64,000 bases of DNA from Deltaproteobacteria bacterium (GCA_021737785.1 JAIPDI010000012.1:1-64000); one strand, 5' to 3'. Counted from the stretch's first letter, positions 1 through 64,000 are shown. Notes: generated by a model not told the origin, from the sequence alone. Made by a program: numbers and translations.

Positions 1-17
1 ACGTGCGAAGAAGTTTG

Positions 18-245
18 CCCGTGGGGGTCTCTGCTTCCCGCCCAGAAGGCGGGACAAAAACCGAATACAGCTCCTGGGGACGGCAGCAGGGCTTTACAAT
101 ACAGTCTGTTCCAGCCCCAAGTACAGGCTTTCATGGGACGGTATGTCCTTGCTGCCTTTTCGTAAACATTATTCGGAGCCCGGGGGCGGCCGCCGAACGA
201 TACGACCGCATTTTATTGCAGATCTTGAGCAGAGACCCCCACGGG
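18..245. repeat. 18-bp perfect inverted repeat enclosing 192 bp; candidate structured RNA or small TIR element
   Basis: Bases 18-35 are the exact reverse complement of bases 228-245. Inside, 36-42 and 48-54 form a 7-bp GC-rich hairpin. Farther in, a CCGAATA near 61 pairs with TATTCGG near 171, and a GGCAGCAGGG near 82 can pair with CCTTGCTGCC near 148 with one G-U pair. Nested pairing of this kind resembles a long rod-shaped RNA. No convincing protein frame covers it. It could be a non-coding RNA on either strand, a retron-like or 6S-like RNA, or a small element with terminal inverted repeats; I cannot decide between these from sequence alone. Confidence 0.5.
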
Positions 246-396
246 TGTCCAGAACGCTTCCGGGACTTGGGTGAAACCTTTTGGTTGCGGCTGTTAGGCC
301 GCCTTGGGCAGATTGTCGAAAGGGAGGGGATTGAGGGATCTTAAATCAGGGGATTGCAATCTTCCCTCATCGGCAATCGGACATCGAAAACTGTCA

Positions 397-906
397 ATGC
401 CCCTCGGTTTCACGCTGATTGAACTTCTGGTTGTGCTGGTGATTATCAGTGTGATGGTAGGCTTTGTGGGGCCCCGGTTGGCCGGGTCGATCAGCAATAC
501 GAGCCTGAAGACCGCGTCAAAACGGATCGCCGCCTCGCTGAGATACGCGCGGAGCCAGGCCATATCGGAAAGCCGGTCCTATGAGGCTGTCTTTGATCTG
601 GAAAAGAACCAAATGATCGTTCGTTCGGGGCAAACGGCCCGGAAAGATGAGGCGGGGGAAGAGGACGATGCGATTAAAAAGGGTGTTTTCAAACCCTACC
701 TCCTTCCCGACGACGTTCGATTCGAGAAGGCGATATGGAGAGACGAGGAAGGCGATTCGGGCCTGTTTCGGATTCTGTTCGTCCCTAACGGCGGAAGCAG
801 CGGCGGAGAACTACTCCTGCGCAATAAACGGGGACATCGCTATCGGATAACGGTCGATGTCATTACCGGCACCGCGAAAGTGAGGAGCGATGAGACTGGA
901 TCCTGA
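397..906 (+). CDS. gspH: Type II secretion minor pseudopilin GspH
   Basis: Minor pseudopilin of the T2SS, an inner-membrane/periplasmic component near the pseudopilus tip. The prepilin peptidase site is plain: Gly followed by FTLIELLVVLVI, with Glu at mature position 5 and a hydrophobic helix. The globular part has the usual length (about 169 residues from this start). The start is uncertain. The ATG at 397 gives a very short leader (MPLG) with no clear ribosome site. In-frame TTG codons at 331 (just after AGGGAGGGG) and 304 would give leaders of 26 or 35 residues, and GspJ downstream also has a long leader. The gene heads a tight run gspH-I-J-K-L-M-C; gspG is presumably upstream of the window. 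Confidence 0.85.
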   Translation: MPLGFTLIELLVVLVIISVMVGFVGPRLAGSISNTSLKTASKRIAASLRYARSQAISESRSYEAVFDLEKNQMIVRSGQTARKDEAGEEDDAIKKGVFKPYLLPDDVRFEKAIWRDEEGDSGLFRILFVPNGGSSGGELLLRNKRGHRYRITVDVITGTAKVRSDETGS

Positions 907-1342
907 GACTGGAAACATGGAGGTATGTTGCAGGGGGTTCACCCTCATTGAAATTCTTGTTGCCATATCGGTTCTTTCCATCGCTATGGTCGTGATCATG
1001 CAGCTCTTTTCCGGAGGCCTCAAATCGAGCAGACTCTCCGACGCATACACCAGAGGGGTTTTTCATGCAAGGGAGAAGATGGAAGAGATCCTCCTTGAGA
1101 CGGAGTTCGAGGAAGGGGTGTTCGAAGGGGAATTCGACGATTCGTATTGGTGGCGATTCGAGGTCGTCCGGGAAGAACAGCCAGAGGAAGAAGCGAAAAA
1201 ACTCCCTTTCGACGCCTATCACGTAAGGGTCGAAATTTTTTGGAATGAAGGGGAAAAGGAAAAAAACTTCGGCATCACCACCATGAAACTGGTGGAAAAG
1301 AAGAAGGACGGTGAACCGGCGATCGAGGGGCTGGGCAGTTAA
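890..1342 (+). CDS. gspI: Type II secretion minor pseudopilin GspI
   Basis: Minor pseudopilin expected to form the tip complex with GspJ and GspK. The signal is Gly16 followed by FTLIEILVAIS, with Glu at +5 of the mature protein and a hydrophobic helix. At 150 residues it is slightly longer than typical GspI because of acidic stretches. The start at 890 overlaps the end of gspH by 17 nt and has GAGGAG two bases upstream, suggesting translational coupling. An ATG at 917 would give a shorter leader (MEVCCRG) but lacks a ribosome site. Assignment rests on the prepilin motif, length and gene order. Confidence 0.88.
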   Translation: MRLDPETGNMEVCCRGFTLIEILVAISVLSIAMVVIMQLFSGGLKSSRLSDAYTRGVFHAREKMEEILLETEFEEGVFEGEFDDSYWWRFEVVREEQPEEEAKKLPFDAYHVRVEIFWNEGEKEKNFGITTMKLVEKKKDGEPAIEGLGS

Positions 1343-1350
1343 CCGCGTTT

Positions 1351-2100
1351 ATGAAACCGGCACAGAGTATTTTATGCAGTACTTGGAGATTGTCAGGCTG
1401 GCATTTTCGTCAATTGCCGATTGTCAGTCGTCATCCGACGATTTCCTCAGGTTTTACCCTGCTGGAACTCATGATTTCCCTCACCATTATGGGGCTGATC
1501 CTGGTGCTGGTATTCGGGGCGCTCAGGATAGGTGCCCGGGCTTGGGAAAAGGGTGAGAGGGATGTCGAGACCCATCAGCGGCAGCGGTTTGTTCTCGATA
1601 ATCTCAAGCGCCAGATCGCCTCTGTTTTTTTGCGCGAGATCAAGGCGGGAGAAGAGGAAGAAGGCGAGACCAAAGGGAAGGTCTTTTTCAGGGGCGATAG
1701 TGAGAGTATGGAGTTTATGTCGCGTGTCCCGATGTCTCCCCTGACCCGAACAGGGGTGGTTTATGTGAAGTATGTGGTGCGGGAAGATGACGGCGGAGAC
1801 ACCCGTCGGCTCCTCCTCTACGAGAAAGATGGTGTTTTTGTCAATCTGAAAGAAGACCTGGACGATATAGAGGATGACCAATTTTTCGAATTGATCACCG
1901 GCGCAGCGAGCATTGAATTCTCCTATCTGTACGGCTTCGAAGATGAGGATGAGGAGTTGCAATGGCAGGATAAATGGGACAACGATTCGGAGAAGGACAT
2001 CCCTGTGGCAATAAAGATTGCCCTTCAGGAAGACGCTGACGCGGCGCCCATTTATGTGATCGTGCGTCTACAGGTCGAGGGGGATGAAAAAGGCGGGTGA
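1351..2100 (+). CDS. gspJ: Type II secretion minor pseudopilin GspJ
   Basis: Minor pseudopilin GspJ: the prepilin motif (Gly34 followed by FTLLELMISLTIM) is followed by a globular domain of about 200 residues, and the gene lies between gspI and gspK. The leader is 34 residues, much longer than the usual 5-10, and I see no in-frame ATG nearer the cleavage site. Either the organism uses long leaders or a non-ATG start is used. The domain is rich in acidic residues. The gene starts 8 nt after gspI, consistent with one operon. Confidence 0.87.
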   Translation: MKPAQSILCSTWRLSGWHFRQLPIVSRHPTISSGFTLLELMISLTIMGLILVLVFGALRIGARAWEKGERDVETHQRQRFVLDNLKRQIASVFLREIKAGEEEEGETKGKVFFRGDSESMEFMSRVPMSPLTRTGVVYVKYVVREDDGGDTRRLLLYEKDGVFVNLKEDLDDIEDDQFFELITGAASIEFSYLYGFEDEDEELQWQDKWDNDSEKDIPVAIKIALQEDADAAPIYVIVRLQVEGDEKGG

Positions 2101-2115
2101 CGGGTTACCAATGAT

Positions 2116-3192
2116 ATGAAAGCCATGATGAAAGACGAAGCCGGGATTGCCCTCTTTTTAGTCTTGTGGGTCCTGACGCTTCTTTCGGTCATTGCAGGGG
2201 AGTTTTGTTTTGCCATGCGGACGGAGGTGAACATTACCCGCAATTTCAAGGACCAGACAATCAGCTATTATATCGCCCTGGCCGGGATAAACAGGGCCAT
2301 CGGCGAAATGATTCGAAATGAGGTCATGCCTCCCACGAGGGTGTCGTCGATCGGGGTTCCGGGGCAACCGGAGGAGAAGGAGACTGAAGTCGAGGAAGAG
2401 AGGGAATTCTGGAGAATCAACGTGGAGATCCCTCCGGAGTCCTATGGCGAGGGAGTTTACCAAGTCAGGATCGAAAATGAGAGCGGTAAAATAAACCTTA
2501 ACGGCGCAAATGAGGCCATGCTCAAGATGATGTTAAACCGATTCGATCTTGATGAGAATGAAAAAAGTGTTATCGTGGACTCAATTTTGGACTGGCGGGA
2601 TAAGAACGATGTTCACCGCCTGAACGGCGCGGAGAATGAGTATTACCGGTCGCTCCCGAAACCGTATGAATGCAAGGATGGCGATTTCGATTCGGTGGAA
2701 GAGCTGCTGATGGTGAGGGGAGTGACACCCGAGATTTTTTACGGAGGACTTAAGAATATTGTAACCGTATTTAAGCCGCCGGTGAAACGTCAGAGGAGCA
2801 CGGCGGGACGCGGCTTCAGAGTGGTTGGCGCGGATCTCAACAAAGTGAATATAAACGCTGCAACCAAGGATGTGCTGCTTTCCCTGCCCTCCATGACAGA
2901 GGACCTGGTTCAGCAGATTATGGATTTCAGAAAGGAATCAGACTTCAGGTCGTTGGCGGAAGTCACCGCTCTGGTGGGCGGGAGTGTGTATAATGCCATC
3001 TCTCCCTACATCACCCTGGAATCAAGCCCATACTTCAGCATCCGGTCCGTGGGTAAGATGGCCGATGGAAGGATTCAGCAGGGGATAGAAGCCTGGGTAG
3101 AAATCGACAGAAAGCTAAAAAAGGGATTCCGGATCGTACAATGGCGCGATCGCGCAGAGGAATCGGAACCGGCGACCTCGGACGGGGAGTGA
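2116..3192 (+). CDS. gspK: Type II secretion minor pseudopilin GspK
   Basis: Large minor pseudopilin thought to cap the pseudopilus. The N-terminus (KDEAG then IALFLVLWVLTLLS) is a prepilin-type helix without Glu at +5, which is usual for GspK. Around residues 155-185 is a segment like DWRDKNDVHRLNGAE with a following YY, typical of the family, and a helix-hairpin-like segment (NINAATKDVLLSLPSM) lies near 248-265. Length (358) fits. ATG codons at 2116, 2125 and 2128 are all possible starts. The gene follows gspJ by 15 nt. Confidence 0.92.
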   Translation: MKAMMKDEAGIALFLVLWVLTLLSVIAGEFCFAMRTEVNITRNFKDQTISYYIALAGINRAIGEMIRNEVMPPTRVSSIGVPGQPEEKETEVEEEREFWRINVEIPPESYGEGVYQVRIENESGKINLNGANEAMLKMMLNRFDLDENEKSVIVDSILDWRDKNDVHRLNGAENEYYRSLPKPYECKDGDFDSVEELLMVRGVTPEIFYGGLKNIVTVFKPPVKRQRSTAGRGFRVVGADLNKVNINAATKDVLLSLPSMTEDLVQQIMDFRKESDFRSLAEVTALVGGSVYNAISPYITLESSPYFSIRSVGKMADGRIQQGIEAWVEIDRKLKKGFRIVQWRDRAEESEPATSDGE

Positions 3193-3204
3193 CGGCTGTG
3201 GAGG

Positions 3205-4602
3205 GTGGATTTGCTGTTCCAGACCAGTCTTGGAATTGATATACAGGACCATTCTGTATCATTGGCATATGTGAAGGCGTCTTTTAAGGGCATACGGCTG
3301 GCGGCCTATGCGGTCTATCCCCTCGAGGGAGAGGCCCCTTTCGAAGAGAACCTGGATGAGATCGGTGGGCTCATCAGGGACTTCATGACAAAAAACCGCG
3401 TTTCCGCCGGCGCTGTTTTCTCTGGGATGCCGCGCAGCAAGGCCATCATCAGATACGTGGAACTGCCTTCGGCGGTCAAGGAAAATCTTAGGGAGAGCCT
3501 GGGCTATGAAATGGAAAAATATATCCCTCTTCCGGGAGATGATATCTATTTTGACTACCAGATCGTTTCAGAGGACAAGGAATCGGGAAAACTGAAGCTG
3601 CTCCTTGTGGCGGCCAGAAGAGAAGCCATAGATAAGCATCTCGATCTTGCCGCGCATATCGGTATCGGGATTTCGGGGAGTGAGATTAGCTCAACAGCCA
3701 TTGCCAATTACTTTGCAAACCTTGAGGGTACTGATGGGACAGGCCCGCTTGCCATCGTTTCTTTGAGAGATGATCACCTGGAAATTGATGGCGTCAAAGG
3801 CGGTTTTCTGGAATATTCGAGGTGGGTTGATCTTACGGAATGGGCTTCGGATCCGGATGGTGTTATCGCCCGGGAGCTGGAAAGGGGGAAGGAGGATCTT
3901 GAATCGGATCAGGATCGCTTGTCCATCGCTTTTTGCGGCTTTGATGAACCCCCCGAAGCAGTTGAGAATTTCAAGTTAGATGACAATTTCGATATTCGTC
4001 CCATAGACCTTTCCAGAAGGGGACTTCCTTCGTCTGCCATGATCCCGGCCTACAGTTTGGCCTTGAAAGGCATCCGAAAGCCGCAGACCGATATTAATCT
4101 TGTGCCAAAGGAGCGCCGGAGACGGCCCAACAGGACCGGTCAATACACCCTGATCGCCCTGTCCGGGCTCCTTATCCTTTTGGCCCTTGCCTGGGGCAGT
4201 GGAAATATTATCTCTCAGCAGCTTTATTCGAGGCGGTTGAATGGGGAGATTGCCCGACTGGGGGTCGAGGTCAAGAATATCGAACAGACGCGGATACAGT
4301 CCGAAAAAATCGAAATCCGGATTGACTACTTGAACTCTTTATATTCAGGACGCATTCCCCTCTTGGAGGTCCTCAAAGAACTGAGCTTGAGCGTGCCCAA
4401 GAACGCCTGGGTCAGACGGTTGATCATTTCGGACGGGAAGGTGGAAATGATTGGGGCCGCCGACGCTGCATCGGAATTGATACTTTCCCTCGAGGCCTCT
4501 CCTCTTTTCACAGAGGTGGCGTTCCTATCATCCATCACAAGAAGGGGCCAAGAGAACAAAGAGGTCTTCAGGATCGGCTTGAAGCTCAATCAGCCGTCCT
4601 GA
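3205..4602 (+). CDS. gspL: GspL-type protein with PilM-like plus PilN-like architecture
   Basis: Inner-membrane assembly protein that would link the secretion ATPase to the periplasmic platform. Residues 1-285 form an actin-like cytoplasmic domain of the PilM/GspL type (opening LGIDIQDHSVSLAYVK). A short basic linker (KERRRRPNR) leads to one membrane helix at about 314-336. The periplasmic part (about 340-465) has a coiled segment and a ferredoxin-like PilN-type domain. So one protein combines what PilM and PilN do as two proteins in type IV pili. The start is GTG 3205 directly after GGAGG; TTG 3211 has better spacing from that site and is an equal candidate. Confidence 0.88.
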   Translation: MDLLFQTSLGIDIQDHSVSLAYVKASFKGIRLAAYAVYPLEGEAPFEENLDEIGGLIRDFMTKNRVSAGAVFSGMPRSKAIIRYVELPSAVKENLRESLGYEMEKYIPLPGDDIYFDYQIVSEDKESGKLKLLLVAARREAIDKHLDLAAHIGIGISGSEISSTAIANYFANLEGTDGTGPLAIVSLRDDHLEIDGVKGGFLEYSRWVDLTEWASDPDGVIARELERGKEDLESDQDRLSIAFCGFDEPPEAVENFKLDDNFDIRPIDLSRRGLPSSAMIPAYSLALKGIRKPQTDINLVPKERRRRPNRTGQYTLIALSGLLILLALAWGSGNIISQQLYSRRLNGEIARLGVEVKNIEQTRIQSEKIEIRIDYLNSLYSGRIPLLEVLKELSLSVPKNAWVRRLIISDGKVEMIGAADAASELILSLEASPLFTEVAFLSSITRRGQENKEVFRIGLKLNQPS

Positions 4603-4638
4603 TATTGCGGCATCAAAATAGGATTTTTCAAGGTATCC

Positions 4639-5196
4639 ATGTTCAAAATCGATTTTCGAAGGAAACATGTTTTTGTGGCGTTAGCCGTATTGCTGGCCCT
4701 GGCCATGGGTTATCGGTTTTCCCCCGCGCTTAAGGATTTCTTCTCGCCGAACCAGCAGATTGCGCTGATGGAGAAGAGACTCCAAAAATATCAGGAAATA
4801 GTGGATTCCGGGAAGGACCTGAACGACAGGCTTGATTCCCTAAACAAGAAGGCCCAGGAGTTGGAGTCCAGACTTTTGGAGGGGAAAACCCCTTCCCTCG
4901 CAGCGGTTGAGGTACAAAACATTATGCAGCAGGCTGCGGCGAAGAGTGCTGTTCAGATCAGCAGCGTGAGGGTCTTGTCCGACAAGAAGCTGGAACCATA
5001 TGGGTATGTTCTTGTGCCGGTTGAATTTCAGATGCTCCCCACCATCAGACAATTGAAAGAGATCCTGTACCAACTTGAGGCCTATCACAAATATCTGACA
5101 GTGGAGAAGCTTGTTGTTCAAGAGTATAATAAGAGGGATCGGCAGCTTCGCTGCGCCATTACTCTGGCGGGTGTAATGAAGAGGAATGAAAATTGA
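4639..5196 (+). CDS. gspM: GspM/PilO-like inner-membrane platform protein
   Basis: Small bitopic protein partnering GspL. One membrane helix (about residues 9-28) is followed by a coiled coil (about 40-85) and a ferredoxin-like periplasmic domain resembling PilO/GspM. Length (185) fits the family. It sits directly after gspL. Its last 11 nt overlap the next gene, pointing to co-translation. Distinction between GspM and PilO is by context: the neighbours carry T2SS pseudopilins rather than pilT/pilQ. Confidence 0.82.
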   Translation: MFKIDFRRKHVFVALAVLLALAMGYRFSPALKDFFSPNQQIALMEKRLQKYQEIVDSGKDLNDRLDSLNKKAQELESRLLEGKTPSLAAVEVQNIMQQAAAKSAVQISSVRVLSDKKLEPYGYVLVPVEFQMLPTIRQLKEILYQLEAYHKYLTVEKLVVQEYNKRDRQLRCAITLAGVMKRNEN

Positions 5197-6097
5197 GATT
5201 GGGAGATCTGCACCGATGCTGCTAAAAATATGGCTGATGAATGTGATCTTGGCCGTAGCCGTTTTTTTTGCAGGGATGAAATCAATAGAGGTTTGGACGG
5301 AAAGACGCACACCCCACATCAGTTCAACCAAGGGCACTTTAGCGTGGACGGAAAAGAGTCTGGAGAAAAAGACGCTCCCTCCTGAAGCTGATTACGAGGT
5401 TGTTGTGAGTAATAACCTTTTCTTTGCCGACCGTTCCGAGATTCTTGAGAAATCATCAACAAATGGGCCGGCCTCTGTTCAGCAGGCTGTGGGAGCACAG
5501 CTCCAAGGATTGGAGCTGGCCATCAAACAGATGAATCTCTATGGGGTTATTATGGTCGGTGATCATAAGGAGGCCCTTATCGCTTCGGCTTCTCCTGTCA
5601 AGAGGCCCGGGACCCCCGCGAAGGATGGGGTCAAACGCGCAAGGGAGGGCGATATGGTGGGAAAATTCAAGGTGGAGGAGATCCGCAGCACGAGTGCGCT
5701 GCTCACTGCGGGTGGGTATGAATGGCAGATTACCATCTTCGACAAGGATAACCCCAAAAAACGTGTTCCTGTCAAAAAGGAGGCCGGTCCGATTGTGGTT
5801 GGCGCTGACGTCAAGCCGGAGGCCGGGAAGGCATCCGGAGGCGATGAGGAAAAAGCGCCGGTGGCCCCCCCTGCAATCCCAGCAAAGGGGAGGGCTGCAC
5901 CTGGGACCGGCGAGGCACCTGGAGGCGAGCGGAAAAATGGACAATCGCCCGTGCCTCCAGGTGCCACGCAGGCGATGCCTGAAAAAACGGCAAACCAAGA
6001 ACAAACAACGCCTGAATCCCCCAGAATTAATCCTGCCACCATATGGAGAGGGTCTCCACCACCCATGCCGAATTTGCCGAGGCCTGCAAAAAGGTAA
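5186..6097 (+). CDS. gspC: GspC-like (PilP/HR-domain) secretion protein
   Basis: Predicted clamp protein between the inner-membrane platform and the secretin. A single N-terminal membrane helix (about 11-33) is followed by a motif typical of GspC (NNLFFADRSE, about 72-81). An HR/PilP-like beta domain follows at about 112-192 (LYGVIMVGDHKEALIAS, then KVEEIRSTSALL). The last 110 residues are Pro/Ala/Lys-rich and probably disordered; no PDZ domain or coiled coil is visible. The gene overlaps gspM and precedes gspD, though 427 nt of repeat-bearing DNA separate them. Called GspC by context and domain order. Confidence 0.75.
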   Translation: MKIEIGRSAPMLLKIWLMNVILAVAVFFAGMKSIEVWTERRTPHISSTKGTLAWTEKSLEKKTLPPEADYEVVVSNNLFFADRSEILEKSSTNGPASVQQAVGAQLQGLELAIKQMNLYGVIMVGDHKEALIASASPVKRPGTPAKDGVKRAREGDMVGKFKVEEIRSTSALLTAGGYEWQITIFDKDNPKKRVPVKKEAGPIVVGADVKPEAGKASGGDEEKAPVAPPAIPAKGRAAPGTGEAPGGERKNGQSPVPPGATQAMPEKTANQEQTTPESPRINPATIWRGSPPPMPNLPRPAKR

Positions 6098-6207
6098 GCA
6101 CTCTCCATATTTCATCAAAAAAACGAACGATAGCGGTTGAAAAGGGTATTTCAGGATGTTACATCGAAAAAAAGCAGTTGGGATACTCCGGCGTTTAAAG
6201 CTGAAAA

Positions 6208-6342
6208 GACCCCGAACACACCTGCACGGAAATTCCTCATGGTACTGTGGATACGGTGATTCCGGTCGATGACGGAAGCGATGATGGAACCTTGGACATT
6301 GCTGAAAAACTTGGAATTGAAACATTTTATATAGTGTCCTGA
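6208..6342 (+). pseudogene. Decayed GT2 glycosyltransferase fragment
   Basis: One frame (codons from 6208 to the TGA at 6340-6342) reads like the start of a polyprenyl-phosphate mannosyltransferase-type GT2: EIPHGTVDTVIPVDDGS, then DDGTLDIAEKLGIE. This matches the usual V-D-x-V-I-x-V-D-D-G-S-x-D-G pattern. The beginning of the gene is lost or frameshifted (an in-frame TGA lies just upstream), and the reading frame ends within a miniature repeat element that begins at 6328. No intact downstream part is present. It lies between two T2SS genes where no glycosyltransferase is expected, so it looks like debris from an insertion or rearrangement. Confidence 0.6.
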
Positions 6343-6480
6343 ACGAAAACCCCGTTCAGGCACAATTACGAATTGAGGAATTGCGGATTCCGAATTGATG
6401 GAATAGAGTTGAAATTAATAAAACCAAGTTTTCGATTCCACCCTTTTTGGATTTCCGAGTTTTCGTTCATACACTATATA
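6328..6480. mobile_element. 153-bp miniature inverted-repeat element, copy 1
   Basis: The first ten bases (6328-6337, TATATAGTGT) are the exact reverse complement of 6471-6480. The match continues inward to about 22 bp with one indel (…GAACGAAAAC). A nearly identical element lies at 30308-30459, including the interior with GAATTGAGGAATTGCG and GTTTTCGATTCCACCC. A bare hairpin of the same terminal sequence is at 27790-27818. No coding capacity. It has the form of a non-autonomous MITE. This copy sits directly upstream of gspD and may affect its expression. Confidence 0.8.
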
Positions 6481-6524
6481 GTTCTAGGCCCATTCAGGGA
6501 TGCGAAACTTGAGGTAGATATTTT

Positions 6525-8774
6525 ATGAAACGGATATGGTTCACGAAATCGGGGTGTGGGTGGATGTCTCTGCTCCTAATGGCTTTTCTGTGGAGCTGCG
6601 CCGGCCCGCAACCATCAAAGGAGACCGATGTCCTCAAGGTCGAGCGGATGGACAACTCCCTTTCACCTTCCTTGCCGGAATCAGGGCGAAAAAATGCCGG
6701 CATGAATAAGCAAGAAGCGCATAAGCAGGAAGAGAAGGTGCGTGCTGATACGGAAAGAGGTCCGGCGACCGGGCAAACAACGGCGTCCGCATCCCCGGAA
6801 CCAAAAGCCAAGGCGGATACGCCGGGTATTTCAAAGCGCGCACCCGCCCATACGGCTCCGGGACCTGCTGAAGCGCCAAAAACGTCGGCCCCCACGGAAA
6901 AGGAAGGCCCGAAGATCGTTCTCAATTTTGACAATGCGGACCTTTATGCCGTGATCAGCACCATCGCCGAATTGCTGGAGATCAATTATATTGTTGATCC
7001 CAATGTCACGGGGAAGGTGACCATCAGCACGGCCGGCGGTCTCTATAAAAAGGACCTTTTTCCTGTTTTCCTCCAGATATTGGAGGTCAACGGTCTCACC
7101 GCCATCAAAGAGGGGAGCCTGTACCGAATTGTCCAGTTGAAGGACAGCACGCGGATGCCGATCGAGATGCGCCTCTCGGATCAGGACGAAGACACCCCGC
7201 CCATGGACAAGGTCATCATTCAGATCATTCCCCTCCAGTTCATAGCTGCCCAGGAGATGGTGAAGCTGTTGACCCCCTTTGTATCCGACGGGGGGACCAT
7301 CGTCTCCGACACCGCCTCAAATACCCTTATGGTGGTGGACAAGGGGACCAATATTCTGAAGATATTGAGACTGGTGCAGACCTTTGACATCAATATGCTC
7401 GAAAAGGTCTCCTACAAGGTTTACCCGGTCAAATATCTCGATGTTGAAGAGGTGTCCAAAACCCTTACCGATTTTACCTCCTCTTATGGAGAGGTCAGCA
7501 ACGTCTTTGTCAAATTTATCCCCATCACTCAGCTGAATACCCTCTTTGTCGTGAGCACCAGCCCCATTGTATTTAGCAAGGTGGAGGAAATTCTCCGTCA
7601 AATCGACGTGATCGACAGGGAGGTGGCGCCCAAGGTCTATGTCTATTTTGTCAAGAACGGAGAGGCGGAAAACCTGGCCGATCTTCTGGACCGAGTGTTC
7701 AATAAAAAATCGTCTAAGAAGAAATCAAAGGAGAGCAAGACCGCGGGGTCTGGCGCCGTTTCCAAGAATCCCTTTTCCCGGGAGCGTGTGGCAGAAAAAA
7801 AAGCAGAAGAGACCGCTGCCAAATCCAGGGCCGAAGCGCCTGCCGAGAAGGCCCCTGTAACTGTAGAAGGCGAGGCCCCCGGGGCCGGCACCTTGATGGG
7901 AGAGGTGAATATCACCCCTGATGAGAGACGGAATGCCCTCATCATCGAGGCCGTCCCTTCTGATTATCGGATCATTGAAAATATCCTGCAAACGATCGAT
8001 GTCCTGCCGAGGCAGGTGCTGATCGAGGCCACCATCGCGGAGATCACCCATTCGTCGAGCCGCGAGTTGGGCATGGAGTGGGCCCTTGGAAAAGGCGCTG
8101 CCGCAGGTGCGGCAAGCTTCATGGCTCGAATAGGAAGGGCCGGCCTCAAGTATTCCATCGGTGTGACCGACGAATGGTATGCCGAACTCAGCGCCCTCGC
8201 CTCAAAGGGCCTCGTGAATGTTATCTCCTCTCCCCATGTTCTGGCATCCGACAACAAAGAGGCAAAGATCGATGTCTCCAGAGAGATCCCGGTGGCAAGT
8301 GGACAGACCTTTGTATCGTCCGGTTCAACCATATCCGAGACCGCCATCGAGTATCGGGACACGGGCGTGATTCTCTCCGTCACTCCCCACATCAACGATC
8401 GGGGCCTGGTCACCATGGACATCAATGAGGAGGTCAGCGATTTGGACAAGGATGTGAATGTGGCGGGCCAGAATTACCCCTCTTTTTTCAAGCGGATCGT
8501 CACGACGACGCTGACCGTAAGACACGGTCAGACCATAGCGATCGGAGGCCTGATCAAGGATAGGGAGTCCGACAATGTCAGCGGCGTGCCGTGTCTGATC
8601 GACATCCCGGTGGTCCGGTATCTGGCCGGGCTAAACACGAAAGCGACGGAAAAAATTGAGCTTATCGTCCTGCTGACGCCCAGGGTCGTTGCCAATCTGG
8701 ATGATGTTGATGCGGTGACGGAGGAATTCAAGCAGAAAGCAAGAAATGTCGTGAAGCGGTTTTTTCCAAAATGA
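6525..8774 (+). CDS. gspD: Type II secretion secretin GspD
   Basis: Outer-membrane channel of the T2SS. The N-terminus resembles a lipoprotein signal ending in LWSC25. A Pro/Ala/Lys-rich linker is followed by N0 (about 129-200), N1 (about 228-290), N2 (about 298-365) and N3 (about 370-495, interrupted near 395-455 by a Lys/Ala-rich insert). The secretin barrel domain runs about 493-745 with VNVISSPHVLASDN and VTPHINDRGLVTMDI. A GAGGT lies about 10 nt before the ATG. Length 749 is normal. The lipoprotein N-terminus suggests self-piloting rather than a separate pilotin; that is inference. Confidence 0.95.
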   Translation: MKRIWFTKSGCGWMSLLLMAFLWSCAGPQPSKETDVLKVERMDNSLSPSLPESGRKNAGMNKQEAHKQEEKVRADTERGPATGQTTASASPEPKAKADTPGISKRAPAHTAPGPAEAPKTSAPTEKEGPKIVLNFDNADLYAVISTIAELLEINYIVDPNVTGKVTISTAGGLYKKDLFPVFLQILEVNGLTAIKEGSLYRIVQLKDSTRMPIEMRLSDQDEDTPPMDKVIIQIIPLQFIAAQEMVKLLTPFVSDGGTIVSDTASNTLMVVDKGTNILKILRLVQTFDINMLEKVSYKVYPVKYLDVEEVSKTLTDFTSSYGEVSNVFVKFIPITQLNTLFVVSTSPIVFSKVEEILRQIDVIDREVAPKVYVYFVKNGEAENLADLLDRVFNKKSSKKKSKESKTAGSGAVSKNPFSRERVAEKKAEETAAKSRAEAPAEKAPVTVEGEAPGAGTLMGEVNITPDERRNALIIEAVPSDYRIIENILQTIDVLPRQVLIEATIAEITHSSSRELGMEWALGKGAAAGAASFMARIGRAGLKYSIGVTDEWYAELSALASKGLVNVISSPHVLASDNKEAKIDVSREIPVASGQTFVSSGSTISETAIEYRDTGVILSVTPHINDRGLVTMDINEEVSDLDKDVNVAGQNYPSFFKRIVTTTLTVRHGQTIAIGGLIKDRESDNVSGVPCLIDIPVVRYLAGLNTKATEKIELIVLLTPRVVANLDDVDAVTEEFKQKARNVVKRFFPK

Positions 8775-8783
8775 GTTAAGGAC

Positions 8784-9155
8784 GGAAGGATGGAATGATG
8801 GAATATCTCGGAAGGGTACTGTCGGAGGAGTCTGAAAGAGTATTTGAATCAACCGAACATTGCCCTTGGTTCGTGTGGAGAGTTCAACTCCTGCTATGAG
8901 AGTTTCAAACAAGCAGGCCAAATCACAGACGATGAATACGAGCGATTAGACAGCCTCCACTATAAAGTTGAGAATGAATTGCTTAAATTGATCCAATCGC
9001 TGCAGAAAAAGCAAAAGGAAGACGTTTGGGAGGACAACTTCCTCCAATGACCCAAACACCGATGCCATCACTGCGTCGCCCCATTATTGCATCATTCCAC
9101 CATTCCACCATTCCATTATTCCAATATTTGCCTATTCCGTCATTCCAATTTCGTT
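8784..9155. repeat. GGAAT/ATTCC-rich arms flanking a gene remnant
   Basis: A purine arm rich in GGAATGATGGAATA (about 8784-8806) and a complementary pyrimidine arm made of reiterated CATTCCA units (about 9084-9152) flank the truncated four-helix-bundle gene. The arms are imperfect reverse complements. The same arms, without any gene between them, recur at 22407-22540. The right arm runs up to the start of the Wzm gene. Confidence 0.6.
8799..9050 (+). pseudogene. 5'-truncated four-helix-bundle (23S rRNA intervening-sequence type) protein gene
   Basis: The open frame from 8799 reads NISEGYCRRSLKEYLN, then NIALGSCGEF, CYESFKQAGQI and LHYKVENELLKLIQSLQKK. These are the conserved second half of the small four-helix-bundle proteins found in 23S rRNA intervening sequences and at many free-standing loci. 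The first helix and a proper start are missing: an in-frame TGA lies at 8796-8798, where the GGAATGATGGAA repeat takes over. A TTG at 8844 could start a 68-residue stump, but this is more likely a remnant. Function of the family is not established. Confidence 0.7.
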
Positions 9156-9156
9156 C

Positions 9157-9966
9157 ATGACCCTTCTTTCTCTCATCGGACGCTGGCTGAAGGTCCCGGT
9201 TCGGTTCCGGACGCTTTTCTGGGGATTCGTGAGCAACGAGATCCGCGGACGTTTTGCGGGGTCCATCGGCGGCTTTGTCTGGAGCCTGCTGACCCCGCTG
9301 GCCAATCTCTTAATATATATCTTTGTGTTTTCAGTGGTGCTGCAGATCCGCCTGAAACCGATGGAAACCGGTACCGACAGCTTCGCGGTCTTCTTTCTGG
9401 CCGGGATGCTGCCGTGGCTGGCCTTTTCAGAGGCGCTTAACGGTTCCACGGATCTTTTTCTGGGAAGGGCCAATCTGATTACCAAGATATCCTTTCCTTT
9501 AGAACTCCTCCCGCTGACAGGCGTCATCGTGCCTTTTTTTCTAAATGGTCTCGGATTTGTCATGTATCTGGGGTATCTGGTCCTGAAGGGGTACGCCCAT
9601 GTGGGGTGGCTCTGGCTTCCGGTGGTGATCGCCGTGCACATGGCATTTACCCTCGGCCTGGTTATTCTGATATCGAGCCTGACCGTCTTTTTAAGGGATA
9701 TCAAGCAGTTCATTGGGATTGTCATTTCATTGTGGTTCTTTTTGACGCCGATCATCTATCCCCTCGGCATGGTCCCGCAAGGATATCGATGGCTGATCAA
9801 ATTCAATCCGATGTATCCGTTTATCGAACTCTACCACCAGGTGTTATTGCAGGGCACCTTTTCGTGGGCGATGCTCGGATACGCTATCGGACTGGGCGCC
9901 ATTCTGCTGGGGGGCGCCATCCTTTTTTTCGAACGTTCCAAGTATGCCTTTGCGGATGTCTTGTAG
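9157..9966 (+). CDS. wzm: ABC-2 type polysaccharide/O-antigen export permease (Wzm-like)
   Basis: Inner-membrane permease of an ABC exporter for an undecaprenyl-linked glycan. The 269 residues contain six predicted membrane spans, with the FVWSLLTPLANLLIYIFVFSVV segment near 42-63 and the LTPIIYPLGMVP segment near 196-207 typical of the Wzm/ABC-2 polysaccharide family. It is immediately followed by the Wzt-type ATPase, the standard pair. No good ribosome site precedes ATG 9157, which abuts the ATTCC repeat; promoter and leader may lie in that repeat. Confidence 0.9.
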   Translation: MTLLSLIGRWLKVPVRFRTLFWGFVSNEIRGRFAGSIGGFVWSLLTPLANLLIYIFVFSVVLQIRLKPMETGTDSFAVFFLAGMLPWLAFSEALNGSTDLFLGRANLITKISFPLELLPLTGVIVPFFLNGLGFVMYLGYLVLKGYAHVGWLWLPVVIAVHMAFTLGLVILISSLTVFLRDIKQFIGIVISLWFFLTPIIYPLGMVPQGYRWLIKFNPMYPFIELYHQVLLQGTFSWAMLGYAIGLGAILLGGAILFFERSKYAFADVL

Positions 9967-9970
9967 GGAG

Positions 9971-11179
9971 ATGGAAAAGATATCGGCGGCGGTGGATGCG
10001 CAACATCTGACAAAGGAGTACAGGGTCTACCGGAAGCCTTTTGACCGTCTCAAAGAAGCCCTTCGTCGTCGGGCCTGCCATGACCTTGTTGCAGCGTTAA
10101 CCGATGTTTCTTTTCAGGTAGTCCCGGGCGGTACGTTAGGGATCATCGGTGAGAACGGCGCCGGCAAGTCGACCCTGCTGAAGATACTGGCCGGCACGGT
10201 AAGACCCACTTCGGGAAAACTTACGCGCAGGGGCAGACTGGCGGCCCTCCTGGAGCTGGGTTCCGGCTTTCATCCGGAATTCAGCGGGCGACAAAACATC
10301 TACCTGAATGCCGCCCTGTTAGGGCTGGAAGAGAGGGAAATCAGGGAAAAAGAAGACGCGATTATCGAGTTTTCCGAATTGGGAGACGTCATTGACCGGC
10401 CTGTGAAGACATATTCATCGGGAATGTATCTCCGGCTGGGGTTTTCCATTGCAACGAGTGTCGATCCTGAGATCCTGATCGTTGATGAGGCCCTGGCCGT
10501 GGGGGACCAGAGATTTCAGCAGAAGTGCGTTGACCGGATGGCAACATTCAGGAAGAGCAATAAGACCATCATTTTCTGCAGCCACAGCATGTATCTGGTA
10601 AATGAATTGTGTGCCGACAGTATCTGGCTGTATAACGGACGGGTCCGCGGCTATGGCAAGACATCTCATGTGGTTTCCGAATATCTCGCGTACATGGAGG
10701 ATACCGGGGAAATGCACCCTCCACCGGTTAACGGGGGCCCTCGGGAAAGCGCCTCAAGGCCGGACGTGGTGATCGAAGAGATAAGGCTCCTGGACGATGA
10801 AGGCAAGCCATTCGAACAGATCGAGCAGTTTCAAGCCCTGATATTTCAGGTGCGGACCCGTTGCATCGGCCCACCCATAAGAGGACATGTGAGCATCGGA
10901 TTTGAGACGATGGAGGGTCAGCGGATTTTTGCAACCACCACCAAGCTTTGCGGTCTGCGGCCGGTTGAGTTCACCGGGGAGAGAATTATCGAACTGGTGA
11001 TCCCGTCCATCCCGGTGGTGGGAGGGATATACCGGGCCAGGGCGAGGGTGGGGGATGAACATGCCATGACGGTCATACACGAATTAAACAGCGAACCGTT
11101 CCAGATCGAGAGCGACCGTCCGGAAGTCGGCATGGTTTGGATGAAACACCTCTGGCGGTTTCCAGGCCCCAGCATCTGA
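9971..11179 (+). CDS. wzt: O-antigen/polysaccharide ABC exporter ATPase (Wzt-like) with C-terminal glycan-recognition domain
   Basis: ATPase partner of Wzm. Walker A (GENGAGKSTLLK, about 60-71), signature (YSSGM, about 147), Walker B (ILIVDEALAVGD, about 168-179) and H-loop (CSHSM) are intact. Residues from about 255 to 402 form a beta-rich C-terminal domain like Wzt-C. In characterised O8/O9a-type systems that domain binds the modified non-reducing end of the glycan before export. ATG 9971 gives an N-terminus (MEKISAAVDAQHLTKEY) typical of the family; ATG 9944 would overlap wzm by 23 nt. Confidence 0.92.
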   Translation: MEKISAAVDAQHLTKEYRVYRKPFDRLKEALRRRACHDLVAALTDVSFQVVPGGTLGIIGENGAGKSTLLKILAGTVRPTSGKLTRRGRLAALLELGSGFHPEFSGRQNIYLNAALLGLEEREIREKEDAIIEFSELGDVIDRPVKTYSSGMYLRLGFSIATSVDPEILIVDEALAVGDQRFQQKCVDRMATFRKSNKTIIFCSHSMYLVNELCADSIWLYNGRVRGYGKTSHVVSEYLAYMEDTGEMHPPPVNGGPRESASRPDVVIEEIRLLDDEGKPFEQIEQFQALIFQVRTRCIGPPIRGHVSIGFETMEGQRIFATTTKLCGLRPVEFTGERIIELVIPSIPVVGGIYRARARVGDEHAMTVIHELNSEPFQIESDRPEVGMVWMKHLWRFPGPSI

Positions 11180-11182
11180 GAT

Positions 11183-12301
11183 GTGAGAACACTCGCTATT
11201 ACCGTCAATTATAAGAGTTCAGACCTGACGCAGCAGGCGGTTCAATCGGTCCTGGACGCCGAATCCATGGGTCCGGTTCGAGTGGTGGTGGTGGACAACA
11301 GCGAGGACAGGGAGGAGGCAGAGAAATTACAACGATGTCTTCCTCCGGGAGTCGTCCTGCTGGCGAGTCCTGAGAATATCGGTTTTGGCCGTGCCTGCAA
11401 CCTGGCCTTTGAACAGTTTGAAGGAGACCAGGTTCTCCTCCTCAATCCGGATGCCAGACTCCTGCCGGGCTGTCTGCGCCATCTTCAACAGCTCCTTTCT
11501 TCTTCCCCTCGTGTCGGGGCCGTCTCCCCACAGATCTTCTGGGATGATGCGCTCAATTTCTATCTCCCTCGGTCTATTCCCACAGCGCTGTTTGAATTTC
11601 AGGAGGCTTTTAGTTCACTAAATCCTCAGGCGCCCATAAACAGATTCCTGAGCGCTGCCTGGCGATATTCGTGTATCAGGGTCTGGCAATCTCGACACCC
11701 CGTCCGGGTAAGCAACCTTTCCGGCGGCCATGTCCTCTTGAAGAGAGAGGCCGTGATCCGGGCCGGAGGTCTGTTCGATCCCGGGTTCTTTCTCTATTTT
11801 GAGGACACTGACCTGTTTGTCCGCCTGAGAAAGAGGGGGTATCTCCTTTTGGTGGAACCCAGGGCCAAGGTGGTGCACTATGTGGACCAGTGCGGGGAAG
11901 ATCGGGCGTGGAAACAACAGATGATGGTCCGATCTCGTGCGAGATTGCTGGAGAAGCATGCCTCCGGTTTCAGCCGTTGCGCAGGGAAGACGGCCGGTCG
12001 TTTGGGCCTGGGCTTGAGGGGCCGGAGCAAGGGGGTTCCGCCACCAAACTTCACAGCGCCCTTTGTCCTGAATGTGCCGCCATCCCTGCAGAAGAAATGG
12101 CTTTTTGAGGTGAGCCCCCACCCCAACTTTGTTCCGTCAGCAGGTCGTTTTGGAAAGGGCCCGCGGATGGTGTTTCCTCAGAAGCAGTGGAATCTTATGG
12201 CTCCCGGGCAGTATTTTGGGCGTTTGGGAAGTCCTGCAGGGTTTGGTAAACGATTTCTTACCGTATCCTGGTTCGTCGACAGCGGTATCTCAAGACCATG
12301 A
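11183..12301 (+). CDS. GT2 family glycosyltransferase, rhamnosyltransferase-like
   Basis: Cytoplasmic GT-A transferase. The fold is seen in the opening TLAITVNYKSSDL, the VVVDNSED segment (about 35-42), an acceptor-site-like NIGFGRACN (about 69-77), the donor-binding LLNPDARL (about 90-97) and EDTDLFVRLRKRGY (about 213-226). The C-terminal 100 residues are basic and poorly defined. GTG start 4 nt after wzt. Its last 4 nt (ATGA) overlap the next gene. Donor sugar cannot be told from sequence. Confidence 0.85.
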   Translation: MRTLAITVNYKSSDLTQQAVQSVLDAESMGPVRVVVVDNSEDREEAEKLQRCLPPGVVLLASPENIGFGRACNLAFEQFEGDQVLLLNPDARLLPGCLRHLQQLLSSSPRVGAVSPQIFWDDALNFYLPRSIPTALFEFQEAFSSLNPQAPINRFLSAAWRYSCIRVWQSRHPVRVSNLSGGHVLLKREAVIRAGGLFDPGFFLYFEDTDLFVRLRKRGYLLLVEPRAKVVHYVDQCGEDRAWKQQMMVRSRARLLEKHASGFSRCAGKTAGRLGLGLRGRSKGVPPPNFTAPFVLNVPPSLQKKWLFEVSPHPNFVPSAGRFGKGPRMVFPQKQWNLMAPGQYFGRLGSPAGFGKRFLTVSWFVDSGISRP

Positions 12302-14109
12302 AAAACGATCCCCTCATCTTTAATCTTCCGGCCCCGTTCAACTATTACCGGTTGATCTCCGACAGCGACCATCTCCATTTCGGGCTTTGGCCCGAGGAGA
12401 CCCCGGAGATGATCTCTGTTGAAGAGGCATTGGAGAATATGTTCGATCGGCTGGTCTCCTGCCTGCCCGAACCGCCTGCCAGGATCCTGGACGTGGGCTG
12501 CGGATTGGGGCTTTCCGCCCATCTCTTGAGCTCCAGGGGGTTCGATGTAACCGCTATCGCCCCTTCTCCCGAACTCATCGAATATGCCGTTCGACGATAC
12601 GGAACCCTGGGTGCGGATTACAGGGTCCTCGATTATTTTGATACCGATGCCGCCGTATTTGAGGAAGGGATGTATGATGCGCTCTTCTTTCAGGAGAGCC
12701 TGCAGTATCTTCATCCGCTCCATGAGGCGATGCGAAAGGCACGGTATCTGTTAAAAGAGAAGGGCCTGATCGTCATCGGTGACGAGGTCTGTTACGATCA
12801 AACGATCCAGTCTGAAACCGCGGTGCACATGGCCCGGGATATCTATGCCGCCCTTTCAGAACACGGATTTCGGGTCATGGAAAACGATGCGCTGGGCAGG
12901 CGGGTGTTGCCTACATGCGAGATCGCCGTGAACCGGTTAGAAACCCGGATCGATGAGATTGTCTCTGTTCTTGACGATCCGGATGCGGAAGACAAGCTGC
13001 ATTTTTTTCTTGAGGGGTGGCGAAAACAGGCCTCCTGGTATGAGAGCGGCCGATTCGGCTACGAGATTTTTGCGGGCAAGAAGGACCCGTTTTCTATCCG
13101 TCCATATGCGGAAGGGGATGAACATACGATTCTCCCCCTGTTCAATGAGACATTCAAGACAGAGCGAACTCTTGATCACTGGTACTGGAAATTCAGAGAC
13201 AATCCCTATGGATCTCACAGGATATGCGTGGGTGTTTCCCCGGAAGGGGAGATTGTGTCTCAATATGCAGGATATCCTCTCCCCTTCTGTTCCACCCTGG
13301 AGGGGGATGGATTCCCCCGGTCTTTTTTGACGGTCCATGCGGGGGATACGTTTACCCATCCCCGGGTGAGACGGATCGGACTGGGGAAGACGGGGCTCCT
13401 GGCCAGGACCACGTTCTATTATTATGCAAAATTTCTTGAGGGAGCGGTTCCTTTTGCCTTTGGTTTCAACACCGCAACCATCAAGAAGTTGGGTGACCGC
13501 TATCTCGGTTACCGGTTTGGAGCTCCGGTTGTTTTGTGGAAAAAAGGGCTTTCTTCAGAGGCAAATGAACGGCCCGGTTTTCTCAAGACGATCTTCTCCG
13601 GATTAAGGGTGGAGGAGGTCCATTCGATCGGCCCTGAATGGGATGATTTCTTTGCCCGGGTCAGCCCCACCTATGAGTTCCTGGTCAAAAGGGATGCCGC
13701 CTACCTTCAATGGCGATATGTGGACTGCCCTGATAAGCGCTACCGAATCTTCGCCGTACGGAAGAGGGGGACCCTGGTGGGGTGGAGTGTATTCGAGGCA
13801 AGGGGCGCAAGACTTATCTGGGGCGATGCCCTATTCGCCAGCCGTTTTCTCGAATCCGTCTCCTTGCTCTTGCGGCACGTTCTGACGGCCTATCCTGAGC
13901 CTATGGAGACCGTCGAGGCCTGGTTTTCCCGAAATCCGAAGTGGTGGTGCGACCATCTTCAATCGATCGGTTTCGAAGCCGTACCGGAGCCGGACGGTCT
14001 GACCCTCTGTTACCGGACATTCCGGAACCCGATGTTGGATGACACTGCAGTGACAAAGAGACTTGCGGATCATTTCTATTATACCCGGGGGGACAGTGAT
14101 CTTTTTTAG
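12298..14109 (+). CDS. SAM-dependent methyltransferase fused to a GNAT-type acetyltransferase
   Basis: Two domains in one chain. Residues about 40-250 form a class I methyltransferase: motif I is ILDVGCGLGLSA (about 62-73), followed by the acidic loop and a FFQESLQYL segment. From about 264 (FSIRPYAEGDE) to the end it reads as a GNAT-like acyltransferase of the large two-lobe kind, with GLGKTGLLARTT (about 363-374) as probable acyl-CoA loop. Starts inside the stop of the GT2 gene (ATGA overlap). With Wzm/Wzt upstream, a role in capping or decorating the exported glycan is plausible, but substrate is unknown. Confidence 0.8.
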   Translation: MKNDPLIFNLPAPFNYYRLISDSDHLHFGLWPEETPEMISVEEALENMFDRLVSCLPEPPARILDVGCGLGLSAHLLSSRGFDVTAIAPSPELIEYAVRRYGTLGADYRVLDYFDTDAAVFEEGMYDALFFQESLQYLHPLHEAMRKARYLLKEKGLIVIGDEVCYDQTIQSETAVHMARDIYAALSEHGFRVMENDALGRRVLPTCEIAVNRLETRIDEIVSVLDDPDAEDKLHFFLEGWRKQASWYESGRFGYEIFAGKKDPFSIRPYAEGDEHTILPLFNETFKTERTLDHWYWKFRDNPYGSHRICVGVSPEGEIVSQYAGYPLPFCSTLEGDGFPRSFLTVHAGDTFTHPRVRRIGLGKTGLLARTTFYYYAKFLEGAVPFAFGFNTATIKKLGDRYLGYRFGAPVVLWKKGLSSEANERPGFLKTIFSGLRVEEVHSIGPEWDDFFARVSPTYEFLVKRDAAYLQWRYVDCPDKRYRIFAVRKRGTLVGWSVFEARGARLIWGDALFASRFLESVSLLLRHVLTAYPEPMETVEAWFSRNPKWWCDHLQSIGFEAVPEPDGLTLCYRTFRNPMLDDTAVTKRLADHFYYTRGDSDLF

Positions 14110-14157
14110 TCCGCAGATTTCACAGAGGGTCCGGAATATCCTATTCTGAAAAGGTTG

Positions 14158-15900
14158 ATGAGAATGCTCACAGAAGATGCATTGATTCCGTTTCATTCTA
14201 CCGATCCGACGGGGAGGAAGGTCCTGGTCCTGGCCCCCCATCCCGATGACGAGACCTTCGGGTGCGGAGGTACGTTGGCCCTCCATGCAACGGCCGGTGA
14301 TCCTGTGAAGGTCGTTTTTCTCACCAATGGGGACCAAGGCGACAGTTCGGGAAAATATGAGAAGGATGAATACATTACCCTGCGGCAGAATGAGGCGAAG
14401 GAGGCCTGCACCCGCCTCGGCATAATTGACCTGGAATTCTGGCCCTACGGCGACAGGTCCCTGGCCGGTTCCCGGGGGGCGTTGCGGCGGATGATCGATC
14501 TGCTTGAAGATTTCCGACCCCGGATCGTCTATGCGCCCTCTCCGCTGGAGTTTCATCCGGATCATCGGGCGGCATGCTTTCTGCTCTGCGACGCCCTTCA
14601 CAGCTATACGCCCGACCTTGATGTGGCTTTTTGTGAAATCGGCCAGCCTGTCCGGGTCAACCGCCTGGTGGACATCACCGGCGTGTCGCAGCAAAAGCGC
14701 CGGGCAATAGACGCCTATGTGAGCCAGCTCAGAGAACGGCCATACGGCGAGATCAGTCTTGCCCTGGATCGATACAGAAGCCTGACGCTGGGGGAGGACG
14801 TGACGTATGCCGAGGGGTTCTCCGTATGGGGGGCGGACATCATCCGAAAAATCGGGCCTTATGGGATCCCTCTTCAGCAGGCGGCAAGACTCCTGCCGGG
14901 CCCGGGGGAGGGAGGGCCTCTGGTTTCGGTGATTGTTCGAACCAAGGATCGCCCGGTCCTCCTGGCGAACGCCCTTAAATCTATTGCCGAACAGACCTAT
15001 GCCAATCTGGAGATCGTGGTGGTCAACGACGGGGGAGAGGATGTAAGGGACGTGGTAAATACGGTGGCCGGGGGTATCCCGGCCCATTATATCGCCCATG
15101 AAACGTGCAAGGGAAGGGCGGCTGCGGCCAACGCGGGGCTGTATGCCGCAAAGGGCCTTTACCTCAATTTTTTGGATGACGATGATCTGCTTTATCCGGA
15201 CCATATTGAGACGCTTGTCCGCCGACTTCAATCCGATAGAGAACACATCGCCTATACAAGCGTGCTGAGCGCTTATTTTAACGGACCTCCGGAATACCCT
15301 GAAAACTGCGCCAGAAGGGTCGTCGACCATGACATCGACTTCGACCCGGAGCGATTGCTCTTTCAAAACTATATCCCCATTATGAGCGTTTTGTTTCATC
15401 GGGATGTCCTTCAGAAGGTGGAAGGCTTTGATCACCGGCTGGACCTGTTTGAGGACTGGGATTTTTGGATCAGGGCCTCGCGGCATTTCCGCTTTCATCA
15501 CATCGACAAAATAACCGCCGAATACCGGTTTTATGACTCAGAAACCACGGACGCCGCACACCACAAGAAATACGCCTTTGCTCAGGCCCAGGCGGAAATT
15601 TTCGACCGGGTGACCCCTTTCTTGACAGGGAAAATTTGGACAAACCTGTTGAACAGCGACTTTCTGGATGAACTCAGGCGCGGCCGGAAGGGCGTAAAAT
15701 TAAACAGCCGATATGAACATGGTGAAACTCTCCTCAATGACGACGAAAAGAGACTGCAAAGGGCCGAGACCCTGATAACGGAATTGAGAAGGAAAGATGA
15801 GGAGAACCAGAGACGGCTTCAGGAGATACTTTCCTCCAGGGGATGGCTGTGGCTGGACCGGTTCAGAAGAATGAAACGCAAGCTGACCGGCGGGGTTTAA
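14158..15900 (+). CDS. PIG-L-type deacetylase fused to a GT2 glycosyltransferase
   Basis: N-terminal PIG-L/LmbE domain (about 15-235): zinc-binding APHPDDETFGCGG at 27-39 and a second HPDHRAA near 132. These enzymes remove acetyl groups from N-acetylglucosaminyl compounds. A GT-A domain follows from about 254 (LVSVIVRTKDRP), with VVVNDGGED and the metal-binding LDDDDLLYP near 338-346. The end is a short coiled coil plus a basic tail containing SSRGWLWLDRF. Start chosen as ATG 14158 (TTG at 14155 is adjacent). Coupling of deacetylation and transfer would produce a free-amine sugar in the glycan; that is inference. Confidence 0.85.
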   Translation: MRMLTEDALIPFHSTDPTGRKVLVLAPHPDDETFGCGGTLALHATAGDPVKVVFLTNGDQGDSSGKYEKDEYITLRQNEAKEACTRLGIIDLEFWPYGDRSLAGSRGALRRMIDLLEDFRPRIVYAPSPLEFHPDHRAACFLLCDALHSYTPDLDVAFCEIGQPVRVNRLVDITGVSQQKRRAIDAYVSQLRERPYGEISLALDRYRSLTLGEDVTYAEGFSVWGADIIRKIGPYGIPLQQAARLLPGPGEGGPLVSVIVRTKDRPVLLANALKSIAEQTYANLEIVVVNDGGEDVRDVVNTVAGGIPAHYIAHETCKGRAAAANAGLYAAKGLYLNFLDDDDLLYPDHIETLVRRLQSDREHIAYTSVLSAYFNGPPEYPENCARRVVDHDIDFDPERLLFQNYIPIMSVLFHRDVLQKVEGFDHRLDLFEDWDFWIRASRHFRFHHIDKITAEYRFYDSETTDAAHHKKYAFAQAQAEIFDRVTPFLTGKIWTNLLNSDFLDELRRGRKGVKLNSRYEHGETLLNDDEKRLQRAETLITELRRKDEENQRRLQEILSSRGWLWLDRFRRMKRKLTGGV

Positions 15901-16272
15901 GTGGAGGCAGACCGTTGGCAGCCGATTCTGAAACGGCACTGTCCAACCGGTTCGAAAATGGATTTTTGAAATTTGTTCCATACCCACCTTGATTGATGCA
16001 GTATTGTCAGTCTTACACCATTCAAAAACGGGAAATGTGGGGAATATCATGCCGCAAAACCTATGATGTTGCGTATAGCTGCCTTTCCACAAAGGTTAAG
16101 CCCTCAGAGAGCGTTGGCTCGTTGCGCTTTACTTCTTTTGATGTGGCTTTGGAGAAAAAGCCCCCGTATTCTCTGCCATATTTTGAAAGGGCTGGAGGCA
16201 CCTTTAGCGGCCTGGCTGTCTCAGGGGTGGAAAGGGGGCGGGTGAAGAAATGAAATCAGCCCGGAACCGATA
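15901..16272. other. Intergenic region, nothing recognised
   Basis: 372 nt between the glycan genes and the binding-protein/sensor group. Short frames (for example 15993-16253 and 16063-16245) have no family-like features, so I do not call them. A promoter for the downstream group may lie here but I see no convincing match. Confidence 0.5.
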
Positions 16273-17244
16273 ATGAATTGGGTCAACTGCTTTGCTTTTC
16301 TGGCGCTTAAGATGTGTGGATCCGGGCTGCTTCTAACGGTTTCGTGTCTGATTTTGTTTGGGTTGCCCCCCGCCTACGCCAACCCATCTTCGTCAGTCAG
16401 GGTAGCCATCGTCGTATCCAGGCATATCAGTCCCTATCTGGAGGCTGTTGAAGGGCTCGAAGCTGGCCTTGCCGATACGTCTGACGTCAAAACCCAGGTC
16501 TTCAATCTTGAGAAGTTGGATGAAAAGGAGCGCGTCGAGCGATTCGCGGGGGAAGGCGTGAAGGAATTTGCCCTTTTTGTAGCCGTGGGCCCAGAGGCTG
16601 CCCAATACCTTTGGAAAGGGATCGGGAAAACAGATGCGTCAAGAACATACTGTATGGTTCTGAACCCCGAAAAGGTAATCAATGAAAGAGAGAGGAGATG
16701 CGGAATTCCCCTGAATATTCCTGTTAAGACCCAGATTGAGATGATCCGCCGGGGGTTTCCGTCTGCCGGACGGGTGGGACTTCTTTATGATCCTGAACAC
16801 AACGCCGAGTTTCTTCATAAGGCAACGGTAGCTGCTTCCGTCCTGGACCTTACGGTCGTTCCCATAAGCGTCTCGTCAAAAAAGGATATCCCTTCGGCGT
16901 TGGAGCGCCAATGGAACCATCTGGACGCCCTGTGGCTCATCCCCGATCGCACCATCATATCGGAGAGCATTGTTAAGTATTTGATAAAGAAGGCTTTCCT
17001 GAGAAAGGTGCCGGTGGTGGGGTACAACCGTTTTTTTTATGAGGCGGGCGCCGCCTTGGCCTTTGTGTTCGATTATAATGAGCTTGGACAACAGTGCGCT
17101 CACAACGCCCTGAGGATACTGGCGGGAGAAGACTGCCGGGACACGCCGCCCGTTTTTCACGTGTGGGTCAACGAGACAGTTGCCGAGAAGCTTGGACACA
17201 GGCCCCCTGACGGGTATCCGCCTCCGCTTGAATTGGGTCCATAA
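16273..17244 (+). CDS. Periplasmic ABC-type substrate-binding protein (TrpX/YtfQ-like fold)
   Basis: Exported binding protein. The N-terminus is hydrophobic with a cleavage site near AYA36, then VRVAIVVSRHISPYLEAVEGLEAGL, the usual first strand and helix of the periplasmic-binding fold. Later segments (GRVGLLYDPEHN, LDALWLIPDRTIIS, VPVVGYNRFF) match the ABC-substrate-binding (DUF534-like) family of about 320 residues. No permease or ATPase gene accompanies it; a sensor kinase, a regulator and a TonB-dependent receptor follow. It may present a ligand to the kinase instead of, or as well as, to a transporter. ATG 16312 is an alternative start giving a tidier signal peptide. Confidence 0.8.
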   Translation: MNWVNCFAFLALKMCGSGLLLTVSCLILFGLPPAYANPSSSVRVAIVVSRHISPYLEAVEGLEAGLADTSDVKTQVFNLEKLDEKERVERFAGEGVKEFALFVAVGPEAAQYLWKGIGKTDASRTYCMVLNPEKVINERERRCGIPLNIPVKTQIEMIRRGFPSAGRVGLLYDPEHNAEFLHKATVAASVLDLTVVPISVSSKKDIPSALERQWNHLDALWLIPDRTIISESIVKYLIKKAFLRKVPVVGYNRFFYEAGAALAFVFDYNELGQQCAHNALRILAGEDCRDTPPVFHVWVNETVAEKLGHRPPDGYPPPLELGP

Positions 17245-17330
17245 AGGATTTTGATTGAGGAATTGAGGGATTATTGCAGAGGCTGAGGACCGATCCTTGA
17301 GAAGATTGGACTCTCAAGAAGGCTGACTCA

Positions 17331-18722
17331 TTGAAGAAAATAGGCATACATCTAAGGCTCTTATTGTCTGTGTTTGCGCTCATCACCGCTACCACGTTTG
17401 CCCTCGGCTACGCAGGCATCAGTATCTCCCGCCAGTTTATTCAGGAGCGGTTCGAAAAACGGATCTCCTTTTTGGCAAAGTATCTTGCGCTCAATGCAGA
17501 ATTGGGCGTGCTAATCGATAACAAGGGGATGCTGAAAAAACTCGCCGCCAACCTGATGACCGAGGACGACGTGGCGAGGGTCATCATTTCAGACAAAGAC
17601 AAGCGGGAACTCATTGCCTTATCAAAAGATGTTCCAGGCCCGCAATTTACCGTGGAGGAGCCGGTCCTGCTCTCAGGGTCGGAATCGTACGAGGAGATGT
17701 TCGACTCATCTTCGCTTCCCGGTCGGGGGACGAACGTTATCGGAATGGTTCAAATTACCTATAGCACCGTCTACATCGAGCAGATCCTGACGGTTATGGG
17801 GAAACGGTTCATCTGGTTTTCCGCCGGGTTGACCTGTCTGGCCGGGCTGATTTTCTATTTTATTTCCCGTTCGATGGTACGGCCGGTGACGCAACTTGCC
17901 CAGGTGGCGCGGGAGGTGGCCCGTGGGGACTTGGCGTTGCGGGCCCAAACCGGGGGGCTTCCCGAGACAAGGGACCTGTCTGTGGCCTTTAATTCCATGC
18001 TCGACTCGCTCAAATCCAGCCGGGATGAGCTCGAAAGCGCCTATCAGGAGATCATTCACCAGAACGCCTTGGCCGAAGTTGGGAAGTTCTCCCTGATGAT
18101 TGCCCATGAGGTCAAGAATCCGTTGAGCATTATCAAAAGCTCCCTGGACGTCCTCAAGAGCGATGCTGATCTCTCCAAAAACGACACGGTGATCTACTAT
18201 ATGGAAGACGAGATCCGACGGCTCAACACGATGATTGAAGACTTCCTGGCCTTTGCCAGGCCGGGTCGGCCCTGTTTTCGCCAGGTGGACGTGAGCGGCC
18301 TGCTCAGGGAGACGGTAGAAAGATTCGAGATACAGAAGACGGGGGCCGGGGTAGCGATACATTCCCGTATCGAACCGGGCCTGGGCCACGATAGGATGGA
18401 CCCCGACATGTTTGCAAGGGCCGTTGCCAATATCCTGAAAAACGCATTCGAGGCAAATGGCGACAAGGGCGAGATTTGGGTGTCGGCTGTGAGGGAAGAC
18501 AACGCGGTTCGAGTCGAGATTGAAGACCAGGGGAGCGGGATTGACAAGGCCGATATCCACAGGATCTTCGATCCGTTTTATACCACACGGTCAAAGGGGA
18601 CCGGTCTGGGACTGGCCTATGCCTACCAGGTGGTCAGCGTTCACAAGGGGTCGGTCACCGCGCAAAACCGGGACGGGGGAGGGGCCTCTTTCCGCATCGA
18701 AATCCCCCTCCCTGCATCTTGA
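17331..18722 (+). CDS. Membrane sensor histidine kinase
   Basis: Two membrane helices (about 8-28 and 160-180) enclose a 130-residue periplasmic sensor region without an obvious named domain. A HAMP linker follows (about 180-235), then HisKA with the phospho-accepting His259 in AHEVKNPL and a HATPase with N-box NILKNAFEA (about 366-374), DQGSGID and TGLGLAYAYQVV. Start is TTG 17331. The gene follows the binding protein by 86 nt and precedes the NtrC-type regulator, its likely partner. Confidence 0.9.
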   Translation: MKKIGIHLRLLLSVFALITATTFALGYAGISISRQFIQERFEKRISFLAKYLALNAELGVLIDNKGMLKKLAANLMTEDDVARVIISDKDKRELIALSKDVPGPQFTVEEPVLLSGSESYEEMFDSSSLPGRGTNVIGMVQITYSTVYIEQILTVMGKRFIWFSAGLTCLAGLIFYFISRSMVRPVTQLAQVAREVARGDLALRAQTGGLPETRDLSVAFNSMLDSLKSSRDELESAYQEIIHQNALAEVGKFSLMIAHEVKNPLSIIKSSLDVLKSDADLSKNDTVIYYMEDEIRRLNTMIEDFLAFARPGRPCFRQVDVSGLLRETVERFEIQKTGAGVAIHSRIEPGLGHDRMDPDMFARAVANILKNAFEANGDKGEIWVSAVREDNAVRVEIEDQGSGIDKADIHRIFDPFYTTRSKGTGLGLAYAYQVVSVHKGSVTAQNRDGGGASFRIEIPLPAS

Positions 18723-18734
18723 TATAAAGACACG

Positions 18735-18889
18735 TCTCACACAGAGCCACAGAGCCACAGAGAGAAACCAAATATCATGCGAATTGAGGGATTGAGGTTC
18801 TATGCATAAGGCTTGCGGACAAGTGAGCTGCTTATTGGTCAACCCACAGTAAAAAGGCTTTTCTTTGTGTCTTTGTGCCTTTGTGTGAG
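18735..18889. repeat. Imperfect inverted repeat of CACAGAG / CTTTGTG type
   Basis: Bases 18736-18762 and 18863-18889 are imperfect reverse complements over 27 bp (22 identical; most other positions would be G-U in RNA). They enclose about 100 bp between kinase and regulator genes. A similar right arm, with the same ending TGTGTGAGAATTTTT, is at 51470-51509. It could form a long hairpin in the transcript and separate expression of the two genes. Confidence 0.55.
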
Positions 18890-18942
18890 AATTTTTGTGT
18901 GCGGTTATGCCGCGTTAGTCACTTTTCAAAAGGAACTGCTGT

Positions 18943-20292
18943 ATGGCCCATATTCTTGTGGTAGATGATGAAGAGCGGATGCGGCACCTGTTGTCGATCA
19001 TGCTCGCAAGGAAGGGGCACCGGGTGGACCAGGCCGGGGACGGGTTGGAGGCATTGGAGATGGTTCAGTCCACGCCCTTTGACATGATCATCACCGACAT
19101 CAAGATGCCCCGGATGAACGGCACGGAGTTGCTCGAAAAGATCATGAAAATGGATCTGCCCTGTCCGGTGGTATTCATTACCGCCTTTGCAACGGTCGAG
19201 TCCGCGGTGGAGGCCATGCGGAAGGGGGCTGCCGATTATATCACCAAGCCCTTTGATGAGGATCGCATCTTCCTGACGGTTGAGCGGACGTTCAACATCT
19301 CCAGGATCATGGCCGAGAACAAAGACCTGCGACAGGAACTACAGAGGGCTGCCGGGAGCGAGGAGATTGTCTACACGTCCACGTCGATGCGCCGGGTCAT
19401 GGACCTCGCGCTAAAGGTCTCGAGGAGCGACTCCGCGGTCCTGATTCATGGGGAGTCAGGGACCGGAAAGGAGCTTCTGGCGAGTTACATTCACTATGCG
19501 AGCCCCCGCAGCAAGAACCGATTCGTGCCCGTCAACTGCGCCGCCATTTCATCGAATCTGATCGAATCCGAGCTGTTCGGCCATGAAAAGGGGTCGTTTA
19601 CAGGGGCCCATCGACGGGTGATGGGCAAATTCGAGTATGCCTCGGGGGGCACGCTCTTTTTGGACGAGATCGGGGACCTCTCCCTCGAGGCCCAGGCGAA
19701 GCTCTTGAGGGCGCTTCAGGAAAAGAAGATTCAGCGGGTGGGCGGCAATGAGGAGATTCCGGTTGACGTGAGGGTCATCTGCGCCACCAACCGGGACCTG
19801 GAGGGGCTTGTGGAAACCGGGGAGTTTCGACAGGACCTCCTCTTTCGAATCAACGTGTTCCCCATAACGCCGCCTCCCTTGAGGGATCGTCGGGATGATG
19901 TGCCGCTTCTTGCCCGGCATTTTCTCTCGCGCCTCGGTTGCAGGCCGAACGTCCAGATGACCGGCGGGGCCATGAGGGTATTGATGGAATACCCGTGGCC
20001 CGGAAATGTGAGAGAGCTGGCCAACGTGGTGGAGCGGGCCGTCATCCTGGCGGGGGACAACCCGATTACCGCTCAGACCCTCTCGTTTCTCAGCAAGGCG
20101 CAGACAACCGGCAATGGGGAGATTGAATTGCCCCTCCCCGCAGAGGGCGTATCGCTCGACAGGATCGTTTCGGATCTTGCAAAAAAGGCCCTCAAGGCGT
20201 CAGGCAACAACCAGACGGCCGCGGCGGGTCTGTTGGGGATCACCCGGGCCAAGTTCAGGGTCCTTTTGCGAAGGGTGGATCGTGAAGCATAA
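18943..20292 (+). CDS. Sigma54-dependent NtrC-family response regulator
   Basis: Receiver domain with DDE near residues 5-7, phospho-acceptor Asp52 (ITDIKMPRMNG) and the usual Lys near 105. AAA+ domain with Walker A GESGTGKE (about 169-176) and the sigma54-contact loop GSFTGA (about 217-222; Ser replaces the common Ala). C-terminal Fis-type helix-turn-helix (about 410-447). It should activate sigma54 promoters when phosphorylated, most likely by the kinase upstream. Its stop overlaps the receptor gene start by 11 nt, so the receptor is probably translationally coupled. Confidence 0.94.
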   Translation: MAHILVVDDEERMRHLLSIMLARKGHRVDQAGDGLEALEMVQSTPFDMIITDIKMPRMNGTELLEKIMKMDLPCPVVFITAFATVESAVEAMRKGAADYITKPFDEDRIFLTVERTFNISRIMAENKDLRQELQRAAGSEEIVYTSTSMRRVMDLALKVSRSDSAVLIHGESGTGKELLASYIHYASPRSKNRFVPVNCAAISSNLIESELFGHEKGSFTGAHRRVMGKFEYASGGTLFLDEIGDLSLEAQAKLLRALQEKKIQRVGGNEEIPVDVRVICATNRDLEGLVETGEFRQDLLFRINVFPITPPPLRDRRDDVPLLARHFLSRLGCRPNVQMTGGAMRVLMEYPWPGNVRELANVVERAVILAGDNPITAQTLSFLSKAQTTGNGEIELPLPAEGVSLDRIVSDLAKKALKASGNNQTAAAGLLGITRAKFRVLLRRVDREA

Positions 20293-22333
20293 AGTCGCCC
20301 CACTCCTTGTTCTGACGCTCATTGCCCTTTTTGGGTGGGGCGTGCCGCTCACGGCTGCATCGGGTGAGGCGGTTTCAGCGGAGAATGATACGGTTCTCAT
20401 GTTTGTGGGCGAGGATATCGAAGTGCTTTCCATCGCTTCGAGGCGGGAGGAAGGCGCATGGCAGGCGCCGGCCGTGGCCCAGGTGATCACTCGAAAGGAT
20501 CTTTGGCAACAGGGGGTAAAAACGCTGAGTCAGGCGTTGGAGATGGCGCCGGGCTTCTACATGGCCCGGGAGGAGTGGGGCTCGCAGTCTTATCTTAGAG
20601 GAATTCCCAATTCTACTCTGCTGCTCTATGATAATCTGGTCCCCATGGGGTCGGATGTCACCAAGACCCTGCAACCCCTTGATTATGAGCTTTCACTGGC
20701 CCCTGTAAAGCGGATGGAAATCGTCCGGGGTCCCGGGTCGGTCCTCTGGGGGCCGGACGCGTTTGCAGGTATCGTGAACGTCGTTCCGATGACCGGAAAG
20801 GATCTGGATGGGGTAGAAGCCGGCGCCCTTTACGGAGGGCCGGGAGATCATGGGGCCCTCTATATGAACATGGGACGGGACGGCGGGGAGTGGGATGGAT
20901 TTCTCTCTTTGAGCGGCCGGTCCATAGAGGAAGACGATACCCTGTGCAATATCGTGAGATTCTGGGGAGACGGCAAGGCCGCCTATCCCTATGCGGACCG
21001 GTTTGGAGAGGAACAGCCCGGGCGGTCCCGTTATTTGGAGGCATCAGGAAATTTTTCCTTTAAGGACTGGTTTACCCTGTCGGGTCTTGTGTCCGATTAC
21101 AAAAGGCCGTACGCCATCAGCGGCCCTGAGGAGAGCAGCGGATCGGAGGACCTCACCTGGCCCGAGAGCAGGAGCGGGCCGTTCGGGTTTATCAAATTGG
21201 AGGCAAAAAGGAGTCTGGGCCCTACTTCGGGCCTGCGCTTTGCCGGTTACTACAACTGGATGAATGTCGAATATGAGATTATAGACCGTACCCTGGAACA
21301 GGAGGAGAAGCGCTTTTACGGAGAGCTGATTTATGACCGTTCCTTTTTTGCCGGAAAGGGCGTGCTCACCGGAGGGGTCGCCTACAGGAATACGGATGTA
21401 AAAAACGCTCCGGTCTGGGAGAGCTACTTCCCCGATTATGTTGCACAGGAGGAAACCACCTTTTTGCCGCTCTACGCCCTCGAGGATTATGATGACAGCC
21501 TCTGGTCCGCATTCGGGCAGTACACACACAAGATGGGAGATTTTGATTTTTCTCTGGGTTTAAGAAACGATGATCATCTCCAGTATCAGGATGCACTCAG
21601 CTATAATGCCGGGGTTGTCTGGACGCCCCGGTCGGAATGGATGTTCAAGGCGTTATACGGGACCGCCTATCGGACCCCCTTTGCGAGGCAGCTCTTGAAG
21701 GATGAAACACCGGAACTCGAGGAGATAGAGACGTTAAACTTACAGATCGGGTGGAAACCTTTTGAAAAGGGAGAACTGAATGTGAGCGGTTTTGCCAGCA
21801 AGATAGAGAACCACCTGATGGAAGACCCTTATGCAGGCCTTTCAAAGCCGAACCATCAGAAGATCTATGGGATTGAGCTGAGCGGCCGTTTTTCTCCCCT
21901 CAGAGATCTGGAGCTTTCCGCGAATCTGACCCTTCTAAACAACAGTGGTCCTGATGAAACCTATCGTTACGTCAAGTACTGGGATCCTGATCCCCATTAT
22001 GAGGATCTGAATTTTCCTTACGACACCGGCCCAAAGCGGCTGTTCAACCTGACGGGAACCTGGAGACCGCACGAAAGGGTGACCCTTTTTGCGCGGCTCG
22101 GCTATCATTCATCAACGCAACTGATGTATCCGAGGGCCGATACCTTTAAAGATATTCCCGGGGCCTGGACCTTGGACATGGCGACAACGGTCCGCGATAT
22201 CATTTTCCCCGGACTGGATGTCCAGATTTCCATCAGAAACCTGACAAACAACCATTACGAGACCGCGGGCACATACAGCACCATATCCGGCAAACCTTTT
22301 ACCGCGGAGGTGATGCTGAGAAAGCGGTGGTAG
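20282..22333 (+). CDS. TonB-dependent outer-membrane receptor
   Basis: Outer-membrane active transporter. Signal peptide about 1-27 (MKHKVAPLLVLTLIALFG, ending near TAA). Plug domain about 50-165 with VITRKDLWQQGVKTLSQALEMAPG, YLRGIPNSTLLLYDNLV and the RMEIVRGPGSVLWGPDA motif. Beta-barrel follows to a final aromatic residue (LRKRW), the outer-membrane insertion signal. Length 683 fits. GTG 20282 is chosen because it follows GCGAAGGG at good spacing and begins the signal peptide; a longer upstream frame exists but encodes the regulator in another frame. Ligand unknown. Confidence 0.9.
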   Translation: MKHKVAPLLVLTLIALFGWGVPLTAASGEAVSAENDTVLMFVGEDIEVLSIASRREEGAWQAPAVAQVITRKDLWQQGVKTLSQALEMAPGFYMAREEWGSQSYLRGIPNSTLLLYDNLVPMGSDVTKTLQPLDYELSLAPVKRMEIVRGPGSVLWGPDAFAGIVNVVPMTGKDLDGVEAGALYGGPGDHGALYMNMGRDGGEWDGFLSLSGRSIEEDDTLCNIVRFWGDGKAAYPYADRFGEEQPGRSRYLEASGNFSFKDWFTLSGLVSDYKRPYAISGPEESSGSEDLTWPESRSGPFGFIKLEAKRSLGPTSGLRFAGYYNWMNVEYEIIDRTLEQEEKRFYGELIYDRSFFAGKGVLTGGVAYRNTDVKNAPVWESYFPDYVAQEETTFLPLYALEDYDDSLWSAFGQYTHKMGDFDFSLGLRNDDHLQYQDALSYNAGVVWTPRSEWMFKALYGTAYRTPFARQLLKDETPELEEIETLNLQIGWKPFEKGELNVSGFASKIENHLMEDPYAGLSKPNHQKIYGIELSGRFSPLRDLELSANLTLLNNSGPDETYRYVKYWDPDPHYEDLNFPYDTGPKRLFNLTGTWRPHERVTLFARLGYHSSTQLMYPRADTFKDIPGAWTLDMATTVRDIIFPGLDVQISIRNLTNNHYETAGTYSTISGKPFTAEVMLRKRW

Positions 22334-22406
22334 GGGGATGGCTAAATTTAGCCGCACGTGGCTCGATATGACCAATCGCTGTGGCCGATTAAAGGCCTCG
22401 TCCTAA

Positions 22407-22540
22407 GTTGGAACAGTGGAATGATGGAAGAATGGAATGTTGGGTCTGAATAGGGAACGTATCCATTTTCTAAAAATGCCTTCCACCTATTACCCGATAT
22501 TCCACCCTTCCAATATTCCATCATTCCATTATTCCAAACC
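22407..22540. repeat. Empty pair of GGAAT/ATTCC inverted arms
   Basis: Left arm about 22408-22445 (GGAATGATGGAAGAATGG) and right arm about 22493-22538 (CCATCATTCCATTATTCC) are imperfect reverse complements separated by about 45 bp. The same arms flank the four-helix-bundle remnant at 8784-9155. Between them I see no gene. Confidence 0.65.
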
Positions 22541-22578
22541 TGTCAAGAATGGCATGACATTTGCATTTTTATACGTCG

Positions 22579-24129
22579 ATGGCTAGGATAATCAAAATAT
22601 TGCTTTTTTGCCTGCCCCTTTATTTAGGTGCCTATCAAAAGGGGTATTCAGAGGAGTTTGCACCTTCCGAGGGTGAGGTCTTTCTTCTTGAGCTGATCAA
22701 CGAGGCGAGAAAGGATCCGCTCGGTATGGCAGAGGCGTTAGGCATGGCCCGCGAGACGGTCCTCCACGACCTGCCCCAGCTGACCGATGTGTTGATAAAC
22801 GGCCTTGCCCCCTTAAAGTTTGACGAAAAGCTCTATGCCGCTGCCCTGGACCATACCGCGGAGATGATTGCCAACGTCTATTACTCGCACGACTCACTTG
22901 ACGGCCGAACTTATGCCGATCGAATCAGAGCGCGCGGCTATGTGGCGGCCGGGTGCGGAGAGGCCTTGGGCAAGGTTGCTTTTCAAAACTTGATGGCCCC
23001 TGCAGAGGCCGCCGGGATCATTTTTGAATCCCTCTTCCGCGCTGAATTGGGTCCTGAGACGACAGCGGTGCGTAACATCCTCAATCCCGAGAGGACCGAA
23101 GCAGGCATTGTTTTGGGGAGCGGCCGGTTCACCATCGGGGACTCAACCGTGAATGCCTATGTGGCAACCCTCGACTTTGCAAAGCCCGTTGTCGACACCG
23201 AGGCTGTTGAACGCGCCTTGGTCGCGATGCTCAACACGGCCAGGAATGATCCGGGTCTGGCCCTTCAAAATGCCGGGATTGATGCGGCCGGCGCTGCAGA
23301 GGCCTATGGGAATCTGGAATGGGCCTTAATGAAGCCCCTTGCCCCACTAGCCTGGAATGAAAAACTCCATGGGACAGCCGCTGCCCATTATCGTGATATG
23401 GTCGATCAGTCCTATTTTGACACGGTCTCGCCGGATGGTTTGACCCCTTTCGACAGGGTTGCGCTCACGGGCTACGACCCGGCCTATGTGGGTGAAAGTC
23501 TGGGCATGATATCGACGGTAGTGGTTGGCGAGCAGGGGGACGGGGCCTTTGATATCGCCCGCCGCCTCTATGAGCGGATACTTCAATACGATGTGAACCC
23601 GGCATCCGACGTCGAGAGAAATATCTTTAACCCGTTTGTGACCGAGGTGGGCATCAGCGTTGAGACGGTTCCCCGGTTCCCTGTCGATGACCGATCCGTC
23701 ACCTATGCGGTGGTTGCGGATTTTGCAGAGCCCTTTTGGGAGGATAGATTTCAGAGATTTTTTGTGGTGGGGACCGTCTATGAGGACCGTAACCATAACG
23801 GCCTTTTGGATGAAGACGAAGGGATCCCCGGCCTGAACATAATGCTCAGCCCCTGGGATGCTGCCGCCGGCTCGGAGATGGTGACGGAGAGAAGCGGTCC
23901 CGGCGGTGTGTATCAGATCAACATGTCCTCCAGCCTCTCCGCAGGTTTCATGAAGCTCTACGTGGAGAGGGAGGGAGACCTTCTCGGGCCTTTTTCCTTT
24001 GTGGTTGAGAGGCCAGGGGTAAACGTTCTGGTAAACATCGGGATAGCGCCGAAATGGAACGTCGATTCGGCGGGTTCGCCTCAATATGATGAAAAAAAGC
24101 TTGACAGATCAATGCGGATATGCTATTAA
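22579..24129 (+). CDS. Exported protein with two CAP/SCP domains and a C-terminal SdrD-B-like domain
   Basis: Signal peptide in about 1-24. Two tandem CAP domains follow (about 35-205 and 210-395). Each begins with the LLELINEARKDPL / LVAMLNTARNDPG motif and contains the CAP metal/active-site region (AALDHTAEMI…YYSHDS; HGTAAAHYRDMV…YFDTVS). The last 115 residues start VVGTVYEDRNHNGLLDEDE, a calcium-binding-like SdrD-B/prealbumin domain. Extracellular CAP proteins are varied in role. ATG 22579 is preferred; a TTG at 22561 is possible. Could be a T2SS substrate; inference. Confidence 0.82.
   Translation: MARIIKILLFCLPLYLGAYQKGYSEEFAPSEGEVFLLELINEARKDPLGMAEALGMARETVLHDLPQLTDVLINGLAPLKFDEKLYAAALDHTAEMIANVYYSHDSLDGRTYADRIRARGYVAAGCGEALGKVAFQNLMAPAEAAGIIFESLFRAELGPETTAVRNILNPERTEAGIVLGSGRFTIGDSTVNAYVATLDFAKPVVDTEAVERALVAMLNTARNDPGLALQNAGIDAAGAAEAYGNLEWALMKPLAPLAWNEKLHGTAAAHYRDMVDQSYFDTVSPDGLTPFDRVALTGYDPAYVGESLGMISTVVVGEQGDGAFDIARRLYERILQYDVNPASDVERNIFNPFVTEVGISVETVPRFPVDDRSVTYAVVADFAEPFWEDRFQRFFVVGTVYEDRNHNGLLDEDEGIPGLNIMLSPWDAAAGSEMVTERSGPGGVYQINMSSSLSAGFMKLYVEREGDLLGPFSFVVERPGVNVLVNIGIAPKWNVDSAGSPQYDEKKLDRSMRICY
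24101..24129 (+). promoter_or_regulatory. Possible sigma70 promoter at the end of the CAP gene
   Basis: TTGACA (24101-24106), 17 nt, TATTAA (24124-24129), overlapping the stop codon of the CAP gene. Weaker in context than the promoter at 24216-24245 but with perfect spacing. Confidence 0.35.
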
Positions 24130-24215
24130 GCCCAAACAAAATAAAATAAATATGGTATGACTTAGCAGGAAGCCGAAAAGGGACCGGTGACCATGCAGGA
24201 GGTATGAGAAATTTC

Positions 24216-24245
24216 TTGACAAAGGGAATTCTTTAATTAGATAAT
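24216..24245 (+). promoter_or_regulatory. Sigma70-type promoter for the secreted protein gene
   Basis: TTGACA (24216-24221), 18 nt, GATAAT (24240-24245), within an AT-rich stretch. It would give a leader of about 155 nt before the ATG at 24409. The leader contains a perfect GGAGGTGAT near 24311 not followed by a start codon at normal distance, and a possible 10-codon peptide (24364-24396). Confidence 0.6.
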
Positions 24246-24363
24246 CCGGGTTAAAAAACAAAGGACGAAGATCAAAGTAAGGTGCGTACCAACATTTTCT
24301 ACATTAAAGGGAGGTGATAGCGCAAAGGCAGAAAGGAAAGGTCGTCTTTCAAGTGGAGAACCA

Positions 24364-24396
24364 ATGTTCACGTTTAAGAATCTAATTTTAGTCTAG
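24364..24396 (+). promoter_or_regulatory. Possible 10-codon leader peptide overlapping the ribosome site of the next gene
   Basis: ATG at 24364 reads MFTFKNLILV and stops at TAG 24394-24396. A weak TGGAG precedes it. The stop overlaps CTAGGAGG, the ribosome site of the 24409 gene, so ribosomes ending here could affect initiation downstream. It could equally be chance. Confidence 0.25.
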
Positions 24397-24408
24397 GAGG
24401 AAAAGAGC

Positions 24409-25575
24409 ATGAAAAAGTTTTTTATAGCAGTCTCAGTTCTGATGGCGCTGACGTTTTTTGCAGGTCCATCTAACGCCCTGATCGGCGTCGAAGACCCTGT
24501 CCAGGGGAATGCCTTCCGGGTCCCCTTTATCGTGGGCATGGTGGGCGGCGTGGATACGGCCGTTATCTACCAGGAAACATCGACCAATGCAGCCCTGTTC
24601 GGTACAGGCCTGGCGGCCACACCACAACGGGGCATCCTGTCCTGGATTATCTGGAGCCCTCAATCGGTGCATGTGGGAGACGGGACAAGGGTCTTCACCA
24701 GGGGTGATGTGGATGCCATGAGCCTGCGGGATATGATCACCAATTTCGTGGGTGCCGGCGGCCAGGCCGCCCTCGAGATCGACCTCGACGGCGACGGCGT
24801 CAATGACCACTATGCCGGATATATGACCGCCACCGAGGTCAGCACGCTGGTGGGCAACCCGGGGATCAACAACCTTCTGGCCTATGTTCAGTTCATCGAC
24901 CTGGCCAACGGGCAGGCAGCAGGGACCCTGGCCACCATGTACGAACTGGCCAATGTAGTAGGCGGTTTTACGGGCGGCGGATATCTTATAGATCAGGTCT
25001 CTGTCTCTTCTGCCGGCGGTTTTCCCAACGCGGTCAATTTTGATGATTCGGCCATCAATGGCGTGACCGGCGGTACCTGGGAGGTCATGTCGCCGAACGC
25101 CTATGTGGTCAGTTACTGGAGAGAGCGTGCGATGGCCATATTGCCGCCGACATTCATTCGCTTCACCCCCCGATGGTACCTGCACGACGCCACGGGTGAA
25201 AGCTATGTCATGATCTACAAGAGCGTAAACCATGCCCCGGCCGTTGTGAACGTCAGGTTCTGGGATAACAATGAATTCAGCCTCTCAGGGGCCATCGACC
25301 TGCCCAACGAGATGAATATCATCAATATGCGGCTTGAGCTGCCGGCAGCGTTCTTTGCCGCCTACCCGGCAGCGGGCTGGATCGACATCCGTAACCCCGA
25401 CATCCTCGGTGCACAGCTGAGATGGCCTGCTACCGCGGCAAATCCGCTGGTCAGAGGCTTGCCAAACTGGGCTCCGATCGAGTGGACCTGCTGGGTCTGG
25501 AATGTGGCCAGCTCACCCGCTGCAGGACTCAACTGGTCGGCATTGTGGGTTGACAAGGAAGTGGGGACAATGTAA
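24409..25575 (+). CDS. Secreted protein of unknown function
   Basis: 388 residues with a clear signal peptide (MKKFFIAVSVLMALTFFAG, cleavage near SNA24). The mature protein is rich in Ala, Gly, Val, Trp and aromatic residues, with no repeats or cysteine clusters beyond a single WTCW; one acidic EIDLDGDGVND motif near residue 125 resembles a calcium loop. Strong AGGAGG ribosome site, own promoter upstream (24216-24245) and a strong terminator downstream suggest high, separate expression, as for a major surface or periplasmic protein. I do not recognise a family. Confidence 0.85.
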   Translation: MKKFFIAVSVLMALTFFAGPSNALIGVEDPVQGNAFRVPFIVGMVGGVDTAVIYQETSTNAALFGTGLAATPQRGILSWIIWSPQSVHVGDGTRVFTRGDVDAMSLRDMITNFVGAGGQAALEIDLDGDGVNDHYAGYMTATEVSTLVGNPGINNLLAYVQFIDLANGQAAGTLATMYELANVVGGFTGGGYLIDQVSVSSAGGFPNAVNFDDSAINGVTGGTWEVMSPNAYVVSYWRERAMAILPPTFIRFTPRWYLHDATGESYVMIYKSVNHAPAVVNVRFWDNNEFSLSGAIDLPNEMNIINMRLELPAAFFAAYPAAGWIDIRNPDILGAQLRWPATAANPLVRGLPNWAPIEWTCWVWNVASSPAAGLNWSALWVDKEVGTM

Positions 25576-25641
25576 CGTAGGTTTATGAGGATAGCGCCCT
25601 GATTGATGTGCGGGGTCAGGGTCGCTTTCAAGGGAAAACAA

Positions 25642-25680
25642 AAAAGCGGGTCTAATCAGTATACAGACCCGCTTTTTTTG
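25642..25680 (+). terminator. Rho-independent terminator
   Basis: Stem AAAAGCGGGTCT / AGACCCGCTTTT with an 11-nt loop, followed by a T run. Ends transcription of the secreted protein gene at 24409-25575; the near-palindrome also has an A run on the other side and may work both ways. Confidence 0.85.
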
Positions 25681-25827
25681 AAATTGGGTTTTTCAATGCT
25701 CCCGTCTCCCTGCAGAATGGAGGATCCGCAGCCGAACAAGGATGCCCCGGATTGCAGCGGACGCCCTTGCGGTTTTTCCGGCATTCAGGCGCCATCAAAC
25801 CTTCAAATGGATATACGGGTTGAACAG

Positions 25828-27105
25828 ATGACAATACGGGTAAACGTCTTGAAACTGGTTTTGATAATTGCCGTCTTTCTGATGGCCGGATGCGACAGGG
25901 GGAGCAGCGACCGGGTTCCTGAACCGGAGCAGCAAACGCCGCTGCGCTTTGTGGACGCGTCCAGGGGACTCCCTTCTACCGGGCTGTGGCGGGAAGGGAT
26001 CTGGTTCTTTGATATGAACGGCGACGGCCACATGGACATTGTGGCGCCGCCCCCCAGAAAGGCGTCGGAAAAATATAGCGGACCGATTGCATGGTACGGA
26101 AACGGGAAGGGTGAATGGGCTGAAACGCGGCTGGAGGTCCCTTCTGATGTCGGGTTCGATTATGGGGCCATTGTTGTCTCGGATTTTGATGGGGATGGGA
26201 TCCCCGATATTGCCCTCGCCATGCACATGATGGGGCTGAGGGTCCTCAAAGGGGTGGGGCAGGGAAAATATGTCGATTTTTCCGGGGGAGTGCCTCCGGC
26301 CGGCCAATTTTTATCGAGGGCCCTGGTTTCTGCTGATTTCAACAACGACGGCGCTCCTGACATCGCCGCCCTTTCCGAGGCCCAGTTTTCCATGGATAGT
26401 CCCAGGCCGAAGGGTATCTGGTCCTGCTACCGGTCGGACGAGGCGTGGCAATGCGGCCCCATCGAGGGCGAGGATGAGGGAGGCCTGGTGTTCCTCTTTG
26501 GCGATCAGATATTTACAGGGGATGTGAACGGCGACGGGAATCAGGACATCGCTGCTGCGTCTCTTGCCGTGCAAAACAATCGGATCGTCTGGCTGGGCGA
26601 CGGCAAGGGAGGATTCAGCCCCTTCACCGAAGGCCTGCCCCAGCACGTATACTACCTTGCGCTGGCCCTCGGGGATATGGATCACGATGGAAAGGATGAC
26701 CTTGTCGCCTCCATTTCCGGGATCGGCCAGGAGGGCTTTTTGGGTCTCAAGGCCTTTTTGAGCAGGCCTGATGGCTTTGTGGAGGTATCCGAGGGGCTGC
26801 CTGATGGGCTCTTTACCGCCCTTGGCACAGGTGATCTGGACGGAGACGGGGCCCTTGAGGTGGTTGCGGGAACCGCAGACGGGGGCCTGAGAGTGTTTTC
26901 GTGGAAAGACGGGACGTGGCATGAGATGGAGGCCAGCGGTCTTCCGAAAAATGGGCTGCAGAAGATCTACCGTATCTATTGCATGGACCTGAATAAGGAC
27001 GGGCTGAAAGATATCGCCATCAATTATGCGGGCAAAGAGACCTCCGGCGGGATTTCGGTTTTTTATAACAGTGGCACCGGCAAAAAACAGGAGGGTAAGG
27101 AATAA
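25828..27105 (+). CDS. Lipoprotein with FG-GAP/VCBS-type calcium-binding repeats
   Basis: N-terminal lipoprotein signal with lipobox LMAGC near residue 18-22. The mature part has about seven repeats, each with a D-x-N/D-x-D-G-x-x-D-I/L loop: DMNGDGHMDI, DFDGDGIPDI, DFNNDGAPDI, DVNGDGNQDI, DMDHDGKDDL, DLDGDGALEV, DLNKDGLKDI. Together they predict an integrin-like beta-propeller that binds calcium. ATG 25828 chosen since it leads straight into the signal; ATG 25807 is possible. Stop overlaps the next start by one base (TAATG), suggesting an operon with the small lipoprotein gene. Confidence 0.85.
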   Translation: MTIRVNVLKLVLIIAVFLMAGCDRGSSDRVPEPEQQTPLRFVDASRGLPSTGLWREGIWFFDMNGDGHMDIVAPPPRKASEKYSGPIAWYGNGKGEWAETRLEVPSDVGFDYGAIVVSDFDGDGIPDIALAMHMMGLRVLKGVGQGKYVDFSGGVPPAGQFLSRALVSADFNNDGAPDIAALSEAQFSMDSPRPKGIWSCYRSDEAWQCGPIEGEDEGGLVFLFGDQIFTGDVNGDGNQDIAAASLAVQNNRIVWLGDGKGGFSPFTEGLPQHVYYLALALGDMDHDGKDDLVASISGIGQEGFLGLKAFLSRPDGFVEVSEGLPDGLFTALGTGDLDGDGALEVVAGTADGGLRVFSWKDGTWHEMEASGLPKNGLQKIYRIYCMDLNKDGLKDIAINYAGKETSGGISVFYNSGTGKKQEGKE

Positions 27106-27599
27106 TGGCTTCCTGTGCAGATAAATTATGGAGAGGGGCAAGGGGGAGGATAGGAAGCGTTTTATTTGTTTTCGGCATGATGGCATGCCTCACGGCCGCG
27201 GTCGGGTGTGACAATCAGAAAGAGATGAGCGATCCCAGGGGGACCCTTGAGCAGCTGGCTGCCGAATACTGGAACAAGAGGCTGATCGACCAGGACTATG
27301 AGGCCACCTATGAGATGGAGCTGGAAAATGGGTCCCTCCCATTTGAGGAATATAGGGAACGTATATATAATGCAGGGAACATCCAGTATGTTTCCCTCAA
27401 GGTAAAAGAGGTTGCGGTCGACAAGGACAGGGGGCTGGTGGATCTCACGGTACAATGGAAACTATCCCCGTATCAAAAGACCTTCGAGGCCCCATTGCGG
27501 GATGCATGGATCATCCAGAAGAACCAATGGAAGCATGTGCTTCCAGAGAAACGAACCGGGTTGCCCGCGTCGTTGCCCGAGCTTCAGAAAGTGCCTTGA
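27105..27599 (+). CDS. Small lipoprotein of unknown function
   Basis: 164 residues. Hydrophobic segment about 15-34 ends in a lipobox-like AAVGC35. The remainder looks like one small alpha+beta domain (GTLEQLAAEYWNKRLIDQDY…YEMELENGSLPFEEYRER), similar in outline to NTF2-like or SH3-type accessory domains; I would not name it more precisely. Translationally coupled to the FG-GAP lipoprotein. Confidence 0.75.
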   Translation: MASCADKLWRGARGRIGSVLFVFGMMACLTAAVGCDNQKEMSDPRGTLEQLAAEYWNKRLIDQDYEATYEMELENGSLPFEEYRERIYNAGNIQYVSLKVKEVAVDKDRGLVDLTVQWKLSPYQKTFEAPLRDAWIIQKNQWKHVLPEKRTGLPASLPELQKVP

Positions 27600-27638
27600 G
27601 CCTTAATGTAAATTTTGTTTTATCAATTTTGATGCATT

Positions 27639-27755
27639 CGTAAAAAGTCGTCACCCCGTTGAAAAACGGGGTCCAGAGGTTTTGTAACTGATTGAATATG
27701 CTGGATTCCGGCTTTCGCCGGAATGACGAAAAATGACATTTCCTGACTTTTTACG
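27639..27755. repeat. 117-bp element with 11-bp perfect terminal inverted repeats
   Basis: Ends are exact reverse complements (CGTAAAAAGTC 27639-27649 and 27745-27755). It holds two internal hairpins: CCCCGTT…AACGGGG (about 27654-27671) and ATTCCGGC…GCCGGAAT (about 27705-27723). No gene inside. Resembles dispersed REP/MITE-type intergenic repeats of many proteobacteria. It lies between convergent genes and may act as terminator. Confidence 0.7.
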
Positions 27756-27789
27756 GGACCATCAATTTTCAATTCTTGAATATTCAATT

Positions 27790-27818
27790 GTGCCTGAACG
27801 AGGTTTTCGTTCAGGCAC
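27790..27818. repeat. Solo hairpin of the 153-bp MITE terminal repeat
   Basis: 12-bp perfect stem (27790-27801 with 27807-27818), loop of 5. Its arm GTGCCTGAACGA is the terminal sequence of the elements at 6328-6480 and 30308-30459. It starts just after the stop of the minus-strand methyltransferase gene and may terminate it. Confidence 0.75.
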
Positions 27819-27820
27819 TG

Positions 27821-29062
27821 CTAAGCAATCCGTTTGACGGCCCTGATGATAAACTCATTGGTCCTGAGGGATCTCTCATCTCCATAGCCGCCGGTACACA
27901 TCTCTCGGATAAAGCGCTCGCCTTCAGGGGTGGGCGGGATCTGCTCTCTTTGGAAGACCTCGATGGTAAACCCCGCGTGTTGCAGGGCATCGCGAATGGA
28001 CGTTTCGGTGAACCATCTCAGGTGGCCGATACATATCAGGCCTAAGGGAACATACTGAAAATCCCCCCTGAGGAGCGCCTTGACCATGGACCAGTGCCCT
28101 GCGTTGGGAATGCTGAGGATGAGGTATCCGTTGTCTTTCAGGAGATTGCTGAGGGTTTTCAGGAGCCCCCAGGGGTCTTGGAGGTGTTCCAGGAGATCCC
28201 CGCAGTTGATCAGGTCAAAAGGACCGCGTATGCCTGCCTCTTCTATCGGGGAGTTAATGATCTCATCATAATACCCAACAGCAGCCTCTGCCAGGATAGG
28301 GTTCAGTTCCACGCCGGTCAGAATGATCTCCGGTCGTTCCTGTCTCAGCGCCTTCCCATACCCCCCCTTTGCGCATCCGATGTCGAGGATGCATTTCACG
28401 CCTTCGGGAACCAGGCCGACCAGGTCGATCCGCTCGGTTTCAAATCCCTTTGTGAAACCGGAATGGACCAGGGCGCCCGGGGCCACTGCTATCGGGTCGC
28501 TTCCAGTGTTCAGAATGACATTTGAGAGTTGAGCGTAAACGGTCCGCGAAGGAATCTCAGTCAATATGCGCGTTCTGAACAGGATGCAGGCAGGGTCCAG
28601 GGATTCAACGGCAATGGCCTTGTGCCCATTGTCGAGGGCCAGAATGTCTGCCACCTCCAAATAGGTTTGAATGTCAACGTAAGCCGCCGGGAGAGACGCT
28701 TGTTGATGGGGGAAGGGGGTTTGATTGTACACCGGACCGCACACGCAATAGCCCTTTTCAAGGCATCTTTCCAGGATTTCTATTGTGGATGCCGACACCA
28801 CGATTTCCGGCTGGGTCACAAGGAGGGCCACATCCCCTTGAATCCGTGGAAGGATGTCTCCAATGGCGGCATCATTGCTGCACTCCACCCACAGGCGGGC
28901 CTGTCCGGACCCTGTACAGAGTTGACGGCTCAGGCGGCGGCAGAAATCATAGGAGAACCGGGTCTCTGCAATATCCGGGGCAGCCAGTTTCGGCCATAGG
29001 ATGGTGAGAGAGGAAGTCATGGGGGGAGTATACGGAAAAAGCGGATGGTCGTCAATGGCCAT
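27821..29062 (-). CDS. Class I methyltransferase with N-terminal glycosyltransferase-associated region
   Basis: 413 residues. The C-terminal half is a type-11 methyltransferase: motif I ILDIGCAKGGYGKAL near 236-250, acidic VELNP, then DLINCGDLLEHLQDPWGLL and an SIPNAGHW segment. The N-terminal 200 residues are not a methyltransferase; they resemble the GT-A-like or regulatory parts often joined to methyltransferases in glycan loci, but I cannot assign them. ATG 29020 is an alternative start. Overlaps the upstream GT4 gene by 11 nt, so both are co-transcribed on the minus strand. Confidence 0.8.
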   Translation of the reverse strand: MAIDDHPLFPYTPPMTSSLTILWPKLAAPDIAETRFSYDFCRRLSRQLCTGSGQARLWVECSNDAAIGDILPRIQGDVALLVTQPEIVVSASTIEILERCLEKGYCVCGPVYNQTPFPHQQASLPAAYVDIQTYLEVADILALDNGHKAIAVESLDPACILFRTRILTEIPSRTVYAQLSNVILNTGSDPIAVAPGALVHSGFTKGFETERIDLVGLVPEGVKCILDIGCAKGGYGKALRQERPEIILTGVELNPILAEAAVGYYDEIINSPIEEAGIRGPFDLINCGDLLEHLQDPWGLLKTLSNLLKDNGYLILSIPNAGHWSMVKALLRGDFQYVPLGLICIGHLRWFTETSIRDALQHAGFTIEVFQREQIPPTPEGERFIREMCTGGYGDERSLRTNEFIIRAVKRIA

Positions 29063-30065
29063 GCAGCAGTGCTTTGGTGAAGACCGTCACCAGCTTGTCG
29101 GCCACGTCCCCGGTGCGGAACCGTACTGCCTCGATGGGGCCCATGGCCGAGAGTCGGGCGCGCCGCGGACCGTCCGCCAGCAGGCGGGAGAGCATCCAAG
29201 CAAGGGCTTCGGCGTCGCCGACAGGGTAGTATTCGGCTACGTCACGGGCGATGTGCCGGTGGGCGGGGGTGTCTGAAAGGATGGCGGGAAGTCCCGAAGA
29301 AAGGGCTTCCAATACAGGCAGGCCGAATCCTTCTTCCGGATGAGAAGGGCCGATAAAAAGATCGGAAGCGTGGTACATTTCTCCCATCTCGGAAGGCGTC
29401 AGGCGAAGGCGGTAGGCGTCCGGCATGAGAATGGCGGCTTCTTCCGGCGATATGGGCCAGGTAGAGATCCGGTGCAGATGGAACATGATTCCGGAGCGGC
29501 GCAGCCCGGCGAGCGCCTCCAGTGTTTCGCGTATCCCTTTGACATCGGCCTCAAAGATCCCTATTAAAAGCACTCTGGGCGGGAACCGGTCAAAACGTCT
29601 CATTGGATCGGGGGGAAATTCCTCAGGACTAAATGTCTGCCCCACGTACGTAACAGGGGTGTACCCCACGGCCGCCAGACGTCTGGCCATGTGGGGGGAG
29701 ACGGCGAGTTTATGCGTCGCCTCGCTATAGGCTGATTCAATATCCCTTCGCTTTGGCGTGTAAAATGAAAAGTCTGCTTCATACCCCTGACAGAGATGGA
29801 AAACCGGACCGCTGAAATCGGCCACCGCGGCAGCAACCGTGGTCCAGAAGGTTGCCACACGGATATCCGTACGGGCCAGGGCCTTTGACCTGTGGAATGG
29901 GGCCGTCTCCCACCTTGCCTTTCGAAGGGGGAACCAGTCCGGCTGCGGTTCAGGACAGACCAGCGTGACGTCACATCCCAAATCGGCCAAGGCTTCCGCC
30001 TGCTGGAAAATGACACGCTGCCCACCGGAAATATCGCTGGATGCCACTAGATAGGCGATTCTCAC
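29052..30065 (-). CDS. GT4 family glycosyltransferase
   Basis: GT-B transferase of about 337 residues. N-terminal Rossmann half begins VRIAYLVASSDISGGQRVIFQQ, with the Gly-rich acceptor loop. The C-terminal half has the donor-binding LFIGPSHPEEGFGLPVLEAL with the E-x7-E-like pattern of the family. GTG 30065 is chosen: AGAGAGG lies six bases upstream and the protein starts at the family's first strand. A longer frame to 30161 encodes an atypical N-terminus. Confidence 0.85.
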   Translation of the reverse strand: MRIAYLVASSDISGGQRVIFQQAEALADLGCDVTLVCPEPQPDWFPLRKARWETAPFHRSKALARTDIRVATFWTTVAAAVADFSGPVFHLCQGYEADFSFYTPKRRDIESAYSEATHKLAVSPHMARRLAAVGYTPVTYVGQTFSPEEFPPDPMRRFDRFPPRVLLIGIFEADVKGIRETLEALAGLRRSGIMFHLHRISTWPISPEEAAILMPDAYRLRLTPSEMGEMYHASDLFIGPSHPEEGFGLPVLEALSSGLPAILSDTPAHRHIARDVAEYYPVGDAEALAWMLSRLLADGPRRARLSAMGPIEAVRFRTGDVADKLVTVFTKALLHGH

Positions 30066-30611
30066 ACATGCCTCTCTGGAAATTCTGAACAGGTCCGCAT
30101 CTCCATGAATGATCTCTTCTCGACTATTCTTTTCATAGGAGGACCGATTTGTCAACCTCACGAGAAAATGTCAGGATAGAAGGTTATGGGATCGCGCTGT
30201 AGTGATCGCAGGGAAGTGTCGGGTGTTCGGGCATCCCTGATCCGGCACCCATTATGTCACAGCGTTGATAAGCGGAAATTTTCTTTACGAAAAGGACTGT
30301 TTAAAGATATATAGTGCCTGAACCAAAACCCCTTTCAGGCACAATTGCGAATTGAGGAATTGCGAATTCCGAATTGATGGAATAGAGTCGAAATTAATAA
30401 AACCAAGTTTTCGATTCCACCCTTTTTGGATTTCCGGGTTTTCGTTCAGGCACAATATAGAAGCCGTGTACTTTCGGAAACAGCCCGGACGAGGGCGTAT
30501 GCAGCGATGAGGCTTGGCAGTGGTGCGGGCGAATTCATGAACATTGAAAGAAGACCGGCTATGGGAAAGAGGCCTTCCCGGCCATGGGCACGGTTGCGGC
30601 GTTTTCCCAGG
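30066..30611. other. Intergenic region holding the second MITE copy
   Basis: 546 nt between two minus-strand genes. Apart from the 152-bp element at 30308-30459 I see no gene; frames here do not resemble known families. Promoter elements for the GT4 gene should lie in 30080-30300 but no strong match is seen. Confidence 0.5.
30308..30459. mobile_element. 152-bp miniature inverted-repeat element, copy 2
   Basis: Nearly identical to 6328-6480 through the whole interior, with a few substitutions only. Ends TATATAGTGCCTGAAC and its near-complement at about 30437-30459. The high similarity between copies 24 kb apart indicates recent spread. No reading frame of its own. Confidence 0.8.
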
Positions 30612-32249
30612 TCAACCCCGTCCCACTTCAAAGACGATGATGTCGTCATCTTCAAAGAATGGCCTTCCGAACCGGGCGCGGTATTGTTCGATACAACCGG
30701 ATATATCCCGGGGGAGGTAGTCAGGCAAGCGGCCGTGAATCTCATTTTCCATCTGTTTATGAAAAACGACGAAATCGATACCCCGTGCTGATAACGCATT
30801 GACATTTTTAAGATCCACGATCGTCTTGAATCTTGCCGCGTGTCCGAGGATCGGAAGCTCATTTTTCCCTTCCTGGCCACACAAATTGCCTGTTAACCCC
30901 ATTACAACGTTTTGGCGATGAATTTTCTGATAAAGCGCCAGATGATCCGCCTGCCAATGGAATGGGGCTTCGGCAATGGTCAGGCTTGCCGGCGGATGCG
31001 CAGCCATGCTCACATAGAACCGGGGCATCTTTTTCAAGACCTGGCGATACCCTTTACCCTTCAAGGCATGCAAGAGCATTACCAGGGAGGTTGCATTGTT
31101 GGGGCTGTAGGTTGCGGAGGGCGCAGGTCCTCCCAAGAAGAGAACCGCGCAAAGGGCTGCGGCGAGAACCGGGCGCATCCATTTCATGAGCGAACCGCCA
31201 AGAACCGTGAGGACGGCCTCAACACCGGCCGCTGCAAAAATCAATAGCGCAGGCAATATCAGCAGCACATACCTGGCAAAGATAATCGGAACGGTGGATC
31301 CGAGAGGCCTCAGGATAAGGAGGGTGATAGGCTGGATAAGGGAAAGCGTAAGCAGATAGATGGCAAAGCGTCGTTTTTCTCGGTACGTCTTGATCAGACC
31401 GGCAATTATGAATATGAGAAGTATTATTGCAAGCAGGGGCGATTCCATGCCGCTCAAAATCCTGAATGCGTCTATGAGATTGGAAGGGCTTATCATGGGA
31501 TAACCGGCCTTGCTTGAAATGGCCGCAAAATCGAAATAGAGGGGAGGACCCACCAATAGCAACATGGACGACAGGGTGAGACACCCCAGAAAGAGTAGCC
31601 TTTTGATAGAACGCGATATTTGAAAATGAGGTGAAAGGAAAGACAAGGCAAAAAAGAAGGGAAAGGGGGCAAGAACCCACGGGAGGGTGACCAAGAGCAA
31701 ATAGCCAGTGGCAGCGGCAAGTATTACGTACAGGACCATCCGACGCCAGTCCGGGCGCATCCACCATCTATAGAAGAGGATGACTGCAGAAAAACCGCAA
31801 AGGACCGCAATGGAATAGGGCCTGGCGATGCGGCTGTAAAAGATGAGCGGCGGCGACAAGGCCAGCAGCCACGCAAACAGATTTGACGTGAAACGACCCG
31901 CAAACCCGCGGACCAGCAGAGGGAAGATTAAGATGATTAATATCCCGGCCAGGGCAAAAGGCATTCGGATGATATACTCATCGAGCCCAATCCAGTCAGA
32001 AGCGAGTTTATAATAGAGAGTTATTGGAATTGAGTGATCGGATATCCCGAAACTGGATGCGATTTGGAAGTAACTGAGATTGGGTGCTGCGATGATCCCA
32101 TGCCATTCGTCCCCGAAAAGGATCTGTTTCGGAAGTTGATAGAGCCGCAACCCTGTGCCGAAGATCACAGCGCCGACCAACGCCCATTCATGATATAGCG
32201 TTTGAACAAAGGTGCTGCGTCGCGACGAATCGGAGTTCTTGGAGCGCAT
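30612..32249 (-). CDS. GT-C (dolichyl-phosphate-mannose/ArnT-like, GT39-type) membrane glycosyltransferase
   Basis: 545 residues with about ten predicted membrane spans and an acidic first loop (QILFGDEWHG near 43-52) typical of GT-C enzymes that use polyprenyl-phosphate sugars. FYSRIARPYSIAVL near 138-151 is also characteristic. The C-terminal 140 residues are soluble and periplasmic, ending in the FFEDDDIIVFE region. Probably transfers a sugar from undecaprenyl phosphate to a glycan or lipid in the periplasm. The substrate is unknown. Confidence 0.82.
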   Translation of the reverse strand: MRSKNSDSSRRSTFVQTLYHEWALVGAVIFGTGLRLYQLPKQILFGDEWHGIIAAPNLSYFQIASSFGISDHSIPITLYYKLASDWIGLDEYIIRMPFALAGILIILIFPLLVRGFAGRFTSNLFAWLLALSPPLIFYSRIARPYSIAVLCGFSAVILFYRWWMRPDWRRMVLYVILAAATGYLLLVTLPWVLAPFPFFFALSFLSPHFQISRSIKRLLFLGCLTLSSMLLLVGPPLYFDFAAISSKAGYPMISPSNLIDAFRILSGMESPLLAIILLIFIIAGLIKTYREKRRFAIYLLTLSLIQPITLLILRPLGSTVPIIFARYVLLILPALLIFAAAGVEAVLTVLGGSLMKWMRPVLAAALCAVLFLGGPAPSATYSPNNATSLVMLLHALKGKGYRQVLKKMPRFYVSMAAHPPASLTIAEAPFHWQADHLALYQKIHRQNVVMGLTGNLCGQEGKNELPILGHAARFKTIVDLKNVNALSARGIDFVVFHKQMENEIHGRLPDYLPRDISGCIEQYRARFGRPFFEDDDIIVFEVGRG

Positions 32250-32630
32250 GTTTTTGTAAGCGACTTTTGGCCTTGCGGTGAAGAAAACTCGTGTTGGAAT
32301 GCTGATGGTTATCCAATCGAACAGACTTCAGGGGGTTCACCAGGGTGTCTCAGATGTGAGAGGCCTCCATCCGTGGTTCAACACCAGGGATTTCCTGTCG
32401 TTTTGAAAGCATAGGAAAAGAAGCGTGCAATGTCAAGATCAACGCGCCGGTTTCGGAACCCATGCGTACTGCCCACTCAAAGATGCATGTGAACTGCGCT
32501 GCAGGACATTAATCATGTTCCGCCATGCATGTGGCAAGACCGTTTGATCATGTGTTGAAATAGAGGCCGGAGTATAGGCGGGTTTTGGATGGGTCGTAGG
32601 GAGACTTGAAGGCGTTCCCGAATTGTCATT
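32250..32630. other. Divergent intergenic region
   Basis: 381 nt between the minus-strand GT-C gene and the plus-strand GT2 gene. It must contain promoters for both directions. I see no strong sigma70 box pair, repeat or gene. Confidence 0.4.
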
Positions 32631-33818
32631 ATGAAAAATGGCGTAAGCGTAATCATCCCAACCTTTAATGGGGGTCAGATCTTTTCCGAATGCCTGGAAA
32701 TGATCGGCCGGCAGGTGTATGACGGCCCGATTCAATTGATTGTTGTGGATTCGGGCTCTACGGATGGAACCATTGAGGCGGCAAAAAGGGCGGGAGCCCT
32801 TGTCAGGAAGATAGATAAAGGGGCGTTTCATCACGCCCGGACAAGAAACCTGGCGGTTTCCCTCGCAGCCTTCGACAAGGTCATTTTTATGGTCCAGGAT
32901 GCGGTTCCCTGTTCCGACAGGTGGCTTTCGGGGATGGTGCGCGGGTTGGAGGAAGATGGGGCGGCAGCAGCCTTTGCAGCCCACGTCCCCCATGCGGAGG
33001 CCACCCCTTACGCACGGTTTGAAATCGAATCCATCGCGGCCGCCAGGCGTGACGCATCTGCCGCGGAGGAGGTTCGATCTTTTGAATCCTTTCAACAAAT
33101 GCCGTACGAGAGGGCATACAGGAGTGTGGGGCTGGACAATGTGTGCGCTGTTTACCGAAAAGAACTTCTCGAAAGTACCCCTTTTCCTGATGTGGATTTT
33201 GCCGAGGATCTGGCCTGGGCGGTCAAAATCGCCCTTCTGGGACATCGGATAGTCTATTTGCCCCATATCCAGATCCGCCATTCCCACAATCGATCCCCGG
33301 AGTACGCATTCCGCCGTCAGATTGTCAACTCATACTGGGTGGCCGGAATTATGAGGCGGACCATGGAAGACCTTTCCGATCTGTCGCTCACGGATCTGAT
33401 GTCCGTGGCCCTGTCAATGCGTTCCTTTCTCCTTCGCATGATAAAAGAAGGGCGGTACGGTTTGAAGGGTCTTGAAGGAGAGGTCCTGTTTATGGACCGC
33501 TTGTTGAAACATTATCCCCTCATGCACAGGATAGGGATGAGGGCCGGCGACCTTTTTTTTTCAAGGCATTCGGGACGCGCTTCTTCAGGCGCCAAAAGGA
33601 TGGCTCAACAGGCCGAGGCGGATATGGCATGCCAGTTGGGAATGATTATGAACGGGTATCCCCCGAAAGACCGGGACGAATGGGTCCGGACCGTGGAACA
33701 GGTCGCGGCGAATATACTGGGAAGGATCCATGGAGAGGTCTATGCCGCCGGTGTGCTTAAGGGCCGGGTGTCTCGGCGGTTGGACGAGTTCATCAGGCCG
33801 TTTTTCTCCGGGGTGTGA
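32631..33818 (+). CDS. GT2 family glycosyltransferase, rhamnosyltransferase-like
   Basis: 395 residues. GT-A core: VSVIIPTFNGG (about 5-15), VVDSGSTDGT (about 39-48), FHHARTRNLAV (about 66-76) and the donor-site FMVQDAVP (about 85-92), a variant seen in rhamnosyltransferases. A late DFAEDLAWAVKIALLG is the catalytic-base region. The C-terminal 150 residues are alpha-helical and probably membrane-associated. Starts a plus-strand glycan block. Confidence 0.88.
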   Translation: MKNGVSVIIPTFNGGQIFSECLEMIGRQVYDGPIQLIVVDSGSTDGTIEAAKRAGALVRKIDKGAFHHARTRNLAVSLAAFDKVIFMVQDAVPCSDRWLSGMVRGLEEDGAAAAFAAHVPHAEATPYARFEIESIAAARRDASAAEEVRSFESFQQMPYERAYRSVGLDNVCAVYRKELLESTPFPDVDFAEDLAWAVKIALLGHRIVYLPHIQIRHSHNRSPEYAFRRQIVNSYWVAGIMRRTMEDLSDLSLTDLMSVALSMRSFLLRMIKEGRYGLKGLEGEVLFMDRLLKHYPLMHRIGMRAGDLFFSRHSGRASSGAKRMAQQAEADMACQLGMIMNGYPPKDRDEWVRTVEQVAANILGRIHGEVYAAGVLKGRVSRRLDEFIRPFFSGV

Positions 33819-33988
33819 CGGCCATGCCGGGCCTGGGCCTGCGCGTCGGAATTTCCACGGCTGAATGAAATCATCGTATTTGTCATTTGACGTATGCCGT
33901 CCAATCACGACCTGGTGTAACCAATTGTGAGCGAAGCGAACGAAGCTCGATCCTTTTTGCCTTCAGAAGAAAAGGGGGTTCTGGGTTC

Positions 33989-35833
33989 ATGAAGATTCTT
34001 CAGGTCAGTACATATGATGTTTCAGGGGGGGCCGCACGGGCCGCCTACCGGCTGCAAAAAGGGCTTCGCGAGATGGGGCACGACTCCCGGATGCTGGTCA
34101 GGCACAAAGACGCACGAGATAATGCCGTTGTTAGGGTGGATGCCAACGAAAGGCTTGAAAATTCGAATGAGGATTTTTTCCTTTCCGGCATTATTCAACC
34201 CTACTACATCGATTCGAACCAGACGGAGTTGAGCAATACCCTCTTTTCGCTTCCTTATCCGGGATATGACCTGTCCGAGTCACCCGTGGTAAGATCTGCC
34301 GATATTATTAACCTGCACTGGGTGGCTCAGTACCAGTCACTGATGACCCTTCACCGATTGCTCGCCCTGCGGAGGCCGGTCGTGTGGACGCTCCACGATC
34401 AATGGGCCTTTACCGGCGGTTGTCATTATTCTGCCGGGTGTGAAAAGTATCAATCAGATTGTGTTGAGTGTCCGCAGCTGAGGGATGATCCCTTCAATTT
34501 GCCCGCGGCAATTCTGAAAGACAAATTGGAGATCTTCAGAGACGCCAATCTAACCATCGTTACACCCAGCCGCTGGATGGCGTCGTGTGCCAGGAAGAGC
34601 AGGCTTTTTAAAGGCCTGAGAATTGATGTCATTCCAAATTCCCTAAAAACAGACCTCTATATGCCTTTGCCTAAACCAGAAGCAAAAGAGGCAATCGGAA
34701 TCCCTCCTCAAGCAATCGCCATGCTTTTTGGCGCTATAGACGGATCAGAGAAAAGAAAAGGGTTTTCCGAACTGGTCGATGCAGTCAAATTCTGCCAGAA
34801 TGAGGACATTTTTCAGCAACTGCTTCATGAGGACAAGCTTAGACTGGTGTGCTTTGGAAAACCGAGTCATGAACTTGAGTCAATTGGGATTCCTTTCGTT
34901 GCTTTAGGGCATCTTGACACTGATGAAAAAATTAGAAATGCCTATTCCGCCGCGGATATTTTTTTGCTCCCGTCACTGGAAGACAATCTGCCCAATACCG
35001 TACTCGAGTCCATGAGCTGCGGCACACCGGTGGTTGCCTTTGACGTAGGCGGTCTGCCCGATATGGTCACAAGCGGGGTCACGGGTCAACTGGTCCCCTT
35101 GTCGGACACCAGAAAGATGGGAGAAACCATTATCGATCTCATTCAAAGACCGGATTTGCTGAAGTCCATGGGGGAAGAGGGGCGAAAAAGGGCGGAAAGG
35201 GAATACGCTTTGAGCGTCCAGGCGGGGCGTTATTCTGATTTGTACAAGGAACTGCATCTAAGCAATAACTCGGATTTTGACACTGAACCGGCAGTATCCA
35301 CCGCTGCCGCTGCATGGGAAAATGGTCCAAAAGAAGAGTCCTTATCGGCTTCGGTAACGACGGAAATAGGGCCTTCTTTCAGGGAGATCTACGACCACGT
35401 GTTGATGAAGGCGCTCAGGAGCATTCCCGTGACGCTGAACATATTAGAGGATAATTACCTCAAGGATTTAGAACAACAGGTGAAAGAACTTCACGTTCAC
35501 CTTGAGGCGCGACTGGTAAAGATACATGCCCTGACAGGAATGCTTAAGGTGGCGGAGGCGGACAGGGCCGAAGGAAAGAGAGAAATCGAGGGGTTGAAGA
35601 CTGTTCTGGCGCAGCGTGCTGCAGATATCAACAGCCTTCATGAATATATTAATATCCTCAATGGTGAACATTCGAAATGTCTTTCAGATGTAGACAGGCT
35701 AACGGAAGATATTTATAAATTGACGGAAGATGTTAATAAACTGACAGAATGGCTCAAGGATTCTCGGCAACAATTTATTGAGCTCAGGAGGCGGTTCCCT
35801 GTGAGAGTGATGAAGAAGTTGAAACTGATATGA
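33989..35833 (+). CDS. GT4 glycosyltransferase with a C-terminal coiled coil
   Basis: 614 residues. GT-B domain about 1-425: MKILQVSTYDVSGGAARAAYRL opening, then VDVIPNSLKT-like linker and SLEDNLPNTVLESMSCGTPVVAFDVGG donor-site region. From about 490 to 600 a coiled coil rich in Glu/Lys/Leu (KDLEQQVKELHVHLEARLVK, VDRLTEDIYKLTEDVNKLTEW), ending in a basic RRRFPVRVMKKLKLI tail. The tail may dock the enzyme on the membrane or on partners. ATG 33989 begins at the family's first strand. Four-base ATGA overlap with the next gene. Confidence 0.86.
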   Translation: MKILQVSTYDVSGGAARAAYRLQKGLREMGHDSRMLVRHKDARDNAVVRVDANERLENSNEDFFLSGIIQPYYIDSNQTELSNTLFSLPYPGYDLSESPVVRSADIINLHWVAQYQSLMTLHRLLALRRPVVWTLHDQWAFTGGCHYSAGCEKYQSDCVECPQLRDDPFNLPAAILKDKLEIFRDANLTIVTPSRWMASCARKSRLFKGLRIDVIPNSLKTDLYMPLPKPEAKEAIGIPPQAIAMLFGAIDGSEKRKGFSELVDAVKFCQNEDIFQQLLHEDKLRLVCFGKPSHELESIGIPFVALGHLDTDEKIRNAYSAADIFLLPSLEDNLPNTVLESMSCGTPVVAFDVGGLPDMVTSGVTGQLVPLSDTRKMGETIIDLIQRPDLLKSMGEEGRKRAEREYALSVQAGRYSDLYKELHLSNNSDFDTEPAVSTAAAAWENGPKEESLSASVTTEIGPSFREIYDHVLMKALRSIPVTLNILEDNYLKDLEQQVKELHVHLEARLVKIHALTGMLKVAEADRAEGKREIEGLKTVLAQRAADINSLHEYINILNGEHSKCLSDVDRLTEDIYKLTEDVNKLTEWLKDSRQQFIELRRRFPVRVMKKLKLI

Positions 35834-37014
35834 ATACTAAAACAAGGCTGCCCAAAATATCCGTTGTGACCCCGTCCTTTAATCAGGGACGGTTCCTTGA
35901 GGAATGCATCACTTCGGTCCTCGAACAGGATTACCCTGATTTTGAGTATATTATTATCGATGGAGGATCGACGGATAACAGCCTCGATATCATTGCAGCG
36001 CATCAACCGTATCTTGCCTATTTTGTGAGCGAATCTGATAAGGGCCAGAGCAGTGCGATCAGCAAAGGGTTTAAGAAAGCAAAAGGGGAGTTGGTCGCCT
36101 GGTTGAATTCGGACGACTACTATTTGCCCGGGGCATTCAGAAAGGTTGCCGAGGTCTATGCCCGGGATCCGGAGGCATCCTTCTATTTCGGCAATGGGTT
36201 TCGCGTGGATTCAAAGGGCAGGAAAAAGAGGAGGTTTTTTGAAAGCGACAGTGTTAATTTTAATCGGGACGGTCTCCTGTACTGCCTTAATTACATTCTC
36301 CAGCCCGCTACCTTTATCAATGCCCCCTATCTCAATAAAGTTCAATTCCTGGATGAAGATCTCCACTATGGTATGGATACGGACCTGTGGCTGAGACTTT
36401 CCAAGGAGAAGATGCCCGCCTTTGTTCCGGAAACACTGGCTGTCAGCAGGGAATATGAGGATACAAAGACCTCAACCGGTTCATTTCAACGGGCTGAAGA
36501 GCTGAGGCAAATTGCGCTAAGGCATACCGGACAACCCATGACGCCGGGCGTTTTGTTATATTTTCTGGATACGCTTCGCAGGTTCATCGTTCAGGAAAAA
36601 AGTCCGTTTCCCCAACAGTTTAATTTGGAAGTGGATCTCTTTTCGCGCCGGGCCGCCCATCTGATGAGCGACTTCGATATTGACTGTACGGGGTTTCCCT
36701 ATGGTGAAGAATATCAAGAGAAACAAACGAATTGGTCGAACGCCCTGAAGCAGATAAGGGATCTGTCAGATCTCTTGAGCCAGCCTGAAGCAGAGGCTAA
36801 AGACCGGGTCGATATTGTGGGTAAGCTGGAGAATCTTCTTGACGGCATCGGCACTGAATTGGCTTCGCAACTGAAACTCATTGAGAATCTCAAAATACAA
36901 ATGGAGATGATTGATGCGGACAGGATAGCCCAGTTGCAGGCCTTGGAAGGCCTTTCTATTCGACAGAATCTCCTGGTTTTGGCAAAACGCTTGAAGAAGA
37001 TAATAGGATTATAG
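35830..37014 (+). CDS. GT2 glycosyltransferase with C-terminal coiled-coil tail
   Basis: GT-A domain about 8-260: ISVVTPSFNQGRFLEECI, IIDGGSTDNSL, GQSSAISKGFKKAKG, WLNSDDYYLPGA (metal site) and the later YGMDTDLWLRLS. The last 110 residues form a helical coiled region ending ALEGLSIRQNLLVLAKRLKKIIGL. Its similarity in layout to the preceding gene suggests the two transferases associate through their tails. Overlaps the upstream stop by 4 nt. Confidence 0.88.
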   Translation: MNTKTRLPKISVVTPSFNQGRFLEECITSVLEQDYPDFEYIIIDGGSTDNSLDIIAAHQPYLAYFVSESDKGQSSAISKGFKKAKGELVAWLNSDDYYLPGAFRKVAEVYARDPEASFYFGNGFRVDSKGRKKRRFFESDSVNFNRDGLLYCLNYILQPATFINAPYLNKVQFLDEDLHYGMDTDLWLRLSKEKMPAFVPETLAVSREYEDTKTSTGSFQRAEELRQIALRHTGQPMTPGVLLYFLDTLRRFIVQEKSPFPQQFNLEVDLFSRRAAHLMSDFDIDCTGFPYGEEYQEKQTNWSNALKQIRDLSDLLSQPEAEAKDRVDIVGKLENLLDGIGTELASQLKLIENLKIQMEMIDADRIAQLQALEGLSIRQNLLVLAKRLKKIIGL

Positions 37015-37017
37015 GAA

Positions 37018-39417
37018 ATGATTATAGGGATTGATTTTCGTCCCCTCTATATCGGAGTGAGCGGCGGAATTGTGCAGTTTGTCAAAGGAGTGTTTTCGGA
37101 GTTATTCAGGAAATTTCCTGATGACACCTATTATTTGTTTACGACGATTAATAACAGAAGGTTGATGGAACCTCTTCCAGAATCCGTCCATAATATAACA
37201 TTGCCGGGTTCGAGCTTTTACCGGCAGGTGGATCATCTTGTCAAAACTAAAGAGATTGACATCCTTTTCAGGGTTTACCCTTTGGATGACGACCTGGAAG
37301 TCAGTCTCTCAAAACAGATTGTCTTCGTGCCTGACATACAGCATGAGATCTTTCCTGAATTTTTTAAGACGGCTGACTTGCGAGCCAGGCGCCTCGCATT
37401 CGGTAAGGCGCTCAGCAAGGCAGGCGGGATCATAACCCTCAGTGAACATGCCAAAAAAACCATCAATGACTCTCCGTGGGCCCTGGACCCTGATATCTTT
37501 GTTGTAAACCCCGCCCTGCAGGAGGAACATAGGAATTTCCAGGAGTCCGACCTGAGTGACCAGGAGAGACAACTTCTGCCCAAAGGCGGGTTCTTTTATT
37601 TCCCGGCCAATTTGTGGCCCCACAAGAACCATCGTCGCACTTTCCAGGCATTCAGGGAGTTCCTTGAATCCACCAAGGCCGATATGGCAATCATCTTGAC
37701 CGGCTTTCCAGAAGGATGGGAAGATCTGAGGGCCAGTGTTGCGGATTTGCCGATCCGGCATTTGGGATATGTCAGCCCACAAATGGTGCAGGTTCTGATG
37801 CAAAGGGCTGAAGCCATGCTCTTTTTCTCTCTGTTCGAAGGCTTTGGTATCCCTCTTTTGGAGGCGTTCAGGGCGGAAACACCTGTTATTTGCAGCGATA
37901 CAACAAGCCTTCCCGAAGTCAGCGGAGACGCCGCCCTGAGATGTGACCCCACCGACACCCATGCCATGGCGTCCTTGATGATCCGGATTCATGAAGATGA
38001 AAACCTTCGAAAATGTCTTGTGGAAAAGGGAAAAAAACGCGGGTCATATTTCACATGGCATCGTGCTGCTGAAGCTATGCACCGGTCGTTTGAGATTGTT
38101 TATGAAAAAATAGCCTTGGAGAACAGACTCAAGACAAGCAAACCGCGTGTAGAATGGGGGAGCGAGAGGCCGTTGGTTTCGATAGTGACCCCGTCCTACA
38201 ATCAGGGGATTTTTTTGAAGCGGACCATCGACAGCGTCCTGAATCAGGATTACCCGAATACGGAGTATATTGTTGTTGATGGAGGATCAGAGGATGGATC
38301 CCTGGATATCCTGAAATCGTACAAAGATGCGTTTGAATGGATATCCGAGCCTGACCGGGGTCAGACCCATGCGATAAACAAAGGATTTGCCCGGGCCCGG
38401 GGGATGATCCGCTGCTATCTGAATTCGGATGATATCCTGTACCCTGGTGCGATCAGCACTGTGGTTGAGCAATTTCATGAGAACCCGGAGGTGGATTTAC
38501 TTTATGGAAAAGCCGATTATATTGATGAAAAAGACAGAAAAACCGGGATGTACAATACAGACGAGTATTCATTTGAACGGAACCTGTTTGATTGTTGCAT
38601 CTGCCAGCCGGCCAGCTTTTGGAGGAAGCGGATTGCCGATATCGTCGGCAAGTTCGATGAGGGCCTCCAGTATGCCATGGATTACGATTACTGGCTTCGG
38701 ATAGACAGGGCTGGCGGAAGGATCCTGCACATACCCGATATACTGGCGGCTTCGAGACGGTATGAAGGCACCAAAACACTTTCACAACGAGACGAGATCT
38801 TCACAGAGATATTTAAGATATGCAAGACCCATGCAAATTATGTGAGTATAAATTATTTTGAAGGGTTGTGGCATCATCGCCTCATAGAAAAAAGGAGCCT
38901 CCTCTCCAAAATGCTGAGGCCTATACGCCGGTATTACAGGAGGATAGGACTTTTTCACTATATCCTGTTTAATAGGGATTATTACCGGCCCAAGAATCTC
39001 CCCATGAGCCTCAGCCTGGGGATTTCTCCTTACCTGCAGCGGCGATCCCCGATCCTGTATCACCTCTTTTACCGACTCGGCAGAGACCTGTCCCGGCATA
39101 AAGCAAAAGTGAAAGGGGTCTATCAGGACAACTGGATATCCCCGAAGTGCTGTTTCAGGCTCAACAACTCAAATGGAAAATACCATCTTGCAGGCGTCCC
39201 CAACCAGGATATGAGTATGCGCGTTCTTTTGAACGGGAAACAGGGGGACGCGTATCAATTGATATCGAATAAATACGAACAATTTGAGTTTGAAATCGGC
39301 GGAGAAAACGGAACAAGGCTGGAACTGCGCTTTTCAAAGTGGTTTGAGGATCCCCACAAGAGAAAGTTGTCGTTTCTCATTTATGACACAGATCTTTTTA
39401 TGCCGTATGATCTCTAA
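37018..39417 (+). CDS. GT4-GT2 fusion glycosyltransferase with C-terminal beta-rich domain
   Basis: 799 residues, three parts. (1) GT-B about 1-370: IGIDFRPLYIGVSGGIVQF, then FYFPANLWPHKNHRRTFQAF and LFEGFGIPLLEAF. (2) GT-A about 386-600: LVSIVTPSYNQGIFLKRTI, VVDGGSEDGSL, CYLNSDDILYPGA, YAMDYDYWLRI. (3) Basic helical linker, then a predicted beta-sandwich about 700-799 (AGVPNQDMSMRVLLNGKQG … TRLELRFSKWF). The third part resembles the end of the GT2 protein at 50151-51287. Two transferases in one chain would add two sugars in sequence. Confidence 0.85.
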   Translation: MIIGIDFRPLYIGVSGGIVQFVKGVFSELFRKFPDDTYYLFTTINNRRLMEPLPESVHNITLPGSSFYRQVDHLVKTKEIDILFRVYPLDDDLEVSLSKQIVFVPDIQHEIFPEFFKTADLRARRLAFGKALSKAGGIITLSEHAKKTINDSPWALDPDIFVVNPALQEEHRNFQESDLSDQERQLLPKGGFFYFPANLWPHKNHRRTFQAFREFLESTKADMAIILTGFPEGWEDLRASVADLPIRHLGYVSPQMVQVLMQRAEAMLFFSLFEGFGIPLLEAFRAETPVICSDTTSLPEVSGDAALRCDPTDTHAMASLMIRIHEDENLRKCLVEKGKKRGSYFTWHRAAEAMHRSFEIVYEKIALENRLKTSKPRVEWGSERPLVSIVTPSYNQGIFLKRTIDSVLNQDYPNTEYIVVDGGSEDGSLDILKSYKDAFEWISEPDRGQTHAINKGFARARGMIRCYLNSDDILYPGAISTVVEQFHENPEVDLLYGKADYIDEKDRKTGMYNTDEYSFERNLFDCCICQPASFWRKRIADIVGKFDEGLQYAMDYDYWLRIDRAGGRILHIPDILAASRRYEGTKTLSQRDEIFTEIFKICKTHANYVSINYFEGLWHHRLIEKRSLLSKMLRPIRRYYRRIGLFHYILFNRDYYRPKNLPMSLSLGISPYLQRRSPILYHLFYRLGRDLSRHKAKVKGVYQDNWISPKCCFRLNNSNGKYHLAGVPNQDMSMRVLLNGKQGDAYQLISNKYEQFEFEIGGENGTRLELRFSKWFEDPHKRKLSFLIYDTDLFMPYDL

Positions 39418-39504
39418 TGCACTGAAAACGAAAGCCTTTTGTTTAACGGATCTCGCGGACTCTCAAGGCCCCGTTCTGAGAGGTGCCCGAATAAATGATG
39501 GATA

Positions 39505-41034
39505 ATGGTCTTGCCGATGACAAGAACCTTTTGCATATTGCCATGGATTCATCTGATGGTCCTTCCGGAAGGTTGTGTGAAGATCTGTTGTTTTGCAGGC
39601 CGGAATATCATGCAAGAAGGTGAACCCATGTCCCTTTACAGTTCCAGCATCAAAGATATCTGGAACTCATCACACCTGCGGTCCATTAGGCATAGCATGG
39701 TCAAGGGGGAAGCGGTACTTGAGTGTGCACACTGCTACCAGGAGGAGGCGGATACGGGCAGCAGCCACCGAATCCATTCCAATTTCAGATGGAAATCCGA
39801 ACTCGGACCATTGTTTGATGCGCTGGTGAACGAGTCACGTCTTCGAGCTTTTTCGGTCTCCACATTGCCGGTTTATCTTCAGCTGATTCCCGGAAATCTG
39901 TGTAATCTCAAGTGCAGGATTTGTTTCCCTCGATTCAGTTCCCAAATAGAAAGCGATCCTGTTCATAGAAGCTGGGCCCTTGGAGCGTATAAGACCGGGT
40001 CACCCGTGGAAGGCACAAGGGGAAAGGCAAGAGTTGTGAGCGGCATTGATGGTTTCAGGCGTGTTGTTCAAGGAATGCGGATCGCCAGAAGACTAATCTC
40101 AGGGTTGAATAGCAATTTCTTTAATCAGCATCATTGGAGGACAACCAAAGGGGATCCCGGGTACGGTAAAGGGAGTCCGGAAAATGGGAAAGGGCATCGG
40201 GAATACGGTATCTTTGAACCGGAATCTGTGGGCAATGGGAGTCCCTCCCGGCTTCCGAGGAAGCCTTGGTTTAAAGATCGATCATGGGTGTTTGAAGAGC
40301 TTCTGCGGGAACCCGAACGGTTTAGGGCACTCTATCTGACCGGAGGAGAACCAATGATCCAGATGGAGGCGGAAGAAATTATAGGATATCTCGTTCAGCA
40401 AAAAGCATCCCCTGAAATGACTTTGGAACTAAACACGAACTGCACGGTAGTAAAAGACGCCTTGGTCGATAAATTCCATAGTTTCAAACGAATTTATATG
40501 GGCATGAGCATCGATGCATATGGCGATTTTTATGAGTATATCCGATATCCGGCCAAGTGGCATGTTATAAGGAAGAATATCGTCAGACTCATCAGTCTGC
40601 CGGCCGATAAGTTCACGGTTACGGCTGTGCCGATTCTCCAGGCCTATAATGTCCTTAATATCGTGGACCTTCTCAGGTATCTCGACAAAAAGGGGGTAAG
40701 TTACGGAATAGAGGTGGCTTCTGAGCCATGGTTTATCTCCCTGGGAGTGTTGCCTCCCAGCGTAAGGTTGCGTGCTGCCAGAAGGTTAAGGGCTTATGCC
40801 AATTCGGATTGTCCCGGCTTCAGGCGCTCTCACGTTTTATCCGTAGCCGATGTCATTGAGTCGGTTCAGGACAACTGCACCAGGGAATCATTGCAGGCGC
40901 TGATGTTATTCACCAATGACCTTGACGCCACCCGGGGCCAGAGTTTCAGGGAGGTACATCCCGAACTCCTCGGCATGATAGAAGAAGAGGGCTTCAACTG
41001 GTCTGAAGAGAGGCATTTTTTCCCCTCAGTCTAA
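39505..41034 (+). CDS. Radical SAM protein with N-terminal twitch/SPASM-like cysteines
   Basis: 509 residues. The N-terminus FCILPWIHLMVLPEG followed by CCF matches the cysteine-bearing region of twitch/SPASM-type radical SAM proteins common in surface-polysaccharide loci; a further HCYQEE motif lies near 77-82. The core [4Fe-4S] motif CNLKCRIC is at 133-140. Then LYLTGGEPMIQ near 275-285 and ELNTNC strands. A low-complexity Gly/Lys/Ser insert (about 210-245) splits the barrel. The reaction is unknown; SAM-radical chemistry on a sugar or peptide is inferred. Confidence 0.85.
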   Translation: MVLPMTRTFCILPWIHLMVLPEGCVKICCFAGRNIMQEGEPMSLYSSSIKDIWNSSHLRSIRHSMVKGEAVLECAHCYQEEADTGSSHRIHSNFRWKSELGPLFDALVNESRLRAFSVSTLPVYLQLIPGNLCNLKCRICFPRFSSQIESDPVHRSWALGAYKTGSPVEGTRGKARVVSGIDGFRRVVQGMRIARRLISGLNSNFFNQHHWRTTKGDPGYGKGSPENGKGHREYGIFEPESVGNGSPSRLPRKPWFKDRSWVFEELLREPERFRALYLTGGEPMIQMEAEEIIGYLVQQKASPEMTLELNTNCTVVKDALVDKFHSFKRIYMGMSIDAYGDFYEYIRYPAKWHVIRKNIVRLISLPADKFTVTAVPILQAYNVLNIVDLLRYLDKKGVSYGIEVASEPWFISLGVLPPSVRLRAARRLRAYANSDCPGFRRSHVLSVADVIESVQDNCTRESLQALMLFTNDLDATRGQSFREVHPELLGMIEEEGFNWSEERHFFPSV

Positions 41035-41133
41035 TCTCGGTTTACTTCAATTCACCAAATTGGTCTCGACTAGAAACAGGTCCCATACTTCTTCAAAAAT
41101 CGTGATCCATTCAAGGGAGGGGTTAAGGCAGGA

Positions 41134-43335
41134 GTGCTGATCAAAAGCGTTTATCACAATGTCTCCAGAGTTCTGACAATGAAAGGGTTGATCCGCTTTA
41201 CGGATTTCTTGGAGACACTGAGTGCCCGCTCTTCTATCCGGCGAATCCTGGGAGATAAAAAAAATCAATTCTTCACCCATTTCTGTGTTGGGCTTCATTT
41301 AGGGGCGAGGGCGGCCTTCTATGTTGTGTTACCCCCTCCGCCCTTACACGGCGGGAGAAAAAACCCGTCCTCTGGCTGCGGCCGCCAAATCGTCAGGAAT
41401 ATAAAAACGCTGGCATCGTCGGTGTGGGGCGCTGATTTCAGAATTGTGACCATCGATCCAAATAACGGTGGGATCCTGACATTCAGGCATAATCATAAAA
41501 TCGATCACCCCGCCCTCTTTCAGAAAAAAGAGGTCGTCTTCCTGGTGAATCCTTCTTTTCTTCTATTGCCGGAACATCCACTGCAGGAGATGCTCTTGGC
41601 AGTCCAAAACCACACCATGGCTGTCACGGCCAAGCATTTCGGCCGGTCTTTGTACGGCATAGCAATAGATCGTTCAATGATGAAGCATCCCTTACTCGGA
41701 CAGGCGCTTTCCTCCCTGGTTGCCGATGAGGATCTCATGCCGGAAATCATATGGCCTCAGCATGACAATGTGAAATTTGTCCATGGAGGTGGCCTCGGCG
41801 CACACGAACTTTCACCGGCAGTCGAAGGGGCATCCCATTTGAATTGTAAACGCTCCTCTGTTTCTCCATGTTATCTCAACAAGGCCCTATCGGAGGTACT
41901 TTACTTTCCGGTGGATACTGCTCAGGTCAACGGTTCTCCTGAAAGGATGCGCCAAGCCCTTCTTGCCCACCGGGACTGTTCAGCTGTTCCCTGGATTTTT
42001 AATGTCCTGGCCAATCAGATTGAGTATCGGACGGGTAAGGTCGTCACGGATAGTCTCCCCCCGGAGGTCCATTTATCCGTCACCGGAAGGTGTAACCTGG
42101 AATGCCGTTTTTGCAGCTACTCCCATGGTATGTCCAAAACAGAGCATGTGGGGATAGCGCAGATGCAATGTCTTGACTTTTTAAACCATCTCCAAACAGT
42201 TCGTCTTTCAAGCGGTTTGGGAGAACCCACGATAAACCCGCACCTGGGTGCAATCATTGAATATCTGGGAATACAATTTCCTCATATTGATATCAATTTT
42301 TCCACGAATGGGGTTGCTCTGAATGATAATGGACTGGTCAATCAACTTATAAATAAAGTGTCCTATATTAATGTCTCTCTCAACGCTACAACCCCGCATA
42401 CCTGGAAGGAATTGTGCCGGAGAGATTTATTTGACCGTGTCTGCTCTAACCTGAGGGACCTTCAGCGTGCCAAACGCAAGGCGGCCGCGTTGCTCCCTCT
42501 GGTGTATGGATCGATGGTGCTGACCACGAAAAATATCCGTGAACTCCCGGATATGCCGGGACTCTGTCGTTCCCTGGGCGTCGATCGATTTACCGGGATC
42601 CCGTTTTTTGCCTTTAACTACAATAAGTCCGAAAAATACGGTGTCGCTGAGACCTTCCACCAGTGTCATGGCGAATACGAACGCATATATCACCGAACCC
42701 TCCAAGAGGCGCGCAGACACAGGGTGAGCATTGAAATCCCGGTGCCTCAAAGCAGGAAGCGTGTTGGTTTTGGCGTAGAAGTGCGCGGGTTTTATGACTT
42801 TGCCGGAATCGAGGAACCCCCGCCAAGGCTGGATCCCCTGGTGGACGGTCTCAGGTACGAGGCCCGGAACCGCAAATCATGCCCGGAAATATGGAAAATC
42901 GCCTACATAACCAATACCCATATGGATTCTTTGAATGGGTCCGCAACCCACTACCTCTATCCATGTCTGGGTCCGTTAAGTATGGTTGATTTTTCGATGA
43001 AGACGCCGTTTCGTTTTCCTCCCCATGATGGTTTCCTGCAGCTCTGGAACAGCCCTCTCTACAGGAGACTTCGCAAGGCACAGAGTATGCCTGGAGTTTC
43101 ACGGGTTTGTGATTTGTGCCGAAACATAGACAGCAGAGATCCGTCGCATTTTAAGAAACTTGAGGGGCTGTTGAATGGATTGAAGCTGCAGTCGGTGACC
43201 GGGCCGGAACACGCCCTTCCCCTTTTAGAGAAAACTTCTGAGACACCGCCTAATAGGTCATCGGAGGGATCTCCAGATACTTGGCAAAGGCATTGTGTCG
43301 ATGGGCAATTGCAAGGACCTCAAGGGCGTGTTTGA
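41134..43335 (+). CDS. Radical SAM/SPASM protein with large unknown N-terminal domain
   Basis: 733 residues from GTG 41134. Residues about 1-300 show no familiar motif and may bind substrate. The radical SAM motif CNLECRFC sits at 320-327, followed by LSSGLGEPTINPHLG and INFSTNGVAL. C-terminal cysteines (YPCLG near 611; CDLC near 659-662) fit an auxiliary SPASM-type cluster. The last 60 residues look disordered and overlap the convergent aminotransferase gene tail by 86 bp. It pairs with the radical SAM gene just upstream. Confidence 0.85.
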   Translation: MLIKSVYHNVSRVLTMKGLIRFTDFLETLSARSSIRRILGDKKNQFFTHFCVGLHLGARAAFYVVLPPPPLHGGRKNPSSGCGRQIVRNIKTLASSVWGADFRIVTIDPNNGGILTFRHNHKIDHPALFQKKEVVFLVNPSFLLLPEHPLQEMLLAVQNHTMAVTAKHFGRSLYGIAIDRSMMKHPLLGQALSSLVADEDLMPEIIWPQHDNVKFVHGGGLGAHELSPAVEGASHLNCKRSSVSPCYLNKALSEVLYFPVDTAQVNGSPERMRQALLAHRDCSAVPWIFNVLANQIEYRTGKVVTDSLPPEVHLSVTGRCNLECRFCSYSHGMSKTEHVGIAQMQCLDFLNHLQTVRLSSGLGEPTINPHLGAIIEYLGIQFPHIDINFSTNGVALNDNGLVNQLINKVSYINVSLNATTPHTWKELCRRDLFDRVCSNLRDLQRAKRKAAALLPLVYGSMVLTTKNIRELPDMPGLCRSLGVDRFTGIPFFAFNYNKSEKYGVAETFHQCHGEYERIYHRTLQEARRHRVSIEIPVPQSRKRVGFGVEVRGFYDFAGIEEPPPRLDPLVDGLRYEARNRKSCPEIWKIAYITNTHMDSLNGSATHYLYPCLGPLSMVDFSMKTPFRFPPHDGFLQLWNSPLYRRLRKAQSMPGVSRVCDLCRNIDSRDPSHFKKLEGLLNGLKLQSVTGPEHALPLLEKTSETPPNRSSEGSPDTWQRHCVDGQLQGPQGRV

Positions 43336-44959
43336 ACTTCGTGACGGTTTCATCCAGGCTCTGGTCATCATGAGCCATACTGGGCAACATGACCCCCATA
43401 TAGGTCACCAGCCCCTGTTTCAATAATTCCTGTTGAAGCAACGTTCTCATCAAGACAACCGTCTGAGGATCAGCCTCTTTGAAACGCATTAACATTCGGA
43501 ACGGAGGACCGATCAGCTCGGCAGCCGGTACGGTTTCTTTACAGAGCCGGTTAATCGATGTCTTTAGACGGTTTCCATAATCCCAAATATGGCCGGGAAC
43601 ATCGAGTTCCCGATAAATAGTGAGGGCTTCATTGGCGGCGGCAAAGGAATAGACTTCGCCTTTGAATGTCGGGCCGTAAAAAATGTTGGGCATGGTGCTC
43701 TGGAAAATGTCTCTGCGTCCGACAAGGGCGGAAAGGGGCATCCCTGCGCTCAATCCCTTCCCAAAACAGGCCAGGTCCGGAATGACACCCGTTGCCTTCT
43801 GAACACTGCCGCCGGGATATCGAAATCCGGTGATAATTTCATCAAAGATAAGGATGGCGCCTTCGGTCCGCGTTCTGGAGGCAAGGGCCCTCAAGAAATT
43901 CTGGTCAGCATCACGTAACGGACCGTTCAATCCCTCTACCGGGCCGGCAGGTTCAAGCATCACAGCAGCTATTTGGCCTTTGTGTGTCTCCATTAAGCCC
44001 TGCAAGTGGTCTTCATCGTTAAATTGGAAGGGATAAACAAGCTGTTCCCCGTGCTCGGGAACCCCCGTGTGGGTGAAACCCTGTTTTTCAACATACCAGT
44101 CCTGCCAACCGTGATAACCGCACACGAGGATTTTCTTCCGACCGGTATAACGACGTGCCAGCCTGGCTGCAGCCGTACACACATCAGACCCGTTTTTGCC
44201 AAACAGCACCATCTCAGCGCATGGGATGTCCTCACATAGTTTCCGGCTCACGTCCATTTCCAGATGGTGCGGTAGAGAGGAGATAGCCCCCGAGGTCATT
44301 GATTCTATGACGGCCTGTTGGATTCGCTCGTTTGCATGCCCGAGCAATGCGCACCCCCACCCCATAATGTAATCAAGGTATGTTCGGCCCTCTATATCAG
44401 TAAAACGGCATCCCTTTGAATGACGGGCAAACAGGGGATACGCCTGTCCCGAACTGCTCCAGGAGATGCCCTGGCTGGGAAGAGAAAACCAGTTGTTGAG
44501 TTGGCAGGCCTGATCAAACATGAGGGCGCCTGGACTTGGCGGTTTTCTCGTCGTTTCAAAAACAATCCGAAACCATGCCTCTTTAACCTCCTCCAGCCTG
44601 ATCCTTTCGGCGTTGGTTATTTCAATCCTTATTCGGTGACGGCCGGCCCTCTTCGGCGTCCTCAGAATGGAGTGAACGTTTAGCACTTCTCCGGGGGAAA
44701 GACAATTCTTTGGGACTTCCACTTGCTGAAGGAATCTTCTGTTAAGGTATAGGGTAAGGAAGACCTTCCGGTTGTCAGTTGAACAGAGGTTTATATCGCT
44801 CGGGCCTCGATTCCTCAAACCCATCCAGAGGGTTCGGAGGGTGGATGATGGGAGCGAGGGGGGGCAATTATGTTCCAATGAAAGGGATTCTTCTTTAGCG
44901 GTTTTCCGCTTGAAGACCTTCAGGAATTGAGTGCCGTTCCAAAAATTTTGCAGTCGCAT
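43250..44959 (-). CDS. PLP class III aminotransferase (glutamate-1-semialdehyde-aminomutase-like) with N-terminal beta-rich domain
   Basis: 569 residues. Residues about 150-560 are a class III aminotransferase: YLDYIMGWGCALLGHANERI, the PLP aspartate region LIFDEIITGFRYPGG, and Schiff-base Lys401 in FGKGLSAGMPLSALVG. The N-terminal 140 residues form an extra predicted beta-sandwich (LRNRGPSDIN…VFLTLYLNRRF…LSPGEVLNVHSILRTP), like the end of the neighbouring reductase. Transamination of a keto-sugar, or 2,1-aminomutase chemistry, is plausible. It follows the reductase gene on the minus strand by 83 nt. Confidence 0.85.
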   Translation of the reverse strand: MRLQNFWNGTQFLKVFKRKTAKEESLSLEHNCPPSLPSSTLRTLWMGLRNRGPSDINLCSTDNRKVFLTLYLNRRFLQQVEVPKNCLSPGEVLNVHSILRTPKRAGRHRIRIEITNAERIRLEEVKEAWFRIVFETTRKPPSPGALMFDQACQLNNWFSLPSQGISWSSSGQAYPLFARHSKGCRFTDIEGRTYLDYIMGWGCALLGHANERIQQAVIESMTSGAISSLPHHLEMDVSRKLCEDIPCAEMVLFGKNGSDVCTAAARLARRYTGRKKILVCGYHGWQDWYVEKQGFTHTGVPEHGEQLVYPFQFNDEDHLQGLMETHKGQIAAVMLEPAGPVEGLNGPLRDADQNFLRALASRTRTEGAILIFDEIITGFRYPGGSVQKATGVIPDLACFGKGLSAGMPLSALVGRRDIFQSTMPNIFYGPTFKGEVYSFAAANEALTIYRELDVPGHIWDYGNRLKTSINRLCKETVPAAELIGPPFRMLMRFKEADPQTVVLMRTLLQQELLKQGLVTYMGVMLPSMAHDDQSLDETVTKFKHALEVLAIAHRHNAFAKYLEIPPMTY

Positions 44960-45042
44960 GGTGTGCCATTTCTTAGTGATGGAATGGTTGTTTTGAAATC
45001 CCCATGTGCATCAAGGGATCGCATGATCATACCCCCTTCATT

Positions 45043-46593
45043 TCAGGAATGATTTCTGACGAGGATCTCTTGTTCCCCCATCGGCAACACAGGGGCGTAT
45101 TTCTTCCAGCGAGATGATTGAGCCAGGAACAAAGAAAATTTCACAGTACCAGGATCTAAGGGAGCTGAAAGCTCAAATATAAAGTGGGTACGCTCCAAAG
45201 GATGTACATCATGACGCAGGTGAATGGTTTGGAGCACTCCCCCATCAAGGGAAACACAGAGTACAATCTTGGGCTGATTTCGATTCGCGTCGGCATGCCA
45301 TGGCAGACGGCCGCTATTTTCCACGTAGAGCCGACAGATTTTCGTCCTTCCACACAGTACCTCTGCGGGGAATTCCTTTGTAATGATCTTAGCGCGATAG
45401 CCCTCCTTGGGTCCAGAAATTTCAGGAAGGTCTGCCGGTGAAACCATTCCTTTTGACCGAAGCCCTTTCATGAGGGTATGAATGCGGCCGAGGGTCACGG
45501 GGATGTCGATCCCTTTGATACAAGCGCATGTAATGTTTTGGCATTTGGCGCATATTATTTCCTCGTCAGGGTGAAGCCTAAAATATTCATGCGTTTCCGG
45601 TGTCTCAAATGTCTCGGAAGGATAATTGGCAATATAGGCCGCCCTAAACAGCCAGGATATGGGCAGGTCTTGGCTGCATAAGGCGTCGCAGCGGCCGCAA
45701 CGGCTGCATGCGGCAATTGCCAGAGATTGGGCCTGATACTCGACATGCCGGATATCTTCTTTTCTCAAGGGGATTCGGCCCCATCCGCTGAGGGCGTTTT
45801 CCTCGGCCTCTTCAATGGATGCCGTCCCTGGAACAACGCAGGATATCTCTTCGTTCATCAGGATATGGCGTAAGACCTTTCCGGCCGAGATTCTATTGGA
45901 CTCGGGAAGGAGACGCCCGCTCCGCTGCGGAAACGCACGTCCGGGGCACAGCAATCCTCCTGCAAGGGGTTTCATAATCATGAGCCCCACATCCTTCTTT
46001 CGTGCTGCCGGGAATACAATCTCTTTGTTGCCCTGGAGATTTTCAGGGTCTTTTCCGGGAAGATCGGCGGTAAGCAGATGAAAGCCAAGGATGTTATAGG
46101 GTATCATCAGGGCGTCAAAGACATCGGACGCAATCAATTTTCGGATATATTCCGGTGATCCGTGGGTGGTGCAAAAAATGCCGCCGAGCCTCCCCTTTTC
46201 CTTTTTTCTGAGCAGGAATTCCACCATGCCGCCGGTTCCCCAGACATTTTCACCCAATGTCTCCCGATCCTCGATACAGGCGATTCCAAAAAGCTCCAGA
46301 CGTTTTTTGCGGAATGTGCGGCAGGTGGTTTCAAAAAAATGCTCAAACAATCCCGGGGGGCCGTATCCTTGCGAACAGATGATGACATTCCTAGACGTTT
46401 CTCGAAGGGCTTGCGCCACCAGGGCGTCGGCACCTTCGTAATCCGGGGCGACATGGACGATGTTAACCCCCAACTCGAACCCACGCCGAAGGGTCCCGAC
46501 GGCCTGACGGGCTGGAACCAATCTCAACTGGCATGTACCGAAACCTACTACCGATACGTGAAGATCGGTGCGTCCCAAACGCCGGTAATTCAT
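45043..46593 (-). CDS. Aldo/keto reductase with ferredoxin-like cysteine clusters and C-terminal beta-rich domain
   Basis: 516 residues. Residues 1-285 are an aldo/keto reductase barrel: YRRLGRTDLHVSVVGFGTCQ, with the catalytic region shifted (VAPDYEGADALVAQAL) and SCVVPGTASIEEAEEN. Cysteine groups CSRCGRCDALC (from 295) and CAKCQNITCAC (about 345) suggest iron-sulfur clusters. The last 110 residues form a beta-rich domain (RLYVENSGRLPWHADANRNQ … IVLCVSLDGGV) resembling the aminotransferase N-terminus. An iron-sulfur reductase of this kind could transfer electrons to or from radical SAM enzymes; this is inference. Confidence 0.8.
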   Translation of the reverse strand: MNYRRLGRTDLHVSVVGFGTCQLRLVPARQAVGTLRRGFELGVNIVHVAPDYEGADALVAQALRETSRNVIICSQGYGPPGLFEHFFETTCRTFRKKRLELFGIACIEDRETLGENVWGTGGMVEFLLRKKEKGRLGGIFCTTHGSPEYIRKLIASDVFDALMIPYNILGFHLLTADLPGKDPENLQGNKEIVFPAARKKDVGLMIMKPLAGGLLCPGRAFPQRSGRLLPESNRISAGKVLRHILMNEEISCVVPGTASIEEAEENALSGWGRIPLRKEDIRHVEYQAQSLAIAACSRCGRCDALCSQDLPISWLFRAAYIANYPSETFETPETHEYFRLHPDEEIICAKCQNITCACIKGIDIPVTLGRIHTLMKGLRSKGMVSPADLPEISGPKEGYRAKIITKEFPAEVLCGRTKICRLYVENSGRLPWHADANRNQPKIVLCVSLDGGVLQTIHLRHDVHPLERTHFIFELSAPLDPGTVKFSLFLAQSSRWKKYAPVLPMGEQEILVRNHS

Positions 46594-46905
46594 ACGTACG
46601 CTCCGGTTGACCGTTGAGGGATAAGGATGGACAGGATGCGGCTTTTTGGAGTATAAGGAATGCAGATTTGATCAGTCAAGAAACAACTTATTTCAATCAT
46701 GCCCTTTATGCCGGGAGGAGAGAAAAGCGTCTATTTCTCTTCCTTGTCATTGGTGCGTGCGACACAAGACAAGGCCGAACTCCAGAACAGCCGCATGTTA
46801 TTCTTGTATTAACGCACGAAGAGAAATGACCTGCAAGGGTTTTAAGTGGTTTCTGAAGATTCTTGGTTTGTCATTTGATCCAAACTGGAAAAAGGAGAAA
46901 ATAAT
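46594..46905. other. Intergenic region with a possible Cys-rich small ORF
   Basis: 312 nt between divergent genes. It contains the frame 46646-46909 listed separately. No promoter pair is convincing. Confidence 0.4.
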
Positions 46906-46909
46906 ATGA
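46646..46909 (+). CDS. Possible small cysteine-rich protein (doubtful)
   Basis: 87 codons from a TTG. Three CxxC pairs (CPLC, CHWC, CYSC) plus two other Cys hint at a zinc ribbon. The stop overlaps the next gene's ATG as ATGA. But the start codon is poor, composition is ordinary for random frame in an AT-richer spacer, and no family is recognised. Kept only because of the CxxC pattern and the overlap. Confidence 0.22.
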   Translation: MEYKECRFDQSRNNLFQSCPLCREERKASISLPCHWCVRHKTRPNSRTAACYSCINARREMTCKGFKWFLKILGLSFDPNWKKEKII

Positions 46910-47685
46910 GAAAAAAGGACTTGCCTGATTCATCCATGTGGCGGTTCTGGGGTTTCTTATCGCTGATGTTTATCTCTCTCTATCTCATGGTGCCGGTATC
47001 TGTCCTCGGTGCAGATAAATTGATAGTGAAAAATGAAAGCGGAACAGAGACCTTTAAGGTGAGTGACAGCGGGTCCATAACTTCCGCATCTTCCTTGCTG
47101 TCGAATGGTGCGGGAGCCTGGGGATCAGCCCCTTTTGTCCTTGGGCAAAACCTTGGGAACAGGGGGATGGTGATCACAGATAAGGCGACCAGTAATCAGA
47201 AAAACATCTATTTCGGATGGAATGTCGGCGCATCCCATGACTATGCAGAGCTCTTCGCACTCCAGGAGGGGGTAGCATACAAAAATTTCATCTTGAACCC
47301 GAATGGCGGCCATGTGGGCATAGGCACCACTTCCCCTTCGTATCCGTTGCAGATGGGAAGCGGCGCCTATGTTTCGTCCGGCGGTGTATGGACAAATGCC
47401 TCCAGCCGGGAATTAAAAACAAATATCAGAGAATTGACGGATGAGGAGGCAATGGATGCGCTACAGGGGCTGAGGCCGGTCAAATTCAGTTATAAAGTTG
47501 AAAGGGACGAGACCCATGTGGGCTTTGTCGCAGAGGATGTTCCGGATCTCGTGGCATCGAGGGACAGAAAAGGGATGAGTTCGATGGATGTGGTTGCGGT
47601 ATTGACCCGGGTGGTTCAGGAGCAGCAGAAGACCATCGCCGAACTCTCACGAAAAGTGGCTGAACTCGAAAAGAACATCAAGTAA
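46906..47685 (+). CDS. Exported fibre-like protein with peptidase S74 intramolecular chaperone domain
   Basis: 259 residues. Signal-like hydrophobic segment about 12-36. The middle (GGHVGIGTTSPSYPLQMGSGAYVS) is the beta-repeat type found in phage tail fibres and large surface proteins. The end (SSRELKTNIRELTDEEAMDAL at about 166, HVGFVAEDVPDLV, DVVAVLTRVVQEQQKTI and a coiled coil) is the S74 chaperone that trimerises and may cleave itself. Sits upstream of the papain-like protease by 12 nt. Likely a trimeric surface fibre. Confidence 0.82.
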   Translation: MRKKDLPDSSMWRFWGFLSLMFISLYLMVPVSVLGADKLIVKNESGTETFKVSDSGSITSASSLLSNGAGAWGSAPFVLGQNLGNRGMVITDKATSNQKNIYFGWNVGASHDYAELFALQEGVAYKNFILNPNGGHVGIGTTSPSYPLQMGSGAYVSSGGVWTNASSRELKTNIRELTDEEAMDALQGLRPVKFSYKVERDETHVGFVAEDVPDLVASRDRKGMSSMDVVAVLTRVVQEQQKTIAELSRKVAELEKNIK

Positions 47686-47696
47686 AGAAGGGCCTC

Positions 47697-48941
47697 GTGA
47701 AAGGTATGGCAAGAAAAGGACTACGGGGGATTCTGGCGGGTGTTCTGACTTTGGCCGTTTTTGGGGTTGCGGAGGCAGACGATGGGATATATACCAACAC
47801 CCTCATGCATCCGGACGATGACACGCGTCTCGAGTGGATCAGGAACTTCCAGCGGGCGCCGTTGGCCCGGATGGACGATGAACTCCAGTTCAGGGCCGCC
47901 TTCAGAGGATCTCTCAGCCTTCTGAGCTATCTCGACTATATCCCTTCTGAAAGAGACCAGGGCGTCTGCAATAATTGCTGGGCATGGGCAGGGACCGGCG
48001 TCGTGGAGATTGCCTTGAATATGGAACGGGAAATCTATGACCGCCTTTCGGTGCAGCTCATCAGCTCCTGCGATACGGTGTTAAGCTGTTGCGAGGGAGG
48101 ATGGTTGAACGATTTTGTCTCATTCTATGAAATAGAAGGATACACCATTCCCTGGTCCAATGCCAATGCAAATTGGCAGAACCGGGACGGACGCTGTGAT
48201 GTTTCATGCGAGAGCATTTCTACCCTCCCCAATTATCCTCTCTCTTCCATTACCCTTGAGAGGATTGCAACACACGGGGTGGGCCAGGCCCAGGCGATCT
48301 CCAATATCAAAAATGTCCTCAACCAGGGCCGGGCCGTTTGGTTCGGTTTCTTTATGAGCACGAGGGAAGACTGGAGCAGTTTCAACACGTTCTGGAACAC
48401 CCAGATCGAGGAGACATCGTGGGATTTTGATGCGAGCTGCGGCAAGCCCTATATCTCCGGCGCGGGGCATGCGGTCTTGTGCGTCGGGTACAATGATGAT
48501 GATCCCAACAATGCCTACTGGATCATGCTGAACAGCTGGGGCACGACTGCCAATCGGCCGAACGGGCTCTTTCGGGTTGCTATGGAGGTGGACTATGACT
48601 GTGCCGACAGCACGGGAGAATATAATCTCTATTGGCAGACATTGGATGTTGCGTTTGATATTACGGAAGAAATTGTCTATGTTGAGCCTTCGGCCTTTTG
48701 CGGCGGCCATAGGCCCTGCTATGGAACGATTCAGGAAGCGATCAACACATCCGGTGCAGAAGCGACCATAAGGATTGTCGAAGGAAGGAATTTCGAAGAT
48801 GTGACCCTGAACAGCGCCAAGAATATACGGCTGGAGGGAGGATGGGATTCCACATTCACCAACCGATCATCCAACACCACCATCGATTCCTTGACAGTCA
48901 ATAGCGGAACGGTAGCGGTGGAGTTTGTGGTTTGTCAGTGA
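47697..48941 (+). CDS. Exported papain-like (C1) cysteine protease with C-terminal extension
   Basis: 414 residues; signal peptide about 1-27. Catalytic residues are in place: Gln88, Cys94 followed by Trp (QGVCNNCWAWA), His258 (GHAVLCVGYN) and Asn279 (NSWGTT). The disulfide pattern (SSCDTVLSCCEGG) fits bacterial C1 family members. The last 100 residues (VEPSAFCGGHRPCYGTIQEAI …) form a beta-helix-like extension. Start GTG 47697 has GAAGG upstream; ATG 47706 is possible. It may process surface proteins; export by the T2SS is inference. Confidence 0.87.
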   Translation: MKGMARKGLRGILAGVLTLAVFGVAEADDGIYTNTLMHPDDDTRLEWIRNFQRAPLARMDDELQFRAAFRGSLSLLSYLDYIPSERDQGVCNNCWAWAGTGVVEIALNMEREIYDRLSVQLISSCDTVLSCCEGGWLNDFVSFYEIEGYTIPWSNANANWQNRDGRCDVSCESISTLPNYPLSSITLERIATHGVGQAQAISNIKNVLNQGRAVWFGFFMSTREDWSSFNTFWNTQIEETSWDFDASCGKPYISGAGHAVLCVGYNDDDPNNAYWIMLNSWGTTANRPNGLFRVAMEVDYDCADSTGEYNLYWQTLDVAFDITEEIVYVEPSAFCGGHRPCYGTIQEAINTSGAEATIRIVEGRNFEDVTLNSAKNIRLEGGWDSTFTNRSSNTTIDSLTVNSGTVAVEFVVCQ

Positions 48942-49147
48942 GTGAATTGAGCTGATAAGCTGTTGAACTGAGAAGGGCGCCCATCAGCTATGACTTACCA
49001 GCCATGACCCATCAGCCAGCAACGAGCAACGAGTGGCCAGCAAACACCAGTGATCGGAGTTCAGAAGTCAGGGGTCAGCAAAACCCAACCACCTCAATAA
49101 ACCCAATAAACCCGAAACGCGAGCAACCAGTGACGAGCAACGAGACC
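48942..49147. repeat. Low-complexity spacer with reiterated GCAACGAG
   Basis: 206 nt with repeated AGCAACGAG/ACGAGCAACGAG units (about 49015-49050 and 49120-49145) and similar CCAGCAA words. No gene. The longer in-frame extension of the next gene through this repeat is probably not translated. Confidence 0.5.
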
Positions 49148-50074
49148 ATGGAAAAGAACGCTAAGATTTATATCGCAGGCCATCGCGGTCTGGTGGGGTC
49201 GGCCATCGTGCGGGCTCTCAGAAGTTCGGGATTTCAGAATCTGGTCTTCAGGTCGTCCAAGGAATTGAATCTGGAGAGACAGGAACGGGTCGAGGCATTT
49301 TTCGAACGGGAACGGCCCGAGTATGTATTTTTGGCCGCTGCAAAGGTCGGGGGCATATGGGCCAATTCCACATTCCCTGCCGAATTTATCTACAACAATC
49401 TGGTGATCGAGACCAACATCATCCATACCGCCTACCGCTTTGAGGCAAAGAAGCTCCTTTTTCTGGGAAGTTCCTGCATTTATCCAAAACACTGCCCTCA
49501 GCCGATGAAAGAGGAATATCTTCTTTCAGGATATCTGGAGCCCACCAACGAGCCTTATGCCGTGGCCAAGATCGCCGGCATCAAGATGTGCCAGGCATAC
49601 AACCGTCAGTATGGGACGCGATTTATCAGCGCCATGCCCACCAATCTTTACGGGCCGGGCGATAATTTTGATTTGAAGACTTCCCATGTCCTTCCCGCCC
49701 TGATCCGGAAATTTCACGAGGCAAAGGTGAACGGCAAGGGATCTGTGGAAATATGGGGAACGGGTGCGCCCAGACGCGAGTTCCTTTATGTGGATGACCT
49801 GGCCGATGCGTGTCTTTTCCTGATGAATCATTATGAGGAAGACCACATCATCAATGTGGGCGTGGGCAAGGACCAGTCGATCCGGGAATTGGCGGAGATG
49901 GTGGGTGAGATTGTGGGCTTTGAAGGCGATCTCAGATTTGATCCTGCCCAGCCGGACGGGACCCCGCTCAAACTCCTGGACGTTTCCAGATTGACCGCAT
50001 TGGGCTGGGAGGCCCGGACGCCGTTGCGGGAAGGGATAACCCGGGCGTATCGATGGTATCTGGATCAGCGGTGA
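49148..50074 (+). CDS. fcl: GDP-L-fucose synthase (GDP-4-keto-6-deoxymannose epimerase/reductase)
   Basis: 308-residue short-chain epimerase/reductase. NADP-binding [18 protein letters not shown] at residues 6-23, catalytic SSCIYP near 108-113 and Tyr137/Lys141 (YAVAK). The [19 protein letters not shown] and [12 protein letters not shown] segments are characteristic of Fcl (WcaG). It makes GDP-L-fucose from GDP-4-keto-6-deoxymannose; a GDP-mannose dehydratase (gmd) is not in the window. ATG 49148 matches the family start. Confidence 0.94.
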
Positions 50075-50150
50075 GCTGTTGCCAATTCCGGATCGATCCG
50101 ATCTTCCATCCCGTGTGGTTGAAGACAATCATTTCAGAACAGCGATCCTT

Positions 50151-51287
50151 ATGCAGACCTTTGCGATTGTCATCCCTAATTTAAACCAGAGTCATTTCCT
50201 GCCCTGGGCCCTGGAGAGTCTCAGAGCCCAGTCGCGTCCATTCAACCTTGCGGTTATGGACGGGGGGTCGACGGACAGCTTCGAAGCGGCTGTCCGGGGG
50301 TATTCCGATATGATCGACTATCTGCAGACCGGTGCTGACGGGGGGCAGGCCGCAGCCATCAGGAAAGGGAAAGAAACCCTTTCAGGCGACATCGTGGCCT
50401 GGCTGAATGCAGACGATTATTATTTCCCCGAGACCCTCGAAAAGGTGGCCTCCTGTTTTGATAGGGATCCGGATCTGGATGTGGTGTATGGCGATGCCGT
50501 TCATGTGACATCTGAAGGATTTTTCCTCTCCTATTTTCCCCCCATCCAGGCGTACCACCCGGAAACCCTGACGCGTCGCTGTTTCATCTGCCAGCCTGCC
50601 TGCTTCGTGCGCCGCTCCGCCTATGAAAAGGTGGGCGGGCTTAACCCTGCGTTACGCTACACCATGGACTGGGACCTGTGGTGCAGGCTGTCCAGGTCCC
50701 ATGCCCGGTTTCAATATCTCCATGAACCGTTGGCCGCCGTGAGATACTATCCCGGAACCAAGACCCTGAGCAGCGATGGGCAGCGATACAGGGAGATCTG
50801 GCGGATTGAGAGAAAATACGGGCATCGACCCCTACCATTGTCATGGCCGGGATTTTATCGCTTTGACCTGTCGTTCAAAAATAAGAGAAATTTTATCGAG
50901 GACCTGGCGTTAAACGCCCTGGATGTCCTTCGTAAGATGAAGCGACGTGGTTTTGTACGCAGATCCTCTGAAGACGAGATGTCCCTGCCGATATACGGAT
51001 TTGATCGCTTTGAAAGCTCCCTAGTGTATGGGCAGTGCACTATTCATCTTCCCTGGTATGGCAGGCAGGCATGGGACACGCTGTATCTAAATATCCGGCC
51101 ATTACATAGCAACTGTCGAGTGACAGTCAATGGAAAGACCTGTCTGTGGGAGGCATCTGATGCCAACCGGCTTGTTGTCCGGCTTCCACAGGTAGGAGGG
51201 CCTCATATAACAATTTCTATTCAACAGGCCGAAGGAATGTCTTCCTGGAGATTGCAGGGAGTTACAATTGATTTAAAGGAACACTGA
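50151..51287 (+). CDS. GT2 glycosyltransferase with C-terminal beta-rich domain
   Basis: 378 residues. GT-A: FAIVIPNLNQSHFLPWAL, VMDGGSTDSFEA, WLNADDYYFPETL (metal site) and YTMDWDLWCRLS. The last 95 residues (FDRFESSLVYGQ … VTVNGKTCLW … ITISIQQAEGMSSW) form a beta-sandwich-like domain resembling the end of the GT4-GT2 fusion at 37018. ATG 50151 begins at the first strand; a TTG at 50079 would add 24 unlikely residues. Donor unknown; fucose is possible given the neighbour but unproven. Confidence 0.85.
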   Translation: MQTFAIVIPNLNQSHFLPWALESLRAQSRPFNLAVMDGGSTDSFEAAVRGYSDMIDYLQTGADGGQAAAIRKGKETLSGDIVAWLNADDYYFPETLEKVASCFDRDPDLDVVYGDAVHVTSEGFFLSYFPPIQAYHPETLTRRCFICQPACFVRRSAYEKVGGLNPALRYTMDWDLWCRLSRSHARFQYLHEPLAAVRYYPGTKTLSSDGQRYREIWRIERKYGHRPLPLSWPGFYRFDLSFKNKRNFIEDLALNALDVLRKMKRRGFVRRSSEDEMSLPIYGFDRFESSLVYGQCTIHLPWYGRQAWDTLYLNIRPLHSNCRVTVNGKTCLWEASDANRLVVRLPQVGGPHITISIQQAEGMSSWRLQGVTIDLKEH

Positions 51288-51344
51288 GGATAGCATCTGT
51301 GGAGGGGTAGGAGGGGAGGCATGGGGGTGGCATTCCCTCATCTT

Positions 51345-51440
51345 GCCGCTCAGTCTTACCGTCATGAGGATGGCCCAGAGAGGACAAGAACCGAAGATAG
51401 TGAATGGTTGCTTGGATGCCGTTTCTAAAGATGCAATCGG
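51345..51440 (-). pseudogene. Decayed fragment of a GT2 paralogous to the gene at 58335-59249
   Basis: On the minus strand the segment reads CIFRNGIQATIHYLRF then drifts out of frame. The intact gene at 58335 has YYIFRNGIRTTLDYF followed by RSYPLYAVLMTARLS. The DNA is about 78% identical over 90 bp, and one added base accounts for the frame change (the second part then reads WAILMTVRLSG). Only this piece survives. A partial CACAGAG-type repeat arm follows at 51470-51509. Confidence 0.7.
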
Positions 51441-51539
51441 GATCAGGGAACAAAAATGGTTATGGAAACCCTCTGTGCGCTCTACTGCCTGTGTGTGAGA
51501 ATTTTTTTTGAGGAACGGGAAGAATAATCATCAGCTATC

Positions 51540-54500
51540 ATGGATTTTTCTGACATGTTAGAAGGAATTTCGGACAAGGACCTAACCGGTCCATTGCAGG
51601 AGCCACCGGCCCAAGGCCCGAAAACGGAATCGGAGGGCTGTTCGGATGAACTTCCTCTGGTGAGTATCGTCGTTCGCAGCATGGGTCGCTTAACACTCGA
51701 TGAAGCCCTTGAGTCGCTTGCTTTGCAGGCCTATCCGAATATCGAGGTGGTTGTGGTCAATGCCAGGGGCGGGGAGCACCGTGCACTCGGAGATCGATGC
51801 GGGCGGTTCCAGTTGCGCCTTGTCAATCAGGATGGCCCTCCTCTGCCCCGCTCAAAGGCGGCCAATCTTGGCCTGTCTGAGTGCAAAGGCCATTACCTCG
51901 GCCTACTTGATGACGATGACGAGATCACTCCGGACCACATCAAGGGCCTTGTGGACGCGTTACAGAATGAGGCAGACGAGATCGTTGGTTATTCTGCCGC
52001 AAGAAGTTCAAGCAGGACAGATGCAGATTGCGATCACATAAAGAACTTTTCCGATCCGAACGTGACTTTTTCCAAGCTGGTGCTGGGCAACGTTCTCCCG
52101 ATCCATTCGGTTCTTTTTCCCTCATCCCTCCTCAAGAGAGGAATTTGCTTCGACGAAAATTTCGACTGTTATGAGGACTGGGATTTTTGGCTCCAAATGG
52201 CCCGTGTCGCCCCTTTGAAGTTTGTCAATCAGGTGACGGCAATCTATTATGTGGGAGGTGGTTCCGGAGTTTCACCGATGCAACCTAATGAGCAGACCGT
52301 ATTAGAGGCAAGAAACGCTGTCTTTGCGAAATGGGTCCGGTTGCTCACGCCCGAAGAAATGCGGGCCATTGCAGATTCTTATCACCAGACCCTTTACGAC
52401 ATGCTTTCACGGTGTCATTACCTGGAAAGTGAGCTGCAGGAGAATCGGCTTCAGTTGGAGGATGCCCTTCGAAAAGTCGATTTGTATGACCGGACCTCTC
52501 ATAATATGCTGACTCAATGTAGTTACCTGGAGAGTGAGCTACAGAAGAATCGACTTCAGTTAGAGGATGCCCTTCGAAAAATTGAGGAGGACAAGATACA
52601 AAGGATGACGGCTGAAAGAATGCATGATGCGGCGGTTGCCCAGTTGCAATGGCACATCGACAGCCTTTATAGTTCCCGGTCATGGAGGTTGACCAGGCCG
52701 ATTCGGTGGTGCGTCAAGGTTGCTCGCGACGCCCGGCTATTATTGCATAGAACGCTCAAGGCGGTCTATTCCCGGTTGCCGTTGACCCTAAATCAGCGGT
52801 CGGCGATTCGCTCTCACTATTTCCGCTCGCGTGCCGTGAGCAGGAGTGCAGGGGAGAGGACAGCCCCAGTTTCGATCACGGTCTCTCCCTACACAAAGCG
52901 GGCAATGGAAACAGCGCCAATCCGTATTCTGATGATTGAAAGATGGGTTCCACGACCTAACCAGGATGCCGGCTCAACGATGATCTATAATTTCATGCGA
53001 ATCTTGCGCCGGATGGGGCATGCCTTGAGTTTCGCACCCTTTGATCTGGTTTATGATCCAGAATATACCCCTGACATAATGAAATTGGGGATCGAATGCC
53101 TTCACGCTCCGGATGTCAGATCAATCGCGGATCACTTAGTTGCGGCAGGAAGCACGTATGATGTTATCATCGCCTGCCGTCCTGATCACACAGAGGCGCT
53201 CTTGCCGCTCTTCAAGGCCTATTGTCCACAAGCCCGATTGCTATATGAAACCATTGACCTGCATTTTATGCGCGAAGCGCGGCAAGCTGAGGTTGAACGG
53301 AATTCGGAACTACTCAGGCTTTCCAAATGGCGCAAGGCCCAGGAGCTGCGCATTGCGGCAGCAGCCGATTGCACGATCGTTGTGAGTGAACAGGAGCGTC
53401 AGGTCCTTTGCCAAGAGAATCCGGATTTATACGTTGAGGTGATTCCGGTTATTGGAGAGATATATGGCTGTCAAGCAAGCTACGACCAGCGGGCCGATCT
53501 GGTTTTTATCGGGGGTTACGAGCATCGTCCCAATGTGGATGCTGTTATATATTTTGTAGAAGAAATTCTGCCACTGATTGTCGGATGCCTTCCGAAAATA
53601 AGGTTCCTCCTCGTCGGGAGTCATCCGCCGAAAGAGATTCTTGATCTGGCTTGCAAGCATGTCATCATCCAGGGATTTGTCCCCGACATCACTGAATTGA
53701 TGAACCGCGTGCGGGTCTCTGTCAACCCGTTGCGTTTTGGAGCAGGGGTAAAGGGAAAGATGATTACGAGCATGTCCTACGGTGTACCCTGTGTTGGGAC
53801 TTCGGTAGCGGTTGAGGGGATGGAAGTTGTCCCGGGTGTGCAGGCGTTGGTGGCAGACGACCCCCGGGCATTTGCCGATGAAGTTATACGTCTCTACACG
53901 GACCGGCAACTCTGGGAAAAGGTGTCCGCAGAAGGGTTGGCATTTGTAAGCAAGCGTTTTTCCATGGATGTTGCGGAGGAGGCTTTTAAACGTATTTTTG
54001 ACAGCCTACGTCTCGAGGGGTCGCGTGGTCTGCAGTTAATCCGAGCTGTCTCCCATGATACATACCTGAGACACCGGTCGGAGCAGGAACTGGAGCGCCG
54101 GCACGCGATTGAGCAGGCCTATGTCCGGAACACTGGTCAAGTATGCACCAAAGGCTTTTGCTTTGTCTGTAATCGCGAGGTAACGTTTTCTACCGACCTT
54201 TCCTTCAGCTTTACCTTTCCCGATGGCAGTGTCGTTCCCAATTGGCGGGAACGGATTGTTTGTCCGTACTGCCGGCTGAATAACCGCATGCGGGCGGCAA
54301 TCCATCTTTTTCACCTGCTGTGCCATCCGACCCCGGAGATCCGTTTATACCTTACTGAACAGACCACCCAATTATTCAGATGGTATGAAAACGCCTACAA
54401 AAATGTCACAGGAAGTGAATTCCTTGGGAATTCCATCCCACTGGGGGAAACAAACAAAGATGGAATTCTAAATGAAAATCTTACGGCGCTCACCTTTGCC

Positions 54501-54878
54501 GACGATTGCTTTGATGCGATTCTCTCTTTTGACGTTCTTGAGCATATTCCGAATTATCAAAGAGCCTTGCGAGAGTGTCGGCGTTGTTTGAGAGCCGGGG
54601 GCTCGTTGTTTTTCAGTGTGCCGTTTGACCTGGGCGCCCAACACCATCTGGTGCGGGCTGAAATAGACGCAGAAGGGGAGGTGCGGCATTTGCTGCCCCC
54701 GGAATATCATGGAGACCCTATCAATTCAGATGGCTGCCTGTGCTATTACCACTTCGGCTGGGACCTGCTGGATGAACTGCGGGATCTGGGTTTCCGAGAT
54801 GCATCGGCGTACCTCTATTGGTCTGATCGCTTCGGCTATCTGGGCGGAGAACAACTCGTTTTCAGAGCGGTAAAATAG
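51540..54878 (+). CDS. 1112-residue fusion: GT2, coiled-coil repeat, GT4, zinc-ribbon methyltransferase
   Basis: Four parts. GT-A about 40-265 (LVSIVVRSMGRLTL, GLLDDDDEITPDH, YEDWDFWLQMA). A coiled coil about 285-360 with two 35-residue repeats (YLESELQENRLQLEDALRK), leading to an SLYSSRSWRLTRPIRW motif. GT-B about 460-840 (IRILMIERWVPRPNQDAG, GGYEHRPNVDAV, VSVNPLRFGAGVKGKM). Methyltransferase about 865-1112 with CFVC (near 873) and CPYC (near 906) metal pairs, ILSFDVLEHIPNYQRALREC and SVPFDLG. A single enzyme that adds two sugars and methylates would be an all-in-one assembly module. Confidence 0.88.
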   Translation: MDFSDMLEGISDKDLTGPLQEPPAQGPKTESEGCSDELPLVSIVVRSMGRLTLDEALESLALQAYPNIEVVVVNARGGEHRALGDRCGRFQLRLVNQDGPPLPRSKAANLGLSECKGHYLGLLDDDDEITPDHIKGLVDALQNEADEIVGYSAARSSSRTDADCDHIKNFSDPNVTFSKLVLGNVLPIHSVLFPSSLLKRGICFDENFDCYEDWDFWLQMARVAPLKFVNQVTAIYYVGGGSGVSPMQPNEQTVLEARNAVFAKWVRLLTPEEMRAIADSYHQTLYDMLSRCHYLESELQENRLQLEDALRKVDLYDRTSHNMLTQCSYLESELQKNRLQLEDALRKIEEDKIQRMTAERMHDAAVAQLQWHIDSLYSSRSWRLTRPIRWCVKVARDARLLLHRTLKAVYSRLPLTLNQRSAIRSHYFRSRAVSRSAGERTAPVSITVSPYTKRAMETAPIRILMIERWVPRPNQDAGSTMIYNFMRILRRMGHALSFAPFDLVYDPEYTPDIMKLGIECLHAPDVRSIADHLVAAGSTYDVIIACRPDHTEALLPLFKAYCPQARLLYETIDLHFMREARQAEVERNSELLRLSKWRKAQELRIAAAADCTIVVSEQERQVLCQENPDLYVEVIPVIGEIYGCQASYDQRADLVFIGGYEHRPNVDAVIYFVEEILPLIVGCLPKIRFLLVGSHPPKEILDLACKHVIIQGFVPDITELMNRVRVSVNPLRFGAGVKGKMITSMSYGVPCVGTSVAVEGMEVVPGVQALVADDPRAFADEVIRLYTDRQLWEKVSAEGLAFVSKRFSMDVAEEAFKRIFDSLRLEGSRGLQLIRAVSHDTYLRHRSEQELERRHAIEQAYVRNTGQVCTKGFCFVCNREVTFSTDLSFSFTFPDGSVVPNWRERIVCPYCRLNNRMRAAIHLFHLLCHPTPEIRLYLTEQTTQLFRWYENAYKNVTGSEFLGNSIPLGETNKDGILNENLTALTFADDCFDAILSFDVLEHIPNYQRALRECRRCLRAGGSLFFSVPFDLGAQHHLVRAEIDAEGEVRHLLPPEYHGDPINSDGCLCYYHFGWDLLDELRDLGFRDASAYLYWSDRFGYLGGEQLVFRAVK
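52391..52580 (+). repeat. Two-copy tandem repeat of 105 bp inside the 1112-residue fusion gene
   Basis: Identical or near-identical 45-bp blocks (for example GATGCCCTTCGAAAA at 52461 and 52566) repeat with period 105 bp, encoding 35 residues of coiled coil each. Length changes would alter coiled-coil length in steps of 35 residues. Confidence 0.75.
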
Positions 54879-54940
54879 GCCCTTCCCAAAAGAGCCACTT
54901 TTGGGATTCACACGAAACCAAGAACCTCGCAAAGGAAAAA

Positions 54941-55063
54941 ATGTTGTTGTTTTTAAATAACCATGAACCGTTACAGCGATACCCCTACTGGCTTACTACC
55001 AATTTGCACATGACTGAAGTGTTACGAAAATCAAGACGGGGGCAAAAAGGGAGCGGCCCGTGA
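54941..55063 (+). CDS. Possible 40-residue peptide coupled to the next GT2 gene
   Basis: ATG 54941 with AAGGA four bases upstream; reads MLLFLNNHEPLQRYPYWLTT and more, to a TGA at 55061-55063. Its end overlaps the GTG start at 55060 as GTGA, a typical coupling signature. The sequence is protein-like but short and I recognise no family. It could be a leader peptide or a fragment of a lost glycosyltransferase. Confidence 0.3.
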   Translation: MLLFLNNHEPLQRYPYWLTTNLHMTEVLRKSRRGQKGSGP

Positions 55064-55968
55064 AGGATTCCAATGAGCAGCCGACGATTTCGGTCGTGAT
55101 TCCGTTGTATAACCACGAAAAATATATCGATGCGGCCCTTGACAGTGTCTTCGCACAGACGGTATCGCCCATGGAGGTCATTGTCGTCGATGATGGTTCT
55201 ACCGACAATTCCTGGCAAAAAGTTCGGCTGCGTGCTCATGAAGATTCGCGGATCATCGCATGGTCTCAGCCGAACCAGGGCGCGCACTTTACGATTAATT
55301 CCGGTATCAGGCGTGCCACTGGAGAGTATATCAGCATTCTGAACTCAGATGACTGCTACCTTCCGGAGCGGTTTGGTGCGTGCCTCGATGGGTTGGCTGC
55401 CCACCCTGAAGCGGATGCTGTCTGTACCGCACTGAGTTTTTTCGACGGCAGAGGCGCTGTACGACGCAATAAATGGTATCAGGAGGCAGTGGGTTTTTAT
55501 CGGAAGTGCAATGATTTAGCGCTTGCCCTGATCAACGGCAATTTTCTGATGACGACCTCCAACCTGTTTATCCGCCGTGAGGTTTTCTCTAAAATCGGAA
55601 TGTTTTCCAATCTGCGATATGCTCACGACCTGGACTTTTTTTTGCGGCTGATCGGGAATGGCAGACAAATCGTCTGGCTTGATCAGCCATTGCTGATATA
55701 TCGCATGCACGATGCCAACACCATTAATGAGAACCTGATGAAGGTAAAAATCGAGTGGGCCGCGGTGGCTGCTTGCTTTGTTTCGAATCAGGCCCAGACA
55801 TATGACTGGACGTTTTTCAGACGTTTGGCGGAAATTGCCGACAGACATGATCTGACCCGGTTGCTCTTTTTCTTTTTCCTGCAATTTCAAAGGGGCGGAA
55901 CGGTTTCGCCTGAGAGCTGCCTGGGGGATTCCGGGTTCATGGAGTTCATGAATGGTGTCGTGCGATGA
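55060..55968 (+). CDS. GT2 family glycosyltransferase
   Basis: 302 residues from GTG 55060. GT-A: TISVVIPLYNHEKYIDAAL, VVDDGSTDNS, NQGAHFTINSGIRRATGEY, ILNSDDCYLPERF (metal site) and YAHDLDFFLRLIG. Normal length for a compact GT2. Overlaps the following GT4 gene by 4 nt (ATGA). Confidence 0.9.
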   Translation: MKDSNEQPTISVVIPLYNHEKYIDAALDSVFAQTVSPMEVIVVDDGSTDNSWQKVRLRAHEDSRIIAWSQPNQGAHFTINSGIRRATGEYISILNSDDCYLPERFGACLDGLAAHPEADAVCTALSFFDGRGAVRRNKWYQEAVGFYRKCNDLALALINGNFLMTTSNLFIRREVFSKIGMFSNLRYAHDLDFFLRLIGNGRQIVWLDQPLLIYRMHDANTINENLMKVKIEWAAVAACFVSNQAQTYDWTFFRRLAEIADRHDLTRLLFFFFLQFQRGGTVSPESCLGDSGFMEFMNGVVR

Positions 55969-57221
55969 AGATTCAAGCGCTCAGCAATCTGTATCCCCCC
56001 AATGTTGTCGGGGGTTATGAAGAGCTTTGTTTCCATGTGATGCAAAACCTGGTGGAACGAGGACACCAGGTGACGGTATTGACCAGCAATTATGGGGACA
56101 GGCATGCCAGTTACCCCGGCCAAAAGATCATCAGGACATTGAAGCTTCTGGCAGCACCCGAAAACATCTATGCCCCCTTCATGGCAGATGCAACAGAGCG
56201 TGATGCGATCAACCGGAAAAATATCGATGTCCTAAAGGAAGCGCTTTCCATTGAAAGGCCCGACATTGTCTTTATCTGGAATCTCCATTTTCTGGCGCCT
56301 TCCTTTTTAAGGGCGATTGAGCAGGCGAATGAGCCATCGGTCTATCTGTTGACCGACAACTGGCTGGCCGTGTTTCATAATCCGGATTTTGTTGCAGACT
56401 ATTTTGCCAGGCAGGTCCAGGCACCGGCGGGCGGGATAATGAGATTCCTGAAATCGCAAGTCAGGCAGTTGCTTTGGCGGCAGAAGCAACAAAGAAAGAT
56501 TGCCGGTTTGGCGCTCTTTCCCAGTCGCTTTATGCAGGCGCTGTATCAACAGGCAGGGCTCGGTTTCGAACGATATGCCATTGTTCATCACGGCATACTC
56601 CCTTCTGCATCGGCCTTGTCTATTACCGGGGATCGAAACCGACTGATCAATGGGGAGGAGTTGAGATTGCTGGTTGCCGGTCGGATGGTTGAGATCAAAG
56701 GCGTGCACACGGCTATTGAGGCCATGCCCCAAATTACACGAGCATTCCCGCAGTTGCGCGTCAGGTTGAAGATCGTCGGCGATGACCGCGACAAGGCCTA
56801 CAAGGAAAAAATCCTGGAACTCATTAGGGCGCTGAAAATGGATGAGCAGGTCAGTTTTGTTCCTCCCGTCCATGAGGCGCTTCTGCCCCAACTTTTTCAA
56901 CAGAGTGATATTTATCTGTTCCCCTCTTTGTACGAGCCCTTTTCCCTGACCCTCATCCATGCCCTGCGCAGCGGCATTCCTACGGTTGCCTCAAAAGCGG
57001 GTGGTACACCCGAGATCGTCCGGCATGGAAGAACAGGCATGCTTTTTGATCCGGCAGATGCAGGGGATCTTGCGAGGCAAGTGATCTGCCTGGTCAAAAA
57101 CCCCGTGCTGCGTGAGAGGGTGTCCCAGCAGGCGCGAGATTGCGCGAGTCAATTTACATTCGAAAAGATGGTGGATCATGTCGAAGCCCATCTGTTGTCC
57201 ACCTACCAGGGGCAATCATGA
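55965..57221 (+). CDS. GT4 family glycosyltransferase
   Basis: 418 residues. GT-B: MKIQALSNLYPPNVVGGYEEL, a VAGRMVEIKGVHTAIEAM (about 232-250) donor-domain start, and FPSLYEPFSLTLIHALRSGIPTVASKAGGTPEIV (about 322-355). Start overlaps the preceding GT2 stop; its own stop overlaps the epimerase start (ATGA). Part of one coupled operon. Confidence 0.9.
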   Translation: MKIQALSNLYPPNVVGGYEELCFHVMQNLVERGHQVTVLTSNYGDRHASYPGQKIIRTLKLLAAPENIYAPFMADATERDAINRKNIDVLKEALSIERPDIVFIWNLHFLAPSFLRAIEQANEPSVYLLTDNWLAVFHNPDFVADYFARQVQAPAGGIMRFLKSQVRQLLWRQKQQRKIAGLALFPSRFMQALYQQAGLGFERYAIVHHGILPSASALSITGDRNRLINGEELRLLVAGRMVEIKGVHTAIEAMPQITRAFPQLRVRLKIVGDDRDKAYKEKILELIRALKMDEQVSFVPPVHEALLPQLFQQSDIYLFPSLYEPFSLTLIHALRSGIPTVASKAGGTPEIVRHGRTGMLFDPADAGDLARQVICLVKNPVLRERVSQQARDCASQFTFEKMVDHVEAHLLSTYQGQS

Positions 57222-58144
57222 ACTGCCTCGTTCTGGGAGGGGCCGGTTTCATCGGCAGGCATTTATGCGCCACCCTGTCAGCAGCCGGGCATCGGGTGCG
57301 TGCATTCGATCTCCCGCCAAAGGGTTCGGCCCAGAAATGGCCGGTCGTCGGAGGCGTTGACTGGGTCCCGGGCAATTTCACAAAAGCCGGCAGCCTGGAC
57401 GGATTGCTCGATGATGTCGAGGTGGTCTTTCATCTTATCGGTACAACACTTCCGGCCACCTCCAATGAGGACATGATGCATGATCTGCAAAGCAATGTGG
57501 CCGCCACATTGCGGTTGCTCGATTTGATTGTTTCTCAAACTAAGCCCCCTCGGGTGATTTTCATTTCTTCGGGCGGAACTGTCTATGGTATTCCCAGAAC
57601 GACGCCGATTACCGAAGACCATCCGACCAACCCCATTTGTGCGTATGGGGTCAGCAAACTGACGATTGAAAAATATCTATGTGTTTATAATCACTTATAT
57701 GATCTTGAGTATTGTATACTTCGCTTATCAAACGTGTACGGGACCAATCAATCCTTGACCCGTAACCAGGGGGTTATCCCTATTTTTCTTTTTAGGGCGT
57801 TGAATCGGTTGCCACTTAAGCTATGGGGGGACGGCAATGTTGTGCGGGATTATCTGTACATCGGGGATCTTTGTGAAGCCTTGCTGGCAACCATGGAATA
57901 CAGAGGACCGGAGCGCATATTCAATATCGGCAGCGGCCAGGGGCATAGCCTCAATAATCTGATCCAGATCATCAGTAAGACGGTCGGACATGATGTTGAG
58001 TGCGTCAGTCTACCGGGCCGGGTTTGGGATGTTCCCCAGAATATCCTTGACCCAGGCCAGGCAAACCGGGAGTTGGGTTGGAGTGCTAAGACCCCTCTGG
58101 CCAAGGGGATTGCAAGCCTGTTGCCCTGGTTGAAAAGCCTGTAA
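57218..58144 (+). CDS. NAD-dependent nucleotide-sugar epimerase/dehydratase
   Basis: 308-residue extended SDR. MNCLVLGGAGFIGRHLCATL supplies the Gly-x-x-Gly-x-x-Gly NAD loop at 7-13. SSGGTVYG near 125-132, with catalytic Tyr in CAYGVSKLTIEKY, and YLYIGDLCEALLATM and FNIGSGQG follow. Resembles GalE-type UDP-glucose 4-epimerases; exact sugar unknown. ATG 57218 overlaps the GT4 stop. Confidence 0.9.
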   Translation: MNCLVLGGAGFIGRHLCATLSAAGHRVRAFDLPPKGSAQKWPVVGGVDWVPGNFTKAGSLDGLLDDVEVVFHLIGTTLPATSNEDMMHDLQSNVAATLRLLDLIVSQTKPPRVIFISSGGTVYGIPRTTPITEDHPTNPICAYGVSKLTIEKYLCVYNHLYDLEYCILRLSNVYGTNQSLTRNQGVIPIFLFRALNRLPLKLWGDGNVVRDYLYIGDLCEALLATMEYRGPERIFNIGSGQGHSLNNLIQIISKTVGHDVECVSLPGRVWDVPQNILDPGQANRELGWSAKTPLAKGIASLLPWLKSL

Positions 58145-58334
58145 GCCTGGATAAGCCTACTTTTTATGAACCTGTTCCACCCGGAAAAAGCGGAATCCAG
58201 AAATCTTCACACAATCTCGGCAGGCATCACAAGGGTTTTCTGTAATGGTTCAACAGTTGAGGGGTTGAAAGATATCCTGCGCGGTTTTGTGTGATGCCCG
58301 GAATCTCCGGTGAGGACTTGCCGAACTCGTACTG

Positions 58335-59249
58335 CTACAACCGTGTCCTGGGACATCTCCCCATCCTTCCGGTGAACGCATGGTGGATTCCAAAGGTCAT
58401 GGCCTTTATTTTGCTGCATTTGTTTTTTTCATACAGAAAGATAGAGAGGACCTCGTGGCTCAGCCTTGCGGTCATGAGGACGGCGTAGAGAGGATAAGAC
58501 CGGAAATAGTCAAGGGTGGTTCGGATGCCGTTTCTAAAGATGTAATATCTTCGAACGGGCGCATGATGGTTGGGTTTGATGGTCAGGCCCAAGAGTCGTT
58601 TAACAGAGCGGCGACCCACGGCATGGTCCAGTATGAGGTCGCAATTGACAGCGATTGAATATCCCAACAGGCCGGCCCTCAGACAATATTCATTATCTAC
58701 GAAGTCGATGAAATAGTCTTCCCGAAAAGGACCGATCCTATTGTAAACCGATAAGGTGATGAGCATCCCGGAGGTGATTGCGATCAACGCGGAATTGTCG
58801 GCCATGGCCGGCATATCCCTGCAGGTGACGTGTCTTAAAGAAAGACGGCCGATGAGGGGGAAGGTTGCGAAGGTCTTGCTGTTTCTGTCATAAAAATTCG
58901 GGACATAGAATGCATACCGCGGAGAGGCATTATCGGCCTTTGATTTGAATTTCATCATGGTTTGAAAGTATTGACTGGAGGGTCGCGAATCCTGATCAAA
59001 GAGAAATATATTTTCGATCCCCTGTTTCGCAGCCAGTCCCATTCCCGTATTGAGCCCCGAGGCCAGACCCATATTTGCCGCACAATTCCACACCGTGAGA
59101 TTGGACCGGGGTGGAAACCTTTCCATTTCCGGTCGCGGTGTGTTATCAATCACAATCACCGTGTCGCACAGATCGCAAAGGCGTTCAAGATTCCCAAGCG
59201 CATCTTGGTCCGGGAAATACGTAACAATAATGGCGGCATGCATAGGCAT
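58335..59249 (-). CDS. GT2 rhamnosyltransferase-like glycosyltransferase
   Basis: 304 residues, minus strand. GT-A: MHAAIIVTYFPDQDALGNL, VIVIDNTPRPE, NMGLASGLNTGM, LFDQDSRPS (metal site), FVDNEYCLRAGLLGY and YYIFRNGIRTTL, all typical of rhamnosyltransferases. Start taken as ATG 59249; ATG 59243 is equally possible, and a longer frame to 59303 adds non-family residues. A decayed paralogue lies at 51345-51440. Confidence 0.87.
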   Translation of the reverse strand: MPMHAAIIVTYFPDQDALGNLERLCDLCDTVIVIDNTPRPEMERFPPRSNLTVWNCAANMGLASGLNTGMGLAAKQGIENIFLFDQDSRPSSQYFQTMMKFKSKADNASPRYAFYVPNFYDRNSKTFATFPLIGRLSLRHVTCRDMPAMADNSALIAITSGMLITLSVYNRIGPFREDYFIDFVDNEYCLRAGLLGYSIAVNCDLILDHAVGRRSVKRLLGLTIKPNHHAPVRRYYIFRNGIRTTLDYFRSYPLYAVLMTARLSHEVLSIFLYEKNKCSKIKAMTFGIHHAFTGRMGRCPRTRL

Positions 59250-59451
59250 AAAGGATATGATTGTCGATGTATGATTGTTGATTGAATAACGCCTTGAAAG
59301 CAAAAGGGTACATTGCCGGAATCACAAAAACTTTCTTTTGAACACCACAGAGGCTCTACGCAAAGCGTATGAAATCCATCCTGTATTTAAACATAAGCCA
59401 AAGTCAGATGAATGTCAAAGCCCCGATAATTCTCTGCCATGGTGCTGATCA

Positions 59452-61611
59452 ATGAAATCAATCGATATTATCATCGTCAACTACAACAGCACCGATCACC
59501 TGTTGCGCTGTCTCAAATCCATCTTTGATAAGGCCCGTGGCCTTGCCCTGGAGGTGTGGGTCCAGGACAACCATTCAAGGGATGACGTGGACCGGGTCAG
59601 CAGGGCGTTCCCACAGGTGAGGTTGACGAAGAACGACCGCAATTTGGGATTTGCCAGGGCCGTTAATCAGGCGCTCAATGAGAGTTTTTCCCCTTATATA
59701 TTGATATTGAACCCCGACACCCTTGTAAATGAAGGATTTTTTGAGAACGCCGTGGCGTACATGGAAAGCCATGGCGAAACAGGGGTCATGGGACCCAGGA
59801 TTTTGGACCTCGATGGCGCCATCCAGGGATCGGCGCGGTTGTTTCCGAATCTGATGACCGCATTGTTCGGCCGAAAGTCCATCCTTACCAAGATGTTTCC
59901 CAACAATCCGGTTACCCGGGAAAACATCCTGACAGGAAGATCAGACGGCATCACCCCCATGGAAGTGGACTGGGTCTCCGGGGCCTGCATGCTGGTGAGG
60001 AGACAGGCCATAGACGATGTGGGCGTTATGGACGCCCGTTTTTTTATGTACTGGGAGGATGCGGACTGGTGCAGGCGGATGTGGCTGGGGGGATGGCGCG
60101 TGGTTTATTTTCCCCGGCCTTCTGTTGTTCATTATGTAGGGGTGAGCAGTGGAAAAAATGCGGTGCGTTCTGTTGTTGAGTTTCACAGGAGTATTTATCG
60201 TCTTTTTAAAAAACATTCCCGAAAACCCGATTTATTCTTAACCCCGGTGGTCTATTGGGGGCTTGTCTATCGTCTTCTATTCGTTCTGGCGTTTCAATCT
60301 GTGGGCAGACTGTTTCAGCCTCCTGAAAGGCCCGCCCCTCTGGCCGGGACTGTCAGGGTGCGCAGCTCGGACGACCGGATAAAGGTGGTCCGGTTTATAG
60401 CCCGCCTCAACATAGGCGGCCCTTCCATCCACGTGCATCTCTTGACGACGGGTCTTGACGAAAACAAATTCCATTCCATCCTCGTCACCGGCAAGATTTC
60501 TCCCCAGGAAGGGGATATGAGCTATCTCTTTGATGAGCCTTCACGGTCAACAAAACCGATCATCATCAGGGAATTTCAGAGAGAAATAAGCCCGGCCATG
60601 GATTTGAAGGCGTTTTTCCAAATCCTCAGGATTCTTCGTCAGGAAGATCCCCACATCGTCCATACCCACACGGCCAAGGCCGGAACAAGCGCCCGGATTG
60701 CTGCCATCCTGTACAATTTTTTCAGGGGGAAGAACATCCAGATGGTGCACACCTTTCATGGACATGTGTTTGAGGGGTATTTCAGCCCCACAACATCGCT
60801 CATGTTCATCTGGATCGAACGGCTCCTGGCCAGGTGGACCGATGTGGTTGTGTCCATCAGCAAGACACAGAAACAGGACCTTTCAGAAAAATTCCGGATT
60901 GCCCCGGCCGGCAAGATCAAGACCATTCCACTGGGCTTTGATTTAAGACCATTCCTAAACAGTAACGCAGTGAAGGGTCATTTCAGGTCAAGCCTCGGGA
61001 TAAGCGATGATGCGTTTCTGGTCGGCATCGTCGGCCGGCTGGTGCCGGTAAAACGGCATGAACTGTTTTTCGAAGCAGCCGGGATTTTTCTCAAGGATCA
61101 TCCCGGCATCAAGGTGCACTTTGTGGTGGTGGGCGACGGTGAACTGAGGAAACCGCTGGAGAGGCATGTCAAGCGAAAAGGGCTTTCCGAATATGTCCGA
61201 TTTTGCGGCTGGCGCCGGGATCTCCCCGAGGTCTATGCCGGCCTGGATATCCTGGGACTGACCTCGGTGAATGAGGGAACCCCGGTTTCCATCATCGAGG
61301 CCATGGCCGCCTCCACCCCGGTGATCGCCACCGACGCGGGTGGCGTGTCTGATCTCTTGGGACCGACAGATGGTCACCCCGCACCCGGAGATTTTGCCGT
61401 CTGCACCAGGGGTATCCTGTGCCGGAAAGAAGATGCCGCAGGATTTGCCAAGGGACTGGCATACCTGGCTGATATGGATGCCGGCAAGAGAGAGGCCCTG
61501 GTCAGAGAGTCACGGACCTTTGTGCAACAGCGGTTTTCGGAGGGGCGGCTGCTGAAGGATATTGAAACGCTGTATCTGGAATTAATTCAGGGAAGGCGCT
61601 GCCGGAAATGA
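59452..61611 (+). CDS. GT2-GT4 fusion glycosyltransferase
   Basis: 719 residues. GT-A about 1-250: DIIIVNYNSTDHLL, NLGFARAVNQAL, ILNPDTLVNEGF, WVSGACMLVRR, YWEDADWCRRMWLGGW. A hydrophobic helix pair about 262-290 (LFLTPVVYWGLVYRLLFVLAF). GT-B about 325-719: VVRFIARLNIGGPSIHVHLL, VGRLVPVKRHELFFEAAGIF, SVNEGTPVSIIEAMAASTPVIATDAGG. Likely adds two sugars in order at the membrane. Confidence 0.9.
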   Translation: MKSIDIIIVNYNSTDHLLRCLKSIFDKARGLALEVWVQDNHSRDDVDRVSRAFPQVRLTKNDRNLGFARAVNQALNESFSPYILILNPDTLVNEGFFENAVAYMESHGETGVMGPRILDLDGAIQGSARLFPNLMTALFGRKSILTKMFPNNPVTRENILTGRSDGITPMEVDWVSGACMLVRRQAIDDVGVMDARFFMYWEDADWCRRMWLGGWRVVYFPRPSVVHYVGVSSGKNAVRSVVEFHRSIYRLFKKHSRKPDLFLTPVVYWGLVYRLLFVLAFQSVGRLFQPPERPAPLAGTVRVRSSDDRIKVVRFIARLNIGGPSIHVHLLTTGLDENKFHSILVTGKISPQEGDMSYLFDEPSRSTKPIIIREFQREISPAMDLKAFFQILRILRQEDPHIVHTHTAKAGTSARIAAILYNFFRGKNIQMVHTFHGHVFEGYFSPTTSLMFIWIERLLARWTDVVVSISKTQKQDLSEKFRIAPAGKIKTIPLGFDLRPFLNSNAVKGHFRSSLGISDDAFLVGIVGRLVPVKRHELFFEAAGIFLKDHPGIKVHFVVVGDGELRKPLERHVKRKGLSEYVRFCGWRRDLPEVYAGLDILGLTSVNEGTPVSIIEAMAASTPVIATDAGGVSDLLGPTDGHPAPGDFAVCTRGILCRKEDAAGFAKGLAYLADMDAGKREALVRESRTFVQQRFSEGRLLKDIETLYLELIQGRRCRK

Positions 61612-61712
61612 AGATTCATGGGTCGAATCTGTTGTCCTGACGTTCGTCACAGAGGGCTCACTTGCGCTGCCTTAGAACAGGGTTGGCCTGCTGACCACGC
61701 CGGATCTAAAGG

Positions 61713-63071
61713 ATGAATTCCTTGAGCATGGGTTTTGAACGATGGAAAGGATGGTGTTTAAGATCGACCAATAGACGTATTTTCGGCGCCATTATCAGCA
61801 TCGGCGGCTTTACCATATTGGTGAAGCTGGCGGCTATTGCGAAGCAACTGGTTATCGCCGGCCGGTTCGGCACGGGCGACGCGCTGGATGCCTTTCTAAT
61901 AGCGTTTCTGGCCCCATCCTTTGCCATCAATGTGGCCGCAGGGTCATTCAGCGCAGCACTCATACCGACCTTTGTAGAGGTAAGGGAACGGGAGGGACAG
62001 GATGCGGCCCAGCGCCTTTTCTCCAGTGTGATGGTCTTGAGTATTTTTCTGATCCTCGCCATATCGGGCATTCTGGCGGCATTTTCTCCAACCATTATAC
62101 GGATCATCGGGTCCGGTTTCAGTCCCGAAAAACAGGCACTGACCCGCTCTCTCTTTTTTATTGCGCTGCCGCTCTTGATCATCAGCGGCCTGGCCGCCAT
62201 ATGGGCCAGCATCCTTAATGCACAAGAGCGATTTGCACTGGCGGCTATTGCCCCTGTCATAACGCCTGTAGCGGCGGTCATTGCCATTTTGCTCCTGGGC
62301 AGGGTCTGGGGGATCTACGCCCTGGCCGTGGGGACGGTGGGGGGAGGGCTTTTTGAAGCGGTGCTGCTGGGAAGGGGGCTCAGGCGCCGGGGATTTTACC
62401 TCCTTCCAAGGTGGCATGGCCTGACCCCTGCTGTGAAGCAGGTGGCCAGACAGTATGCGCCGATGGCCGCGGGGGCATTGTTGATGAGCGGCACCGAGGT
62501 GATAGACCAGTCCATGGCTGCCATGCTGGGTCCGGGAAGCGTCTCCGCCCTGAGCTACGGCAACAAAGTCGTATCCCTGATCATCGGCATCGGCTCTCTG
62601 TCCCTGAGCACGGCCATTTTCCCCCACTTTTCCCGCATGGTGGCTGCCAACGACTGGACCGGGATCCGGACTACGGTCAAGACATATGCGCGCCTGATTA
62701 TCCTGACCACCGTTCCGATGACACTTTTTCTGGTCTATCTGTCGCATCCTATTATCGCCCTTCTATTTGAACGGGGCGCCTTTACTGCAGGGGACGCGCA
62801 TCTGGTGGGAAGGGTTCAGGCCCTCTATTTGCTCCAGGCCCCATTTTATTTCCTGGGAATCATGGGGGTCCGCCTGCTGAGCGCCCTGAAAAAGAACCAT
62901 GTACTGATGGGGATATCGGCGGCAAATCTCCTGACCAACATTGTCGGCAACTATGTCTTTATGCATTTTTGGGGGCTGCCGGGGATCAGCTTGTCGACCA
63001 GTGTGGTTTATTTTATCTCTATGATATTGATTTATCTATCTCTGAGGTCAGGATTGAGAACGGGCGCTTAA
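61713..63071 (+). CDS. MurJ/Wzx-like lipid-linked oligosaccharide flippase
   Basis: 452 residues with about twelve to fourteen membrane spans, MATE/MVF fold: LVKLAAIAKQLVIAGRFGTGDALDAFLIAF, TFVEVREREG, NAQERFALAAIAPV and SHPIIALLFERGAF. These are the MurJ (MviN) family marks, but members in glycan loci also act as Wzx flippases. The location suggests flipping of a glycan repeat unit. ATG 61725 is an alternative start. Confidence 0.85.
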   Translation: MNSLSMGFERWKGWCLRSTNRRIFGAIISIGGFTILVKLAAIAKQLVIAGRFGTGDALDAFLIAFLAPSFAINVAAGSFSAALIPTFVEVREREGQDAAQRLFSSVMVLSIFLILAISGILAAFSPTIIRIIGSGFSPEKQALTRSLFFIALPLLIISGLAAIWASILNAQERFALAAIAPVITPVAAVIAILLLGRVWGIYALAVGTVGGGLFEAVLLGRGLRRRGFYLLPRWHGLTPAVKQVARQYAPMAAGALLMSGTEVIDQSMAAMLGPGSVSALSYGNKVVSLIIGIGSLSLSTAIFPHFSRMVAANDWTGIRTTVKTYARLIILTTVPMTLFLVYLSHPIIALLFERGAFTAGDAHLVGRVQALYLLQAPFYFLGIMGVRLLSALKKNHVLMGISAANLLTNIVGNYVFMHFWGLPGISLSTSVVYFISMILIYLSLRSGLRTGA

Positions 63072-63072
63072 A

Positions 63073-63786
63073 ATGAATAATCGGATAATGAACACCGGCT
63101 TGAGCCGTCAGGATACGATTTGGAGACATTTCCAAAACAGGCATCCCGAGGTCTTTGAAGGGGCAACGCCCCGCATGGACTTTGTGGTGAGGGAGATCTC
63201 CCGTAGAAAGGCCGCCTCTATTCCGCAGGTCCTGAATATCGGGGCAGGTAATGGATACCTGGAAGCGTCGGCAACACGGCTGGGGTGGATGATATTCTCC
63301 TTGGACCCTGATAAGGGAATAGCCAAAGCGCTGTTTGAAAAAGGGATAAGGGCCTGTCCGGGCCGTATGGAAAATATGCCCTTTGCCGATGGCAGCTTTG
63401 ATTTTGTGGTGGCCTCTGAGGTGCTTGAACACCTGAAGGCTGAACAACTTGACCAGGGACTTGCAGAGGTGGCGAGAGTCATGCGAAGAGGCGCCTGGTT
63501 CCTGGGGACCGTCCCTTACTGTGAGAATCTGGCCTTAAATGAGGTGGTATGTCCGAGGTGTCAAGAGGTATTCCATCGATGGGGTCACCAAAGATCTTTT
63601 GACCTCCTTACCCTGCGCACTGAACTCTCTCGTTTTTTTGATGAGACCCTTGTTAAGCGGAAGGGATTTGTCTTGTTTCGGGGACGAGGCTTTATGGGAA
63701 AACTCAAGAGCGTCGTCCGGCTCATCTTAGCTCATTACGGTGCGCAAATCGCCTCGCCGAATATCTATTTTGCCGCCAGAAAGTAA
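63073..63786 (+). CDS. Class I SAM-dependent methyltransferase with zinc-binding cysteines
   Basis: 237 residues. Motif I is VLNIGAGNGYLEASA (about 54-68), acidic LDPDKG, then PFADGSFDFVVASEVLEHLK and VARVMRRGAWFLGTVPY. A VCPRCQEVFHRWGHQRSF segment (about 158-175) carries a CxxC and His typical of metal-stabilised glycan methyltransferases. One nucleotide gap after the flippase stop suggests an operon. Confidence 0.88.
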   Translation: MNNRIMNTGLSRQDTIWRHFQNRHPEVFEGATPRMDFVVREISRRKAASIPQVLNIGAGNGYLEASATRLGWMIFSLDPDKGIAKALFEKGIRACPGRMENMPFADGSFDFVVASEVLEHLKAEQLDQGLAEVARVMRRGAWFLGTVPYCENLALNEVVCPRCQEVFHRWGHQRSFDLLTLRTELSRFFDETLVKRKGFVLFRGRGFMGKLKSVVRLILAHYGAQIASPNIYFAARK

Positions 63787-63863
63787 GGAAAGGGTCATCA
63801 AGTCAGGGTTGATACGCCCACCCATCGGTGAATCGTATCTTCCGGCTGCGCCGGTAATATACC

Positions 63864-64000
63864 ATGTTAAAAAGACGAAAGAAGAAATTGACCATACTCT
63901 TTCTGATCGGTTCCCTTGAACTGGGCGGTGCCGAAGGACAGATGGCCGCGCTCATCGGACGCCTGGTCGGCCGGGGCGTGAACTGCCGTCTGTTCGTGTT
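63864..64000 (+). CDS. GT4 glycosyltransferase, N-terminal part (cut by window end)
   Basis: ATG 63864 opens MLKRRKKKLTILFLIGSLEL, then GGAEGQMAALIGRLVGRGVN to the window edge. This is the first strand and Gly-rich acceptor loop (GSLELGGAEGQM) of a GT-B GT4 enzyme. Only the first 45 codons are visible. It follows the methyltransferase by 77 nt, with a small CCGGC/GCCGG hairpin at 63842-63854 between. Confidence 0.75.
   Translation, partial: MLKRRKKKLTILFLIGSLELGGAEGQMAALIGRLVGRGVNCRLFV

Follow-up and report, generated by a model that had tools for sequence, protein, structure and literature searches.

Three genes lying side by side in a polysaccharide locus of a Deltaproteobacteria bacterium almost certainly form a real, rare cassette. 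They encode a radical SAM protein (RS2), a class III PLP-dependent aminotransferase (AT) and a protein of the aldo/keto reductase type with iron-sulfur cysteines (AKR). No paper describing this combination was found in the literature searched and, as far as that search goes, the cassette is undescribed. The kinds of enzyme and their likely logic are known; the novelty lies in how they are combined, in the altered Fe-S AKR and in the N-terminal domain of RS2. The DNA analysed, a stretch of 64,000 nucleotides, is referred to here as the window. Four open reading frames, the three of the cassette and that of a neighbouring radical SAM protein (RS1), are all intact between positions 39505 and 46593:

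39505..41034, + strand: RS1, NF033640 radical SAM protein with a twitch domain and an insertion of 99 aa; judged to lie beside the cassette without belonging to it
41134..43335, + strand: RS2, radical SAM protein (Pfam Radical_SAM, 51 bits)
43250..44959, - strand: AT, class III (glutamate-semialdehyde-aminomutase-like) PLP aminotransferase (Aminotran_3, 147 bits)
44552-44890, - strand: Ig-like beta domain of AT, N-terminal, placed by profile
45043..46593, - strand: AKR, aldo/keto-reductase barrel with Fe-S cysteines (Pfam, 39.7 bits)
45064-45399, - strand: Ig-like beta domain of AKR, C-terminal, placed by profile

Recurrence and setting of the cassette

RS1 and RS2 converge on AT and AKR, and the 3' ends of RS2 and AT overlap tail to tail by 86 bp. 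Since the two pairs are convergent, these four genes do not form a single operon in this genome. The surrounding genes mark a polysaccharide locus: they encode several glycosyltransferases, methyltransferases, a Wzt-type ABC protein, a flippase-like protein and, at 49004, a GDP-fucose-synthase-like epimerase. Also inside this locus (46906-48941) are a protein with an S74 endosialidase-chaperone domain and then a papain-family protease. No RNA elements were found in the window and promoter predictions were at the level of chance. Terminator-like sites were slightly above chance (14 versus 9.1 expected, sd 2.7) and are not used in the argument.

RS2 was searched for in 297 genomes of the phylum and 46 of the family, in 120 genomes of the family of Nitrosomonas sp. 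Nm34 and 398 of its phylum, and in an alignment-based scan of 84,980 species. Across all these searches a full-length RS2 was present in only three other genomes, and in each of them AT and AKR directly adjoin it. The scan of 84,980 species gave the same picture, with AT and AKR adjacent in 3/3 genomes that have a full-length-type RS2, while none of the other radical SAM loci that it returned has both partners. Two of the genomes (G231 and G335) represent other genera of the same family and keep the convergent order RS2> <AT <AKR. In Nm34 the genes form an operon in the order AKR>AT>RS2 with intergenic gaps of 0-3 bp; elsewhere they overlap or are separated by short gaps. The coordinates of these three cassettes are as follows:

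G231 (L033): RS2 1653-3593, + strand; AT 3585-5312, - strand; AKR 5329-7023, - strand
G335 (L041): RS2 cut by the contig end, its N-terminal part sitting on another contig; AT 1191-2930, - strand; AKR 2927-4615, - strand
Nitrosomonas sp. Nm34 (L045): AKR 5591-7546, + strand; AT 7550-9625, + strand; RS2 9626-11713, + strand

The cassette is known from these four genomes only. Of the 46 family genomes three contain RS2, and AKR was found in precisely these (probability of such a coincidence by chance 6.6e-5); among the 297 phylum genomes the strong matches to AKR are the two genomes with RS2. The cassette proteins are 36-59% identical to one another, with the exception of the N-terminal fragment of the G335 RS2 (23-37%), and identities of 36-59% therefore indicate an old, maintained linkage. 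The original prediction had treated the four genes as one functionally linked block, to be checked by their co-occurrence across genomes. For RS2, AT and AKR the linkage is supported by their recurrence together in 4/4 genomes with a full-length RS2, in two gene orders and in two bacterial groups that are distant from each other, but it does not extend to RS1, which does not recur with them.

RS1 belongs to a known subfamily, NF033640 (N_Twi_rSAM; 283.2 bits, cut-off 170), and is its sole match above the cut-off in the 46 family genomes. Neither of the other two family genomes with a cassette has an NF033640 match above the cut-off, and no RS1-type gene was found beside the G231, G335 or Nm34 cassettes. 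A four-gene system including RS1 was rejected on account of this known family and of the missing RS1 beside the other cassettes. What sets RS1 apart from the rest of NF033640 is a Gly-rich stretch of 99 aa containing short repeats (KGDPGYGKGSPENGKGHREYG; window 39958-40254), inserted between the two matched parts, which are a twitch-type domain at the N-terminus and the core with the radical SAM motif. There was no phage match to RS1.

The polysaccharide setting that had been predicted fits both the window and the Nm34 cassette, which lies near a GDP-mannose dehydratase, a GDP-fucose-synthase-like gene, a phosphomannomutase and WcbI. The G231 and G335 cassettes (2/4) are outside any obvious polysaccharide locus, so that the proteins may act on something other than a polymer produced by neighbouring genes; a reading of the cassette in terms of glycans is weaker for the same reason. 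The cassette has probably spread horizontally, as it is shared by a single Nitrosomonas and a few Deltaproteobacteria. Carriage by phage or plasmid was rejected, as the cassette proteins were not found in viral contigs and plasmid matches were limited to the radical SAM part or to the barrel of AKR. One plasmid match, in Brachyspira hyodysenteriae, was dismissed as a cassette because the radical SAM protein there is a different one and the rhamnose locus around it has no genes annotated as AT or AKR. On this plasmid, pBHWA1 (L138 14941-27699), several annotated radical SAM/SPASM proteins are clustered beside rhamnose and glycosyltransferase genes.

The three proteins and their shared domain

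The two cysteine motifs predicted for the radical SAM proteins, CNLKCRIC in RS1 (residue 133) and CNLECRFC in RS2 (residue 320), were both confirmed, and both proteins exceed the Pfam Radical_SAM cut-off (51.3 bits for RS2, cut-off 29.5). The spacing CxxxCxxC is present in only 0.5% of shuffled RS1/RS2 sequences. RS2 is made up of about 300 N-terminal amino acids, a radical SAM core (Cys 320/324/327, invariant) and a C-terminal region with Cys 583/611/659/662; its GTG start is uncertain, M16 being an alternative. The four C-terminal cysteines (C-x27-C-x47-C-x2-C) are invariant in all homologues covering these positions and their spacing fits one auxiliary cluster, which would be twitch-like. 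This region has no Pfam SPASM match and its structural model is poor.

No Pfam domain was found in residues 1-300 of RS2 up to E 10. A SpsF-like nucleotidyltransferase, suspected there by eye, was rejected, since hhalign gave it a probability of 0.1% and Pfam was empty. RS2 scores below the models for DesII (TIGR04426, dTDP-4-amino-4,6-dideoxyglucose ammonia-lyase; 19.9 bits, cut-off 450) and HpnH (TIGR03470, adenosyl-hopene transferase; 23.4 bits, cut-off 225), and its best matches among curated profiles include metalloenzyme and peptide maturases, all below cut-off. The AlphaFold model of RS2 is poor (mean pLDDT 45.5), with an unusable N-terminal part, and its radical SAM core alone was matched. 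DesII (Z 15.0) and BlsE (14.3) were the top structural matches of this poor model, with NifB tied at 14.2, and we give little weight to the apparent likeness to the sugar enzymes.

AT proved to be a class III PLP aminotransferase as predicted (Aminotran_3, 147 bits, cut-off 30.5), and its Schiff-base Lys401 is invariant in 4/4 cassettes. Its scores are below the cut-offs of the hemL model for glutamate-1-semialdehyde 2,1-aminomutase (TIGR00713; 201.5 bits, cut-off 527) and of NF004856, another model of the glutamate-semialdehyde-aminomutase type (258 bits, cut-off 486). Among proteins that are not part of a cassette, its closest relatives share about 40% identity with its core and carry an N-terminal part that reads by eye as a SpsF-like cytidylyltransferase. 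These fusions, of the polysaccharide/nonulosonic acid type, are the nearest class III aminotransferases to AT but have the cytidylyltransferase-like part where AT has its Ig-like domain, and the searches found neither a full-length RS2 nor a cassette-type AKR in their genomes. Fusions of this kind, with the N-terminal part again assigned by eye, occur in several families of the phylum (L155, L156, L158, L159, L160).

The assignment of AKR to the aldo/keto reductase family, with ferredoxin-like cysteines, was also upheld: a match to PF00248 (Aldo_ket_red; 39.7 bits, cut-off 24) is followed by the cysteine clusters, and the modelled barrel resembles AKR family 11 and L-galactose dehydrogenase (Z ~21, rmsd 3.1-3.5 A over 229-239 residues). 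Related aldo/keto reductases with two [4Fe-4S] motifs go by the name of COG1453, which one paper lists with aldo/keto reductase and classes under function unknown/general prediction. COG1453-type proteins share with AKR the barrel and a C-terminal ferredoxin-like domain with eight cysteines. In contrast, AKR has lost the Asp, Lys and His of the catalytic tetrad, has a respaced second cysteine set and has gained the Ig-like domain. In 4/4 cassettes the tetrad Asp is replaced by His47, Tyr52 is kept, Lys is replaced by Gln or Asn (position 75) and the fourth segment is without His, whereas all four residues are retained by those COG1453-type relatives of the same phylum whose sequences extend over the sites. 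The cluster cysteines (296/299/302/306 and 348/351/356/358) are all invariant, the second set being CxxCx4CxC instead of the CxxCxxCx3C of the relatives. On the cofactor side, the C-terminal motif PGTAS..EA.EN is retained.

Because three of the four catalytic residues are lost, AKR is probably not an ordinary reductase, and the name reductase that it had been given is doubtful. With the residues for hydride transfer lost and the eight cluster cysteines kept, it is more likely to be an electron partner than a carbonyl reductase. In the literature searched, no such barrel was found to have a function in electron transfer.

The resemblance predicted between the N-terminal beta domain of AT and the C-terminal one of AKR was borne out by reciprocal profile matches and by hhalign (97.6% probability, E 3.7e-12). 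A profile of the AT domain matched the three Deltaproteobacterial AKRs with E 5e-13 to 1e-11, and a profile of the AKR domain matched the ATs with E 1e-13 to 0.0016, the weakest match being the window's own AT. Judged by these profiles, the two domains are homologous. In Nm34 (L045 5591-9625) the second AKR copy of the domain and the first AT copy share 94% identity, which reflects a recent exchange or duplication between the neighbouring genes. Neither beta domain has a direct Pfam match; a homologue (L148) that the domain profile picked up hits the N_BRCA1_IG domain PF16158 (39.1 bits, cut-off 28), and in the AKR model the region is all beta (~78 pLDDT).

In its own genome the domain was found by profile search in AT and AKR only. 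Across the phylum the same profile found two proteins with Sulfotransfer_2 and Wzt_C (a domain of O-antigen ABC transporters), an FkbM methyltransferase and another methyltransferase, as well as predicted lipoproteins and a protein with N_BRCA1_IG-type repeats. This company points to glycan enzymes, but it is not proof of glycan binding given that predicted lipoproteins carry the domain too.

Proposed function and its alternatives

We tentatively propose an amino-sugar cassette, acting most likely on a cell-surface polysaccharide or an activated precursor, in which RS2 makes a keto sugar, AT aminates it and AKR carries electrons. The SAM cluster of RS2 would generate a 5'-deoxyadenosyl radical that removes hydrogen from one of the sugar's carbinol carbons; the second electron would go to the twitch-like auxiliary cluster, leaving a keto (or keto-deoxy) sugar. 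AT would then convert the ketone or aldehyde to an amine by PLP-dependent transamination. AKR would not reduce the substrate but would relay electrons between RS2 and the pool of NAD(P)H, and the shared Ig-like domains may bind AT and AKR to one glycan or to one another. Radical chemistry making the keto group used by AT, which had already been suggested in the original prediction, is plausible by analogy. In this scheme we infer the substrate, the order of reactions, the electron route and the formation of a complex, whereas the gene linkage, the domains and their homology, the residue losses and the cluster cysteines were observed. A further-reaching reading is doubtful: the three proteins would form an as yet undescribed machine, with the altered AKR as an NAD(P)H-to-radical-SAM electron conduit and the Ig-like domains tethering AKR and AT to the polysaccharide, so that amination would happen on the polymer and not at the nucleotide-sugar stage.

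Comparable pairs act in antibiotic pathways. In the 2-deoxystreptamine route of butirosin a PLP aminotransferase reportedly aminates the ketone made by BtrN; the butirosin aminotransferase is of the DegT type. The proposed cassette would resemble it in having a twitch-type radical SAM protein with a four-Cys auxiliary cluster and in making a ketone on a sugar-like ring that is then aminated. However, RS2 has an extra N-terminal domain of about 300 aa, AT is of class III and not DegT, the third partner is an Fe-S AKR, and the setting would be a surface glycan and not an antibiotic cluster. In TDP-desosamine synthesis DesV aminates the keto sugar made by DesII. DesII and BlsE (blasticidin S) are radical SAM enzymes whose substrates are nucleotide-linked sugars or sugar nucleosides, and they head the matches to the RS2 model, but RS2 is far below the DesII cut-off and unrelated radical SAM enzymes rank level with them in the structural comparison. 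We know of no AKR partner for DesII/DesV or BlsE. With regard to the auxiliary cluster, BtrN has a four-cysteine cluster of this kind and oxidises an aminocyclitol to a ketone (PMC9012708).

Within the same sugar pathway AKR could still be an enzyme, its remodelled site (His47, Tyr52, Gln/Asn75) carrying out an epimerisation, an elimination or a cofactor-bound oxidation while the Fe-S domain has a structural or regulatory role. We find this somewhat doubtful. The substitutions are themselves conserved (Asp to His in 4/4, Lys to Gln/Asn, with Tyr kept) and the retained PGTAS..EA.EN suggests that the pocket may still bind a nucleotide and a substrate, but eight invariant cluster cysteines seem excessive for a regulatory role and no precedent was found for such an exchange of residues. 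It is unlikely that the cassette matures a peptide or protein, with RS2 as a SPASM/twitch-type maturase, AT turning a side-chain carbonyl into an amine and the Ig-like domains binding the peptide or protein. Peptides are the substrates of many SPASM/twitch radical SAM enzymes (PMC9012708), and the maturases among the profile matches of RS2, although below cut-off, are in keeping with such a role. On the other hand, the gaps of 0-3 bp in Nm34, and the overlaps or short gaps of the other cassettes, leave no space for a precursor-peptide gene inside the cassette, though one may lie in the flanks, and RS2 matched no RiPP family at its cut-off.

Synthesis of an amino-lipid by the cassette is quite unlikely, even if the hopanoid route uses the same two enzyme classes in series, with the radical SAM protein HpnH followed by the class III aminotransferase HpnO on the side chain. 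RS2 is weakly similar to HpnH, but at 23 of the 225 bits needed it falls far short, it has a large N-terminal domain and the four-Cys C-terminal set, the genes flanking the cassettes included none recognisable as hopanoid genes, and the Ig-like domain points to glycan enzymes. That unrelated genes simply happen to stand together in a polysaccharide locus is extremely unlikely. The convergent arrangement in the window and an RS1 unrelated to the other three genes would agree with this, and for RS1 it holds. For RS2, AT and AKR it is contradicted by their recurrence in four genomes, in two gene orders and in different surroundings, and by the domain that AT and AKR share.

Pairs of a radical SAM enzyme and an aminotransferase are already known from antibiotic sugars, and a recurrent counterpart for surface glycans with an Fe-S partner of its own, as in the amino-sugar cassette proposed here, would extend that logic if true. 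The way in which cells reduce their radical SAM enzymes is a recognised gap (PMC10470005). AKR lends itself to direct testing through its respaced clusters and uniformly lost tetrad, and the record of Nm34 names a strain that can be requested. The proposed cassette would also hint at the way in which such an enzyme acquires an electron partner of its own.
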